The notes below the pieces were generated by a model. The model did not search any database and had not been told where the DNA came from. It was given only the letters and a program-made list of their open reading frames with translations. Both the position numbers and the translations under genes were made by a program. Shown piece after piece: positions 1-64,000 of a stretch of DNA of 64,000 bases (the stretch's first letter is position 1; every line of letters begins with the position of its first letter). This DNA is from Zygnema cylindricum. Taxonomy: Eukaryota; Streptophyta; Zygnematophyceae; Zygnematales; Zygnemataceae. Location: positions 51,016-115,015 of the forward strand of contig JBBHKE010002967.1 in assembly GCA_037447655.1 (NCBI GenBank), written 5' to 3'.

Positions 1-719
1 GAGACTGTTTTCAACCATAATATATCAACCAAATGCTTGAGCCCGTGTGCACTCAGGAGGTGGACCTGTGTGCTTCTCATCACTCTCGCGTTTGCACTCC
101 GGATCAAGTCTGGCCATTCACACCCACCAACCAGACTTACCACTAATCAGATCCTAACAAAATTAATTTCTCCTTCAAACAGCAGCATACTAAGTTAGGC
201 ACGGATTCGACTCATAACCATATCCGGTTTTTATTAGAGCAGCCATTCCCACGATCCTGACACAGGGACACATGTCACTATAGTGTTTGGCCGATTTGCC
301 AAAGGTGTTGAGTGTTTCAAACAATTAAACCTAATCAATGCTTAAATGTTTCGAGAACTTTGTCTTTCTCGACATTTAAGAAACCAAACTAGCATACAGT
401 TACGTCCAGACGGCCGCGATTTGAACGCAATACTAAGTCACCGACAACAAGAGTCTGTCACTATGTTTAAGCGAATGGTCCAACTGCTTCCACGACATTT
501 CAACATTTTGGAGTGGACTTGATCAAAAGCAAAAACGAATACTAGTGAGGCAAATAAAGTGCCGAGCACAGAAAGCTACTGCAAAACACCGAGGTCCTTG
601 AAACAAAAATATAGAGCTGAGCCACAAGAAAACCATAAAAAGCCAAAAAAAACCCAGAAAAAAACCAAACAAAACACAAAAAGCACCCAAAAAACAACCC
701 TAAAACACCCTCAACTCAC
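1..719 (-). other. ATG2 last intron (partial), no gene seen
   Basis: Non-coding sequence following the exon 12 donor. I looked on the minus strand for the expected short last exon and saw no convincing acceptor plus coding match, so the gene end is placed outside the window. The plus-strand A-rich stretch around 600-720 gives a spurious Lys/Gln-rich open frame and is not called. Confidence 0.6.
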
Positions 720-1116
720 CCATTCCGAACTCCGAGAAGAGCGCGTTGAACAGCTCCTGCAGCAGCCGAGGCAGGCGCTACAAGAGCTGCTGGAGCTGCT
801 CTCAAAGCTTTACCGACGGCTTTTCCAGCCCCGGCTCCCCTCTGATATGCCTTCACGGGATTCCCTACAAGTCCAGAGGCACTTCTCTGAAGACCCAAAC
901 TAAGACTTTCGTAAGCCTGTTTCAGGCCTTCCTTCGGCCCTCCTGGTTGCCTCACAATGTCTTCAGTCCCTGGAGTCGAAATTGGGGGTGTAGTTTGTCG
1001 GGGAAAACCCCCTAAAACTGCCTCAGTATGTTGAAGAAGATCTTGGGCTCCTCCGGCCAGATGGGCTCCGACACCGAGAGCTTCGAGTGAGACACTTTTT
1101 AAAAAGGCAGCAGCAC
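720..1116 (-). CDS. ATG2: ATG2 exon 12: C-terminal ATG2 domain
   Basis: Residues 2400-2531. The G left by exon 11 joins GT to give [20 protein letters not shown] and [15 protein letters not shown]; then [40 protein letters not shown], and the alanine-rich stretch [20 protein letters not shown]. This is the classic plant ATG2 C-terminus. The strong donor AATGG|GTGAGT two bases into a Gly codon shows that at least one more coding exon follows beyond position 1. Confidence 0.92.
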
Positions 1117-4100
1117 CTGTGGGCCAATATTCATCATTAAATTAACGTTTCTTTCTGTCTGCATAAATTTTCTTGGGTGAGAAAAAAAAAATTTACATGC
1201 AAAAAGGGGGGTTTATGATTTTCAGTAGGGAGTTTGCAGCAGTGCGGGAATGATGACAAGTAGTGTGGGAATCGAATGATCCAAAGTGAAATTTGGGAAC
1301 TTAAAAGAAATACTGGTTTCACTTGATCCCAGAAAAACTTTTCAGGTTTTGCAGGAAATGTCAGAAAACTTTCAGAAAGCCGTCGTGGTTACGATTGAGG
1401 GGATCCACAATCTACAAATCATAATCAACCGATTTCCATGGCACGTGAGACACAACCCTACCACTAATTCAATAAATCTATTCAATTCATCCGCCAAATT
1501 CAACCCGTACTGAGCACCCAGTCCTTGCAGCTTTACTCATTTTCCATATTTCAAACCAAGTTCTCACCGCCTGATAGCTGGAAAAAAACAACCAGTCACC
1601 CATGAGAAAACATTTGGAAACACTATATGTGGTTACCACAAACTATACATGTACTACACAGGATAGTGCGTGTGTAGTATGGGGAAACAACATATAACGC
1701 TTCCAATTGTTTTCGCACATTTGAACTATGGTAACAACATCTCAGCAAGGTGGAGCAGTTGCCACGACGAATCTGCAGTAGGGCGACTTTTTCCAATGAA
1801 ATGTGTAATGAATGTTCTCGTACTGCTGAGTGGCTTCTTAAAAAATGCTTTTACTGACCAGATTCTGACTTCCGCAAGTCAATTTGAAGGCACAATCTTG
1901 TAGGGATCATCGTTAAAGAGTGGGAAACTGTGGCCAAGTTATGCATGCTTAGAATATGCGTATCTAACCTTACACCATACTGCATTTTTCACTCATAAGG
2001 TTATTACCCTATCAAGGCTTTACCCGCATTTTGAGGGCAAATCGTACAATTCGTAAAAGAAATTGAATGATTATGTGTACAGATAATCATAAAACTGTGC
2101 GATTACTTCAACATGAGGATAAATTTCTCTCCTGAAATTGCACTATCAGTAAATTTTGCACTAAAAACGTAGAACATGGCCTCATATTCCGCCCTTCAAA
2201 TCAATGGTTAGGTTTTTCCACCTTTACGCATTCCTTTCAAAAGGCGACGATCCCGGCGGTAATGTTCCACAGGGAGGACAAAAAGTTGAGCAACTCCCAC
2301 TCCAAGGGCGTACAGGGGAGAGATGGGTCCAACTCCTTGGACAAACTTATGGAGCTGACCCCACCCAAAATAGAGAGGGAGGGAAGAGAGAAAGTTTGAG
2401 GGGGAGGGGGAGGGGGAGGGGGAGGGGGAGGGGGAGGGGGAGGGGGAGGGGGAGGGGGAGGGGGAGGGGGAGGGGGAGGGGGAGGGGGAGGGGGAGGGGG
2501 AGGGGGAGGGGGAGGGGGAGGGGGAGGGGGAGGGGGAGGGGGAGGGAGAGGGGGAGGGGGAGGGAGAGGGAGAGGGGGAGGGAGAGGGAGAGGGAGAGGG
2601 AGAGGGAGAGGGAGAGGGAGAGGGAGAGGGAGAGGGAGAGGGAGAGGGAGAGGGAGAGGGAGAGGGAGAGGGAGAGGGAGAGGGAGAGGCGCAGCCGGTG
2701 TAGAGGGAGAGGGAGAGGGAGAGGGAGAGGGAGAGGGAGAGAAACAGAGGCCGACCAACTAACCAGCTGACCACTGACCTCTCAGCTTGGTAAGAGAGCA
2801 CAAGCTTTTCCATCAAACTCTGTGTCAACCCACATGACAAGAAAGCTTCCGGAAAACTTTGACAAAACACCAGTTTTTCAACAACAAGATCAAGAAGCCG
2901 ATCTACAACGGGTGACGCTGCCTTATGCTTCCTCCTTCCTTTCAAATAGGTAACTTAAACATGTAAAACAAACATGTAGTTTAAGGAACCGACCTGCCGA
3001 TGTGATATATCTTCGAGCCACTCTCCAGCTACAGTGCCCCCAAGGCTTCCCCATCCATGAACTCCCTTCGCTCGTACTCCTTTCAACTCCACATCCACTT
3101 CCTGCCCAAGTCACTCTCAAATTTTTAGGAATCCTTGCTCTAGGAAACCCTTAAAGTGCCTACCAACCCTGCTGCTCCTCTTTAGCTGCTAAAAAGCCCT
3201 GAAAACCCTGAAAAACCTGAAAAATCCTGCTACTCCGATTTTCGACCCAAACAACTTCAATCCACAAATTTCAACAACGTCTTCACGGAAGTCCTGGATC
3301 AGTCATCTGAGTCATCTCATCGATAGAGCAATTACGCGAAAGAAATTTACCCTAAAGTTGAGGCTGAATCATAAAGGTTTCTAAGAAGCCACACGTACAT
3401 ACTCAGCCAGCTGACGTAAAGTACAATTTACCCTCAAAACGGGGGTAAAACTTTGAGAGTGTTATAACCCCATGGCTGACAAAACTACAGTCTAGAGATG
3501 GAACCCAAAGGCAACCCAGTAAAATACACCATGAATCGCTATTAGCGTCAATATCTCTAATTGGGTGCTGGTATTTTTGCCCTCTGACCACAAAATAGTG
3601 TAAGCAATTCTGATTGCTGTTTTCTTAACACCAGGTCTTAAGCGGTTCGCAAAAAGAATTTGCGTTAAGAAAAAAACAATATAGCATTAAACACACTATT
3701 TTGTGTGCACAGGAAAAAAAAAACAGGAAAGCAATTAGTGTCATCAACACTAATTGCGATTCACAGTGTAGTAAAAAAACAAAAGGGCGGAGGAGGCGGG
3801 GGGGGAAGGAACTCCTGAGTAGGAATGCCCACCTTCCAGCAAACAAGGTTTGCGAGTTGCGCATAATCGCCTCCTCGAAGTGCTGTTAAGTCCACCCTTG
3901 TAGGAGTGTAGTCTACTCGAATACTCAGAGGACGCATTTCACAAATCTGGGAAAAGACCAAAAACCAAGAAGGAAAAACTGAAAAGTGTTATGGAATCCT
4001 TCCAGGGAACAGCCCAAACCGTTGATTATTTACTGAATTTTGTTATGTTAAAAGAGTTGTACAACACATCAAACCTTCGATGCACGAATTCTTCAGATGT

Positions 4101-7100
4101 ATCAGTTCTGAACTTAACCAGAAAAAGTGTTTACACTTTAAAGATGCCCAATATAATATCAACTGCACAGGCAAAGTCATCTGCCAACACAAAGAACTCC
4201 CTCCCCTCATCATCATTTTAAGTTCAAACCAAATGCATTTGAAAGTTCAAATGCTTGAACAGCATTGCAGCACAAACTTGTTCATCAGTTTCCGCATAGA
4301 TTGCAAATAACTTGCTAAATGAGGATGTCTACCATGTGTAGAAACTATCAACAAATGCTATACATTGGAGGTTCATTTGACAACCAATCAGGCAGATTTC
4401 CAATAGGTAAGGAGCTCCCTGTAGTGATGTGAAGTGTATCAAAAAATCCTCAATATCTTTCAATAAGATAGGCGGCTGAAGTGAATAAACAATACACCTA
4501 TAAAGTACACTGGTTAAAGAATATTTTTGATACAGAAGACTGACCAACAGCAAAATATGAATTCACAGACAAAAAACGCCTTTGGTTCTTTTCCTGTACT
4601 TTGACTTTCCTGACTACTCCTGTATCCTCGGTTCTGTTGTAAAACAGTTAACAAGTTGAATTGTAACTTAATGGATTTTCATTTGGACTAACAGCCTGAT
4701 GTCTGTAAGCCACCACTTTGTCAATTCTTTTTTTTTTTTTTTTTAACTTTCCATTTTATCGCACTTCCTATATGCTATGGTTGTTATTCTTTTCCAAGGC
4801 CACAGTATACTGAAGGTCAGTTTTACCTCAAAACTATATGATTGATTATGGATAAAATACAATATTTGATAAACAGTTTGTAACCATGAAAATGGAGGGC
4901 TGTATAACGATGGGCAGTGTACTGTACTTTATGTATACCTGAAAAAATGGTAGTAGAGCCTCGGCCTCTGCTGCCGCCTCCAAATCCTGGGCAGTGAGCA
5001 CCGCAACAGGGACAGGCAACCCTACGGTTGAGCTTCCACCTTTCCCTTGACTTGGTGTTCCAGATACACCCTCGGGAGGGATAAAAAACAAGGTGACAAA
5101 GTCAAGGTGTCTTTGTTCTAAATGAAGTCGAACAGGAAACAGTGCGAGTGTTAACCTGTCCAAAAATACCAGGAGAGCTATCAGCAAGTCTGATAAAAGC
5201 AGCAACGAGGACACTCATCTTTCTGATGATAATCACGGGAAGACATGCTACGTCTGCCAATGCCATGAAATTAGCTCTTATGATGATCACAATGATGAAA
5301 ACTTCTTATCTCTTACGACATAATTTCATTTCCTTCAATATCATGCGAGACACAACAGTGGAGCAGGCTCTTATACACCAGCATGTTCATAAATTCTCAG
5401 GATTATCTGGAGATCTTGGTGCAAATGACACACCTGTACTCCTCAAAAATTGCCGATGGGTCTGGTCGGACAGCATCCATAAGAACACGAACCGCCCTTG
5501 CTGATGCTTCACGAGGAAGAGCTTTTGAACGATGATAACCCATCACCAACTGCCACGGGGCATCACGACTACGGTCATAGACTCCCACGTCTCTGACACT
5601 CACTGCAAGACGAGATGCATAGACTCTTCCAGGACCAAACGTGTCTTGCTGAATCTCCATGCCTTCAAGTACTACCTCCATGCACATGTCTGTCTGCCGA
5701 TTAGAGTTCCAGGATATTCCAGTCCGGATAGCCTCACCGCCTGTGTTTATGGGCCAATCATTTCCTCCGTACAGGCGCCATCTGACACTCACTTCCTTCA
5801 TATGGACTCTCCTTATTGACGGTGGGTACCGCTTAGAAAGAGATAGGCTTTTTCCTCCCCTCGATCGCCTATCACCTTTCCTTCCTTCGCTTAACGGATC
5901 AACGTCTGGCATAGAGGCTCCTGCTTGTCGATCACCATCGAAATCTATATTTTTTGGTTCAGGAACATGATTTTCTCGTACATTGGCTGCTTGACCCTCA
6001 TACCATCCTGAATGAATCTGCACTCTTCCTGCCTGTCGTTTTCTTCCTATAGGCCTTTGCTCTCCCTCTGATTCCTGCAAAACTGCCTGATCGGCCCTCT
6101 CTTCCATGTATCTACAGCCAGACTTGTAAAAGTCCTCAATGACAACAGGAAGTTTTGGCATGCTACAAGATGCCATATCAGCCCTTGAGTTTTTTCTATG
6201 GAAAGATTCATGGACACCGTCATTACTTTGAAATGCTGAATTGGAGAATAAGGCGCTTGTTAGCGTATTGACACCTGGATTACTGCTCATCCCACTGCTC
6301 ATCACATTGCTTAAATTCTCCTCTGACATCTCAGCTTCAACGCCAATTGTATCACAACCTCCACTACTTGACAAAGCTTCTGTGCTGCCAAAACCGCCTT
6401 GTTGCTGTACATTCTTGCTCTTCATAGGCGGCTGGTCTCCTCTTCGAGGACTAACAAATGCATCCTCACTCAAACCTGCAAGAACTCTCTGGATAACAGT
6501 ATTGCAACTGCCAGCTATGTACACATTCCTGTCTTCTTGCAACGCATGTCCTGCTCCATCGGAGGAAACCTCCTGATTTGCTTCATTTCCTTGACAGGAA
6601 GACGCCATTTGTCCTTCAGATTGTCCTCCACAACTCCTCTTGACGACGTCGTCAACAGACGCTGGAGTGACAGACCAGATTTCTCCACCACCTAATGGAA
6701 TAGCAGTAGCTGTCGCAGGAGGCCGTGTAGGGACCACGTCAGAAGCGAGTAACTGTGATAACTGAGAAGCCAAACGCCCAATCGCAGCTGTTGTATCTCG
6801 GCACGTCTCAAATCGAATCAGACAGTTTGTGCAACTGACCACCAGAGGAGGCGACTCTCCTTCTACCATGCTCACATGCGCTTCCATAACTGCTGCCCGC
6901 GCAACCTGATAAACGATCCCAACCAAATAATCTTTAATCGTCTATAATGCCCTTTCATATGAACTTGAAAGACCTTCACATATACAATGCTCATATGGAC
7001 ATTTTGTGATGATCACACTCGGAACTCTTAAACTCTAACGTCTGCAGATGCACCAAAGCAAAAAAACAGTTTTGACCCCTGCACTTGAAACAAAAGTTCA

Positions 7101-10100
7101 TCGTTGAAAAGCAGATGTGTTTCAACCCTTGCCATCATTAACGAGAGCAAACAAACTATCTATCAGCACCAACGAGTGACCAGTCACCAATAAAAGTGGC
7201 TTCACTGACCACATACATTACCTACCAGCTTAAGAGCAGAAGACTACATATACTGAAGCTACAAAGTTCACAACTACAAGTATGGCTTGCCCTTAGCGAA
7301 GTTCATAATTGTGTAATCATTTATAATCAACACTAATAATGGCGCAATCATCCAAAACCGGGTGTGATCCACAACTATTTATGTTCTGTCAAAAAACAAA
7401 TTGCGTCAGTTAAGTTCACAAAACTATTAGATAGACTTGGTTCAAAAACTGGTGCGGACCAGACAAACAGTGACGAACACGTACTGCATGGCATGAACCA
7501 ACGAAAGTGGGCGAAAATGTACCTGCACAAATCCTGCTTGCTGCAGAATAGCCCGAGTGTAGACTCCACGGGGAACTGTCCGAGAAGACCGGACACCTAT
7601 ATCTACTATACTTCCTGCCGCATCTCTCAGCCATATTGTGCAAGCTGCTGTTGGTTTTGCCCCAATAGAGATATCACTCGCCAATCGTATAGCTGAAGCT
7701 GCCATAACACAGGCCACAGCCGCTCCGTCTGGAGCCAGTCTGCAATCTGAATTTATATTGTATACATGAAACAAACAATAGAAATCAGAAATGCAACTTT
7801 GCCCACCTGAAACAATTTGAGAGGGAGTCTATTGACACTTGAAACCTCATTACCAATCCAGGATAACAAAGAAGAACTCTCCTGAGAGGCCCTGCGATAC
7901 ATATGCAACTGATATAAGCTGAACTTGATTTAATTAATACATTGAAATTTGTTGCATAAATGATCATTTCAAAACAATACTTCAAGCAGGTTCAGGCAAG
8001 GCTCACATTCACCTGCAAAAGTACAATTTGCAGATGTCGTAGAAGTGTCCAATGCCTCAGGCCCAGGTTCATATACAACCGCAGAGTCATAAACATCAAG
8101 CAACAAGTACACTGAAGACACCACGATAATTTCGTCCAACTTTGACTCCATCCGCTCTGCCTTTACGCCAGAAATATCACTCGCTCCACGTTTTTCCTCT
8201 GAGACCTTTTCCCTCGACTCTTCCATATCCACACTTTCCCCTTTCACCTCCTCTACAAACTCCTGTAGGGCCTGAAGCCAATCGAAGCGCCCCCCTTTTC
8301 CTATCAAGGTTCCACCCCTCAGACTTACAGCAATGACAGCATCACTGCTCCGTCCACCTCCTGGCCATGCGACATATGTCACAGTCGAACCAACCAAAGC
8401 ATCTGCCAATGCATTACCCTCCCCTACTCCGCCATCTCCTCTACCTAAAGAAGCTCTGCTACACTCAAATGCTAACCATTCACCTTCGTGCCCACCAGTA
8501 TCAGAAAAAGCGTCACACCTTTCCCCACTCCATGAACTTCCTGCCATTCCTGGAGTTTCTGTTTCCTGAGGTGTGTTATAAAGACCGGATGTACCGACAT
8601 GGGCACACGGGCAATCAAAACTGCAGTTGTCTGGAAAACTATGGGCATAAACGCCTCGACTAGATGTACCCATCTGCGTTTCTGGTGAAATGTTAACATC
8701 CGGTCCTGCGACATAAATCTGGCAATCCTGATGTTGCAGCCATGAATATTGACTGTCTGGCACGCCTCCCACGGCTACTGCATGAAAGGCAGAAGTATTT
8801 TCTAGTTTTAGACGTACATGTTTCCAGCCCCGACCCCAATCGGGCCTTTTTTGCCATACTGGCCTGTCATTATCCTTATCAAGTCGATTATTTTCCTTTC
8901 CATGGATGTTACTGCCTGGTTCAGAAGCTCCCAAGTGGACAACGATTTCCAAGGAGACACAAGAAAAGTGGCAGGCTACCTGTAGACCCTCCTCACCTTT
9001 AAGCGGACCACTAACTTGCCTAATGTCCTCAAAAGGTGCTCGCGGACATGTTTCTTGTAACAGACCAGGATCAATGAATTGTTTCAACACAAAATCCAAA
9101 CATCGGAAGACCTTCATGAGGAGTCTAACCTGCTCAGCAGACACAGAAACAACCACATGACCAACCTTTACAGCTGCTTGAATGGGAGATGATGCCATCA
9201 TCTGTTCCCGGACCTCACATGCATGAAGATCCTCTACTCCTGCTTCACTCACTGCTGCCGCAGCAAAATCCGATCCATGGCCCCCACCTACTCCACTTCC
9301 TCCATCGGCCCTCTTTCGTTGAGCCATAGTTGCATCCCACGCCTCCCTCAACAGCCATGTTCCTGTCTTTGCCCTTTGAGATGACAGAATCTCCACCGAC
9401 ACGGCACTGAAATCTGGCATATCTGACCTTCTTCCTGTCGCGACATTTCTTATGCTTGTAGACTGAGGCTCTGTTGAGGCTCCTTTAAACTCCTTAGCTG
9501 TTAGACTGAAAATACGGCATGGAAGTCCAAAGAATGGATCAGATTGTGTTTGAGAATCAACACCTTTTTGTGTGTCTCTTGCTGAAAGCAGGAATGCATC
9601 TACTCTGGCGAGAGACACACTAAGTCTATCTTTGCTAGATGGAACTAAAGCGCCAACCACTCCCTCTCCCTCTTTTTGAGACAGTTGTTCAAAAAATATC
9701 AGTGACTGCTGGCCTTCCCCACAAGCTCCTGAACGAAAACCACTTGCCCTTCCACTATTCTGTGTCAAACCTCTGACATCAACTACAATAAAACAACCCT
9801 GCTGAGGAAAACTGTTTGTGCAAAACTTAACATCGAGAGAGACTTTGTTGTTCCTGTCCACAACCTTGTCGTCCTCTGACAGTCCATAACAAAGTCCTAT
9901 CCGGAGAAATTCACATTGAACGTAGACACGGAGTTCATCAATGGGCCGACCCTGCCCTGTCTCCGCTTCACCATTGCGTACATCGACCCCAATTTCCTGT
10001 TTTGATGCCCCATGTTGCCAACAACTAGTTTCTTTTCCATTCCTGTACCCAGAAGTCTGTTTGAAATGAGCCCCGAGGGTCCCCAATCCATATGTCCATC

Positions 10101-13100
10101 CTGCGATCATAGGCTGAATCCTACTGACTACATCCAGGTCTAGCCATAATGTAGCAGGAAGTAAGGAGATTGTGATATCAAGAGTGCCCTTTCCTTCTTC
10201 CCGGCCTCTTGTCCAGGCAGTGCTACTTGTCTGACGAGGAGGAAGCCATGAAATAGTGGCGCGTATTGCAGTCACATCTTGAAAATGGAATGTTTTATTA
10301 GTGTCAGTATTCTTCGTTGGAGATGTCAAACTGCCAAAGTCCAGATATCGCCTTCGCTCCATGCCTCCCAATTTGGCGCTACAAGGGTCAATACTTCTGT
10401 AGCCCGAGGGAAGAGCGTTCATGACTTGCTTAGATAAATCATTAAAAGTTGGCAAAGATGGTAAATTACCAGGCACTTGCTCTGCTAACTCAGCTACCAT
10501 TACCGTGACCTCAGTCACAGTTTGGTGATCAGACGTCTGCAATAAATTAAAAACAGAAGGAATTCTTCAGCTAACACAAATAGTGTAGTACATCTGACGT
10601 TACAGAGTGAATCATCATTAGAGTTAAGAAAAAGAAAAAAAAAACGTGGGGTTTATTTGTGTTATTGATTCTAGCTTAGGTTCGAGCAGCTTGGATGATT
10701 TTCAAAACCTTACCCAACTAGCTTTAAGAAAGAAACAATTAGCATATTTAACGCCATTTTATGTTTCAGGCAAAAAAACGGGTACCAAAAAAGTGTTGTC
10801 AACCCTGACAGCGATTCACGGGGCGCTGCTCTGCAACTATGGGAACCAAGGATACATATATAGTACCTAACATTGCACTTCTTGTATGTGTCACCACATA
10901 TGACACCCTTAGCATGCACAACATGATGAAAAGTGTCAATTCAAACTGCTAAAAAACCATGCTGTCTCCATCAGTGACACATTTCTTTCGAAACTATGCA
11001 TTCTTGGCAATGAATATAAATAATATGGTTCTCAATCAACAGAAACATCAAGGGTCTAAAATACACATTTGCCACCAGCAGAATGGAAACAGATTTACTA
11101 GCAGCTTACAATTAAGGAGATAACGGTCTGCTTAACCAAGACCTCCAAATATCCTGGCGTCCTCTTTCCTTCTTCCAACTCCTCTTCTGTTTTTTCCAGC
11201 AGACAGGCAGGGATTGAAGGCTCTCGACCCTTATCCAGCTCTTCTTCACTTTCACTATATACATATTCGCTCCCATAATATCGGAGATTGTTACCAGGAT
11301 GTCTTGATTCCACAAACGCCCATTCATTCCCATTGTCTTCTGACCCATCAGTTGTTAATGCTTCAGTTCCAAATTTAAAGGTGCCCCCATCATCCATGAA
11401 ATAATTGTGGCTGCCAGTGAGAGGAGGAATACAATCATGGAAACTCCTATAAAGAATGTCTTCTTCAACGGTTTTGGCCATGTGATACACTGAATTTACA
11501 TTAGGCGTGGTATCGCAGTGCACTTCAGGAGAGCTTTGATAATCAGGCTTCATCTCGTCCTCATAGAAAAGACGAACAGTTACCGAAACTAGCCGAACAG
11601 TTGCAGAAATGTGGGCCGAGACAGCAGGGACTGCAAAACCGTAGAGAAGACATCAGGCCATCAGGACAGCTGCACCAATCTTTACATAATCGTCAAGTAA
11701 AAATCTTAAAAAATCGAATCATCATTTGGAAAAACTTGCTTGCTATTTGTGACTTTTCTCAATTGGCTATTGACCAATCCTACATAATTAGGTGTACAAA
11801 TAACCTTCCATAAAAGCTTCTGCAAAATGCATAAACACCACCAAAGTTTTCTGCAAAGTATACCGTGATTAGGACAGATGAAGCACCAATCCTACAAAGC
11901 CAGACAGAAAACAATAAAGGCTGTCCAGATAGGCATGGAACAGTCACAACAGCATACATCCCATAACAAGGCAAAGACGCGAAATTGTCACAAACAATGT
12001 AAAACAAGAAATCAGAACCAACCAAACCAATAAGTTCAGATTTCACGATGACATCCCATTGCCCTCATTCCCGCTCCCTCTTGCCCCTTCCCCTCCTCCT
12101 CACCATAATTCTGATCCTTACCCTTCTCCCAAACCTCCTTCCGTCCTCAGCCCTCTCATCTGTCTGCTCTGCCCCTGCCTCCCCCTCCCCCTCCCCCTAT
12201 CCCCCTCCCCCTCACTCTCTCCCGCCCTCCCTTCCTCCCATCACCTGGCAAAGCTGCGGTTGCTCCGGCAGCGAGGTTAGAGGTTGCCGTTATGGCACTT
12301 AGGGCGCTGCAAGTCCAGGTCCAGAGCCCACTGCCGCATACACTGCTGGAACTTCCCAAACTGTTGTCGAGGCAATCGAAAAACTCGTCCACACTACATC
12401 CAGTACACAACCAAAACGATTTAGTGAAACCGTAGTCATGGAGCTCAACGGTTCCTTCTAGTACCTGATGACTCAGGCATAATCCGGCAATGTAACGACT
12501 TGCCAGTTCTTCGAGATTGTGACACTTTAAGAATGTTAAATAGAAGACGAAAAAACCAACGATTGTGAGTGTAAATCAAAATCGAGTGCAGAGGAGATAA
12601 TCGTGTGTTCGACAATGTCAACAAAGAGAAGAGTGATCTTATGCCTAACGAAATTGGTGTGCAAAAAATGCACCTTCAAACACCAAATGACAAGCGTGAG
12701 ACATTCTGAGGGCAAGCTGTTTTCTTCAAAACTAATGCATAGTTATACATTAAAACAAATATTTCACATCCTACACACTTTAAGAAAAGTCTAATACACG
12801 GGCAAAGCTGAATTGAAGGGCACAGATTCCCAACTACAAAGACATGCAACGCCAGAACATAGGTTCACATTCTGGTGGTTTGAATCACGAACAGGAACAA
12901 GAGGTTGCCGTCACAGTTTAGGATGAAATGAGAAAGCGTTCCCATTCTTCATGCTTTAACACATCGTCAAAGTTTGTGGATTCAATATGACTTTCTTGAC
13001 CTACTCAGACCAGTAAAAGATCTAGGCCTATCCATAAACTTGACCTTATCATTTAATGCCTGATAAACAAGCAAATCGCCAACTAGGTGTAACCATGCAA

Positions 13101-16100
13101 ATCTCCTCAGATCGATGGTCTAGAGTTTTTCCAATAAGCATGCCATTTAACCACCAATCTATGCGATTGATTAATCATAGAACATTCATTTCAACTCCAT
13201 CATGGTCTTTCATAATTTAAAATATTTTACGGTGCGAGCTGCATAATATTTTGAAGGTGTGAAATTTCGGTTCCTCTACCAACAAAACCTACTGAGAGAT
13301 TGCATGGCCCACTCTCAAATCTGATTGTGAGCATTATTATGCAACCATAACTCTTGCTTGCCACAACGTCAATTGCATATGAACTTTAATACATTCTACT
13401 TTTCTTATCATTACATTATTAAGAATTTTACTATATTGCAGGGATATCCATCACTAACCTTGCGGCCAAATCCGCCTCCTGTGCCACCTCATCCTCTCCC
13501 TCTCCGTCATCTCCGGCCCAGTGCATCCAATTTGGTATGAAATGTGACACAGGCAAAAACTCAGTCTCTGCCCCGGTGGAGTCCTCATCAGTCTGAAAAC
13601 GGAAAGTGTTTAGGCTAGAGCTTAAAATCCCCGACCGCTGGTTGCCAGCCTCTGGCACCCCTTTCTGTTTGTCAAGTCCCTTCTGGAATCCAATCTGCAG
13701 ACCACCACCAACTCTTCTAGAATCACCTGTATAGCTGTACAATTTTCCTCTCCCTCTAATTCCCATACATGAACTGTGAAGCGACTCACTATTAGACTCT
13801 GAATAACAAGACTCTGAAGGCTGAAGCACACTGTTTCTCAGCTGAGATGGCATAGGACAACTATTTGTCACGTCCTTATCCCGTTCATCACTACTACACC
13901 GAGAATCACAATCTACTGGCTGACAGCACACTGCAAAAAGGCGAAGCAGCAACCTGACATCCTGAGGATGCAAGTCAACACTCAGAGGGTTCAAAGACAA
14001 ATCCATTGAAACATTTGACATTTGAACGCCTCTTCCCTCGCGCCAAGGCATGTTAACTAGCAAGCTGCCACTCGTTGCACCTTCGGTTCCACGGACAAGA
14101 AACCGTCTGTCTTCGTGGACACTGCTTTGCAACAGATCATCTTTAAGTCGCTTCCCTGCGGAATGTTGTTCTTTCAAGATCTTGAAGTCTCTATGCATAA
14201 AATCCTTGGCAAATTTATTCCGGCCATGTTGCCCCTTTTCCCGTAAATTGTTTGCAGCAGTACCTATTCCCTTATTCATAACAACATAGTCAGCCTGGTG
14301 AGACTCTGCCAGGTCCATAAATTGGTGAGAACTTCTGGAGGTAGTATTTGCACCATCAACTAGCTCCAAGACCATTCCTGTAAAAGAAACACACTTAGAT
14401 ACTAAATATTCTCTTCTTAAACCATCCGAATTTGAAACAGAACAGCTTTCATAACCCCTCTGTAAGCCTTCATCTGTCCTTCCGTCTGCTTTGTTGCCAT
14501 AGTCCAAAGAGCTTACCCGCATGACAAGCATGCAGGTTTGTCTCCCCTCACAGGGGCCTAAATTGCCATCTTTTGTTGGTTGTGAAGGAAACAGCGGTAA
14601 TGTAACTTCCAGGCGCACCACTAAGCCAACAACCTTAACTTTGAGACCCAGTAGAATCTTTTCAACAAGCCGTGCAATACCTCTCACACCATCTTCCACT
14701 CCCAAATACGCCGCAGTCGTTCCTCCACCTCGGTCACTTGCACTGTCGTACGAGGACTCTGGAAACGCCTCGTTGTTTCTGCTCGGGCCATGTCCATCCT
14801 CCTCCATATCCCCAAAACTACCATCACATTCCATGCTACCATCACTGGAGTCTCGTGTCTGGCCGGGGGAACGTGGTGTCCACTCTGGTTTCTGCTGGGG
14901 TTTCAGGACAATTTCCACGTCATGCAGTTCCACAACACATGACTGTGAAGTCAAACTTTTCCATGGGACTGTGGCACGGACTGTCCCCACATAGCCAGAC
15001 GTCACCGCAATACCCGGGCATTTTAGCTGCACCATAACAACATCAACAAAAGTACACCGTGTTTAAATATTAGCATCAATGAGGCCATGTCGGTGCCCCT
15101 AAGTTTTACCCCTCAAACCCAGAATGGTATAAATGACTCTAATTGTTGACTTCTTAACACTATGGTCCAAAACCGGCCACGTCATTCAGAACTGAATTAG
15201 AAGTAGTAGCATTAACATAAACCCCACGCTAATAATTCACATTCTCAGCCCAAAAAAGGATGACAATGAATTTGAAAACAAATTTCCACGTTGCCAATTA
15301 CAGCTGTCCTATTCTATACAAAAATGAGCATTTTTCAAATAAAGACTTTGTTACCACCCATGGTGGCATCCCCTCGACTGTAGGTTTTATACTTTACAGC
15401 TAAAGGAAGATAAAGGGGTTAAAATCACTCTAGTTTTACTGATCACCGTTAAATTATAATCAAAATAAATGGCTGAGTCAAATTGCAAATAGAGCATTCA
15501 AATATGCAATTTGTCCTGGCATCCCCTCCACTGTAAGTGGTTCATGCTTTACATATAAAAAAAGTTAGAGTAGTTGAATATAATTCTAGTTTTATTATAC
15601 ACTGTCAAATCAAAATAAACAGCTGAACCAATTGCATTATACCATCCATTGCACATGAAAAAACAGAAAATAGTGGAAACAAATTATAATACAGTACAAA
15701 TGTAGACGAAAGAAGACAAAAAAAGATGGCTACACAATACAAAATATAGCAGTTATAACACACAATAGTTCCTTGATAGAGCATTTTTCAAATATGCACC
15801 TTTTTACCACCCATGAGGGCATCCCCTCACCTAGAAATGTTTTATACTTTACACATTAAGGTATAAAGGTCATAAACGGTTCTAATTTTATTGATTACCG
15901 TCAATTGATAATCAAAATAAGGAGAGAGGTCAATTGCATAATACCCTCCATTGTACATGAAAAGACATACAATACTGGAAAACATCATGAACAAATTTAG
16001 TTGGAATTGGATGAAAGAGGATAGAAGATGGAAGAAGATGAAGTTGACGAAAAAACTACAGCAGAACAAGTGTGATAACCACGACTACGACCCTAACATA

Positions 16101-17191
16101 TTGCTGATCACTCTAGATATATATTATCCTGACCAAATGACGGACTGAAAGTGAGACAATATGATGGTTTAAACACAAAAGAAACCAAAATAACAACGAA
16201 GAAATCAGAGCACAAGAAAAAATGATAAATGACCTCCACTGCTGTTAGCCAACACTTGAACTTTCTTGTCGTAACCTTGGGTTTACTCGACCACGCTGCC
16301 CTCCTCTATTATAACTAATAACGCTAATTCGGTCGCGGCTTTTCTTGGCCGAAATTCAAAGACTAGTGTTAGCAACACTATTTGAAGGAGTGGACTAAAA
16401 TCCGCCACGTCTCCCTACACTATATTAGTGTTACACCTTCTAACTTCGCATTTACATTGAGAATTCCTTTACTCTAAAAGCGATGGGCAGTGTACACCGC
16501 CAACCAGTCTTAAACATGGTACGTAGTGCATGTCTCAAACAGGTTTTGCATTAGGAAGTCTATTTCTGCCAATCACTGGGAACCTTCAATCAAATCTATA
16601 CGCATGAACATTCTTGACAGTCTATAAAACAAATTTGGTCCATCGGCCTCACTCATCAAATCCTCAATCACAAAAGGCAGCTTGGAAGTTTGAAATGATA
16701 CTCAAGGCGCTCTCATGTTTGTTTACTACCTGGCCCAAAGACCCCGAATCATGAATTTCTCGCATTGATTTAGATTCTTTTCCATTCGAAGCTTAAATTT
16801 TCTAGTGTGAGCTAGTTTGGAGTAGCCCGTTGTGCCATTAGGAAGTCAATTAACAGTCTTGAAGAAAAATATACATATTGACAGGCAAGCGATCACAAAC
16901 GACAAAGGGCAGATAAAGCTACAGCGTCTGTCGTAAACCTTGTTTTCTCCCTCTAGTGTTATAAACATAAACTGAAGGAGCATTCAAGACATGCTTGCAG
17001 AGCACAGGAACGAGTAAAAGAACCTGTTCGTTAAGGTAGTCGGTGTTGAGATATAACTTTTTAAGCTCCACTGTGCCTGCCCCAAGCTGTACATCCAATT
17101 GCTGAAGATCGATTTCGTTTCGAAGAACACGACCTAAAAGTCGCTTCAAAACAAATTTGTAAACTCGCTTTAACGCCCATTGTGAAAACAT
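720..17191 (-). CDS. ATG2: Autophagy-related protein 2 (ATG2), 12 exons, 3' end outside window
   Basis: ATG2 is a rod-shaped bridge-like lipid transfer protein that acts with ATG9 and ATG18/WIPI at the ER-phagophore contact during autophagosome growth. The assignment rests on an N-terminal chorein segment ([20 protein letters not shown], exon 1), the plant ATG2 stretch DEFFDCLD...[12 protein letters not shown] (exon 3), a central block, and the alanine-rich C-terminal ATG2 domain (exon 12). Coding exons: 17191-17024, 15026-13459, 12393-12245, 11630-11110, 10536-8013, 7746-7523, 6905-5434, 5155-4939, 3946-3833, 3101-2994, 2354-2222, 1116-720. All junctions are GT-AG and all phases agree, giving about 2,531 codons. 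Known plant ATG2 proteins are nearer 1,900 residues; the excess is mostly Ser/Gly/Glu-rich spacer in exons 2, 5 and 7. In-frame TGA lies three codons before the ATG. The final exon, expected to hold the conserved terminal LDPEH-type motif, was not found before position 1. Confidence 0.9.
2222..2354 (-). CDS. ATG2: ATG2 exon 11
   Basis: Residues 2356-2399: [20 protein letters not shown] then [20 protein letters not shown] and GMRKG. 'PVE.YR.D..L.KG...G' is the conserved ATG2 amphipathic region. The acceptor GGTCAG|CTC sits only about 40 nt downstream, in the sense of transcription, of the CCCCCT/CCCTCT repeat tract. Confidence 0.9.
2398..2741 (+). repeat. GGGGAG / GGGAGA hexanucleotide tract in ATG2 intron 10
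   Basis: About 345 bp of nearly pure hexanucleotide repeat. The lower-coordinate half is GAGGGG units; it then changes to GAGAGG units, with one interruption near 2690-2702. On the coding strand it is an all-pyrimidine tract ending about 43 nt before the exon 11 acceptor. Runs of five G on the plus strand could form quadruplexes or, as a mirror-like purine tract, triplex DNA. Long Arg-Gly, Ser-Pro and Leu-Pro frames across it are artefacts. Confidence 0.95.
2994..3101 (-). CDS. ATG2: ATG2 exon 10
   Basis: Residues 2320-2355: [20 protein letters not shown] then [16 protein letters not shown], matching 'EL.LK.V.A.GV.GW.SV...[10 protein letters not shown]' of plant ATG2. Acceptor GGGCAG|GAA and donor CGGCAG|GTCGG. 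The downstream intron holds the large hexanucleotide tract. Confidence 0.9.
3525..3770. mobile_element. MITE, TACACC-type TIR, in ATG2 intron 9
   Basis: The left end reads TACACCATGAATCGCTATTA and the right end is its approximate inverse (TGCGATTCACAGTGTA). Length about 246 bp with no coding capacity. The same terminal pattern recurs at 18000-18504, 53196-53415 and 53923-54141, so it is a dispersed family. It lies about 60 nt downstream of the exon 9 donor. Confidence 0.6.
3833..3946 (-). CDS. ATG2: ATG2 exon 9
   Basis: Residues 2282-2319: [20 protein letters not shown] and [18 protein letters not shown]. The pattern 'VDY.P.RVDL.ALR.G.YA.L.NLV.WK' is diagnostic of the ATG2 C-terminal domain. 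Acceptor TCCCAG|ATT and donor TGGAAG|GTGGGC, phase 0 on both sides. Confidence 0.9.
4939..5155 (-). CDS. ATG2: ATG2 exon 8
   Basis: Residues 2209-2281. The joined sequence is [23 protein letters not shown], a strongly conserved ATG2 C-terminal-region strand pair ('LPLRLHLDQ..LDF' in homologues). A Gly/Ser/Ala spacer ends in LLPFFQ. Acceptor GACAG|G and donor TTTCAG|GTATAC. Confidence 0.88.
5434..6905 (-). CDS. ATG2: ATG2 exon 7
   Basis: Residues 1719-2209. It begins [20 protein letters not shown] and continues to [20 protein letters not shown], which matches the plant ATG2 pattern of a cysteine/threonine strand followed by 'LGQLAAQLQQL'. A long polar spacer follows, then [14 protein letters not shown] (a conserved 'WRLYGG.DW' block) and [16 protein letters not shown]. 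Donor TACAG|GTGTGT splits an Arg codon shared with exon 8. Confidence 0.85.
7523..7746 (-). CDS. ATG2: ATG2 exon 6
   Basis: Residues 1643-1718: [20 protein letters not shown], then [20 protein letters not shown]. Of two candidate acceptors, TTCAG|ATTGCAG keeps the phase with the exon 5 donor. The donor is GTGCAG|GTACAT. The neighbouring frame-compatible exons support it, although similarity recognised by eye is weak here. Confidence 0.7.
8013..10536 (-). CDS. ATG2: ATG2 exon 5: large central exon
   Basis: Residues 803-1643, one uninterrupted reading frame. It has alternating beta-strand-like segments ([57 protein letters not shown]) and low-complexity spacers rich in Gly, Ser and Glu. This is the probable central wall of the lipid-transfer groove. 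Acceptor is TTGCAG|ACG. I chose the donor TTTGCAG|GTGAAT because it alone restores frame with exon 6; the open frame itself continues about 40 nt further. Confidence 0.8.
11110..11630 (-). CDS. ATG2: ATG2 exon 4
   Basis: Residues 629-802. The acceptor TTTGCAG|TC completes a Val codon with the G left by exon 3 and gives [20 protein letters not shown], a beta-strand-like segment typical of the repeating-beta-groove wall. It then becomes acidic ([22 protein letters not shown]). The donor is ATT|GTAAGC. Phase agreement on both sides supports the boundaries. Confidence 0.8.
12177..12228 (-). repeat. G-run tract in ATG2 intron 3
   Basis: On the coding strand, starting about 15-20 nt after the exon 3 donor, there are repeated G4-5 runs separated by single A or AT. 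G triplets near 5' splice sites can act as intronic splicing enhancers, and the runs can form quadruplexes. Regulatory effect is inference. Confidence 0.6.
12245..12393 (-). CDS. ATG2: ATG2 exon 3: conserved [13 protein letters not shown] block
   Basis: Residues 579-628. After the split Ser codon it reads [16 protein letters not shown] then [20 protein letters not shown], a plant ATG2 signature. The acceptor is GTAG|TGTGG and the donor CCAG|GTGATG. The intron begins in a G-run-rich stretch within about 20 nt of the donor. Confidence 0.85.
13459..15026 (-). CDS. ATG2: ATG2 exon 2
   Basis: Residues 57-579. The acceptor GTGCAG|CTA gives LKCPGIAV...[22 protein letters not shown], the conserved second part of the chorein region (an 'IPWK...VELD.VEIVL' pattern in plant homologues). 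The rest is largely a Ser/Gly/Glu-rich spacer with short conserved islands such as [21 protein letters not shown]. The donor is GCAAG|GTTAGT, leaving two bases that join T of exon 3 as an AGT codon. Confidence 0.85.
15326..15961. repeat. Three degenerate direct repeats in ATG2 intron 1
   Basis: Units begin near 15326, 15492 and 15779. Each contains the shared order GAGCAT...CAAAT, 'GGCATCCCCTC', 'TATACTTTACA', 'CTAGTTTTA/CTAATTTTA', and 'AATCAAAATAA'. The copies are diverged, with different spacing. No coding potential. Their origin is unclear; they may be fragments of a repeat family. Confidence 0.6.
17024..17191 (-). CDS. ATG2: ATG2 exon 1: chorein N-terminus
   Basis: Residues 1-56. It encodes the start of the chorein_N lipid-entry domain, including the basic helix [20 protein letters not shown] and the [17 protein letters not shown] signature. 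The upstream reading TGA AAG AAA ATG supports this start. Plant ATG2 proteins often have a short extra N-terminal leader; none is present in this frame. The donor is CAG|GTTCTT and the phase is 0. Confidence 0.9.
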
Positions 17192-17811
17192 TTTCTTTCA
17201 AATGCTCTTTAATAAGTTTCTAAAAAACGCTCTCTATCTTCCAGAGAACATAAGTCAAAGAAAAACAAGAAGTATCCATGTAACCTGATGATACTTCACA
17301 TCTGAGATCGCTAAAAAAATTGCTAATCAGTCTATTTCGATGCTGTCATCCGAGTAAGGCAGGAAAAGTGCATCACATCTTAATATCTTATCAAACGAAA
17401 GGAACAAACCGTGGGTCAAAGGTGCGGAAACTATTGGCAAACACTATATCCTGCAGCGCCGTACTATACGATATCTTCGGGCCAAATAAGCATATAGTAC
17501 GGGGTGACGGGATAGCGATTCCAATTGTTTTCCCACGTTTGATTTGAACTATGGAGCGACAAAACTTCACCTTTACATCGCATTGTCGTTATTGTAGTTA
17601 GGCCGTGTTTCCTTGTCATTCCATCCTCTTGGATCCAGGAAAATTTAGCTTGTCGGTTGTTGGTTCTCACTATACCAAGAGAAACTCTTCGATCCAAGAG
17701 AATCGTATTCCGTCTACAGGATTCAAAATAATCGCCCGACGCCGCCTCGTAAGTCGTAGCATTGATGAGTAGTTGGATGTACTTTGTGACTCAAAAATGC
17801 AGCGTCAAATT
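17192..17811 (-). promoter_or_regulatory. ATG2 upstream region, no recognised element
   Basis: This is the 5' flank of the ATG2 start codon and should include the 5' UTR and proximal promoter. I see no convincing TATA box at a usual distance, no neighbouring divergent gene and no coding frame. The call is by position only. Confidence 0.35.
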
Positions 17812-17999
17812 GCATCATACATTCCTTTTATCTTCTTGAAGTGCCACGCTGGCGTCTCTGGGATCTACGAGAATTTTACTCTAACATGGAAAGAGCCGCG
17901 AACAGAAATTCCGAAATCCCACTCTTGGATCCAAAAAAGTAAAATAGCACGAAAAATGGCCTTACAAAATCGTATGCGTTAATGCTCATTAATATTAGC

Positions 18000-18504
18000 T
18001 ACACCGCGAATCGTAATTAGAGTAAATTACTCTAATTCGGTCGCTCGAAATTTCGACTCTATCACATCAAATAGAGTAAATGATTCTAATTTGTTCATTA
18101 TACTATTTAAGGTAAGGTTAAATTAGCGTTTTTAATTCTAATATATGTTCGTTTTAAATAGTGTTGAGTACAGACGACGTCCGTCCGTGCAAAATTGTAC
18201 TTTTATAAATAAAAAAGTACAAATAATGATTTAATACAGGCCATTATCATGTAACTGCGTTTTAACAAACCGCGTAGTGCAAACGTCATAGTGACGATAG
18301 ACTGTACGGTTTGTCAGATTCTGTACGAATACCTTATTTACAGTAGAGGATATTAACTTGCCAAATTAGAGTACACCGCATAAATTAGAGTAAATTCATT
18401 TCTGAAACAGTTATATCACATAAATTAGAGTAAATTACTCTAATTATTTTTTTCTCTTTTTTTACTCTAATTTTTTCATTACTCTAATTACGATGCGCGG
18501 TGTA
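18000..18504. mobile_element. MITE, TACACC-type TIR, inserted in duplication copy 1
   Basis: Left end TACACCGCGAATCGTAATTA, right end the inverse (TAATTACGATGCGCGGTGTA), then AT-rich interior with repeated 'AATTAGAGTAAATTACTCTAATT'-like palindromes. Copy 2 of the duplication lacks this segment at the equivalent place, which supports insertion. No coding capacity. Confidence 0.7.
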
Positions 18505-18600
18505 CAGTACTACAGTACATTACTGCACTGAACTGTAACTTAATAAGGTAACAACAACCTTGGGCACGTGGCTCATTTTGGGTCCCTTAAGGCCTTTACC

Positions 18601-18880
18601 ATAGTTCAAAAGTAGGCGTTTTATGGTAGGACTTTGGTAGGCGCAAGTTGTGTTATTGGCTTTTCATGTGATCTTCTTAGATCGCTAATTTGATCGCTAC
18701 TTTGATCATCGACCGTCCGATGACGTTTAATTTTCTATCGAACGATGTGCAACTCAACCCTGTTACTTTTTTTTTTCATTTTGCAACCAATACAATATGG
18801 GTCTTAAAGTCATATTGTATGTTTTGCGTACAATAGGCATATTGTATGGGCCTACTTTCACCTACTTTTGAAAAATGGCC
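18601..18880. mobile_element. TTAA-flanked MITE (piggyBac-like), copy 1
   Basis: TTAA at 18597-18600 and 18881-18884 flanks a 280-bp element whose ends are inverted (GGCCTTTACCATAGTTCAAA against the inverse of ACTTTTGAAAAATGGCC). The paralogous segment at 21329-21332 has a single TTAA and no insert, so target duplication is seen directly. TTAA duplication is characteristic of the piggyBac superfamily. A related member lies at 50915-51202. Confidence 0.8.
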
Positions 18881-19908
18881 TTAACTGAATAAATGGGCGA
18901 AAGTATCGACGGAGGTTAATCTGTTATATCAGGAGAAATGTATCAGCACAAATATTTGATGTATACGACAAACAACTTTGAACAAAAATTGACGTACTTT
19001 AGAAAAGCACACAGTTGCACATGTAGATTATTAACTTAGGGCACACTCCCATGTAACCGAGACTTAGTATTCACTTTGTTTTTTAGCGAAGATTTTACGT
19101 TCTACTTTCAAAGCGTTCCGTTGTAACGGAATGAAATCGTTACTTTAAATTGTGACGGATGTAGACGACTACAAAACTTGCGACAATTGATGACGTTTAC
19201 AAAATAGCGACGGTTGTAGGCGTCAGTTTTTTGTGACATTGTAGATGTTTACGGTTTGTGACATGTCGTCGCGCTCACTTATGATAGCCTCGCCGTCACT
19301 AATTCCAAAAATTTCAGCCATGGTTTTTCGATTTTGTTTTTTCTTCCTTACTCACTCTACTTGGCATCAAAATACGCCCAAATACTTTCAAAAGTATTCT
19401 TTTTCATAGATATTTCATTTGATAACATTATTGTCGTTTTTCATTGCAAGAATTGTGAGATAGATGCGATAATGGGAGAGGGAGAGAGAAAGAGACGTCT
19501 CCACGGACTTTGCTTCTAACGAAATGGAGTCTGTTAGTCAAGACCCCTCCACGGCCCCTGTACGGAAAAAAAGTACGCACAAGTTCGAAACGTGCAGTGG
19601 GTTTTTTTTTCAACTCCGCACAAAAAAGTTGTCAAAAACCTCTAACGTGTGCGACAACGTTTGCCTACTCGTTTACATCTTTAAACTTCAGTTAAAAATC
19701 ACCTTGCGAGGTGATTTCGGAAAAAGTTTGAAGATGAGCTCGAGGGACGCGAAAGTGGGTCGAAACGCATTAGACGACAAACTGAAGCACATTGAAAGTT
19801 TCAAAGTGACAGAAATTATATTGTGTTAATTTCATTTTTTTGGTACGGATGCGGATTTTATCGTCAAAGCTAAGTTTTGGAGGAAAACGACAAAAAAAAT
19901 CCCTTACT

Positions 19909-20424
19909 TTATCACATGAGAAAGTGCCCTTAAGTAGTAACGTTTTGACAATTGACGAGTGCAAAAAAGGTATTGTCCGTTCGAGCCACTTATAATATCA
20001 CAGATGTAGGTTAACGGGAAAAAAAATAGAAGATTAAAGAGAATTGCCCTTGAAAACTTTGAGAACTTTCTCAGACATTAAAAACAATACAAAGATGTTA
20101 ATTGTTGAAAAAGGTATTTTGTCTTCTATCTCTTTGTCAGTCTATAGTAATACTAAGGTCATTATACTTTTCGTAGTAAGAAGACAGACAACCATGGCTA
20201 CCTTAGGCAGACAAGGAGACAGGCTACGGGAGTAGGAGGCACATCCCTTTGCAAAGGATAATAGGATTTGATCCTAGGTCCTACAGATTGACCGTAATAT
20301 AGCATAGGCGTCCTTCGTATCCATTACGTCTTGGTGAAGCGTTGCATACATGGGGTGTGACTTGCATTCGAAAATATGCTGTCGGACACATTCCATTTAA
20401 CGGATTACGGAATGACATTGTTGA
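19909..20424. other. Non-coding, nothing assigned
   Basis: AT-rich sequence between duplication copy 1 and the SINE-like unit. Around 20190-20290 there are weak resemblances to the SINE-like body (CCATGGCTACCTTAG and a 'TTTGATCCTAGG' stretch), possibly a decayed second copy on the minus strand. No open frame matches a known family. Confidence 0.4.
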
Positions 20425-20700
20425 AATTCATAGATTTCTATAGTATTTTCTAGGTTTAAATATGTTAGGAAAAAGAAAAAGGACAGGCAGCCTGCCTCCA
20501 CCTCCTTTCTCTAGCCCCCATACTTGTTGTAGTCACTGAAGGATAGAGAAGGTGGTTGATCCATGGCTGCCTTAGTTCAACAGGCAGTTATTTTTAGTTT
20601 ACTAAAAATAGTCCCGACGGACCCGGGATTTGAACCCGGAACCTGCGGTTCGTCAAAGTTGGCCGATAGCGGTTTCCGTACGTCCACGGAGGACATACTC
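20425..20700 (-). mobile_element. Solitary tRNA-derived SINE-like unit
   Basis: On the minus strand it starts with a tRNA-like head (about 20693-20611) with a Pol III B-box match GGTTCAAATCC and a T-arm-like CCGGGTTCAAATCCCGG. A body with CCATGGATCAACC, CAGTGACTACAACAAGTATG and AGGCAGGCTGCCTG follows, then a tail with AAACCTAGAAAATACT. The same head-body-tail order makes up the right-hand part of every copia-type LTR in this window. Here it stands alone, with no other LTR sequence recognised. It is not a functional tRNA: the acceptor stem does not pair properly. Confidence 0.65.
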
Positions 20701-21071
20701 ACGCATTCTCCCAAGTGACGACACGTGTCCCAAGTGTGAATGAACCGTGAACTCCCAACTTCACTGTCACACTAATTTCGGTAAGTACTGAACCGAACTC
20801 GACCAAAAATAGCTTAAGTCCTGAACAGCTCTCTCTCACAGCTGAAACATAAAGATTACTAAAGCTTTCTAAAAACAACAAGTTACGCTTGTAGTTTGAA
20901 TGTAAACCACATTTTCCGTTTCGTTGTTTGATTTTTGTACGAAAAAGGTACTTTTGAACTCTAATAACGTCGCACTTTGTTGGTTTTATTAGAGTCATTT
21001 TACCTTAATTTGGTGTGTTAACTCTAATATCGTCGCTTTCAAGTGAGGAGGTTCGAAAATGAACACGTAAT

Positions 21072-22346
21072 ACAACATACATTCCTTTTTTCTTCTTGAA
21101 GTGCCACGTTGGCATCTCCGAGATCGACGATAAATTTTCTCTAACATGGAAAGAGCGGCGAACAAAAATTCCAAAATCTACTCTTGGATCCAAAAAAATA
21201 AAATAGCACAAAAAATGGCCTTAATAAATTGTATGTGTTAAAGAACATTAATACTAGTCAGAGTCTGTACTGAACTGTAATTTAATTAGGTAACACCAAT
21301 CTTGGGCACGTGGCTCATATTGGGTCTCTTAACTGAATAAATGGGCGAAAATATCGACGGTGGTTAATCTGCTATATCAACAGCTTTGAACAAAAATTAA
21401 CGTACTTTAGAAAAGCACACAATCGTACATGTAAATTATTAACTTAAAGTACTTTTCCATGTAACGGAAACAAAGTATTCACTTTGTTTTTATCGAAGAT
21501 TTTACGTACTACTTTCAAAGCGTTTCACTGTAACGCAATGAATTTGTTCATTTAAATTGTGACGGATGTAGACGTGGATGTAAGTTGTGACGGTTGTAGA
21601 CGACTAAAAAACTTGCGACAATTGATGACGTTTACAAAATAGCGACGGTTGCAGGCGTCAATTTCTTATGACATTGTAGATGTTTAGGGTTTGTGACGTG
21701 TTGACGTCACACTCACTTATGATAGTGTCGACGTCACTAATTCCAAAAATTCCAGCCATGGTTTTCCAATTTTGTTTTTTCTTCTTTCTTCACTCTACTT
21801 GCAATCAAAATGCGCCTAAATACATTCAAAAGTAATATTTTTCAAATATATTTTAATTGATAACATTGTTTTCGCTTTTAATTGCAATAATTGTGAGATA
21901 GATGCGATAATGGGAGAGAGAGAAAGAGAGAAAGAGGCGCCTCCACGGACTTTTCTTTCGACGAAACGTCGTTCGTTGGTCGAGACCCCTCCTCGGCCCT
22001 TGTACGGGAAAAAGTACGCACAAGCTCGAAACGTGCAGTGGGTTATTTTTTAAGTACGCGCAAAAAAGTTTAAAAAACCTCTAACGTGTGCGACAACGTT
22101 TGCCCATTCATTCGCATCCTTAAACTTCAATTAAAATCACCTTATGAGGTGATTTCGGTAAAAGTTTAAAGATGAGTTGGAGGGACGCCAAAGTGGGTCG
22201 AAACACACTAGTCGACATATTGAAGTACATTTAAAGTTTCAAAGTGACCCAAACTGTACTGTGTTTATTTCATGTTTTTGGTACAGCATTGGATTTCATC
22301 ATCGAGAGCTCAATGTTGGAGGAAAACGGCAAAATAAATCCTCATA
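21072..22346. repeat. Segmental duplication copy 2 (without the MITEs)
   Basis: Same orientation and order as copy 1 at 17812-19908, with many point differences and small indels. It lacks the two MITEs present in copy 1 and so serves as an empty-site reference. It ends where an LTR-like segment starts at 22352. Nature of the duplicated unit unknown; it could be a non-autonomous mobile element. Confidence 0.75.
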
Positions 22347-22351
22347 GGGCA

Positions 22352-23120
22352 TGAAAGGGTTAGGTGTGCCGATTTTGGATACTATTCCCCAATTTTGTTT
22401 TCCCTTAGAAATACCACCACTTTGGCACGCAAAGACTCTGACCGATTACAACCCTGTGTAGCCTATACTCCCCTTAACCTGCAGCAAAAAGAATAACTCA
22501 AAATGGTCAGTTGAATGAGTTGATATTAAATGGCAAACTTGCTGATTTATACAGATGCTCATTGGGAGAGACGCGACTACCTATCAAAATATTCTAAGTC
22601 CTAAAACCCCTCCCTTAGCCCCCTAGTATTGAGGTACGAACCAATCATATGAGTGTATCGTACAACAAAGTACAGGTGCGGGAGTACTTCCTGTACGGTC
22701 CTTGTACGCCATCGCCATAATGTGACAGTTGTCACATCCAGACTTGTCATCTCGCGTTCCGAAGATCCCGCAATCCTCCGAGATATTGCCACGTGTCATC
22801 CCGAGTAGAGGCACCCGAAAACGCTAAGGCGGCCATTTCAGAATCTCGGCTCACACCACGGCCGTCGATTCAAATCGGTTTTTTATCCGGACGGTCGAAA
22901 TACATGTTCGCAACATTTATTTTGTGCGGTACTATAATACAAAACAGGTTCTATATTCTACCACACATTTCATTAGTTAAATGAAATGTCCTACGCAAAA
23001 TCAAACGCAAAGAGAAATACCTATTTGACTGAGAGAAATACCTATTTGATTCGATCTTTACTGTAAGATATGTAGCTTCAAATGAAAGAGGTCTTTCAAC
23101 CTGCCAAATATAACCACGGT
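22352..23120 (-). repeat. Degenerate LTR-like segment (LTR0)
   Basis: Begins TGAAAGGG after GGGCA and parallels the copia-type LTRs of this window: 'AAGACTCTGACC', 'GGGAGAGACGCGACTACCTA', 'CTAAGTCCTAAAA', a GTAC cluster with CCAAT (22633-22705), 'ATATTGCCACGTGTCATCC', 'CGGCCGTC', 'TGTGCGGTAC'. The right-hand SINE-like part of the LTR was not found. Possibly the 3' LTR side of element D. Confidence 0.55.
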
Positions 23121-23361
23121 GTCGTGCATGACAGTACAACCGTGAATGGCATGCATCACATCCCGCGTGGGTCGCCGAAAAACACCTGAAAATGAATGAC
23201 CATTACATATGTACAGTATTTGTGACCACAATCGGAGGACAAATCATATTTACTGCAAGAAATAATAAATGAATCTGCCCGGAAAGAAACAAATTATTTC
23301 GAACACATAGACTTAGCAAGGAAATAGAAGACAAAACAAGATCAGGTAATTAAGGATGGAA
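23121..23361. repeat. 240-bp direct repeat, left copy
   Basis: Nearly the same as 24305-24547 in the same orientation, starting GTCGTGCATGACAGTACAAC and including CCCGCGTGGGTCGCCGAAAA. A few substitutions distinguish the copies. It may mark an old duplication at the 3' end of gypsy fragment D. Confidence 0.8.
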
Positions 23362-24304
23362 TTCATTTGCGACAGTAGCCACTAGGCCTTGAAGTCATCA
23401 ATATTCCCAACAGGAGTCCAATCAGCTGGTAAGAACCCTTCCTTAGCCGGATGAAAGAGTCGCGATAACCAGTATTCCTCCAAGGCCAGACAAGGTGAGT
23501 ACCAGCCCGTACGGTTAGCTTCGAGACAGCAAGAAAACACCAAGTCTACTGACACAATTCACAAATCACTGCAAGTAGAAGATAGTCTGGAGGGAAACCT
23601 TGCAGACAGGCTTGCGCCAGTAGATTAGGTAAGAGCTTAGTACAAAGAGAAGGAAAAACTCTGAGACAATTACTGGGATAGACCATGGGTTTGAAAAGCA
23701 AAACCCTAACTCAAATCTAGCCTGTCACTTAATATTAGGTGGAAACCCTAAGATCACAATGTTCGACAAATCCGAGGAAAAAGCCTGCCAGAAAAACGAC
23801 AACCTTCTAATGTTGGATTCTCGTACTTAATTTGCAAAAGTTACTATTTCGCCAAATGGTATTTATTCTATGCTTTCACTAATCCGTACGTCAGCACTTA
23901 TTCATACATGTTTCTGAGTAGGCAGGTTTCTATGTTAAAACGCACCTAGTTTCAAGAGACGACCGCTGCGTGGCCGCCTCGGACTGCCTTACATCTACAC
24001 CTCGAGGATGAAAACCCTCCCTAAGCTAAGCAAAAATGATGCATGAACCTCCAAGGGTTCATGACTTCAGACATCTGTCAGGTTTGTAGTTGTTTAGATT
24101 CCTGACGTCTGATGCCGTACCGTGGTTCAGTTCCACGCTGATTTCACATTGTGTTCCAGTGGTGCCGTACGAGAGTATATTTTGACCTTTGTCCCGTACG
24201 AATCTCTAATTGTACTCTCGGAAATGTACCTATCACGTCACCTAAACTTCAATTAGTACACGATATAATCACAATACCCGTTGACGTCTTATGGCATGAC
24301 AGCT
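23362..24304. other. Spacer between the 240-bp direct repeats
   Basis: No open frame of interest and no family recognised. Contains several GTACGG-type motifs (for example 24160-24200). It may be LTR or 3' UTR sequence of element D but I cannot show terminal TG/CA ends. Confidence 0.4.
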
Positions 24305-24547
24305 GTCGTGCATGACAGTACAACCGTGAATGGCATGCATCACATCCCGCGTGGGTCGCCGAAAAACACCAGAAAATGAATGACCATTACATATGTACAG
24401 TATTTGTGACCACAATCGGAGGACAAAGCATATATACTGCAAGAAATAATAAATGAATCTGCCCGAAAAACAAGCAAATTATTCCGAACACCTGGACTTA
24501 GCAACGAAATGAAAGACAAAACAAGATCGGGTAAGTAAGGATGGAAT
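24305..24547. repeat. 240-bp direct repeat, right copy
   Basis: Right-hand partner of 23121-23361. It directly follows, in minus-strand sense, the PHD-finger end of gypsy fragment D, so it is likely 3' non-coding sequence of that element. It ends at a poly-C run (24549-24557). Confidence 0.8.
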
Positions 24548-24608
24548 CCCCCCCCCCTCCAGCTCCTTAGCCTGCGGGGGAGATGGTTAGGATAGCCGGT
24601 AGGTCGCG

Positions 24609-25064
24609 TCACCCGTGGCAAAACCACTGTCCAGCCGGGATAGTGTGCAAAGGTGGAACCAAACACTCCATATGGAATCCTAAATTGCAATAGTCACAAA
24701 GGAGCATTGTTGTTTCTCCATCAGATCGTCGGTATAATAGGCACTCAGTGGCCTTGGTAATTGGTATCCGCCACGGGTCCATGCTGTGGGAAAGATCGGG
24801 TAGATAGCAGGGGGCACAATGTTTCGAATGCTCCCCCAAAGTTCGCGTGTCGGCCCCTTGTAGGCTTAATAATCTATTGGGGTCGATTTTTGTTATCCTC
24901 AAAAATATGAGCTGACACATCCGTGTCAAGTGTATCAAAAGTTTGCCGTCGCAAATAAACGTAATCCCCCACCCGAAAGGGTTTTTGTCGTGGTCGGTAG
25001 CTGCCATTGCGAGTCGTCGCAAACCGTTAAGAGTCTTCGTGTTGGGCAATCTGCAAGTTTTCAA
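24609..25064 (-). pseudogene. Gypsy D C-terminal region with PHD finger
   Basis: Residues 108-151 of this frame look like a C4HC3 PHD finger: C108, (Tyr111 where Cys2 is expected), C123 and C126 (LLCDYCNLGFHMECLVPPLH), H131, C134, then IPAGQWFCHG ending in a TGA at the expected last Cys. PHD fingers read histone H3 tails; in retroelements such readers may steer integration, as chromodomains do in chromoviruses. Two ligand losses, both explicable by one base change, suggest recent decay. The preceding sequence (about 25064-24750) is the integrase C-terminal tail. Confidence 0.7.
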
Positions 25065-25290
25065 AAGCCATGGGCATTTCTTTAGCGAAAAGCAACGCTC
25101 GGTTAGTTAGTTCTTCCAAAAACAGAGAATTAGACATAAGTGGTAGAGGTAAGCTCGCGGCTTTCTGTACATTCCTACCTAGTAGTGGTTTCCGACCAAA
25201 TAACACATAATAAAGGCTGAAATTTGCCATACTGGCCTGTACAGACATGCGATAACCCATGACAATACATCCCAATGATTCATCCCACAC
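25027..25290 (-). pseudogene. Gypsy D integrase C-terminal extension
   Basis: MGYRMSVQASMANFSLYYVLFGRKPLLG corresponds to 'MGYRFSRQASLHSYSPYFILFGRHPILP' of element B and is the usual sequence after the gypsy integrase core ('T..SPF.L.FGR.P.LP'). Joined to the preceding core by a frame change near 25300. Confidence 0.75.
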
Positions 25291-25305
25291 TGTAATCTGT
25301 TTTTC

Positions 25306-25803
25306 TCAGCAATGTTTACGCAAAGCACGCTTAAAGGTTTGTACTGCTCTCTCTGCCAAACCATCTGCTTGAGGATGATCTCGGCTCGTCCGCCGGTGAT
25401 CCATTAACGCCTCGTCCAGCATCTCCTGAAATTCACCGCGGAACTCGGTTCCTTGGTCGGTAAGTACTTCTGCCGGGGCTCCGTATCGGAGTAACACATA
25501 CTCTTTGAAAGCTGCCGTGGTGAGTTTGGCAGTTTTCTGTGAAAGGGCCACAACTTCCACCCATTTGCTGAAATTTTTGATCATAATCATAATGTACTGC
25601 TTGCCCCTTCGAGAAATGGGAAAGGGTCCTGCAAGATCACACGACCACCTGTAAAAGAGACCCCGAATAGGCAAGGGCTGAAGGGAGGTTTGTCGGTTAG
25701 AAAATAAAGTTCTTAGCCGGTCACAGATGCTGCATTCGTGCAACACAGCCGCCACATCAGCCTGCATGCCGGACCACCAATAACATGCCTGTACCAAACT
25801 CAA
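25306..25803 (-). pseudogene. Gypsy D integrase core
   Basis: Integrase zinc-binding end (CYWWSGMQADVAAVLHECSICDR; the upstream histidines lie outside this frame) and DDE core. The catalytic triad is visible: Asp in WSCDLAGPFP, Asp in LTDQGTEF, Glu in ADGLAERAVQTFKRALRKHC. The core is open for 165 codons, making it the best-preserved part of D. The copy as a whole is broken, hence the pseudogene call. Confidence 0.85.
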
Positions 25804-26095
25804 AGTCCGTTTGGTGCCATAGTGTCCAAGGTCAGTACGAATTTGGTTGATAAGTGATAATCGTTCCGTCGGTCGTGGGACATGCCGGTGACTTCCATCT
25901 TAGAGAAGACGAATAAGTGAGCCCCCCATCCATAAGTAACTTTGGGCTCTCTTACGAACACGCTCCTCTTCCATTGGTAAGGTGCCCGCCCGAAAAGACT
26001 GAGTAGATAGGAAAAGAATTAAAGCACTGTCCCGCCACGGATCGTGTTCGGTTTTGTGATATGTAGGTGCGGAAAAACTGTAGATCTGATGCGCT

Positions 26096-26776
26096 TCAGC
26101 CGATAGGGAGGCAACCGTTTCGCCATCCAAAATCCTGTCGTACACCGTTATCATTGGAGTGGGGCAAAGGGTTCATTGAGAGGCCGTCGGCATTCAAACC
26201 GAGGAGCCCCGGTCGATGGATTATTTCCATGTCATATTTCTGCAAAATAAGAGCCCAACGAGCTAATTTGCCGGATAGCTTGTCATTGGTCATGAGCCAA
26301 TGCAATGGTTGATGGTCAGTAAGAAGGGTAAAAGGCTTGCCATAGAGATAATGTCAGAAATGCACAATACCCCAAACTGTGGCATGGCACTCCCCCTCAT
26401 AACTACTGTAATTTGACTCTGCTTGATTGTTTCTCCGACTGGCATAAGCCACCACATATTCCTCACCTGTGAGTTCACGCTGAGTTAGGATGGCTGCAAT
26501 ACCGGGCTTACCAAAGTTCGTCTGTAGGCAAAATGGCAACTTCTGATTTGGGGGACGAAGAATACGAGCGGTGGACAGTGCGTCCTTTAAGCCGTGTAAT
26601 GCCTTGATCTGAGAGGGTCTCCACGTGAACGGGAGTGATTTCTTCAAGAGTTCATTTAATGGAGATGCAACTGTGCAGAAACTAGGAACAAACCGTCGGT
26701 AATAATTGGCTAACCCCAGAAATGCACACAGGCTAATCAAATCAGTTGGGGCCGGTAGTTTACTAATTGCTTCCAC
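26096..26776 (-). pseudogene. Gypsy D RNase H region
   Basis: The frame opens with the RT thumb (LCAFLGLANYYRRFVPSFCT) then RNase H: FCLQTNFGKPGIAAILTQRE, VVAYASRRNNQAESNYSSYE, ECHATVWGI. The first catalytic Asp of the usual 'TDAS' motif is Asn here (QTNF). A second frame from 26305 continues (KLARWALILQKYDMEIIHRP), typical of gypsy RNase H ends (FDIIHRPG type). Confidence 0.8.
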
Positions 26777-27304
26777 TTTGACTTATAGCGGAGAAATTCC
26801 CTGAGATGAGATAAAATGCCCAAGGTATGGGACCCCTTCGGCCCCAAAGTTACATTTGGCAAGATGACATTTAAGTCCCACTTTTTTTTAATTCCTTCTA
26901 CACCCACTCTATATGCAATGCATGTTCCTCTATAGAGGCTGAAGCGATGATTAGATCGTCGATATAGCAACGGGCAAACTACACCCCTCTAAGACTGAGT
27001 CCATGACTTTTTGGAATACTGCCGATGCATTCTTCAGTCCAAAGGGCATAAAAGCCCATTCCCAATGTCCGTCACTACCCCAAAAAGCAGTTTTGTGTCG
27101 ATCTTTTTCCTCTATTTCGATTTGATTAAATCCCTGTCGCAAATCTAGGATGCCAAAATATTTAGCTCCGCCCACGTGATCAAAAATGTCCTCGGCCAAC
27201 GGCATTGGATGTCGGTCCTGGATTATACGTGAATTCAGTTCTCGATAGTCCCCACACATGCGACGTTCTGTAAAATTCCCCTCCACGTTTTTTTTACGGG
27301 GCAT
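26737..27304 (-). pseudogene. Gypsy D reverse transcriptase
   Basis: RT palm sequence: RRMCGDYRELNSRIIQDRHP, YFGILDLRQGFNQIEIEEKD, WAFMPFGLKNASAVFQKVMD. A frame change occurs near 26975; after it the catalytic YIDD is intact (26955-26966, read CYIDDLIIAS). At least one more stop follows (WV*). Family function is reverse transcription of element RNA; this copy cannot give one continuous protein. Confidence 0.85.
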
Positions 27305-27320
27305 GACAGTGGGCGCCGCG

Positions 27321-28377
27321 TGAAACTTTGAGACCTCTATAAGTCCTCAGAGTGGACAGCTTTCAAGAAAACTCTAGGATAACCCTGACCCCTTTGTGTT
27401 ACATCAATAATAAGTGCCACCTGGCAGACAAAAACTCTGACCACCTTCACCCCTTTGAAGGCAAGACTCCCTTGAGTCGATAGCTAAAAGAATCTCTTGA
27501 ATTTGCTCTCCTGAGCAGTAAGTTATGGAGGGTCAAAGTTTACCTTTTGTACAGAAGCTCTATGGGAGAGAGGGTCCTATCTACTAATTTTTTCTAAGTC
27601 CTATCTCTCTCACAGACTTTATCTACTGATGTACGAAGCCAATCAGATTACACTTCCGTACACAAAAGTACAACTGACGGTGTACTCGATGTACGAACAA
27701 TGTACGACATGCCTAAATGTCGACACGTGGTATATCCGGATTTGCTCCCTTAATCCTCGGAGATGTCGCGATCCAATATTATTCTGCCACGTGTCATCCG
27801 ATTGGCAATGACCATAAACCGCCGAAATCCTCTAATGCGATCTGGGCATTCATTCCGGCCGTCTGATTAAATGCACATTTAATCGTAGCCGTAATAAATA
27901 CCTGTGCGGTATTCGTTTCGCTATCCAAACAAATGCGCGGTACTTGCTTCATATCCGTACCGTACTTCGTACTTCTTCATAACTGAACCTATGTATTCCG
28001 TAAGCAGTTGTTGTTAAATGAAATATCCTACATAGTAACGTTTAAATAATTATCAGACCACATAGCACGTATCATTAGTTCTAGACCTAACACATAAGGT
28101 TAGTGTCTACCTGGTGTCTGCCGGCCGGCATGTACCAGGATCAAATCCTGGATGCATCACTAATTCTTTTAGTAAATAAACTACCATTAAATAAATCAAC
28201 TAATTCATTTCCCGTAAACCTCTGATAGCTTAGGTAGCCATGGCTCTAGCTTTCTCTCCAATTTCTTAGTGACTGCGACAAGTGTGGGAGTTGGAGAGAG
28301 AAGTTAGAGATAGACTGCCTCGGCTTCTTTCTATTTAGACGTAGAAAATACTTAAAACAGAACCATCAATTTCTACA
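27321..28377 (-). repeat. Copia-type LTR1 (3' LTR of A)
   Basis: Plus-strand ends TGAAACTTTG...TTTCTACA. Contains six GTAC cores within 27631-27705 next to a CCAAT-like motif, an ATTCTGCCACGTGTCATCC block, a second GTAC group near 27955-27975, and the plus-oriented tRNA-like/SINE-like segment from 28084 to the end. On the minus strand it starts TGTAGAAATT directly after the PPT. Confidence 0.9.
28084..28160 (+). other. tRNA-like segment inside LTR1
   Basis: Box A-like start (CCTAACACATAAGGTTAGTG) and B-box-like GGATCAAATCCTGG, about 75 nt, antisense to the element's genes. Equivalent segments occur at 33489-33563 (LTR2), 39277-39355 (LTR3), 52116-52193 (LTR4) and 60832-60906 (LTR5). A functional tRNA is not supported. 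Confidence 0.55.
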
Positions 28378-28390
28378 CTCCCCTTATTTT
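28378..28390 (-). promoter_or_regulatory. Copia A polypurine tract
   Basis: On the minus strand AAAATAAGGGGAG directly precedes the 3' LTR start TGTAGA. This is the usual primer site for plus-strand DNA synthesis. The same tract occurs at 33784-33796 and 39562-39574. Confidence 0.85.
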
Positions 28391-28630
28391 CTAGTCAATC
28401 TTTAATTTTTAGACCTCACTTCTCCTTGCAGAAAATCAGCTTAGAGGAAGGCACAGATTTGGTCATCATATCTGCTACCATCTCGCTATCTGGTCGGTAC
28501 TCTAAACTGATTATTTTGTTTTCTACTTTCTCTCTAACAAACCTTAGTCTAATGTCCATGCGTTTGGCTTTAAAATGATGTTTAAGATTGGCAGAAATGC
28601 GATTGCTGCCTGATTATCACAATAAATTTT

Positions 28631-29068
28631 CTACACACCACTTTTAAGGTGACCAAGCTCACCAAGCAAAGACTTGACCCACATCAATTCTTTTACAACA
28701 GAGCAAGAGGCCATATACTTTGCCTCCATGGTGGATTGAGCAATAACCTTTTGCTGTTTGCTACTCCAACAGCAAGCCCCATCACCCACATATAATACAT
28801 ACCCAGAAGTACATCTCCTCATAGGAGCATCACCATAACTGGCATCACTCCCAATAGCGATGTTAGTATTCTCCCCACCCAAATGCAACCATAGATCCCT
28901 AGTTCCTATCAAATATATAAGGACTCTCTTATTTGCCTCCCAATCCCTCATAGTGGGAGCATTTAGACTTCTACTCAGCACTCCTACAACAACAGCTAAA
29001 TCCGGCCGGGTACAATTCATAAAATAGATTAGACTTCCCACTACTTGCCTGTAAGGAATAGTTTGCAT
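28631..29068 (-). pseudogene. Copia A RNase H
   Basis: Copia RNase H: GSLIYFMNCTRPDLAVVVGV, LWLHLGGENTNIAIGSDASY, VLYVGDGACCWSSKQQKVIA, STMEAKYMASCSVVKELMWV. Catalytic Asp of SDA.Y is kept; the usual MEAEY is MEAKY, so one acidic residue is lost. The frame ends at a stop (SGV*) where the intact copy in C continues QKIFCDNQAAIA. Confidence 0.85.
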
Positions 29069-29113
29069 GAACTTCTGTTCTTCAGGAGATAATTCCTCTT
29101 CTAAGACTATGAC

Positions 29114-29895
29114 TCATTCTTCCTCACTCCCCTCACTTCCTTTCTTTAACTCCATTGGAGTTGTACAACTATTAGCTTTATCCATCTGAAATTTGTCAAG
29201 CATGTTCCCTATTGCTTCCTTTTGAGTCAATCTTATAATCTTTCTTTTTCGGTCTCTTTCTTTTTGAATTCCCAAAATATATTTTGCTTCCCCCATATCC
29301 TTCATTTTAAATCTTCCCTTAAGATCGGTTTTCAATTTATTAATTTTTTCCATTGATTTAGTTAAAACAAGCAAGTCATCAACATAAATTGCAATAAATA
29401 TAACACATTCCTCATCTTCAAAAACATAGATTGAGTGATTTGAGATGATCCCTATATATCCCAGACCGGTAAGAAACTCATCAAGCTTCTTATTCCACTG
29501 TTGAGGCACCTGTTTCAAACCATAAAGAGATTTAATCAGTCGGCATACCTTACTCTCCTCTCCTTCCTCCACAAACCCTTCGGATTGTCGCATGAAGATC
29601 TCCTCTTCCAATTTTCCATGCAAAAAGGCTGTCTTGATGTCCATCTGGTGCACTTCCATGTCTTTTGCTGCTGCCAGACTGAGAAGTATGCGGACGGAGG
29701 GAAATCTGACGACCGGCGCAAAGGTTTCCTCTTAGTCAATTCCCTCCTTTTGTGTAAATCCCTTTGCCACTAATAGGGCCATGTAGCGCTCGATTGTGTC
29801 ATCTGGGTTCAGTTTTAGTTTGAAAACCTACTTACAACCGATTGGTTTTCGGTTAGGTGGACAATCCACCAGCTCCGAAGTATCGGCTGCCATAA
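29114..29895 (-). pseudogene. Copia A reverse transcriptase
   Basis: RT with intact catalytic YVDD (FIAIYVDDLLVLTKS). The frame from 29659 reads MEVHQMDIKTAFLHGKLEEE, VCRLIKSLYGLKQVPQQWNK, KDMGEAKYILGIQ. Upstream it is broken by stops at conserved positions: GCK*VFKLKL (Trp in C, TGG to TAG) and GID*EETFAPVV (Tyr in C). Family role: copying element RNA into cDNA. Confidence 0.88.
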
Positions 29896-30664
29896 TTGAG
29901 GCCATCTCCTCATTGATGGCTGTCTTCCACCGGTTTCTTTCTGGACAAGTCATCGCCTCTCCATAAGTCCGAGGTTCATCTTGATGAGATAGTTTAGTTA
30001 CCTTGTTATTAACCTGTTTTTCTTGCAGTCTTTTGCTACTTCTCCTCCCTCCCTCAAAATCTGAGGCCGGAATAGATGGTTCTCGTGGATTCTTTCGAAC
30101 AAACTCGGCTTCTCCCCTATCCCTTGATTCCGAATCAATTTCCACCACGTCTTCCGCTTCGAGTAGAGTTGTCACTGGAGTTTCCACAGCCGAGTCCTTT
30201 TCGGTCTGATTTGTACCTGCAATAATGTCATCTTCTCTAAAACGTGGATAGTTAGGAAGCTCAAAGTCATCGGAATTTTCTGACTCAAATCTGATTTTTA
30301 CTGACTTTGTATATTTGAAAGGATCCACAGACTTTCCTTCATCCATAACTACTAGATGCTTTACTAAGATTATATCTTCCTTTTTTAGATCATAAACTCT
30401 GTATTGTTTAACATCCTCATCATATGCTAAAAAGTATCCTGATTTTCCTTTAGGATCTAGCTTCCTATTAGACAGATTTGTATCCAGACTGAATACTTGA
30501 CTGCCGAAAACCTTTAAGTGAGATATGTCTGGTTTCCAGCCTGTCCATTTCTCATAAGGTGTTTGATCTTTTATAGCTGAAGTAAGAACTCTATTTTTGA
30601 GGTAATTAGCATAGTTCATTGCTTCTGCCCAAAACCTTTTTCCTATCTTCTTATCTGACAACAT
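29828..30664 (-). pseudogene. Copia A integrase C-terminal and linker region
   Basis: Starts MLSDKKIGKRFWAEAMNYAN, then LKNRVLTSAIKDQTPYEKWT, HLKVFGSQVFSLDTN and the acidic linker before RT (SDDFELPNYPRFREDD). This is the standard region after the DDE core in copia pol, up to GEAMTCPERNRWKTAINEEM. The frame ends at the GCK* stop. Confidence 0.85.
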
Positions 30665-30700
30665 ACTTTTATCACTCTCACTTAGAGTTCTATTTAACCT

Positions 30701-31618
30701 TTATGCTACCCCATTCTGTTCCGGGTTTTCTGGAACTGTCTTTTGGTGTTGGACTCCTTCTTCCCTCAGAAAATCCTCAAACTGGTTAGAAGTATACTCT
30801 CCACCATTGTCACTTCTTACTCTCTTGATTGGAGTTTCATGGAGTTTTTTGCTCCATGCTTTATATTGTCTAAAACAGTCCTCAGCTTTTGACTTATTTT
30901 TCAAAAAATACACCCGCGAATACCGAGACCAATCATCATTGATAGTCATCATAAATCTCTTCCCCCCCGGTTAGGGCACTTTAGCCGGTCCCCAAATATC
31001 TGTGTGTATTAGATCTAGAATTTTTTCTCCCTTATAGGTGGCTGTTTTAGGAAAGGGTAATCTGTGTGCTTTACCTTGAGCACATCCACTATAATCACTT
31101 ATATTATCACTCTCACTGAACTGAATCCCTTCCACCACTCCCATCTTTTTCCTCTCTTTTAACTTATCTAGATTCACATGCCCAAGCCTCTTATGCCACA
31201 TCATAATATCATGAACACTAGCATAATAAAGCTTCTTTGTTTCATTACTTAAAATCAGCCTAAACATCCCTTGGCTACCTTTCTCAGCAATGAAATAGAC
31301 ATCCTCCTCAAAATTAGCAGTAAAGACTCCTTCCCTAGTGCTAGTAATAAAACCCTTATCATCTAATACAGATGTAGAGATGAGGTTTTTGTTCAGCTCC
31401 GGAATAAACAATACATCAGAGAATGTTACTATTGATGTCTTTCGTTCTACTAACACTTGGAGATCTACCGATCCTACAACAGTAGTAGTGACTATCCTCC
31501 CATTCCCGTACTCTATATCTACGGTGGGAATCTTTCTTATCTTAGTGAACAGGTGCTTATCCTTACACATGTGCATAGAGGCACCTGAATCTATAATCCA
31601 GCCTGCTTCACCTTTCAA
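30701..31618 (-). pseudogene. Copia A protease and integrase core
   Basis: The protease motif WIIDSGASMHMC (catalytic DSGA) is intact. The integrase zinc finger has HKRLGHVNLDKL but the first Cys of the C-x2-C pair is Tyr (DYSGCAQGKAHR). DDE core: Asp in LIHTDIWGP, then a stop, Asp in SDNGGEYTSNQF, and at the expected catalytic Glu a TAA (PEQNGVA* then RLNRT), where copia E reads GVAERVNRN. This copy therefore cannot make active integrase. The frame starts next to the gag stop, in a different frame. Confidence 0.88.
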
Positions 31619-32622
31619 TCCACCTTAACACATTTATGCCTTCGTGGAATTCCGACCTCGTTTTTTGCCTCCAACTCCTCATCCAATAAGAGCTCATCGT
31701 CCTTGTCCTCGGATTTTGCCTCATGTACCTGGGTCACAAGGGCCTTTTTCTTTCCTCTTGGGGTGCCATTAGTCTGCCCCTCTTTTAACCGAAGCTCGAT
31801 AAGCTTAGTGCATTCTGCCATATAGTGCCCCCGTTTCTTACAAAAATAACATAAACCTTTGGGAGCCTTTGGTCCGAACTCGACAGTCTGATTTTTCTGC
31901 TCCCTCCCTCCATAGTTTCTGGCCGGTTTTCGTGAATCCTTGTTCCTCCAATCGGTCGTAGTTGCCAGGGCTTGCCCACTCTTTCCTCCCCTTTGGATCT
32001 CAATCGTATTCTCCCGAACGAGAATCATCCCTACCACCGAGTTCCATATCCACCTTGAGTCCGAAGGGTCCTGCACATGGTTGACTATGTTCTCGAACTC
32101 ATTTGGTAACTTCATCGGTAAACAGTTAACCTTTTCTTTTTCACTAAAAACTTTTCCCGCACTCTCTAGCTCCATGAAGAGTGTAGCAAGCTCATTGCAA
32201 AAATCCAACATCTTCCCCCCTTTGTATACATACTCCTTAACTTTCTGATCAGCCAACTGTTGTTGCTCAATCGTACCACTTCGGTACATGTCTATGAGAG
32301 CCATCCAAAGATCGGATGCCCTTTCTACTTGCAAATGAGGACATGCAAGCCCTTGAGTAAGATGGCGGAGGATGAAGTGCTTTGCCGCCATATTGATGAA
32401 TTTCCAGGTATCAGTATCATTCTCCTCGTTCCTCGAAATAGGTGACATGAATGCTGAACCATTTGCTATTGGTGTGGTTGTCTCCTTCTCTTTTTTTTTG
32501 TCCACCACCTTTCCTTCCTTTGTCTCCTCCGTTGAAGATGGATCTGGTTTTGTTGTGAATCTGCTTCCTCCAAACCCTGGAGGGATTCCAAAACTTGATG
32601 GACGCCCCACTCGTCCACTCAC
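31615..32622 (-). CDS. Copia A gag
   Basis: 335-codon open frame with a UBN2-type gag core (WKFINMAAKHFILRHLTQGL, QVERASDLWMALIDMYRSGT, LPNEFENIVNHVQDP) and a CCHC knuckle CYFCKKRGHYMAEC near residue 258. It forms the particle shell and binds element RNA. It ends at a TGA one frame away from protease; in typical copia elements gag and pol are one frame, so a one-base indel is likely. The N-terminus may lie further upstream (about 32690), where a frame change interrupts it. Confidence 0.85.
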   Translation of the reverse strand: MSGRVGRPSSFGIPPGFGGSRFTTKPDPSSTEETKEGKVVDKKKEKETTTPIANGSAFMSPISRNEENDTDTWKFINMAAKHFILRHLTQGLACPHLQVERASDLWMALIDMYRSGTIEQQQLADQKVKEYVYKGGKMLDFCNELATLFMELESAGKVFSEKEKVNCLPMKLPNEFENIVNHVQDPSDSRWIWNSVVGMILVRENTIEIQRGGKSGQALATTTDWRNKDSRKPARNYGGREQKNQTVEFGPKAPKGLCYFCKKRGHYMAECTKLIELRLKEGQTNGTPRGKKKALVTQVHEAKSEDKDDELLLDEELEAKNEVGIPRRHKCVKVD

Positions 32623-32713
32623 TATCCCCCAAAACCTTTTCTCGCATAGAGCTCATGTCATCATACTTTCCCAATATATGAAGCGAGTTCCATTAAAGAT
32701 GGGTACCCTAGAG

Positions 32714-32728
32714 GGTGGGCCCATAACC
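32714..32728 (-). promoter_or_regulatory. Copia A primer binding site, half-tRNA-iMet type
   Basis: The plus strand reads GGTGGGCCCATAACC, identical to the anticodon-arm segment of plant initiator Met tRNA, so the element RNA carries its complement directly after the 5' LTR. This is the internal-fragment primer mode known for Drosophila copia and yeast Ty5, not the 3'-CCA-end mode. No spacer between LTR end (32729) and PBS. Confidence 0.85.
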
Positions 32729-33783
32729 TGAAACTCTGAGACCTTTGTAAGTCCTCAGAGTGGACAGCTTTCAAGAAGCCTCTAGGATAACCCCCCTTTG
32801 TGTTACAGCAATAATAACTGCCACCTTGGCAAACAAAAACTCTGATCATATTCACCCATTTGAAGGCAAGACTTCCTTGAGTCGATAGCAAAAAGAATCT
32901 TTGAATTTGCTCTCCTGAGCAGTAAGTTATGGAGGGTCAAAGTTTACCTTTTGTACAAAAGCTCTATGGGAGAGAGGGTCCTATCTACTAATTTTTTCTA
33001 AGTCCTATCTCTCTCACAGACTTTATCTACTGATGTACGAAGCCAATAAGATTACACTTCCGTACACAAAAGTACAGTTGCCGGTGTACTTTATGTACGA
33101 ACAATGTACGACATGCCTGAATGTCGACACGTGGTATATCCGGATTTGCTCCCTTAATCCTCGGAGATGCCGCGATCCAATATTATTCTACCACGTGTCA
33201 TCCGATGTGGCAATGACCATAAACTGTCGAAATCCTCTTCCGTGATCTCGGCATTCATTCCGGCCGTCTGATTAAATGCACATTTAATCGTAGCCGTAAT
33301 AAATACCCGCGCGGTATTCGTTTCGCTATCGAAACAAATGCGCGGTACTTGCTTCATATCCGTACCGTACTTCGTACTTCTTCATAACTAAACCTATAAA
33401 TTCCGTAAGCAGTTGTTGTTAAATAAAATATCCTACATAGTAACGTTTAAATAATCATCAGACCACATAGCACGTATCATTAGTTCTAGACCTAACGGAT
33501 AAAGTTACTGTCTACCTGGTGTCTGCCGGCCGGCAAGTACCAGGATCAAATCTTGGATGCATCACTAATTCTTTTAGTAAATAAACTACCATTAAATAAA
33601 TTAACTAATTCATTTCCCGTAAACCTCTGGATACCTTTAGTAGCCATGGCTCTAGCTTCCTCTCCAATTTCTTAGTGACTGCGACAAGTGTGGGAGTTGG
33701 AGAGAGAAGTTAGAGATAGACTGCCTCGGCTTCTTTCTATTTAGACCTAGAAAATACTTCAAAGAGAACCATCGATTTTTACA
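32729..33783 (-). repeat. Copia-type LTR2 (5' LTR of A, 3' LTR of B)
   Basis: TGAAACTCTG...TTTTTACA, 1,055 bp, very close to LTR1 with scattered differences. Has the GTAC cluster (33032-33107) and tRNA-like segment (33489-33563). PBS of A lies on its low side, and the PPT plus RNase H tail of B on its high side, so it is shared by two tandem elements. Confidence 0.9.
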
Positions 33784-34130
33784 CTCCCCTTATTTTATAG
33801 TCAATCTTTAATTTTTAGACCACACTTCTCCCTGCAAAAAATTAGCTTAGGGGAAGGCACAGGTTTGGTCTTCATATTTGCTACCATCTCGCTATCTGGT
33901 CTGTACTCTAAACTGATTATTTTGTTTTCAACTTTCTCTCTAACAAAGCTGAGTTTAATGTCCATGTGTTTGGCTTCAAATGATGTTTAGGATTGGCAGA
34001 AATAGCGATTGCTGCCTGATTATCACAATAAATTTTCTGCACACCACTCTTAACTTGACCCACATCAATTCTTTTACAGCAGAGTAAGAGGCCATATACT
34101 CAGCCTCCATGGTGGATTGAGCAAGAACCT
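33784..34130 (-). pseudogene. Copia RNase H tail of chimera B
   Basis: Matches the 3' end of copia pol in C (39562-39930): PPT, then the end of pol ('KPVPSPKLIFCREKCGLKLKI' region), HFEAKHMDIKL-like and MEAEYMASYSAVKEL-like sequence in reverse. It has small deletions relative to C. It ends at the joint near 34131 inside 'AQSTMEAEYM'. Confidence 0.8.
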
Positions 34131-34583
34131 CACATTGGCCACATTGATCTGATTTTCCTTGATCCTCCGTCCATCCATCCCTTCAAGTGTCAAGACCCCC
34201 TTATTGGAGACTTCCACTACTTTCAAAATCACCCTCCCCGCTGAAATGTCAAGAGTGTCCTTTTTCTGTTGCATCCGATACACAAAATCCCCGGGCAGAA
34301 ATCGCCGTTGCCGCGGGACAAAATTCCCATTCCGGCGTTGCGAATACCGGAGTTGATCTTGGAGCTGAGTTGCTTGTAAATATCCCATGGCCAGAGGCAT
34401 TTCCCGGTGAAATACCTTGGCCCTGTCGGGAATCAATTTTTCAACCGTTCCCTTGCTGTCCATCTCCGGAAGGACCACTGCTTGGGCCGAGGTAGCGCCG
34501 GGGAGGATGGGATGCCGTCCGAACAAAATGAAATATGGGCTGTAGGAGTGGAGGGATGCTTGCCGGCTGAATCGGTACCCCAT
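34131..34583 (-). pseudogene. Gypsy B integrase C-terminal extension
   Basis: MGYRFSRQASLHSYSPYFIL, FGRHPILPGATSAQAVVLPE and a post-core beta domain (RQRRFLPGDFVYRMQQKKDT, ISAGRVILKVVEVSNKGVLT), as in gypsy integrases ('F..GD.V'). The frame then runs into copia sequence, so any PHD or chromodomain is lost at the joint. Confidence 0.8.
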
Positions 34584-34589
34584 GGCGAT

Positions 34590-35309
34590 CTAAGGCACCC
34601 TTCTATCCCACTCTCCTAGATCCTCTTCCACAGCATATTTACGCAGTGACCGCTTCACTGTCTGCATGCACCTTTCGGCCAAACCGTCGGCTTGTGGGTG
34701 GTCTCGGCTGGTCAGCCGGTGGTCTATGAGGCACAATTCCAACAAGTTGGAGAATTCTCCCGCAAATTCGCAGCCGTGGTCGGTCATAAATTCGGTTGGG
34801 GACCCAAATTGGGAAAGCACTTTCTACAAGAATGCGTCTGCAATCGCCTTGGACTCCTTCCTGGGTAAGACCACCAATTCGATCCACTTGGAAAAATGCT
34901 CTATCATTACCAATACAAAGCGGTTCCCTCGTCTGCTAGTGGGGAGAGGACCCAGAAGATCTAGAGACCACCGATAAAACATTCCCCTGATGGGAAGGGA
35001 ATGAAGCTGAGAACCTCCCTTTTTGTCGAAAGCTGCTTTGACTCGGTCACAGAAGAAACACGTCTGCACAATCCGATTGACTTGGGTCTGCAACCCGTGC
35101 CACCAATACGACCCTGCGACCAAGGAGGTGGTCTGTTTCTGCCCAAAATGGCCACACTGCTGGTGAAGGTTAAAAATAACAGTCTCCTTGTCGGCCAGGG
35201 GAGGAACCACTTTCCTCGTCCCATCAGCCCACTTCCGGATTAAGATGCCCCTTTCCCTCTCGTATGCCGCCATTCGTGTTTCCACCTGAGATAACTGCAC
35301 TCTTGACAA
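34590..35309 (-). pseudogene. Gypsy B integrase zinc finger and DDE core
   Basis: Zinc-binding HHCC: HQQCGHFGQKQTTSLVAGSY, then CFFCDRVK. Core: Asp in WSLDLLGPLPTSRRGN, a TAG interrupting at ADAFL*KVLSQFG (34824-34822), Asp in MTDHGCEFAGEF, Glu in ADGLAERCMQTVKRSLRK. The triad is present but the frame is broken once. Confidence 0.85.
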
Positions 35310-35312
35310 ATG

Positions 35313-36007
35313 CTAAAAAGGGTATCCTTGTTGGACAGATTCGAGAGCCTCTAGATCGTTCCAAATATCTTTCCGTCCAGCCCCTATTGGCGCCTGCCCC
35401 TCCACGTCTGCAGAGAAAGTTGAGATTTCCCCCAGAGATTGAGGAAGCCAAATAAAGGCAGAGGAAGCTCGAATGAGTCCCAAATTGATTTTCAGGATCC
35501 TCATCATGGCGGGCCCCGGTGGAATCTCTAGTGGAAGGGTCAGGATTTCTGCTAAGTCCATCGACATTCCCATGAATCTCTCCAGCCCGTTGGATTATGT
35601 CGAAGTCATATTCCCGCATTATTAATACCCACTTGGCGAGCTTGCCAGTGAGCTTGCTGTTCTCCATGATCCACTTGAGGGGTTGGTGATCCGTGATCAG
35701 AGTGAAATGGACTCCGTATAGGTATGGTCTGAAGTGTTGGATGGCCTATACCGCCGCCAGTAAATCCCTGTGATAGCTGTTGTAATTCCCCTCCGCTCGG
35801 TTATTTCTCCTACTAGCGTAAGCTACCACATATTCGGCCCCAGCATCATCCAATTGGGCTAAAACAGCCCCCAATCCAAACCGGCTCCAATCAGTGTAAA
35901 GGAGGAATGGTCTTTGGTGATCAGGCATTCGGAGCACAAGGTGTTGCTTCAAGGAATCCTTGAGGAACTGGAAGGCAATTTGTTGCTCCTCTGTCCACTG
36001 CCACTCC
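35313..36007 (-). pseudogene. Gypsy B RNase H
   Basis: FLLYTDWSRFGLGAVLAQLD, EYVVAYASRRNNRAEGNYNS and YHRDLLAAV (frame 35952-35746), then NSKLTGKLAKWVLIMREYDF and DIIQRAGEIHGNVDGLSRNP (35667 on). TD.S and the second acidic region are present. Several frame changes. Confidence 0.8.
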
Positions 36008-36967
36008 TAGTCTTTCCGCAGCAACTGGTTCAGAGGGTGAGCGTGGCTGCTAAATTCAAGGATGAATCTCCGATAATAGTTAGCCAGGCCTAAAAATGTG
36101 CGGAGTGTAGAGACGTCCTGAGGATGGGGTAGGGCATCAAGGGCTGCAACTTTGACCATATGGGGACCCACTGTCCCGGGTGTAACTTCGTGTCTCAAGT
36201 AAATAATTTTGTGCACCCCCAAAATTCCCTTGCCTGGGTGACATTTCAAGCTCGCTACTTGGAAGAGCTCGGAGTACAATCAGTATGTGCTCCAGGTGTT
36301 CATCGAAGGTCTTTGAGAAGATAATAACATCGTTGATATAATAGCGTGCACAGTCAATCTTCCGGAGTGCCTCGTCCATGGCACGTTGGAATTTGGCTGG
36401 CGCATTCTTTAATCCGAATGGCATGTAGAGCCATTCATACAACCTGGACCATTCCCAAAAAGCTGTCCTTTCCCGGTGCTTTGGCTCCATCGCGATCTAG
36501 TGGAACCCATTCTTCATGTCTAGTGTGGAGTAAATGGTGGCCCCGGCCAGCGAGTCAAAAATCTCTTCCGGGGTAGTCATTCGGTATCGGTCAGGTACAG
36601 TTGCCGTGTTAAGCATCTGGTAATCTCCACACATCCGAAAGTCTACTGTTTTCCCAGATGAGTCCTTCTTGGGTGGGAGAACGGTTGGAGACGCAAATCC
36701 ATGGAGTCTAGTACTTTCTTGAATCAATCCTGCTTCTACCATAGTTTGTACCTTTGCCGTGATGAACTCTTTTTCCTTGAAACTGACAGGGTACTGCTTC
36801 TGCCAAATAGTAGACGTCTCGTCTATTAAATCTATTCGAAAAGGGGTTCATTTGTAGATGCCTACGTCGGTATCTGACCAAGAGAACACTTGTTTGTTCT
36901 TCTCCAACAGGTCGGAGAGTTGGGCCTTTTGCTGAGGGTCCAACTGCTCTCCTAAGGTCCAATCCAT
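36007..36967 (-). pseudogene. Gypsy B reverse transcriptase, YIND variant
   Basis: RT frame opens at ATG 36967, overlapping the end of the DNMT-linker frame in the -1 register, as in C. Motifs: FASPTVLPPKKDSSGKTVDF, RMCGDYQMLNTATVPDRYRM, YSTLDMKNGFH, LYEWLYMPFGLKNAPAKFQR. The catalytic box reads YINDVIIFS (36329-36340) where YIDD is expected, so the first catalytic Asp is Asn. Stops occur at about 36849 and near 36495. Inactive copy. Confidence 0.85.
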
Positions 36968-37263
36968 CTTTCCACCGCTGCCCAGGCCTCCAGTGATCTA
37001 CCCTGACGGGAGATATCGAATTCCATCTCTACTTGCGGGTCTACCTCATCTCCTCCCGTTAGAATGCTGCTGCTAACAACTTCCGCTAAGTTATCCCTTT
37101 TCGAGCCTCCGCTCCCCCCCACTGAGGAATCCCTTAATTTCGGTAAAATGTTGGGACTGGAAAATTTTGATGATAAAATCTGTTTTTTTGCCTCCCTCCC
37201 CCCCTCAAGCTGCAAGTGGGCCTGCATCGCTAACAACTTTGGAGCTTGAAGGTAGCGATTCCT

Positions 37264-38430
37264 TGATTGCGGAGATTGTAGGCTAGAGAAGGCCAGAGAA
37301 CGTTTTATCACCCAAGTTATTGTATTTAGATCCATGCTTTGTCCGAGTAGGCTGCACCGTTGGAGGTCTGAAATACCTGGTGCCGCCGTACTGGCAGGTT
37401 GGAATCCCATGGCTTGTTCTCGTTCTTTCACCATTGGTGTTGTCCAAACTCCACTTTTGCTGTCAAATATCATTTCCGCCGCTCCCTTTCGATACGCATG
37501 GCTGTTGGGGAAGGAAACCAATGTTGGCAGTGCTCGCCGTGGTGCTCTTGGTTGGTTGCACTAGCACAACGGAGGACGATCAGCCTTAGTTATCGGAGTG
37601 GCCATCCGTCCTGGCCCTAAAATTTGTTGTAGGGTAATCTGGGGATCTGTTTGGTGGTTTTGTAAGAGCTGGTTTAGGACTGACTGAGGTATCAAATTGG
37701 TAAAGTATGCCTGAACTCTGTGAGCCCTCAATCCCAGTTGCGCCGCATTGAAAACAAGTGGAGCTCCCAGAATCTGCTTGACTTTATTCCTGCTATTTGC
37801 GACTTGTTTCCTGTTATCATCTCCTGGGTGGACATTCTCCAAAACGTACCCCACTGGTTGGTCTTGGGACTGTTGCAGCCAGGAAAGTAATTTGATCATC
37901 TAGAAGAAGGTTCGACTTCCGCTGTCCTGATGTCCCTCGCCTTTCCCGGCCAGAGAGTATCCTTGACATGGCCATCATGCAATCACCAAATCCACGCGCT
38001 CCAGCATAGCAAGATGTGGCTTTAGGATATGGTCTATATTTTGCGGAACACTTCGGTGAGATCTGTAGATGGCGGATACCGGAAGTTGCTGGGGATACAA
38101 TTGGTGGAGTTCTTGTAGTTGGTATTCAGTGACGGCCCGAGCATCCGGTGAAATTTCCACGGCCACATATGACTCCACTTTGTTCCAAGCTTTCAAAATA
38201 GCTTCGAGGTCCGAGCTAATTCCAGAAAATAGGGATAATATCCGGAGTCCAGAATCCTAGATAGATAATGACACCACTTGTCGATTGAATTTTTGATTTT
38301 TGGGCGGAACTTCCGAAGATTCTAACCGAGGTTCTTTTTCCTTCACAAAAATAGCTGTCAAGGATTTGTCCACTCCTGGACGAAGTTTTGCTATTTGTAA
38401 TAATCTGTTATAGTATCCTTCTTCCCACTG
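37264..38430 (-). pseudogene. Retroelement C5-cytosine DNA methyltransferase, copy B
   Basis: Same protein as in C. Motif I GLRILSLFSG (about 38257), motif IV with the catalytic Cys in WPCQGYSLAG (about 37968-37939), motif VI VLENVHPGD, motif VIII AQLGLRAHRVQAYF, and motif IX/X REQAMGFQP and LLGQSMDLNTITWV (37314-37356). PCQ is the canonical motif IV form, so this copy probably preserves the older sequence there. Stops: TAG before the motif I block, TGA at A*WPC, TAG after RTFF, and the TAG at 37563-37561 shared with C. Enzyme family: S-adenosylmethionine-dependent methylation of cytosine in DNA. Confidence 0.82.
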
Positions 38431-38513
38431 CTTGGAAATAGGGAATTGCTATATTATCTCTACGATATCGGTGGCGCTGGCGAGCAGTTCCATGGGTGTG
38501 TGAGTGGCATAGA

Positions 38514-39561
38514 TGAAACTCTGAGACCTCCATAAGTCCTCAGAGTGGACAGCTTCCAAGAAGCCTCTAGGATAATCCTGACCCCTTTGTGTTTAAGCAA
38601 AAATAACTGCCACCCTGGCAGACAAAAACTCTGACCAACTTCACCCCTGTGAAGACAAGACTCCCCTGAGTCGATAGCAAAAAGAATCTCTGAATTTGCT
38701 CCCCTGAGCAGTAAGTTATGGAGGGTCAAAGTTGACCTTTTGTACAGAAGCTCTCTGGGAGAGAGGGTCCTATCTTCTAATTTTTCTAAGTCCTATCTCT
38801 CTCACAAACTCTATCTACTGATGTACGGAACCAATCAGAATTGAGTTCCGTACGCAAAAGTACAGCTGCCGGTGTACTTTATGTACGGACATTGTACGAC
38901 ATGGCCAAAATGTCGACACATGTCAAATCCGGATTCGGTGCCATAATCTCCGGAGATTCCACAATCCAACAGAATTTCGCCACGTGTCATCCGATGTGGC
39001 GATGGCCACAAACCGCCGAAATTCTCCTCCGCGATCTCGGCGCTAATCTCCGCCGTCCGATTAAATTCGGCTTTAATCGTAGCCGTAATAAATACATGCG
39101 CGGTATTTGTTTCATTTACGAAACAAATGCGCGGTACTGATTTGTGTCCGTACCGTAAGTCGTACATTATTTATTACTGGATCTATGTATCCCGTAATTC
39201 ATTTCAGTTAAATGATTTATCGCTTGTATACATATTTAAATAAATATCAAACTATATTCTATGTAACACTACTGCTAGACTTAACGGCTAAGGCTACCGG
39301 CTAATTCCTATCTGCCGGCCGGTAGGTACATGGATCAAATCCTGCCGCCGACACATACCTTTTAAATAAATAATTAAATCCTAACATAAAATTCCCGTAA
39401 ACCTCAGGATAGCCAAGGTAGCCATGGCTCTAGCTTCCTCTCCAATTTCTCAGTGACTGCGACAAGTTTGAGAGTTGGAGAGAGAAGTTAGAGATAGACT
39501 GCCTCGACTTCTATATTTCTTTTCAAACCTAGAAAATACTAATAAACCATTAGTTTCTACA
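38514..39561 (-). repeat. Copia-type LTR3 (3' LTR of C, 5' side of B)
   Basis: TGAAACTCTG...GTTTCTACA, 1,048 bp. More diverged from LTR1/LTR2 than those are from each other. GTAC cluster 38822-38897 (six cores), tRNA-like segment 39277-39355. Low side joins truncated gypsy sequence of B with no PBS; high side has the copia PPT of C. Confidence 0.88.
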
Positions 39562-39574
39562 CTCCCCTTATTTT

Positions 39575-41040
39575 CTAGTCAATCTTTAATTTCAGACCAC
39601 ACTTCTCCCTGCAGAAAATTAGCTTAGGGGAAGGCACAGGTTTGGTCATCATATCTGCTACCATCTCACTATCTGGTCTGTACTCTAAACTGATTATTTT
39701 GTTTTCTACTTTCTCTCTAACAAAGCTGAGTCTGATGTCCATGTGTTTGGCTTTAAAATGGTGTTTAGGATTGGCAGAAATAGCGATTGCTGCCTGATTA
39801 TCACAAAATATTTTCTGCACACCACTCTTAAGGTGACCAAGCTCACCAAGCAAAGACTTGACCCACATCAATTCTTTTACAGCAGAGCAAGAGGCCATAT
39901 ACTCAGCCTCCATGGTGGACTGAGCAATAACCTTTTGCTGTTTGCTACTCCAACAGCAAGCCCCATCACCCACATATAATACATATCCAGAAGTACATCT
40001 CCTCATCGGAGCATCACCATAACTGGCATCACTCCAAGTAGTGATGTCAATATTCTCCCCACCCAAATGCAACCATAGATCTCTAGTTCCTACCAAGTAT
40101 CTAAGGACTCTCTTAGCTGCCTCCCAATCCTTCTTAGTGGGAGCATTTAGACTTCTACTCAGCACTCCTACAGCTGCAGCTAAATCCGGCCGGGTACAAT
40201 TCATAAAATAGATTAGACTTCCCACTACTTGCCTGTAAGGAATAGTCTGCATGAACTTCTGTTCATCAGGAGACAATTCCTCGTCTAAGACTATGACTCC
40301 TTCTTCCTCACTCCCCTCACTTCCCTTCTTCAACTCCATTGGAGTTGTACAACTATTAGCTTTATCCATTTGAAATTTTTCAAGCATGTTTCCTATTGCT
40401 TCCTTTTGAGTCAATCTTATAATTTTCCTTTTTCGGTCTCTCTCTACTTGAATTCCCAAAATATATTTTGCTTCCCCCATATCCTTCATTTCAAATCTCC
40501 CCTTAAGATCGGTTTTCAGTTTATTAATTTTTTCCATTGATTTACTTAAAACAAGCAAATCATCAACATAAATTGCAATAAATATAAAACCTTCCTCATC
40601 TTCGAAAACATAGATTGAGTGATCTGAGCTGATCCGAATATATCCTAGACCGGTAAGAAACTCATCAAGCTTCTTATTCCACTGTCGGGGCGCCTGTTTC
40701 AAACCATAAAGAGATTTAATCAGCCGGCATACCTTACTCTCCTCTCCTTCTTCCACAAACCCTTCGGGTTGTCGCATGAAGATCTCCTCTTCTAATTCTC
40801 CATGCAAAAAGGCTGTTTTGATGTCCATCTGGTGCACTTCCATGTCTTCCGCCGCTGCTAAACTGAGAAGTATGCGGACGGAGGGAAATCTGACCACCGG
40901 GGCAAAGGTTTCCTCGTAGTCAATTCCTTCCTTTTGTGTAAATCCCTTTGCCACTAATCTGGCCTTGTAAAGCTCGATTGTGTTATCTGGGTTCAGTTTC
41001 AGTTTGAAAACCCACTTACAACCGATTGGTTTTCGGTTAG
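39575..41040 (-). CDS. Copia RT-RNase H in chimera C, intact frame
   Basis: About 488 uninterrupted codons starting within NRKPIGCKWVFKLKLNPDNT, through EGIDYEETFAPVVRFPSVRI, MDIKTAFLHGELEEEIFMRQ, catalytic AIYVDDLLVLSKS, RNase H TWSDASYGDAPMRRCTSGYV and STMEAEYMASCSAVKELMWV, to KPVPSPKLIFCREKCGLKLK. All catalytic residues visible are standard. The same region in A has several stops, so this copy is younger or was under selection longer. It has no own gag or integrase and its N-terminal part was cut by the gypsy joint. Confidence 0.88.
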
Positions 41041-41598
41041 GTAGAGCCATTCATACAACCTAGACCCTGCCCAAAAAGCTGTCCTTTCCCGGTGCTTTGG
41101 CTCCATCGCGATCTGGTGGAACCCATTCTTCATGTCTAGTGTGGAGTAAATGGTGGCCCCGGCCAACGAGTCAAAAATCTCTTCTGGGGTAGGCATTGGG
41201 TATCGGTCAGGTACAGTTGACGTGTTAAGCATCCGGTAATCTCCACACATCCGAAAGTCTACCGTTTTCCCAGATGAGTCCTTCTTGGGTGGGAGAACGG
41301 TTGGAGACGCAAATCCATGGAGTCCGGTACTTTCCTGCACCAATCCTGCTTCTACCAGAGTTTGTACCTTTGCCGTGATGAACTCCTTTTCCTTGAAACT
41401 GAGAGGGTACTGCTTCTGCCAAACAGTAGACGTCTCGTCTATTAAATCGATTCGGAAAGGGGTTCCTTTGTAGATGCCTACGTCGGTATCTGACCAGAAG
41501 AACACTTGTTTGTTCTTCTCTAACAGGTCGGAGAGCTGGGACTTTTGTTGAGGGTCTAAATGCTCCCCTAAGGTCCAATCCATCTTTCCGGGTTCCAC
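41041..41598 (-). pseudogene. Gypsy RT N-terminal half in chimera C
   Basis: MDWTLGEHLDPQQKSQLSDL, FFWSDTDVGIYKGTPFRIDL, ETSTVWQKQYPLSFKEKEFI, FASPTVLPPKKDSSGKTVDF, YPMPTPEEIFDSLAGATIYS and LDMKNGFHQIAMEPKHRERT, no stops. Cut just after RLYEWLY, before the catalytic box. It overlaps the end of the DNMT-linker frame by about 30 nt in the -1 register. Confidence 0.88.
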
Positions 41599-41858
41599 CG
41601 CTGCCCAGGCCTCCGGGGTCTACCCCTGCGGGAGGTATCGAATTCTATCTCTACCTGCGGGTCTACCTCATCTCCTCCCGTTAGAATGCTGCTGCTAACA
41701 ACTTCCGCTAAGTTATCCCTTTCCGAGCCTCCTCTCCCCCTCACTGAGGAATCCCTTAATTTCGGTGAAATGCTGGGACTGGAAATTTTTGATGATAAAA
41801 ATTGTTTTCTTGCCTCCCCCCCCTCCTCAAGCTGCAAGTAGGCCTGCACCGCTAACAA
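41568..41858 (-). pseudogene. Linker between DNMT and RT, chimera C
   Basis: Charged, Ser-rich linker (AYLQLEEGGEARKQFLSSKI, ERDNLAEVVSSSILTGGDEV) in the DNMT frame, ending WIGP*. The B copy has the same linker (37240-36952) ending at the same TAG. No domain recognised. Confidence 0.6.
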
Positions 41859-41882
41859 CTTTGGAGCTTGAAGGTAGCGATT

Positions 41883-43072
41883 CCTCGATTGCGGAGACAG
41901 TTAGCTAGAGCTGGCCAGAGAATGTTTTATCACCCAAGTTATTGCATTTAGATCCATGCTTTGTCCGAGTAGGCTGCACGGCTGGAGGTCTGAAATACCT
42001 GGTGCCGCCGTACTGGCAGGTTGGAATCCCATGGCTTGTTCTCATTCTTTCATCGTTGGCGTTGTCCAAACTCCACTTTTGCTGTCAAATATCATTCCGA
42101 CAGCTCCCTTTCGATAGGCGTGGCTGTTGGGGAAGGAAACCAATGTTGGCACAGCTCGCCGTGGTGCTCCTGGTTGGTTGCACTAGAAGAACGGAGGACG
42201 ATCAACCTTAGTTACCGGAATGGCCATCCGTCCTGGCCCTAAAATTTGTTGTAGGGTAATCTGGGGATCTGTTCAGTGGTTCTGTAAGAGCTGGTTCAGG
42301 CCTGACTGAGGTATCAAATTCTTCCAGTATGCCCGAACTCTGTGAGCCCTGGATCCTAGTTGCGCCGCATCAAAAACAAGTGGAGCTCCTAGAATCTGCT
42401 TGACTTTATTCCAGCTATTTGCGACTTGTTTCCTTTTATAATCTCCCGGGTGGACATTCTCTAAATCGTACCCCACTGGTTGGCCTTGAAATTGTTGCAG
42501 CCAGGAAAGTAATTTGATCATCTGGAAGAAGGTTTGACTTCTGCTGTCCTGATGTCCCTTGCCTTTCCCGGCTAGAGAGTATCTTTCACATGGCCATCCT
42601 GCAATCACCAAATCCACGCACTCCAGCATAGCGAGATGTGGCTTCAGGATATGATCTATATTTTGCGGAACACTTCGGTGAGATCTGCAGATGGCGGATA
42701 CCGGAATTTGCTGGGGATACAATTGGTGGAGTTGTTGTAGTCGGTATTCACTGATGGCCCAAGCATCCGGTGAAATTTCCACGGCCACATATGACTCCAC
42801 TTTGTGCCCAGCTTTCAAGATAGCTTCGAGGTCCGAGCTAATTCCAGAAAATAGGGATAATATCCGGAGTCCAGAATCTGGGATAGATAATGACACCACT
42901 TGTCGATTGAATTTTTGATTTTTGGGCGGAACTTCCGAAGATTCCAACCGAGGTTCTTTTTCCTTCACAAAAAAAGTTGCTAAGGATTTGTCCACTTCCT
43001 GCCGAAGTTTTGTTATTTGTAATAATCTGTTCTGGTATCCTTCTTCCCACCGCTTTGAAATAGGGAATTGCT
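41883..43072 (-). pseudogene. Retroelement C5-cytosine DNA methyltransferase, copy C
   Basis: Open from directly after the TAG that ends the protease frame (43073-43071). Counting from 42995: motif I LRILSLFSGISSDLEAI at residues 43-59, acidic AVEIS at 71-75, motif IV GWPCERYSLAGKG at 133-145 with catalytic Cys136, motif VI DLENV at 178-182, motif VIII AQLGSRAHRVRAYW at 211-224. A TGA follows at residue 241 (CAA in B). Motif IX/X REQAMGF / EQAMGFQP and LLGQSMDLNAITW lie further on (to about 41935) past the shared TAG at 42185-42183. The order and the spacing between VIII and X resemble DNMT3/DRM-type catalytic domains more than DNMT1. Such a protein could methylate element cDNA; that is inference. 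Confidence 0.85.
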
Positions 43073-43880
43073 ATATTATGTCTGCGATATCGGTGGCGCT
43101 GGCGAGCAGTTCCGTGGGTGTGTGAGTGGCATAGACGGGATAACATCCATTAACGGGAGCATTATCTTTCCCCCTATTCCATAGATCCAGGGGAACCACC
43201 ACCTTGACTCCTTCTGGATCTTCAGGATCCCTAACGGTAAACTGCTCGTTCCACACACTTAATCCTATATTCACCCTTGTCCAGGTGGCCATTCCCAATA
43301 AAATCTCAAACTGCTTACCTTCCACCACTAGAAAGGGAAGCTGATTTCAAACCTTTTGACGTGTGTCGTCGGCGAACTCTATTAACATAGCTTTGATTAT
43401 TCCGTGTACCGGTTGGCTCCCACTGCTAACAGTACTTAGACAGATGTCACTGGGGAAGATTTCCGGTCGGAGTGCTTCCGGCATTTGCTGTAGAGCCGAT
43501 GTGGTGATTAGATTTGGGGGTGCCCCTGTGTTGACCACTGCGTCTTGATACCCGCCGTATCCGTTGAGTTTGAAATTCCCCGTCCGGTTGAGAATTAGAG
43601 CCACAGATAACGTTTTGTAGTCCCTATCCATCATAGGTGTCTTTGGGTCGGTTGACCAAAAAACGGATCTGGCATGATCGGCCCGGTGTTTCTCCCCTCT
43701 TAAAATGATTTCCTCTCCGAGGGCGTGGATGAGAACTTCCTCCGGCAAGTTATGAGAAGAGGCCAATGTTTTCACGTAAGTAAGAGCGTAAGGCATTAGA
43801 TGCCTTACTAACATCACTACTGGTTTGGAGGAAGGAGGTTGAATTTTTGGCGACGAAATGGAGGAATCTGTTAGTTCCAC
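43071..43880 (-). pseudogene. Gypsy C aspartic protease region
   Basis: Retropepsin-like: SVALILNRTGNFKLNGYGGY, DAVVNTGAPPNLITTSALQQ, then PVHGIIKAMLIEFADDT and, after an in-frame TGA near 43346, FEILLGMATWTRVNIGL. The expected catalytic D-T/S-G-A reads NTGA, so Asp is Asn in this copy. The frame ends ASATDIADII followed by TAG, and DNMT continues in the same frame. Confidence 0.75.
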
Positions 43881-44588
43881 CAGTTAATTCTTCTCCCCCC
43901 CCCTTGCTTCCTCAATTTCTTGGTCAGATTCCGGTGCGGGCGGCGTTTTTTGCGTGTTATCCTCCGAGCGTTCCGCCAAATATTATTTGAACCAGTCTTG
44001 GTTGTCACGCGTCTCTTCCTCCTTTGCTTGTTCCTCCATTGTCTTTGTTTTCGTTGTCCTATAATTTTCGAATCCGGGAGGCAGTTTGGCTGGTGGAGGT
44101 GGCTTTGTAGATTTTATCCCGAGACCCATGTTATCATTTAGGATGACGGCCCTGGGGGTGAAGGACAGAGGTCCAGTAGCGTTCTTGTTGTGGTCTCGTG
44201 GAGCGAGCTTTTGTCTGTCCCTTCGCTACGCCAAGGTTGTGTTGCGGAGCTGACTGCAATTTTCCCCAACACCGACATTCCAGGCTCCAGAAAGGAAGGT
44301 CAGTGCGTGATGTGCTTTACTAGGTTCCAGATCCCATCCCATCACCTCGTCATCGTCTTTGCCCGCTGCGGTTTCCTGTTCAAGCTCCGCCAGCTTTTGT
44401 AGTCATTCCTGTTTTCTCCGGTGGAGTTTCTAGGCGGCCGTCAGAGCGGGAGTCCTGGAGGGCGATCCTAATCGTAGCGCTGCCAATTCAGCAGCCATGG
44501 CTGCCATTTGCTGGCTCTGCTGTTGGATGATAACCTCCGGGGTTAATCGGGCTTGACCTGTTGGCTGTCGTTCTGGGTTCTCCGGGGT

Positions 44589-44897
44589 TCAGCGTCCCCA
44601 AGGGTAAAGAAGCTGCAGCGGGAGAGGATTCACGGCAGTTTCACCTTCTCTGGTGAACAGTGCACATTGCATCATCTCTTTAGGAACTCCATTCTTTCGG
44701 AAGCACTGCCCTTCCTTGTGACCCATGAAACCGGAAGCCTCACACTTAGATCCCTCGGTAGTATATTTGCCCCTCAATTCATTAGAGATTTGCCCGTCAT
44801 CAAATTTTGGAAGTTTTATCTGTCGCAACTGGGCTTGCGACATCTTTGCACTCTTAGATCGTGGCGTCGGCCGGTAATTCTCTTTGTTTACCAGTGT
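44589..44897 (-). pseudogene. Gypsy C region between gag and protease
   Basis: SQAQLRQIKLPKFDDGQISN, RGKYTTEGSKCEASGFMGHK, EGQCFRKNGVPKEMM. Contains a C/H-rich patch (C..SGFMGHKEGQC) that may be a second knuckle-like motif. No known domain recognised. The stretch down to 43880 has several stops and no clear domain. Confidence 0.5.
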
Positions 44898-45269
44898 TTA
44901 TTCGTCTGACCCTCCTCCTTGCTTCTTATTTTGCTGCCTCTTTGTCCTATCAGCTCTCTTCTTCTCCCATTCTTTTTGCTTAACAGCGAATTCTGGTTTG
45001 AGCTTCCAGGGGCATCGCTTCCATCCATGACCTGTTTGTTGACAGTTTAAACAGTTATAGAGGAAGACACGGTCATCGGCCCCCATGGCAGGTTCGGATC
45101 CGCTATCCACCACCTGTTTCCCCTTGAGCTTGTGCCAGGCTAAGAGTTCAACCGACTCTTCATTTTCGGGAGTCATTTCTCCGGCAAATCCTGCAAAGTT
45201 CCCTCGGGTTTTTCCGGTTACCGCTTTTTCCTGGACTTCTCGGTGGACAAAGTGATCATAAAGCTTCAT
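44898..45269 (-). CDS. Gypsy C nucleocapsid, CCHC zinc knuckle
   Basis: Contains LYNCLNCQQTGHGWKRCPWK, a C-x2-C-x4-H-x4-C knuckle, flanked by basic Lys/Arg stretches (VKQKEWEKKRADRTKRQQNK). It binds element RNA. It overlaps the end of the gag frame by four bases in the -1 register. Similarity of the overlap to gag sequence in the other frame suggests a one-base indel in a formerly continuous gag. Confidence 0.75.
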   Translation of the reverse strand: MKLYDHFVHREVQEKAVTGKTRGNFAGFAGEMTPENEESVELLAWHKLKGKQVVDSGSEPAMGADDRVFLYNCLNCQQTGHGWKRCPWKLKPEFAVKQKEWEKKRADRTKRQQNKKQGGGSDE

Positions 45270-46753
45270 TGTGGCCAGAGAGATTTCTTTGGCGGTTGGA
45301 TTGACGACCTGATGGCCTGTCTCGCAATCGAATTATCGAGGGCGGCCTGCCCCGTCGGTCCGAACGAATTTCGGATGGCGATGAAATATTTGGTTTCCAT
45401 GGCCGGAAGATCAATTGTTGAGAGTTTGGTCTTTTGACAGAGGCTGTACAATCTGTTAACAATAGTCTGGGGTGTTTCACTCTTTTGGCAACGGAATTTT
45501 GTGAATTCCTTGATAGCAGATTCATTCCTCTCGGTGTAAAGGAGTCCCCAGGCATTCAAAAGAGTTGTACAGGGGGTTGGGTCTGCAACCATCCGAGTGG
45601 CTGTCCTGGCCTCCTGGATGGCCTGAAGCTGAGCAACATAAGCTCGTCCTTGTGCCTGCAGTTTCATGTCCTCTGTGAAGAGGACGTTGACAAGAGCGGT
45701 TGCAGCGGCAGCCAAGTTTGCTTCCGCCTGCAAGACTGCCTCATCAAGGATAGGGTCCAAAATTTCGATGTTGGGAGCCATTAGAAGAGGTTGTCGCTCC
45801 TTGTAGTCTGCCAAAGCGCCCCCAGCAAGATAGTTCACCATCATGGGGAAAAGCGTGGTCTCGAAGTCATCCGGAATGGCTCCGCCCCTGTATTTGCTGA
45901 TTTCAGATTGGCTGAACGACTTCCACAGCAATTCGAAATCAGAGAAAGCGATTCCCGAGCTATCTCCTGTAAAGATCCTTGCGTCCCCCATTTCTTTTTC
46001 CTCCTCTGCAAGGTTTGTGAACTGAGAAGAGGATGGTCCGGTTGGGCTAACAAACTGAACCGGTGAAATTACCCCTGGATCTGCGTCGTCTGGCTCGGGC
46101 CCGCCTCCTTCTCCAGTAGAAGGAGCTGCTAGACGAGAGATGGCACTCCCCCCTTCTGAGGAAATTCTGGTTACTGGTGGGATAGTGAGATGACCTGTAT
46201 CTCCCTGGAGTTGGCCCTTGGGAAACGAGGAGCTTATCACCTTGGGAAAAGCTGCCCCAAGTCCTGCTTCTCTATACCCAGGAGAGGCCCGTTTCTCCCG
46301 GCGAACTGTTTCCACCGAGGGAATGTGGAGAATAGGTTTAATCACCGGTGGTCCTTGAGGGATTGGTGGAGAAGGGGATGGAGATGACTGAGGACTACGA
46401 GGAAAAGGAGTGTGTCTCCGTGTACGCCTTCTGGATGTTTCTGGTGGAGGAGTTCCTTCGCTGGAATCGGGAGAACGTCGGTGAGGAGGAGAGTAGGCAG
46501 GAACGTCGTACTTGTAGGGTAAGACAAGTGGTTCCGGTGACCCACAGACTGTAGCGACCGGAGAAACAGAAGGAGAAGGAGAGGATGCCTGAGGTGGAGA
46601 TGGAGGAGGAGTGGAAAGCCCAAGGGATATGTGTTGTCTCTGGTCGGGTTGTAATAATACCACGGCCTCCGGAGTTGAAGACCCAGCCACTGAGACAACA
46701 GTAGGACGCTCAGTGGAGGCGGCTGCAACGTTATCCGGTAAATCTGCACCCAT
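45266..46753 (-). CDS. Gypsy C gag (capsid) protein
   Basis: 495-codon frame. The N-terminal 230 residues are Pro/Ser-rich and disordered; the C-terminal half is a helical capsid-like domain with DARIFTGDSSGIAFSDFELL (gag 'F.G......W'), TLFPMMVNYLAGGALADYKE, LLNAWGLLYTERNESAIKEF and IVNRLYSLCQKTKLSTIDLP. No stops. It forms the retroelement particle. The start is uncertain because the frame may continue from the upstream region across a change of frame near 46860. Confidence 0.75.
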   Translation of the reverse strand: MGADLPDNVAAASTERPTVVSVAGSSTPEAVVLLQPDQRQHISLGLSTPPPSPPQASSPSPSVSPVATVCGSPEPLVLPYKYDVPAYSPPHRRSPDSSEGTPPPETSRRRTRRHTPFPRSPQSSPSPSPPIPQGPPVIKPILHIPSVETVRREKRASPGYREAGLGAAFPKVISSSFPKGQLQGDTGHLTIPPVTRISSEGGSAISRLAAPSTGEGGGPEPDDADPGVISPVQFVSPTGPSSSQFTNLAEEEKEMGDARIFTGDSSGIAFSDFELLWKSFSQSEISKYRGGAIPDDFETTLFPMMVNYLAGGALADYKERQPLLMAPNIEILDPILDEAVLQAEANLAAAATALVNVLFTEDMKLQAQGRAYVAQLQAIQEARTATRMVADPTPCTTLLNAWGLLYTERNESAIKEFTKFRCQKSETPQTIVNRLYSLCQKTKLSTIDLPAMETKYFIAIRNSFGPTGQAALDNSIARQAIRSSIQPPKKSLWPQ

Positions 46754-46938
46754 CCCGTGTTTGTTTGGTCTTGTTGTTCCCCCCCCTTCCTGCTGAAGAG
46801 GAGACTCCGGTCTAAGTTCCGAAGAAATCTCGGAGTTGGCATATTCGTAGGGGTTGTCTGCACTGTAGGTTGTTTCTCAGCCGAGAGACCTGTTTCTCTA
46901 AGAAGAGCTACCTATCCACTAAGGATCCCTCCTGATCT

Positions 46939-48063
46939 TCATCTAGCCTCCCTTATGAGGAGCAATTCTTGTTCGAGGGCCCTCTTCCTCTCTTCTTCAA
47001 GAGCTTCCCAATCAATGGTGACGGGTCCAGCCCCCGCCGTAGCTTGACTCTGGGATCGCAAGATGTCAACCTGTTTTTGTGTAGTGCTCACCACCCATGA
47101 GAGATCTGCAATCCCCAAACCCGGTACCTCGGGATCGGTGGGTCTAGAACGCCACAACCCCTCTGATGGTCGAATCACCGGAGCAGAAGGAGACTTTGTG
47201 TTCGGAGAGGAGGAATCGAAAGGGAAGAACGGTTACGCTTTAGGTCGGGGCGCGAACCTGCCCTTGCGGTCCCGATGATCAAACCTGTACCCCTTCTTTG
47301 GCTCGGGTCACCCTCGCTTGCTAGTCCCTTCCCCGGCCCGTGTCCGAGGGACCGCCCCGCCGTGAGCCGGCCTGTTGGTTGCGGTGTCCTGAAATGGGGT
47401 GGGTTGCTGGTAAGAAGTTCATGGTCCTTCCGGTTGCTTCGGTACAGAGGTTGAGGAGCCGCTCACAAATGAACTGCTGAGTATCTCCACTACACCTCCC
47501 ACTGGGCGTACCACTCTGGCTCGATCTGACCTGGCTACCCGCTGCACCAATTCCTTCTTAACCTTCAACTCATGGAGATCATGAAGGGTTAAGATTTCTT
47601 TGCGACCTGGCCGGTTAGGATCGGTCAGGATCTCAGGATCCATGTACATTTCTGCTATCGGTGCCTTAGATCGGGTATAGCGACCGATCTCGGGAAGGTG
47701 ACCAGGGACCGCTTCCTTGTGGGCCAACCCCTTCTTACAGCTTTTAAGTGTTAAGGGCGGCCTCTCCGCCTTCTCCGAAGCCCTAGCTCTGACTGACTCG
47801 GACAACGTTGGGAAATTCTCGGGGGAAAAGACAAGTGGAGGTAGAGGAGAGAGCCTCCCCTCTGGGTGCGTAGGAGGAGTGTCGAACGCAACCCCCCGAG
47901 GCATCTCTCCCTTAAGAAACCGCTCTATGTGTTCATGTGAGCCAAAGGGGGGTGCTCCCTCGGGCACCTGTGACTCTTCCTTCTGGGCCACCGCTTCTTG
48001 CCTCTCCTGATCGTCCGATCTGACACCCGGAAGATCCTTATCTTGGACTTCTCCTCCCCCCAT
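46939..48063 (-). pseudogene. Gypsy C gag N-terminal/leader region
   Basis: Two frames in the same register: 48063-47419 (MGGGEVQDKDLPGVRSDDQE, basic and Pro-rich, no domain recognised) and 47178-46939 (a heptad-like coiled-coil: EALEEERKRALEQELLLIRE). Stops separate them. They may be the degenerate N-terminus of gag, or an accessory leader frame. Confidence 0.5.
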
Positions 48064-50365
48064 AGCTGACTAGAGAAGAAGATATAAATTACCTTATAAA
48101 AGTACTCCGATCTGAGCACCTATCCTCTTTAACCTAAAGAGACAGGTTGCTGTTTCAGTACTGTGGCTATCTGTTGGAAGCCTAACAAAAATCCTCTCAA
48201 AATCCACTATTCTGTACAAAAGATTCTGGTAATCGACCCCGGAAGAAATCCAACCAGAGCCCTAAAAAGGACTACCAAAGAGAGAACCCAGATGCTTCCA
48301 CTTAGAAAAATGAAAGGATAGAAATATAAAAATGCTGTCTCAGAATTGACAATATCACCTTGCCCTTAGAAAAATAGAGAAAATAAGTTAGAATGTGGAA
48401 TAATAGCAAGCGAGCTCAACCTACCCCCAAAACGTAACGTGAACAACCAAAAGGAGACGAAATCTTTTCATGAAAACCCCGGAACAGGTATGGCCTCCTT
48501 AACTCCTCGGTTTCCGCGACCTGGAACCGGCAAGACCCTTCTTGGTTTCCAACAAACACCAATCCCCAAACCGCCCAAAAGAGGAAAGGCGGTGCCAACC
48601 ACCCAACCGGACTACGATTTCCACAAAGGACGGATGCAAACCAAGATGGAAATAGGGTCACAATCACAAGCAAAACAAAAGTTCTCCACAAGAAAGTTTG
48701 CTGGAATTTCAAGGGTTGTTCTCATGAGACAGTACTTAAACAGCAACCTGTCTCCCTCGGCCCCAAGTGCCTTATACAAGCAAAGTTTGTCCTACCGATA
48801 GTACCAAAGTCAAAGCAATACCAGGAGCCAATCACCGGCCAGGAATTGTTATCGTACGGACATAAGACAAAACATGTTGTACTACACTCAGCGCAAAAAG
48901 TTAGGCGACTATCTCCGGCTAGATTAGAGGCCTCGTGGTTTTCTATGACAGAATCCTGAGCAACAAAGTTCTAAATTCAAGTGAAACGCCTAACTTTGAC
49001 TCACATTAATAAATGCTCTGCCCGACTGGTGGACCTGAACTAACGTCCAACTGATAACCAACAGCAAAAATCTACAAGACTGTCCCAAAAGTTACGTGGA
49101 CGTTCCACAATGTAGCCCCCAATGGGACAGTTGGCAACTGGTCACATGTAACAGGATGGTAACCTTTGGAACGGAGTAACTTTGTCGCCCCGCCTCCGTT
49201 AGGCGCGAAATAAAGTGCGTTCCGTTGAGTTAGAAAAATAGAAGAATCAGGTCCTGGTGAGTGCGCTCCTTTTTCCGTACTTTAATGACCGTACAGAGGA
49301 AAAAGGCCCGGGAATTCTTGGTAAGATTAAAGGGGTGCCTGTGAAGCACATGAGCTTGACAGAATACATGACGCCTAACTGCGGTGAAATATTCTGACAT
49401 GTACGTTGGAATGATTTACACTGTTACATGATGGCGTACGATCTGAATTAAATTGTACGGCTACTTTTATTAGTGTAAACATGTTTGCGACCGACATTTT
49501 TTTTTCAAAGATACAAATTACTATAACCAAACAATTAGAATGTATGATTTTTTCCAAAATTTTCAAAATCGTGAATAGCGTACACCACGGTAAATTTTTT
49601 TATACGCTGCAAAAACTTACACGCAAATAACGATTGGGGGTGTACTGTAAGCTGAAGGAAATTGAATAATTTCAAACAACCTGAAAGTAATAAAAAAAGC
49701 GTGGGAAACCGCGAAAGTAAAAAGGAATGCAACTGGAGCTGAAAGGATATCCTCTGTCAAAAGATTATTTGCAGGATTCTAGTAGGTTTGAATCCACCCT
49801 GTCCGAAGCCACGTGAGCATGTGGCCGATACGACGTGAAGAGAAAGCATCAGCCATTGACGTGGCATTTATATTATTATCCAAGTGTACAGGTAAGGTAT
49901 TTCTGTAGCAGTCTTCGCTGCCTATAGCTGTCCTCCAATAGGACAGTTGAGGACGTTGGTCATCCACTGTTGGATGGAGCAATTGTTTTGCGGATGCTGA
50001 AACAAAAACCATCGGACGGTCATTTTTACACTTGGAGAAGTCCCGATAAGGCGATAAGTACTCGGTACAAATGTATTTTAAAAAACAAAAATACAATACA
50101 TTACGAAATGGTTTGAGACAAGTACGAATTTATAGTAAACTCCCCACTTTTTTGTTGTTTTCACTTTAAGAGCTAGGTCTCCTGTACCGTATCAAAATAC
50201 GAATCTTTATCATTGCAAGGTCTTTTACCGTACCCTTTGTGCTGTCAGTCCGTTACACTATTTGTACTATTGTTGGCCCTCTTTTTGCCGTCGGCAGGTT
50301 CTAGCTTTTGAGGTACATACCAGGCATGTACGGACGATTCCAAGTACGCAGTGAATCGTTATTGG
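48064..50365. other. Unresolved flank of element C, nothing certain
   Basis: It should contain the 5' LTR and PBS of C if they exist. I searched the plus strand for complements of common PBS sequences followed by TG and found none convincing. A short inverted pair (CAAAAAGTTAGGCG at 48894 and CGCCTAACTTTGAC at 48988) may be a small hairpin or MITE remnant. Otherwise low-complexity AT-rich sequence from about 49380. Confidence 0.4.
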
Positions 50366-50767
50366 TAGTGTTGGGTATCGAGGACCTTTTGCCGATATTT
50401 GATATATATCAAATTTCAAGTACCTGATATTCGACATATCGCTTCGATATATCGAAACCCAAATTATAGCGATAAATCACCGATATATTGCCGATATATC
50501 GTATCGCCAATATATCGAGGCATTAATTTATTTTTTTTCCCAATTTTTTCCCCACCTCCCCTCCAGCACGCCACGAGGAGGGGTAACCGCTATTTATTTC
50601 GTATGGTTTTCCGTACTAGGACTGTACGGACACCCAGTTTTTGCGATATACATCGCGATAATTTATGTTGATCTCGGTACAATATATCGAGGAATCTGCT
50701 CGATCGATATTCGATTTATCGAATATCGAAATTATCGCGATATGAATTTACCCGATACCCAACACTA
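50366..50767. mobile_element. hAT-type MITE
   Basis: Perfect 15-bp TIRs TAGTGTTGGGTATCG / CGATACCCAACACTA, flanked by near-identical 8-bp repeats GTTATTGG (50358-50365) and GCTATTGG (50768-50775). TAG-type ends and 8-bp target duplication are hAT features. 402 bp, non-coding, with many GATATATCG-like subrepeats inside. Confidence 0.82.
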
Positions 50768-50914
50768 GCTATTGGTGCTATTTTTTTCTCCAAAAAAATT
50801 TATCCGTTGCCTTTTTGATTCTTATTTACAGCCATTTGGAAGTGAGAATCTTCTTTTTCAATCTCAACCGTCGGATTTTATGCTGGCAAATATGTAGTAG
50901 AAATGATATTTTAA

Positions 50915-51202
50915 GCAAAGTTCAAAAGTAGGTGAAAGTAGGCCCATACAATATGCCTATTGTATGCAAAACATACAATATTACAATATGACCTTAAGAC
51001 CCATATTGTATTCGGACCTATTCAGACCAATTAAAACATTCGGACCGAAAAATTTTATTCACACCGTCAGATTTAGACGTTCGGACGGTCGCTGAATAAA
51101 GTAGCGATCTAAGAAGATCACATGAAAAGCAAGTAACACAACTTACAATAAAGGCGCCGGCCAAAGGCCTACCATAAAAACACCTACTTTTGAACTATGA
51201 TT
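50915..51202. mobile_element. TTAA-flanked MITE (piggyBac-like), copy 2
   Basis: TTAA at 50911-50914 and 51203-51206. Ends GCAAAGTTCAAAAGTAGGTG and the inverse CACCTACTTTTGAACTATGA. Interior is related to 18601-18880 in the opposite orientation (CCATACAATATGCCTATTGT, CTAAGAAGATCACATGAAAA). Non-coding. Confidence 0.75.
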
Positions 51203-51365
51203 TTAAGTGGCCAAAAAAACATTGACACTACACCGCGAATCGTTATTAGTGTCAAAGTTTAAGTAGTGTTGAAGAAAATTTACGGTAATTGATGCTAATT
51301 AAGAATTTATTTTTTTTCAAAAAAAAATATGTATTCTAATTTCGACATTTATGCTAATTTGGGAA

Positions 51366-52396
51366 TGCAACTCTGAGACCTCTATAGGACCTCAGAGTAG
51401 GCAGCTCACACGAAACCTCTAGAATAACCCTGACCCCTTTATGTTTCAGCAAGAATAACAGCCACCCTGGCAAACAAAAACTCTCACCACCTTTACCCTT
51501 GTAAAGGAAAGACTCCTTTGAGTGGATAGCAAAAAGAATCTCTGAATTTGCTCCCCTGAGCAGTAAGTTATGAACGGTCAAAGTTGACCTTTTTGTACAG
51601 CAGCTCTCTGGGCGAGAAGGTCCAGTCTATCAAATTTTCTAAGTCTTATCTCTCTCTAAAACTCTATCTACTGAAGTACGGCACCAATCATAATAGTGTA
51701 TCGTACATAAAGGTACACGTGCCGTTGTAATTTATGTACGGCCATTGTACGACATGGCCAAAAGTCGACACATGTCATTTTTGGATTCGTTCCTGGAATC
51801 CCTAACATGCCGTAATCCAATGTGATTGTGCCACGTGGCGATTGATGTGACGTCGACCGCAAACCGCCAAAAACCTATTGCGTGATCTCGTTATGTTTCG
51901 TGGCCGTCCGACCAAGCCGGATTACAATCGTGGCCGTCATAAATACTTGCGCAATATTTGTTTCGCATTTGAAACAAAATGCGCGGTATCCGTTTCGGAT
52001 GTGCCGTACGCCGTACATTACAAACTGTATCTATGTCTAAATATCCCGTTGAATGAAGATAGCCGATGTGTAAACATTTAAATAACTATCATACGCTATA
52101 TCATACATCCCTGGTTTAGACTAGTTGGCTAAAGCTACCGGTTACTAGCTACTTTGACGGACAGTAGGTTTGGTTCAAATCTTGGGCCCGTCAAATCTTT
52201 TTTGGTAAAATCTACTAACCTAACATATATCCCCGTCGGGATAGCATAGGTGGCCATGGCTCTACCTCCCTCTCCAACTTTCAGTGACTACGACAAGTGT
52301 GGGAGCTGGAGAGAAGAGTTAGAGGCAGACTGCCTCTACTTCTTTTCTGCATTTTACAAAACCTAGAAAACACTAAAATAACCTTTAATTTCTACA
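51366..52396 (-). repeat. Copia-type LTR4, solitary
   Basis: TGCAACTCTG...TTTCTACA, 1,031 bp, the most diverged of the long LTRs. Keeps the GTAC cluster (51677-51749, five cores) and tRNA-like segment (52116-52193). No PBS on its low side and no PPT on its high side, so it is solitary or a remnant. Its SINE-like end forms one arm terminus of the palindrome at 52309-53152. It cuts into a TACACC-type end at 51229. Confidence 0.8.
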
Positions 52397-53152
52397 GTGA
52401 CCAGCAAAAATGGAATATTCGCTGTACGATTATATACATTAGTATATGTATCCGTACAAAATAATGGAAATCGTACGCCGTCGCGAATCTAAAATATCCG
52501 TACATGCTATACTAATTTACGTGCCAAACTAATCACGTTAATTTTAGCGCACGTTCCTATGCATGTGCGCATGATTCAATTCATTTTTTGTAAATTTTCA
52601 CTTGAAAAGGTACAGTTATGTACGGTTTGACATCGGCCGTACACCACACTATTTCAATTTTATCGTTATTAGTGTCAAAGTCACTAATTTGGGTTCTTAA
52701 AATTTTGATTTTTTTCATCAAATATGATACATGATTTTAATTTTTCCTTGACGTTAATTAAGGTACTGTACAAAATAGCGTAAAGCCCGAAAGTACACTA
52801 AAATTGAAATAGTGTGGTGTACGGTCGATGTCACACCGTACATAGCTGTACCTTTTCAAGTGAAAATTTACAAAAAATGAATTAAATCATGCGCGCATGC
52901 ATCGGAACGTGCGCTAAAAAAAACGTGATTTGTCTGACACATAAATTACTATAGCATGTACGGATATTTTAGATTCGCGACAGCGTAGGATTTCCAATAT
53001 TTTGTACGGATACATATATTAATATATATAATCGTATGGCGAATTTTCCATTTTTGCTGTTCCCTGTAGAAATTAAAGGTTATTTTAGTGTTTTCTAGGT
53101 TTTGTAAAATGCAGAAAAGAAGTAGAGGCAGTCTGCCTCTAACTCTTCTCTC
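52309..53152. repeat. 844-bp imperfect palindrome
   Basis: The left arm starts GAGAGAAGAGTTAGAGGCAG and the right arm ends with its inverse (CTGCCTCTAACTCTTCTCTC). Arms pair for roughly 370 bp: LTR end (52309-52396 with 53066-53152), then the TACGATTATATACATTAGTA region, GCACGTTCC, and TACACCACACTATTTCAATT near the centre; the loop lies around 52680-52780. A transcript would fold into a long hairpin. Confidence 0.88.
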
Positions 53153-53195
53153 AATTGTATTATGGCTTTCGAGGATTCTTCAAAGATTATAATAC

Positions 53196-53415
53196 TACAC
53201 CGTGTATCGCTATTAGTGTTAATGTTTTTTTCCCACTTAAAACATATTTTCTCCATCCACACATGTCAGATTGTTGATCTGACGGTTGCGATTGAAAGTT
53301 AAGATGCTTAACTTCCAAATGGCAGTGTCAAATTGAAAATCGGACAACTGTGTACGGAGAAAATATGTTTTAAGTGGCGGATAAAATATTAACGCTAATA
53401 GCGATAGACAATGTA
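53196..53415. mobile_element. MITE, TACACC-type TIR
   Basis: Left end TACACCGTGTATCGCTATTA, right end TAATAGCGATAGACAATGTA. Subterminal inverted blocks CTTAAAACATATTTTCTCC and its inverse. 220 bp, non-coding. Confidence 0.7.
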
Positions 53416-53922
53416 CCGTACCCGTACCGTATCATAATAGAATAATTCATTTTCTCAATATTTTGGAAAAAGTAGATCACCTGAAAGAAAAATCAACAAT
53501 CAGATCTCATAATCGCTTTTGCTTATAAATTGTCGAAATCACACGTGTTCTTTTTGATCGATGTGGATAGGGAAACCTCATCCTTCTGTACACACGTCCT
53601 CTTATTTGTTATTTAATTGTCCTTTTATTGTCCTTCTTTTGTCCTTTAATTGTCCTATAATTGTCCTTCCTTTCGAGTTATTTTTATTTTTTGTATCAAG
53701 CTTGCTTCCACCCGTATTCGGTTTTCTCAGTTTTTTTATTGTTGTTCGTTTCCAATGTTCCCATGTACGTGCATACTTTATCATCTCGCTTTCGTACTAA
53801 AACTTGTTTGTTTTTTTATAAAATGCACACCGCATGTTTTATAAAATCCACTACACCACCCACATTATTAAAGTTAATGACACTAATTCTGTTGTGGCTT
53901 TTTTTAGCCAAAAATCACAAAC

Positions 53923-54141
53923 TACACCGTTAATAGTTATTAATGTTAAAGTTTTGACACCGCTTAAAACATCTTTTCTCCGTGCACGCTTGTCGAATTT
54001 TCAATATGAGACCGCCAATAGAAAGGTGAGAATTTTACCTTCTAATAGCAACTATCGGATTGACAATCCGACAAATGTGCACGAAAAAAAATGTTATATT
54101 TGGCAAAAAATAATTGAGCACTAATAACGATTAGCTATGTA
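53923..54141. mobile_element. MITE, TACACC-type TIR
   Basis: Left end TACACCGTTAATAGTTATTA, right end TAATAACGATTAGCTATGTA. Subterminal CTTAAAACATCTTTTCTCC matches 53196-53415. The right TA is shared with another TACACCGTGAATCG end that starts at 54140, so two family members abut. Confidence 0.65.
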
Positions 54142-54409
54142 CACCGTGAATCGCTATTAATGTTAGAAATCATTAGTGTAAAAACATAATTAGTATTATT
54201 AACTCTAATTTGGATTTTTCGCGTTTCTAAAAAGAACGTTTTACTCTAATTTATTCATAACTATTATTTGGGTACAGTTCGCCTGTAATGAGTCTGCGAT
54301 CAAGATCTCTACACTAAAATAGGTATGAGTATAGAATTTGACAAATCGTACACCGTCGCGTCCTTCGGTTTGGAGATTTAGGAAGTAAAGAAAACACAAA
54401 CCTTATATA

Positions 54410-54480
54410 CTATAACATAATACTTTATTAAGAAAGTGTAATGGTAAAACCATAAAAGTACATGGGAACCAAAAAAATGG
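54410..54480 (-). mobile_element. Relic of a related non-LTR element 3' end
   Basis: ACTTTATTAAGAAAGTGTAATGGTAAAACC resembles the sequence at 54918-54950 at the 3' end of the non-LTR element (minus-strand AATAAAGT). It is probably a second, older insertion of the same family next to the first. A short GAGGGA repeat (54634-54672) of the type seen in ATG2 intron 10 lies between. Confidence 0.45.
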
Positions 54481-55107
54481 ATACAAGGCCGAAACTTAAA
54501 AAAAAAAATGAGGGATACAAAAACTTTTGACTGTTTCGGAGGAATGTCCTAATTTTCCAAACATAACGGTCTAGCGCGGGCATCTACAGTGTATTGCGAC
54601 TATCATTTTAGACCTACCAAAGATGTGAGGGAAAGGGAGAGGTAGAGGGAGAGGGAGAGGGAGAGGGAGAGTGAAAACTGTGCCACTTTCTACGACAAAC
54701 TTGACAACTTTTGTCTGGTTTACGGTTTACTTATCTCCCGAACCGGAGGAGTACATTGGATAAGGACTGAAACTTTCAACTTTTTTCCTCCCCCATTACT
54801 TTTTCTCTCCATTCTCATTTTATATGGAAAACAGTTAGTGCACAGATGGCTAATAGGTAACAAATATATAACAAAAAAAAACAATGTATATACATATATA
54901 TATACAATAAAGGGCCAACTTTATTAAAAAGCGTGATGGTAAACCATCTGAGTCCATGAGAACAAAAAAAGTAGCATGGCAAAAACTGAAAAACTACATG
55001 TCAGGGGAAGAAACAAAGACGATAAGCAAGGCAAAAGCAACCAAAAGACGAAAAGATGGCGAATAAACGGAAAACACCCAAAGAAGCGAAGAATAACAAA
55101 CAAAACA

Positions 55108-56269
55108 TCAAACGAAAGAGCCAACATCTATCAACAAAACCCCAACATAACTAAAAATCAATGAAAAACAACCACGTAAGTCCCCGAACCCCGGAAGAGC
55201 ACGAGGAGGGAGTTCCGGGACACGTCGACGATCCATAACCGCAATAAACGATCCAAGGAGGATAGATGCCTGCACTTGTTGTAGGGACATCGATAAACGC
55301 TGACGGTAAAAAGAAGTAAGTATTAAAACAAAAGGGCTCCCAAGTCCCCGTCGCTCGAACGAGCGCCCCCCACAAGTACGCAGGAACTCGTCCAAAGCCA
55401 CACCCAAACAACCAAATATCTCGACCGCCATCGGAACGAACCCATCCATAGCATCGAGATAGGCATAATCACGCTCATTCCTCCTAATCGCATCACGAGC
55501 GGCCACATCCCCATGTCCACCTGCCCGACTGACGACTGTATCAGCAGTAGGGTTTGCTAAACAACATCACCAAATGTACAACGCGCACCATTAAGTAATA
55601 CGATGTCAATCCGACGGGAAGGAATAAAGTGGGAAACTTCCCAACGGACAGAATATCCCCCCTCGGAAGCGATAGTAGCAATAATGTCTCGGATTGTGTC
55701 ATGCGCCTGAATCAACTCGCATCCATGGGAGCAACGAAGCAAATGAACACCGTCGAGCTCAAGAACGTGGTCACATGAGCAAACAAGAGAGCTAAGCAAA
55801 GATGGGTGAGGGAGGCCAAGCCTAAACCTAAGGGTCGTGGTGAACTGAGTCGAGGTGAATCGGAGGGTAGATAAGATAGTGATAGCCAATAGCCATGCTC
55901 CGGAACCAGGTCCGCCACAGAAAGAAAGCGTGCACGCGAAGAATCGGAAGGAAGTGCCTCGGGAAGCTCGGTCTTAATACCAGCGACAACATTATCAGAA
56001 ATGGATTTCTGAACACGTGCAACTGATGTCAAAACAAGAGTGGAAAGAACCGGCATATCCGCAATAGCACCAGGAGGAAGAGAACGAGATGCATCGAGAA
56101 GGGACCGCTGGAAGGTGAGCACACCGTCCAAAACTCGGGGTACATCGGTAGCAAAAATAGAGTGTCCCCAGCCAAAAAACGATAGACAATAGTAGAGGCA
56201 ACAAGTCACCAACTTCCCAAATAGGCAGCGGGAGCAACACGAGCCGTCGATAGTAAACCCAAACCGCAT
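55108..56269 (-). pseudogene. Non-LTR element C-terminal CCHC and endonuclease region
   Basis: CSCDHVLELDGVHLLRCSHG (Cys/His motif, C-x-C then H-x3-C) followed by ELIQAHDTIRDIIATIASEG and WEVSHFIPSRRIDIVLLNGA; the RRIDIVLL strand is the likely PD-(D/E)XK 'D'. Then AARDAIRRNERDYAYLDAMD and FVPMAVEIFGCLG. The frame from 56269 (VARVQKSISDNVVAGIKTEL) covers the RT-to-CCHC connector. Endonuclease of this class nicks target DNA to prime reverse transcription. Confidence 0.68.
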
Positions 56270-56399
56270 GCAGAGACTATAGGAGAGGCCGAGTGGCAGA
56301 GGAAGTACGAGTAAGGTAAAAGGGGTGATGGGGGAAATACCGTGTCAAAAGTGCGAAAGCCACTTGGGGATACGAAAGGTTAGTTAGGTCATCCACATG

Positions 56400-57490
56400 A
56401 GACATTTCTGAAGAGCAAAATTAAGAAATTACGTGATATATGGATCATAACCGAGAGGGCAAACTAACACACGAATGCCTTCGGATGGATGAGGAGTATA
56501 AAAACCAGGAAAGGGAGTGAAAGAAAGAGGAATACGACGTGGGGACAAAACAACACACTTAGTGGGTTGGACATAAAGATTCAGTTTGGCCAAACGATCC
56601 TTGAAAAAATTATAGGCCGATTTAACTTGGTCAGAAAGATTAATAATGTGTGTGTCATCCGCAACTGAAGCGAAGACGCAAGATGGAAAAGCGGCCGTAG
56701 AAGCTCAGAGGGCCCGGTAATGAGCAAGGGCAAACAAAGGGCCCCCAAGAGGATCCCCTTGACGAGTGCCTCTTCTGGTAGAAAGTGGGACCAAATCACC
56801 ATTAGTGGAAAAAGAGAGGCTGCTGCTCAAAGAATCAAAGACCCTCGCAAAAAAAAATTATCTGGACAATCGGGGAAGGTGCAGCTATAAGCTCGGAAAA
56901 AATGGCAATACGATCCATTGGGTTTTTAAACATTAAAAACATCAACCTGAAGGACTACATAATCTAGATGGGCATCCAATAACGCTCGAATCTCGTGGAC
57001 CACAGCTTCGCAACCCCCCGAGTTGCCACTCCGAACTGATGAGGAGAGAAATAATCGTGGAAGGCGGGTTGGAGCTGGATGTAGATGGCACGTGCCACCA
57101 ATGTGTACAACACCTCGCCAAATGGAATAGGACGAATTCCCGTATTGGGCTTGGTGACAACTACAAGGCGAAAATCCGTGAGGAGATCACTCGTACGAGA
57201 GGGGGCAGTGCCACTGGCAATAAGAGAACAAACTCGGAAAAACATATCAAAACCTCAAGAGCCTGATTTCGGAGGCAAAATACTGCAAAATTACTCATAA
57301 ACTATACCCGATGGACCCACTCTTGAAAGATGTGGAGAAGTCGTAAAGGCTTTAATGAAAGCATCTCCATTTAGGATAAAACACTTTGACGCCTCATAGG
57401 TTTGATTAAAGGGGGATTGAGTGGTGGGAGCCGGTGGATAGAAATCTAAAAGAATCTCGATAGTCTCGGCAGAACGTGGAGCTGGATTAA
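56400..57490 (-). pseudogene. Non-LTR reverse transcriptase
   Basis: From 57245: FRLVVVTKPNTGIRPIPFGE, LYTLVARAIYIQLQPAFHDY, FSPHQFGVATRG; then a motif A-like VVLQVDVFNV (broken by a stop), a GTRQGDPLGGPLFALAHYRA motif near 56760, and the catalytic ASVADDTHIIN (ADD at 56654-56662), followed by LNLYVQPTKCVVLSP. 'RPI..GE' and 'QGDPLG.PLFA' are typical of non-LTR RTs. Needs at least two frame changes to read through. Confidence 0.75.
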
Positions 57491-57763
57491 ACAACTAGAG
57501 AGCCTGGACCGCTCATGGCAGCTCATTAACTCGGCCCAAATGAACCGCACGACGATAGGAGGATAGGACATCTGAAGTCCTAGATCTACCACCTGGTGTG
57601 AAAGAAGCACTCGCAACTCGATCCTCGTGCTCAGCGTGAAGGGCCTCCAAATCACCTCAAAGGAATCGTTGGCATTGAGCCATAGTTTCTCGTGCCCGCT
57701 ACCACCTCCACGGCTTGGTAAAACTAGAACCCAAAGAATAAATATAAAAAGGAGGTGCAAAGG

Positions 57764-58738
57764 TGTTACACTAATAGTGGATCGAACTTGTTCGTAAATG
57801 GGTATTTAAGTGTTACGAGTATAGAGTTTTAAATTTGGTAGACGTGCGCGAAAGAATCGCACGATTTGGAGTTGTATTTTGAAAGATATAGCGATTGGTG
57901 TATTTAGGCGACAGTGCAAAGTCAAAATAACGAGTGTATATTCATTGTAACGGGTTAAGGGTCAAACTAGCCGCGGAATTTTAGGCGCACGTTTGAAAAG
58001 TACTTAATAAATCAATATTTTGTTTGGTACGCACGATGGTTCGTTTCGTACAATTTTTAGTACGAAACATCACTTTCACTTTACGAAATTTTGTAGGTAG
58101 CTTCGCGTGTGAAATATGCGACGCATGTTCGTGCAAAATCGCGTTTCGTTTGGCGCGCACTTTTGCACGTAAATGTTACATAGTGAAATGTAGCGTTTGA
58201 TTGGTTAATAAATCCTACGTAGTTAGTAAGAGATTTCGCACGTTTTTATATTAGTCACTCATAGTCCTACCTGATCAATGAGTGGCCCGAGTAAAACCTG
58301 TTCAACGGAGCGTTGACTCTGGCCTAGCAAGACCAAGGCGATGATGGATAAATAGCGAAGTGTAAGAGAAGAGTAAACATCTTTTCTTTTGGAAAAGTTT
58401 GTGGAAATTTTGACTAATCTTGGTCCTGAGCGATTAAAACCAAATTGGAGCGATGGCATATTTTCACTGAAATCTCTTACTAACTAAGTAGTGTTTTAGT
58501 AATTAAGTGATCAAATTATTAAGAGTGTAGAGTGGTAGAAAACACTTTAAAAGAAGGGTTGAGCCACAAGGGCAAAAGACTAAGCTAATGTTATGTGGAC
58601 AAAAGCTTCTTCTAATTTAAAGTTTATCCTTATGTGAGTGCTTTCCAATGTGGATGTATATTTTCCAATGTGTGGAATGTGTGGTTGAAATTGGTTGTGA
58701 TAATGGGATTTTTCCGAGGGGTAGGAGATCGTATTACA
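57764..58738 (+). repeat. LTR of gypsy-like element F
   Basis: Begins TGTTACACTAATAG and ends GATCGTATTACA, directly before a PBS at 58741. 975 bp, unrelated to the copia LTRs. The matching 3' LTR would lie outside the window. It disrupts the non-LTR element on its left. Confidence 0.65.
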
Positions 58739-58740
58739 TA

Positions 58741-58752
58741 TGGTATCAAAGC
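58741..58752 (+). promoter_or_regulatory. Element F primer binding site (initiator Met tRNA)
   Basis: TGGTATCAAAGC matches 11 of 12 bases of TGGTATCAGAGC, the usual plant LTR-element PBS complementary to the tRNA-iMet 3' end, two bases after the LTR end. Confidence 0.75.
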
Positions 58753-58809
58753 TTTGGTTAGAAATCAGGGAGAAGCTTGCTCACCCGAAAATCGACTGCC
58801 ATGACCGGT

Positions 58810-58980
58810 GAGGGTGCTGTGATGTGTGTCGATGAAACCACAATGTGAAGTGTAAGGGGATTGGAGGGAAACTAAGTGACCACACTGCCAGTGACGATGA
58901 GGGTGCTGTGAAGTGTGTCGGTGGAACCACAATATGAAGTGGTAGGGGATTGGAGGGAAACTAAGTGACCACACTGCCAG
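58810..58980 (+). repeat. Two-copy tandem repeat, 89-bp period, in leader of F
   Basis: Units start at 58810 and 58899 (GAGGGTGCTGTGA...) and share TTGGAGGGAAACTAAGTGAC. A few substitutions. Part of the untranslated leader of element F. Confidence 0.85.
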
Positions 58981-59707
58981 CGGCCGCTGGTTAGATATGG
59001 GGCGTGTTTAGGTCATAAAGACATAGGCAGGGTGGGCAGTGTAGCCACCGCTGAAGCTCACTCCGATTACCTAGAGGCCAAACAAACTTGCTTTCTCTTA
59101 ACGATAAATCAGGTGTAAGGGGAGAGCTTGAAGCCATGAAGGGTGAGGATGTGAGGATTATAGAGTAAAAGATCTTGATGTAGTGGGAAATATGAAATTT
59201 GCTAATAAATGAGAAGGAAAGTGGAGTAGTTTACTTCTTCAAGAGCAAAGGAGTCTAAAAATGACTTAAGACTTTTCAAACCCTAAATTGTTACCTTTAA
59301 GAGCTTTTCAATTTTGTTGTTGCAAAATTTATGGTTGAATCTTACCTTTGAGTCCTTTAAATTTTTCTCTTGCAAAATTTGTGGGGAATTTTTTACCTTT
59401 TTGCATAAATGATTGGGAAATTGAAAAAAAAAAATTGCACTAACTTACTTTCAATGTCTTATAGATTTTTCATATTTTGATTTTTTTTTTCAAAGGATTT
59501 GTGAAGGGGAATAAGTCTTGGATTGGAGCAATCAGAGAACTTAAACCTGCAGCAAATTTCTTTGGGAAATTATATTCTATCTTTCTTTTTGCTTGAATTC
59601 ATTTTGTGACAATGGCAAATTCTGCAAACGTGAAATGGAGAATGCTTTGAATTTTTGAAGAAGCGTACTGTGAAATTGGTCAAAAGATTTAATAATCTGA
59701 TGCTGTT
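58981..59707 (+). other. Leader of element F
   Basis: AT-rich untranslated leader between the tandem repeat and gag; poly-A and poly-T runs around 59424-59490. No open frame of note. The gag start may be upstream of 59708 if a disabling change near 59650 is allowed for. Confidence 0.5.
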
Positions 59708-60175
59708 GTGGATGAAACAATTTCTGAATTGAAAAGCGAATTGAAGGATGTTAAGGAAAATGGGAATGTTTCAAATCAAAAATTGGATGAGCTAATTAAT
59801 TTAATTCACACCAAAAATGATGTTAATGACCAAAAGGGTGAGAGTAGTAAGAGGAATGCCAGTTTTAGGGAGGATGATCACGATAAACCTAAGAAGATAA
59901 AAGATATGAAGTTGTCTATTAGTGAGGCACCATCTTTTGATGGTAAGTATATTGATGAGTTGGATGCTTCGATTTTTCATATGGAGTATTATTTGGAATC
60001 TAGAAATTGTGAACGTGATGATTACACTTCTTTTGCTGTTAACTGTCTGAAAGGTGATGCTCAGACTTGGTATTACACTTTGAGAAAGTCTAACCTAATT
60101 CCTGATAATGCTGATTGGGAAGCTTTTAAAACCGCGATCAAATCGCGTTTCTTGTTGCAATTTTGTGGTCTCCAT
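59708..60175 (+). pseudogene. Gag fragment of element F, cut by copia E
   Basis: DETISELKSELKDVKENGNV coiled-coil start, basic region (KRNASFREDDHDKPKKIKDM), then retrotransposon gag domain: APSFDGKYIDELDASIFHME, YTSFAVNCLKGDAQTWYYTL and ADWEAFKTAIKSRF ('W..F...I..RF'). The sequence is broken at 60175/60176 where LTR5 begins. The remainder should lie beyond the window. No stops in the visible part. Confidence 0.8.
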
Positions 60176-61042
60176 TGACACACAAAATGGGCAGCCTATG
60201 TAAAGCCTATAGGACAATATTTGCTCCTTTCACATTCCCACTTAATAAGTGTCACCATGCCCACAAATATTTTGACCACCATCACCCTTGTGAGGACCCG
60301 ACTCCCCTGAGCCGAACGCAAAAAGAATGACTGAATTTGCACCTTTGAGAAGTAAGTTATGGCTGGTCAAAGATGACATTTATAATTACAAGCTCTTTTA
60401 TTGAGAGGTACCTAAATTTCACTAAGTCTTGGTGTGATTACTCACGACTACCTACTACTAAACCCTAGTCCAATAGGAACATTGTATAGTACAATAAGGT
60501 ACAATATGCGATGTACTTATTGTACGGCCATTGTATGACATGGCCTTCAAGGTGACGCCTGTGAAATCGGGAGCCATGGTTCCTCCTCCCATCTTATCCG
60601 GTTTCTAATAATATAGCGCCATGTGGCATCGCGTGATACTATCTCCAAAGGCCGCCAAAAAGCTCATTCTGGGTAAAGGCTGCAACGATGGTTGTCCGAT
60701 CAAATATATCTACACGGTTCGGATTCGCGTTCGTGCATGAATTGCTTCATATGCGCCTTGTAGTTAGTTTGGTATGTTTTAGCCGTTGCGTAATGGTTTA
60801 AGTAATTGTGAAACCACATAAGTGTATCGTTTCATAGCGCCTTAATGGTTAAGGCGCCCGACTATATAAATTCCATAGGTCGCAGGTTCACATCCGACAA
60901 TAGGTACTATTTTTATAAAATGGACCTATAATTTAGTCTGCACCTTCTAAATAACGCGGAGCCATGGCGTGCCTTTGATTCTCTCTCTCTCACTTAAGCG
61001 TCTACCAAAATACAAAAGTGAACTATTAATTACCTCTTTTCA
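60176..61042 (-). repeat. Copia-type LTR5 (3' LTR of E)
   Basis: TGACACACAAAATGG...CCTCTTTTCA, 867 bp. Shares the LTR plan: 'ATCACCCTTGTGAGGACCCGACTCCCCTGAG', four GTAC cores in 60490-60523, 'GACATGGCC', 'GCGCCATGTGGCATCGC'. Contains the best tRNA-like segment (60832-60906). Confidence 0.82.
60832..60906 (+). other. tRNA-like segment inside LTR5
   Basis: CTTAATGGTTAAGGCGCCCG strongly resembles the D-arm/box A of plant Arg-type tRNAs (CTAATGGATAAGGCG...), and GGTTCACATCC is a near B-box. About 75 nt, antisense to the element's genes. The aminoacyl stem does not pair, so it is tRNA-derived, not a tRNA gene. Confidence 0.6.
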
Positions 61043-61055
61043 TCACTCCCCTTAA

Positions 61056-61871
61056 TTATTTGTCAACTTTTAATTTAAGTCCACAATATTCTCTGCATAA
61101 TTTTAAGTTAAGAGAAGGCAGTGGTTTTGTCATCATGTCTGCAATCATCTCTTTATCACTTTTATGAACCACTTTAATTATTTTATTCTCAACCTTCTCC
61201 ATGACAAAGCTTAGTCTGATATCCATATGTTTAGCTTTGAAATGGTGTTTTGGATTAGCTGCAATAGTGATAACAGCTTGATTATCACAAAAGACATTTT
61301 GAGTACCAGACTTCATGAACCCAAGTTCTTCAACAAGAGATTTTACCCACATTAATTTTTTAGTGGCAGCACAAGAAGCCATGTATTCAGCCTCCATAGT
61401 GGATTGAGCAACTACTTTCTATTGTTTGCTTCTCCAACAGCATGCACAAGATCCAATTTGCAATACATATCCAGTTGTACATCGCCTTAAAGGCACATCC
61501 CCATAACTGGCATCACTCCAAGTAATGATGTCAGTGTGCTCCCCTCCCAAATGCAACCACAATTCCCTTGTTCCCACCAAATATCTCATCACCCTTTTGA
61601 CTGCTTCCAAGTCTCTATTCCTGGGCTCATTTGGACCCCTACTGAGGACATCTATAGCTGCAGCTATGTCCGGACGTGTATTGTTCATAAAGTAAATTAA
61701 ACTGCCTAAAATGTGTCGATAAGGAATCCCTTCCTTAAATCTCTTTTCTTCCTCGTCGATGTCATCATTCAAAATCAATATTCCTCCCTCCTCACTCCCT
61801 TGTGACACTTTTTTCACATCTTTGGGAGTGGTACATCCATTTTTTTTCTCCATATGAAAATTTTCTGGCAT
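61056..61871 (-). pseudogene. Copia E RNase H
   Basis: Frame from 61871: GSLIYFMNNTRPDIAAAIDV, LWLHLGGEHTDIITWSDASY, VLQIGSCACCWRSKQ, stop, then from 61397 MEAEYMASCAATKKLMWVKS, NVFCDNQAVITIAANPKHHF and KPLPSLNLKLCREYCGLKLK. One stop separates the halves. SDA.Y and MEAEY are intact. Confidence 0.85.
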
Positions 61872-62532
61872 ATTACTGATAGTTTCTTTCTGAGAGAGTC
61901 TTATAATTTAATTCCGTCTATCCCTCTCCATTTGAATTCCCAAAATGTACTTTGCTTGGTCGAGATCTTTCATGTCAAACCTACTTTTAGATCTTGTTTT
62001 AGTTTGTTAATCTTATCTAATGACTTGCTTAAGACTAACAAAACATCAACATAGATAGCAAAAATATCACTCCATTCTCATCCTCAAATAGATATAAAGA
62101 GTGATGCGAACTAATTCTGATATACCCCAAACCGGTTAGAAATTCGTCCAACTTTATGTTCCTTTGTCGTGGGGTCTGTTTAAGGCTATAAAGTGATTTT
62201 ATAAGTTTGTATACCTTGCTTTCTTCTCCACTTTCCACAAATCTTTCCGGTTGCATCATGTAGATTTCTTGTTCCAACTCTCCGTTTAAGAAGGCGGTCT
62301 TAATATCCATCTGGTGTATTTCCATATCCTCTGTTGCGGCTAAACTTAAGAGGATTCTCACATAAGGTAATGTGACTACGGGTGCAAAGGTTTCTTTATA
62401 GTCTATTCCTTCTTTCTGAGTATAACCTTTAGCAACCATCGTAGCTTTGTACCTTTCAATGGTATTATATTGGTTTAGTTTAAGTTTAAAAACCCACTTA
62501 CATCCAATCGGTTTTTTCTGTCTGGTGGACAA
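61872..62532 (-). pseudogene. Copia E reverse transcriptase, YVDV variant
   Basis: KKPIGCKWVFKLKLNQYNTI, YTQKEGIDYKETFAPVVTLP, MDIKTAFLNGELEQEIYMMQ. A frame change precedes the catalytic box, which reads AIYVDVLLV: the second Asp of YVDD is Val. Not active. Confidence 0.82.
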
Positions 62533-62617
62533 TCTACCAATTCCCTTGTATTGGTTTCCATGATGGAAGTCATTTCCTCATTGGTGGTAGTGATCCACCG
62601 ACTACTTTCTGGGGTAT

Positions 62618-63860
62618 TTATGTCCTCTTAGTAGGTTCATCTGGGTGAGACATCTTTGTGAGTTCGTTATTTACGTGTCTTTCTTGAAGCCGTTTTCTAC
62701 TTATTCTTCCTCTTTCAAAATTTGAAGCCGGTATGGAAAGCATTCTCGGGCTCTGTTTAGGAAGATTTTCATCTCCCCTATCTTCTAATTCCGGTGTCTC
62801 ATCAAGTTCCTCGTCGATTTCCATTTCGTGTTGTGGCGTTACCTCGGATGTTGTCTTTTCCTCCTTGTTTTTTGGTACATCTGCAGATTTTTCTTTCTCC
62901 CCGTCTTCCTTCTTTTCATTTCCAAAGTCAAAGTCAGAAAACTGACCCGATTCAAATCTGATTTTGATTTGCTTGTTATATTTGAATGGATCAATAGACT
63001 TTACTTCATTCATCACCACAATGTGTTTTACCAAAATGATATCACTCTTTTTCAAGTCATACACTCGATATCCTTTTGTGCTCTCATCATATCCTACAAG
63101 ATATCAAGGTTTCCCTGTTCACTCTAGCTTACTTTTAGTCTTATCAGAATCCAAACTGTAAACTTGACTTCCGAACACTCTCAAACTAGACAAATCTGGC
63201 TTTTTCCCTGTCCACCTCTCATACGGAGTTTCCTCCTTATTTGCTGAAGTTATGACTCTATTTTTGATGAAGTTAGTATAGTTCATAAACTCTCCCCAAA
63301 ATTGCAATCCAATCCTCTTATCAGTTAGCATATTTCTGGACATATCTTCTAAATTTCTATTCACTCTTTCTGCTACTCCATTCTGTTCCGGATGATAAGG
63401 AACAATTTTCCCATAAAGGATTCCTTCTTTTTTAAGAAATTCTTCAAATTCCCTTGAGATGTATTCTTTCCCATTATCACTTCTTCTCTCTTTTATTAAG
63501 GATTTATGTAGTTTTTCACTCCATACTTTATATTATTTGAAGCATCTTAGTACCTCTGACTTATGTTTGAGAAAGTATACCTTAGTATATCTAGACCAAT
63601 CATCCGTAATGGTTAGCATCCATCTTTTCCCCCCATGTGAGGCATACCTGGCAAGTCCCCAAACATGAGTGTGAACTAGATCTAATACCTCCTCTCTTCT
63701 AAACGTGGATGCATTTGGGAATGGGAGTCTATGAATATTCCCTTGAGCAGATCCGCTATAGTCATCTAAGGTTCTCTCATCCCAAACTCAATTCCATCCA
63801 CTATTCTTTTTTTCTTCATTCTATTTTATCTATCTAGATGCACATGCCCCAACCTCTTGT
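62618..63860 (-). pseudogene. Copia E integrase and linker
   Basis: HKRLGHVHL of the zinc finger near 63840, then a degenerate core; PEQNGVAERVNRN keeps the catalytic Glu (about 63390-63350). NMLTDKRIGLQFWGEFMNYT and FIKNRVITSANKEETPYERW follow (63119-63364), and the linker from 63064 (MYDLKKSDIILVKHIVVMNE). Several stops and frame changes. Confidence 0.78.
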
Positions 63861-63919
63861 GCTAAAGCATCATATCACTTCCACACGAGTAGAGAACACT
63901 CTTTTCATTCCAGAGAGAA

Positions 63920-63920
<1 letters not shown>

Positions 63921-64000
<80 letters not shown>
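63921..64000 (+). repeat. GA microsatellite at window end
   Basis: GAGAGAAAGAGAGAAAG then uninterrupted (GA)n to the last base. It runs into copia E, so it is either an expansion within the element or an assembly edge. True length unknown. Confidence 0.9.

Follow-up and report, generated by a model that had tools for sequence, protein, structure and literature searches.

The window, that is, the whole 64,000-nucleotide stretch of Zygnema cylindricum DNA analysed here, contains two decayed Ty3/gypsy copies (A and B), each with a DNMT3-type C5-cytosine methyltransferase (MT) as a module beside pol (Table 1). Read along the minus strand from 46753 to 34130, parts of copy B are followed by parts of copy A, with a copia piece in between. 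Copy B retains the MT and the start of the reverse transcriptase (RT), preceded by a probable Gag, a zinc knuckle and a protease region, and copy A retains the MT, RT, RNase H and integrase (IN); the Ty3/gypsy pol order of RT, RNase H and DDE integrase with an H2C2 zinc finger is present. Copy A lacks everything before 38513, the point at which a copia LTR end adjoins it. Copy B lacks the remainder of RT and the integrase and runs, at about 41041, into the copia piece at the end where that piece is cut. An earlier note on this DNA had reported MT motifs in two copies, and these were found on the minus strand at the places it gave. Its spans (37264-38430 and 41883-43072) are right in location, but they include linker and the domain proper is narrower. 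The position it gave for the MT, between protease and RT of a Ty3/gypsy pol, is shown by the sequence of copy B, which keeps the upstream protease region; copy A is cut before that point.

Table 1. Gypsy and copia features along the minus strand of the window (positions are those of the window).
Feature	Position	Strand	Evidence or remark
Probable Gag ORF, copy B, 495 aa	45266..46753	-	named by place; sub-cut-off SCAN match only (E 0.08)
Gag zinc-knuckle region, copy B, CLNCQQTGHGWKRC	44898..45269	-	sequence; same frame as protease and MT
Aspartic protease region, copy B, approximate bounds	43250..43880	-	tblastn, P0003 597-1174 over 43631-41928
TAG between protease and MT, copy B, TAG-CAATTC, candidate readthrough stop	43071..43073	-	common to A
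DNMT3-type MT domain, copy B, motif I to X	41913..42869	-	PF00145, PDB DNMT3, homologues, alignment
TAG inside MT, copy B, TAG-TGCAAC, not of leaky type	42183..42185	-	common to A
RT start, copy B, frame shifted relative to MT	41038..41616	-	RVT_1 E 2.3e-7; tblastn 68% to P0002
Copia fragment (3' LTR and 3' part of pol) between A and B	38514..41045	-	88% to 27321-29861; RVT_2 E 2.7e-80
TAG between protease and MT, copy A, TAG-CAATTC	38449..38451	-	common to B
DNMT3-type MT domain, copy A	37291..38247	-	tblastn, P0002 30-387 over 38256-37186, 45%; alignment
TAG inside MT, copy A	37561..37563	-	common to B
RT, copy A	36218..36964	-	65% to P0002 476-724; RVT_1 E 1.1e-11 for 36137-36490
RT end and RNase H, copy A	35359..36255	-	62% to P0002 712-1010
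Integrase, copy A, cut at about 34130 by copia	34137..35462	-	62% to P0002 975-1416; Integrase_H2C2 E 1.8e-13
Second, more distant gypsy, type I side of trees, RT-RNaseH-IN-PHD	24618..27346	-	tblastn; PHD PF00628 E 1.2e-8; trees

The Gag ORF lies in a different frame from the stretch that follows it, and the zinc-knuckle region of copy B is matched over 45056-44658 by residues 148-257 of P0003, one of the relatives described below (24%, E 1.6e-6). The protease active site of copy B has N in place of D (VVNTGA). Residues 625-713 of P0003 gave a sub-cut-off protease match, and a Pfam search with 43347-43880 of copy B itself gave no match. No gypsy LTR pair was recognised in a self-comparison of the window, in which copy A is cut at both ends, and the initiator-tRNA primer binding site (PBS) pattern was no commoner in the window than chance (3 found, 4.2 expected).

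Copies A and B are 92.5% alike over 2096 columns, with two indel events. Their exact junction at the copia piece raised the possibility that a single 2.1-kb unit had been duplicated in tandem, but this was dropped because the end of copy A coincides with an apparently natural end of a copia LTR and the divergence in RT bears the mark of selection; A and B are read here as parts of two separate gypsy copies. Ancient duplication or gene conversion may be the source of their likeness. Comparison of A with B gave a w of 0.57 (95% interval 0.35-1.04) for 319 MT codons and of 0.24 (0.10-0.52) for 181 RT codons. The RT divergence bears the mark of selection and the MT divergence bears it more weakly, with overlapping intervals.

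The MT frame of each copy has three stops, one TAG being common to both and the other two private to A or to B. The linker has one TAG common to A and B and one further stop in A. The six private stops in the linker, the MT and the following stretch fit neutral decay (4.8 in simulations, sd 2.1, for 116 changes). A reassigned UAG in the host was considered as an explanation for the common stops; all three kinds of stop occur among the private ones. Five long ORFs that were inspected end in TAA, TGA, TAG, TGA and TAG, which is weak evidence as exon ORFs may run into introns. In both copies the RT frame differs from the MT frame, and the RT ATG overlaps the MT-frame stop (ATGGATTGGACCTTAG). Because both MT genes are broken, the window copies are inactive now and should methylate nothing, and the proposal in the earlier note that the element could methylate its own cDNA or locus is not supported for these two copies. 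The presence of a common stop inside the MT, beside a selected RT, suggests that an element lacking a full MT may still have moved or persisted for a while, perhaps helped in trans.

The upstream part of the second gypsy in the window is cut by a copia LTR at 27321, so that an MT, if it had one, is beyond view. This copia element (27321-33783, minus strand) has LTRs at 27321-28370 and 32729-33783 that differ by 5.2% substitutions and 5 indels, and the pol end of another copia (33783-34130) seemingly has an LTR in common with it; 27321-34130 seems to be a tandem or recombined array that also cuts gypsy copy A. Elsewhere in the window are exons of an ATG2-like host gene of the VPS13/ATG2 family (5403-15035, minus strand), with the PF13329 match above cut-off for 5403-6926 and below it for 13431-15035, and a direct duplication at 17813-22341 (about 1.3 kb in pieces, 80-90% identity, 17813-19902 vs 21073-22341). 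A 354-base inverted repeat (52309-53152, 93.5% alike, about 136 bases between the arms) is adjoined by an imperfect palindrome (53196-53415), and a low-complexity stretch (2372-2741) reads (GR)n or (SP)n and has a reverse-complement echo at 12069-12239.

Class of the methyltransferase domain

A 240-aa ORF at 42273-42995 matches PF00145 (DNA_methylase) with an E-value of 3.2e-10 (40.4 bits, above the cut-off of 22), in keeping with the C5-MTase named in the earlier note. The best PDB matches of this ORF are DNMT3C, DNMT3A and DNMT3B (best E-value 5.2e-9). In a profile search DNMT3A scored 85 bits, 4onj (which we take to be a plant DRM) 48, HhaI 40, DRM2 36 and DNMT2-type enzymes 24. The 57 chain sequences that this search gave at E<=0.01 included neither DNMT1 nor CMT; DNMT1 lies below DNMT3 in the VIA list, and CMT is in neither the VIA list nor the profile list, although such absence proves nothing. 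The motif order in both copies is I-IV-VI-VIII-IX-X, which is the ordinary, non-rearranged one. The DRM class was rejected, as it needs the rearranged order (VI-X before I-V). The earlier note had linked the motif spacing to DNMT3/DRM enzymes; the DNMT3 class is upheld by the DNMT3A score and the PDB matches, and DRM falls with the motif order. By its sequence, the MT has DNMT3 as its nearest class, ahead of DRM, DNMT1, DNMT2 and bacterial MTs.

The DNMT3 hallmarks are present (catalytic PC..S, ENV and RxR of motif VIII), with the second R of motif VIII changed to Q in copy A and the Q after the catalytic Cys changed to E in copy B. Across the covered rows of an alignment of retroelement MTs the catalytic Cys and Glu are invariant. 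The residue before the catalytic Cys is E rather than P in 8 of 60 MT rows (P0007, P0016, P0027, P0035, P0038, P0052, P0053 and P0062) and S in P0014. The consensus motifs GSxAHRxRxYWTNL, TAAPGxS and LLGQxxDxN are common to the retroelement MTs and missing in DNMT3A. A chance likeness to MTs was rejected, as 29 proteins were found at E-values of 4e-95 to 7e-32 in the MT-region search.

The MT might have no role in DNA methylation and instead methylate RNA (genomic RNA or primer tRNA) or serve as a structural module. We consider this quite improbable: the P-to-E change before the Cys would suit it, as would a yeast assay in which the gypsy MT of Klebsormidium nitens produced no methylation, a result that its authors call inconclusive (PMC5890265), but both the sequence and the model come closest to DNMT3, which acts on DNA, the DNMT2-type tRNA enzymes reach 24 bits at best, and the catalytic residues do not vary in the covered rows.

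Relatives and an intact element

Copy B was read as a protein with X at stops (P0001), and residues 772-1115 (the MT region) were used as the query with the polyprotein length kept. This protein search returned 29 relatives (P0002-P0030), mostly gypsy polyproteins, with MTs 30-48% identical, and the 240-aa ORF alone returned none at E<=1e-3. A profile search added at least 33 more (P0031-P0063; the 7997 best-sharing candidates were scored). MT-bearing gypsy proteins therefore occur elsewhere, whereas the earlier note had allowed for an MT absent from all other gypsy copies. Insertion of an unrelated MT gene by chance into one dead gypsy copy has nothing in its favour beyond the decay of both copies; A and B have the MT at one and the same position, there are relatives that also have it ahead of RT, most of the 29 proteins have gypsy pol domains, and polyproteins elsewhere are unbroken. 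We reject this explanation and give it a negligible probability.

Layouts were obtained for 62 proteins by a piece search. In 27 the MT has RNase H (RH) directly before it and/or integrase directly after it: both neighbours were seen in 19 (17 RT-RH-MT-IN-PHD, 1 RH-MT-IN-PHD and 1 RT-RH-MT-IN) and one neighbour in 8 (4 MT-IN-PHD, 3 MT-IN and 1 RH-MT). The MT lies before RT in five (P0002, P0003, P0025, P0058 and P0059), P0025 being KFL_009030040 of K. nitens with the layout MT-RT-RNaseH-IN. The MT alone was seen in the other 30; in two of them, P0004 and P0006, it is preceded by a weak protease match, and P0030, P0061 and P0062 also belong to these 30. The Pfam scan found no domain in P0061 or P0062. 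A PHD finger (PF00628) is present in 22 of the 29 proteins P0002-P0030 (precomputed Pfam) and in 6 of 10 proteins that were scanned, being absent from P0002, P0003, P0019 and P0025; it is also present in the second gypsy of the window, and P0027 has both PHD and Chromo.

P0030 combines a related MT (36%) with RNase_H (PF00075), and no gypsy integrase was found in it; it is possibly a non-LTR element, and the module may have crossed between retroelement classes. P0033 is an MT relative in an Obscuribacterales MAG, named DNA cytosine methyltransferase. Scans of viral contigs with the window MT, the window RT, P0021 and P0012 gave nothing useful, and a scan with A2 as query gave matches of only 24-45% among the best 80 of at least 239 loci.

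Of the 12 loci given by a scan of prokaryote genomes, one (L081) is closely related (46% across most of the domain). This contig of 9285 bases is assigned to the MAG of a Synechococcales cyanobacterium. Its gene content indicates that it is very probably a eukaryotic contaminant, and contamination is the probable source of both MT relatives in bacterial MAGs (P0033 and L081). The two ends of the contig have 127 identical bases in common, from which we read it as a 9158-base circle, the form in which an element whose two LTRs are identical comes out of assembly. Its order is Gag (with zinc-knuckle motifs), protease and MT, then a single TAG followed by CAATCA, and then RT, RNase H, integrase and PHD in the same frame. 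A 2-kb non-coding stretch is present, as expected of an element with collapsed LTRs, and the initiator-tRNA PBS pattern was not found in L081.

We take UAG-CARYYA to be the tobamovirus-type readthrough signal. The CARYYA context directs readthrough according to PMC3441728. From the zinc-knuckle end of Gag through the MT (P0001 residues 1-1115), copy B has 13 in-frame stops, among which only one linker stop common to A and B is within one base of CARYYA (TAG-CAATTC, 5 of 6 bases). Over both strands of the whole window, 44 of 1593 TAGs (2.8%) are as near. This stop (UAG-CAAUUC in RNA) is a candidate leaky signal that could be a chance match, which is not rare with 13 stops. The candidate is helped by being common to A and B and by L081, in which UAG-CAAUCA at the border of MT and RT is an exact match that leaves the frame unchanged; two of the 190 TAGs of L081 match exactly, including this one.

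History of the module within pol

We refer to elements with the MT before RT (the window copies, K. nitens and L081) as type I and to those with the MT between RNase H and integrase as type II. Trees were built for the MT (60 rows), RT-RNaseH (24 rows) and IN (31 rows), with short rows dropped by length cut-offs. Type II forms one side of a supported branch in the MT (97/93), RT-RNaseH (97/99) and IN (100/98) trees, and in each of these trees P0002 is the partner of the window copies (99/85, 100/99 and 100/100, respectively). P0025 is on the window side of the branch between the types in the RT (97/99) and IN (100/98) trees; it sits weakly (83/72) next to type II in the RT tree, and its grouping with the window in the MT tree is weak (82/34).

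A further MT tree was built with seven outgroup rows, comprising DNMT3A and DNMT3C segments and five MTs of viral contigs, with no algal host DNMT3. All 54 retroelement-type MTs group together (100/99) and type II is a clade (99/99). Type I is basal without resolution, with an AU p of 0.42 for type I as one clade when MT-only fragments are included. The first labelling of this tree had placed MT-only fragments by tree position, which is circular, and a recount uses the layouts seen: with 8 type I and 25 type II rows (21 rows unlabelled), one layout change suffices. P0004 and P0006 were taken as type I in the recount on their sub-cut-off protease match and likeness to L081, although the piece search shows the MT only. 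P0030 and P0061 were left out of the outgroup tree and the recount for their long branches, and P0059 was left out of the distance correlation. Across 22 elements, MT distances correlate with those of RT-RNaseH (r=0.79) and IN (0.76), and 0 of 5000 permutations were as high; within type II alone the values are 0.79 and 0.83. The mean distance within type II is 0.59 for the MT vs 0.49 for RT-RNaseH, that is, the MT is less conserved.

As the three trees split alike and MT and RT distances correlate, we infer, with good support, a single ancestral capture of the MT, which would have been kept with RT and IN and have once changed place between the protease|RT and RNaseH|integrase junctions. A single capture is not proved by trees without an algal host DNMT3. 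Had related host DNMT3 genes been captured twice independently, once at the protease/RT seat and once at the RNase H/IN seat, the layouts would also be cleanly apart in all trees, and the same lack of an algal host outgroup favours this history. We regard two captures as rather unlikely, however, since the 54 retroelement-type MTs lie on one side of the 100/99 branch from DNMT3A, DNMT3C and the viral-contig MTs, they have consensus motifs in common that DNMT3A is missing, and rooting on the outgroup leaves type I basal without resolution. Overall, the relatives suggest a larger family in which the place of the MT in the element changed and its active site was kept.

Possible function and comparison with known elements

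In textbooks, cytosine methylation is how hosts fight transposons, and elements with their own de novo MT turn the question of host defence round. The reading that we prefer, with a probability of roughly one half, is that the window contains decayed copies of an MT-bearing gypsy, that the module was captured once and moved once, and that the MT was borne in the particle and methylated the element's own cDNA. We infer cDNA methylation as the likeliest function. The two MT seats are both at junctions of pol enzymes in would-be Gag-Pol products, which fits a need for the MT to be present in the particle better than a need for it at one fixed position of the polyprotein. The MT would presumably enter the virus-like particle within Gag-Pol products, a less certain step, and there or in the pre-integration complex it would act, in the manner of de novo (DNMT3-type) enzymes, on double-stranded cDNA that is fresh and still unmethylated. 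As a result, new copies would reach the nucleus with host-like CG marks already on, and could pass as host DNA or be shielded from nucleases or deaminases. The dose of MT would be set by the leaky UAG, with the MT behind the stop and at Pol level in the window type, and before the leaky stop and at Gag level in the L081 type. The PHD finger behind the integrase of many members may steer integration by reading histone H3 tails. Against this joint reading stand the lack of methylation by the K. nitens gypsy MT in yeast (inconclusive to its authors), the stop inside the MT of A and B with weaker selection on MT than on RT, the lower conservation of the MT relative to RT-RNaseH, the 8 of 60 rows with E for P, the weak leaning of P0025 to type II in the RT tree, and the chance that the leaky-stop match of the window is accidental. 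In its widest form, which we put forward tentatively, one DNMT3 capture would have given rise to a large environmental gypsy clade, in which the module moved intact between two pol junctions, often with a PHD finger (a likely H3-tail reader), so that the elements would have their own writer and reader, mark cDNA in the particle and set the dose by a leaky UAG.

The MT could instead act after integration, on its own locus or on host chromatin, either as self-silencing that spares the host or as PHD-guided re-patterning of host methylation. The PHD fingers in 22 of the 29 proteins, in L081 and in the second gypsy of the window would fit such a role. Silent K. nitens copies bear CHG and CHH methylation, and the options named by the authors of that study include insertion-site effects and slower, host-sparing transposition (PMC5890265), but host enzymes alone could methylate silent copies, and an enzyme borne on pol would be made and packaged with the particle and so meet cDNA as its first substrate. 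We think post-integration action unlikely. The relatives and L081 open tests of the preferred reading, namely whether cDNA is methylated before integration, whether there is a dose effect and whether the PHD finger couples methylation to target choice.

The precedent invoked in the earlier note, retrotransposon-borne DNMTs in charophytes and dinoflagellates, is borne out by de Mendoza et al. 2018 (PMC5890265), who described gypsy elements with a non-rearranged Dnmt3 in pol in K. nitens (KnitGypsy-Dnmt3); the paper also terms the repeats of the K. nitens element DIRS-like. That report covers one charophyte and one dinoflagellate genus, to which the relatives here add many unbroken sequences, two layouts and the complete 9.2-kb L081. 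The window element is a new member of this known gypsy-Dnmt3 kind. Features that are new relative to the 2018 main text are the two MT seats in pol, the PHD finger behind the integrase (that text does not mention PHD) and the intact L081 with its leaky-type stop. Among the open-licence PMC papers listed, none on the clade was seen beyond the 2018 paper and its citation in PMC12344493, which places some DNMT3s within retrotransposons and names Copia and DIRS, and none dealt with an MT in two different seats, or with a PHD finger, in gypsy elements. A Ginger1 transposase with a gypsy-like integrase is reported to have PHD fingers (PMC2836005). PMC3286476 was rejected as a precedent for PHD in gypsy, as the PHD finger there, in the part of the text available, belongs to a host gene beside the element.

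KnitGypsy-Dnmt3 is, like the window element, an LTR gypsy with a non-rearranged Dnmt3 MT in pol. The host differs, and the MT of P0025, which we take to be one of the copies of the 2018 paper, is 37-39% identical to that of the window over about 250 residues. Unlike KnitGypsy-Dnmt3 as described in the main text, the window element has a candidate UAG readthrough stop after the protease and ahead of the MT, and its RT lies in a different frame from the MT. Two kinds of retroelement in Symbiodinium, SymbioDIRS-Dnmt3 and SymbioLINE-Dnmt, likewise have a Dnmt, and SymbioDIRS-Dnmt3 resembles the gypsy relatives in having the Dnmt in Pol in two domain orders (PMC5890265). Unlike the window element, they are of the tyrosine recombinase (DIRS) or LINE class; a DIRS-Dnmt3 identity was rejected for the window, which has rve and H2C2 domains and not a tyrosine recombinase. 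The same paper reports that DIRS MTs methylate CG de novo in yeast, proposes cDNA methylation in the particle for DIRS elements, and regards the retroelement Dnmt captures as independent (PMC5890265).

The catalytic domain of DNMT3A, DNMT3B and DNMT3C is the nearest solved fold and sequence to the window MT and has the same motif order. The retroelement MTs differ from it in having PCQ for PCN at motif IV and the RxRxYWTNL and LLGQxxDxN consensus; no ADD or PWWP was seen in them, and many members have a separate PHD finger behind the integrase. Chromoviruses are gypsy elements with a chromodomain behind the integrase. The MT-bearing gypsy elements resemble them in placing a histone-reader module there, but their reader is a PHD finger in most of the type II members scanned, and, unlike chromoviruses, they have an MT.
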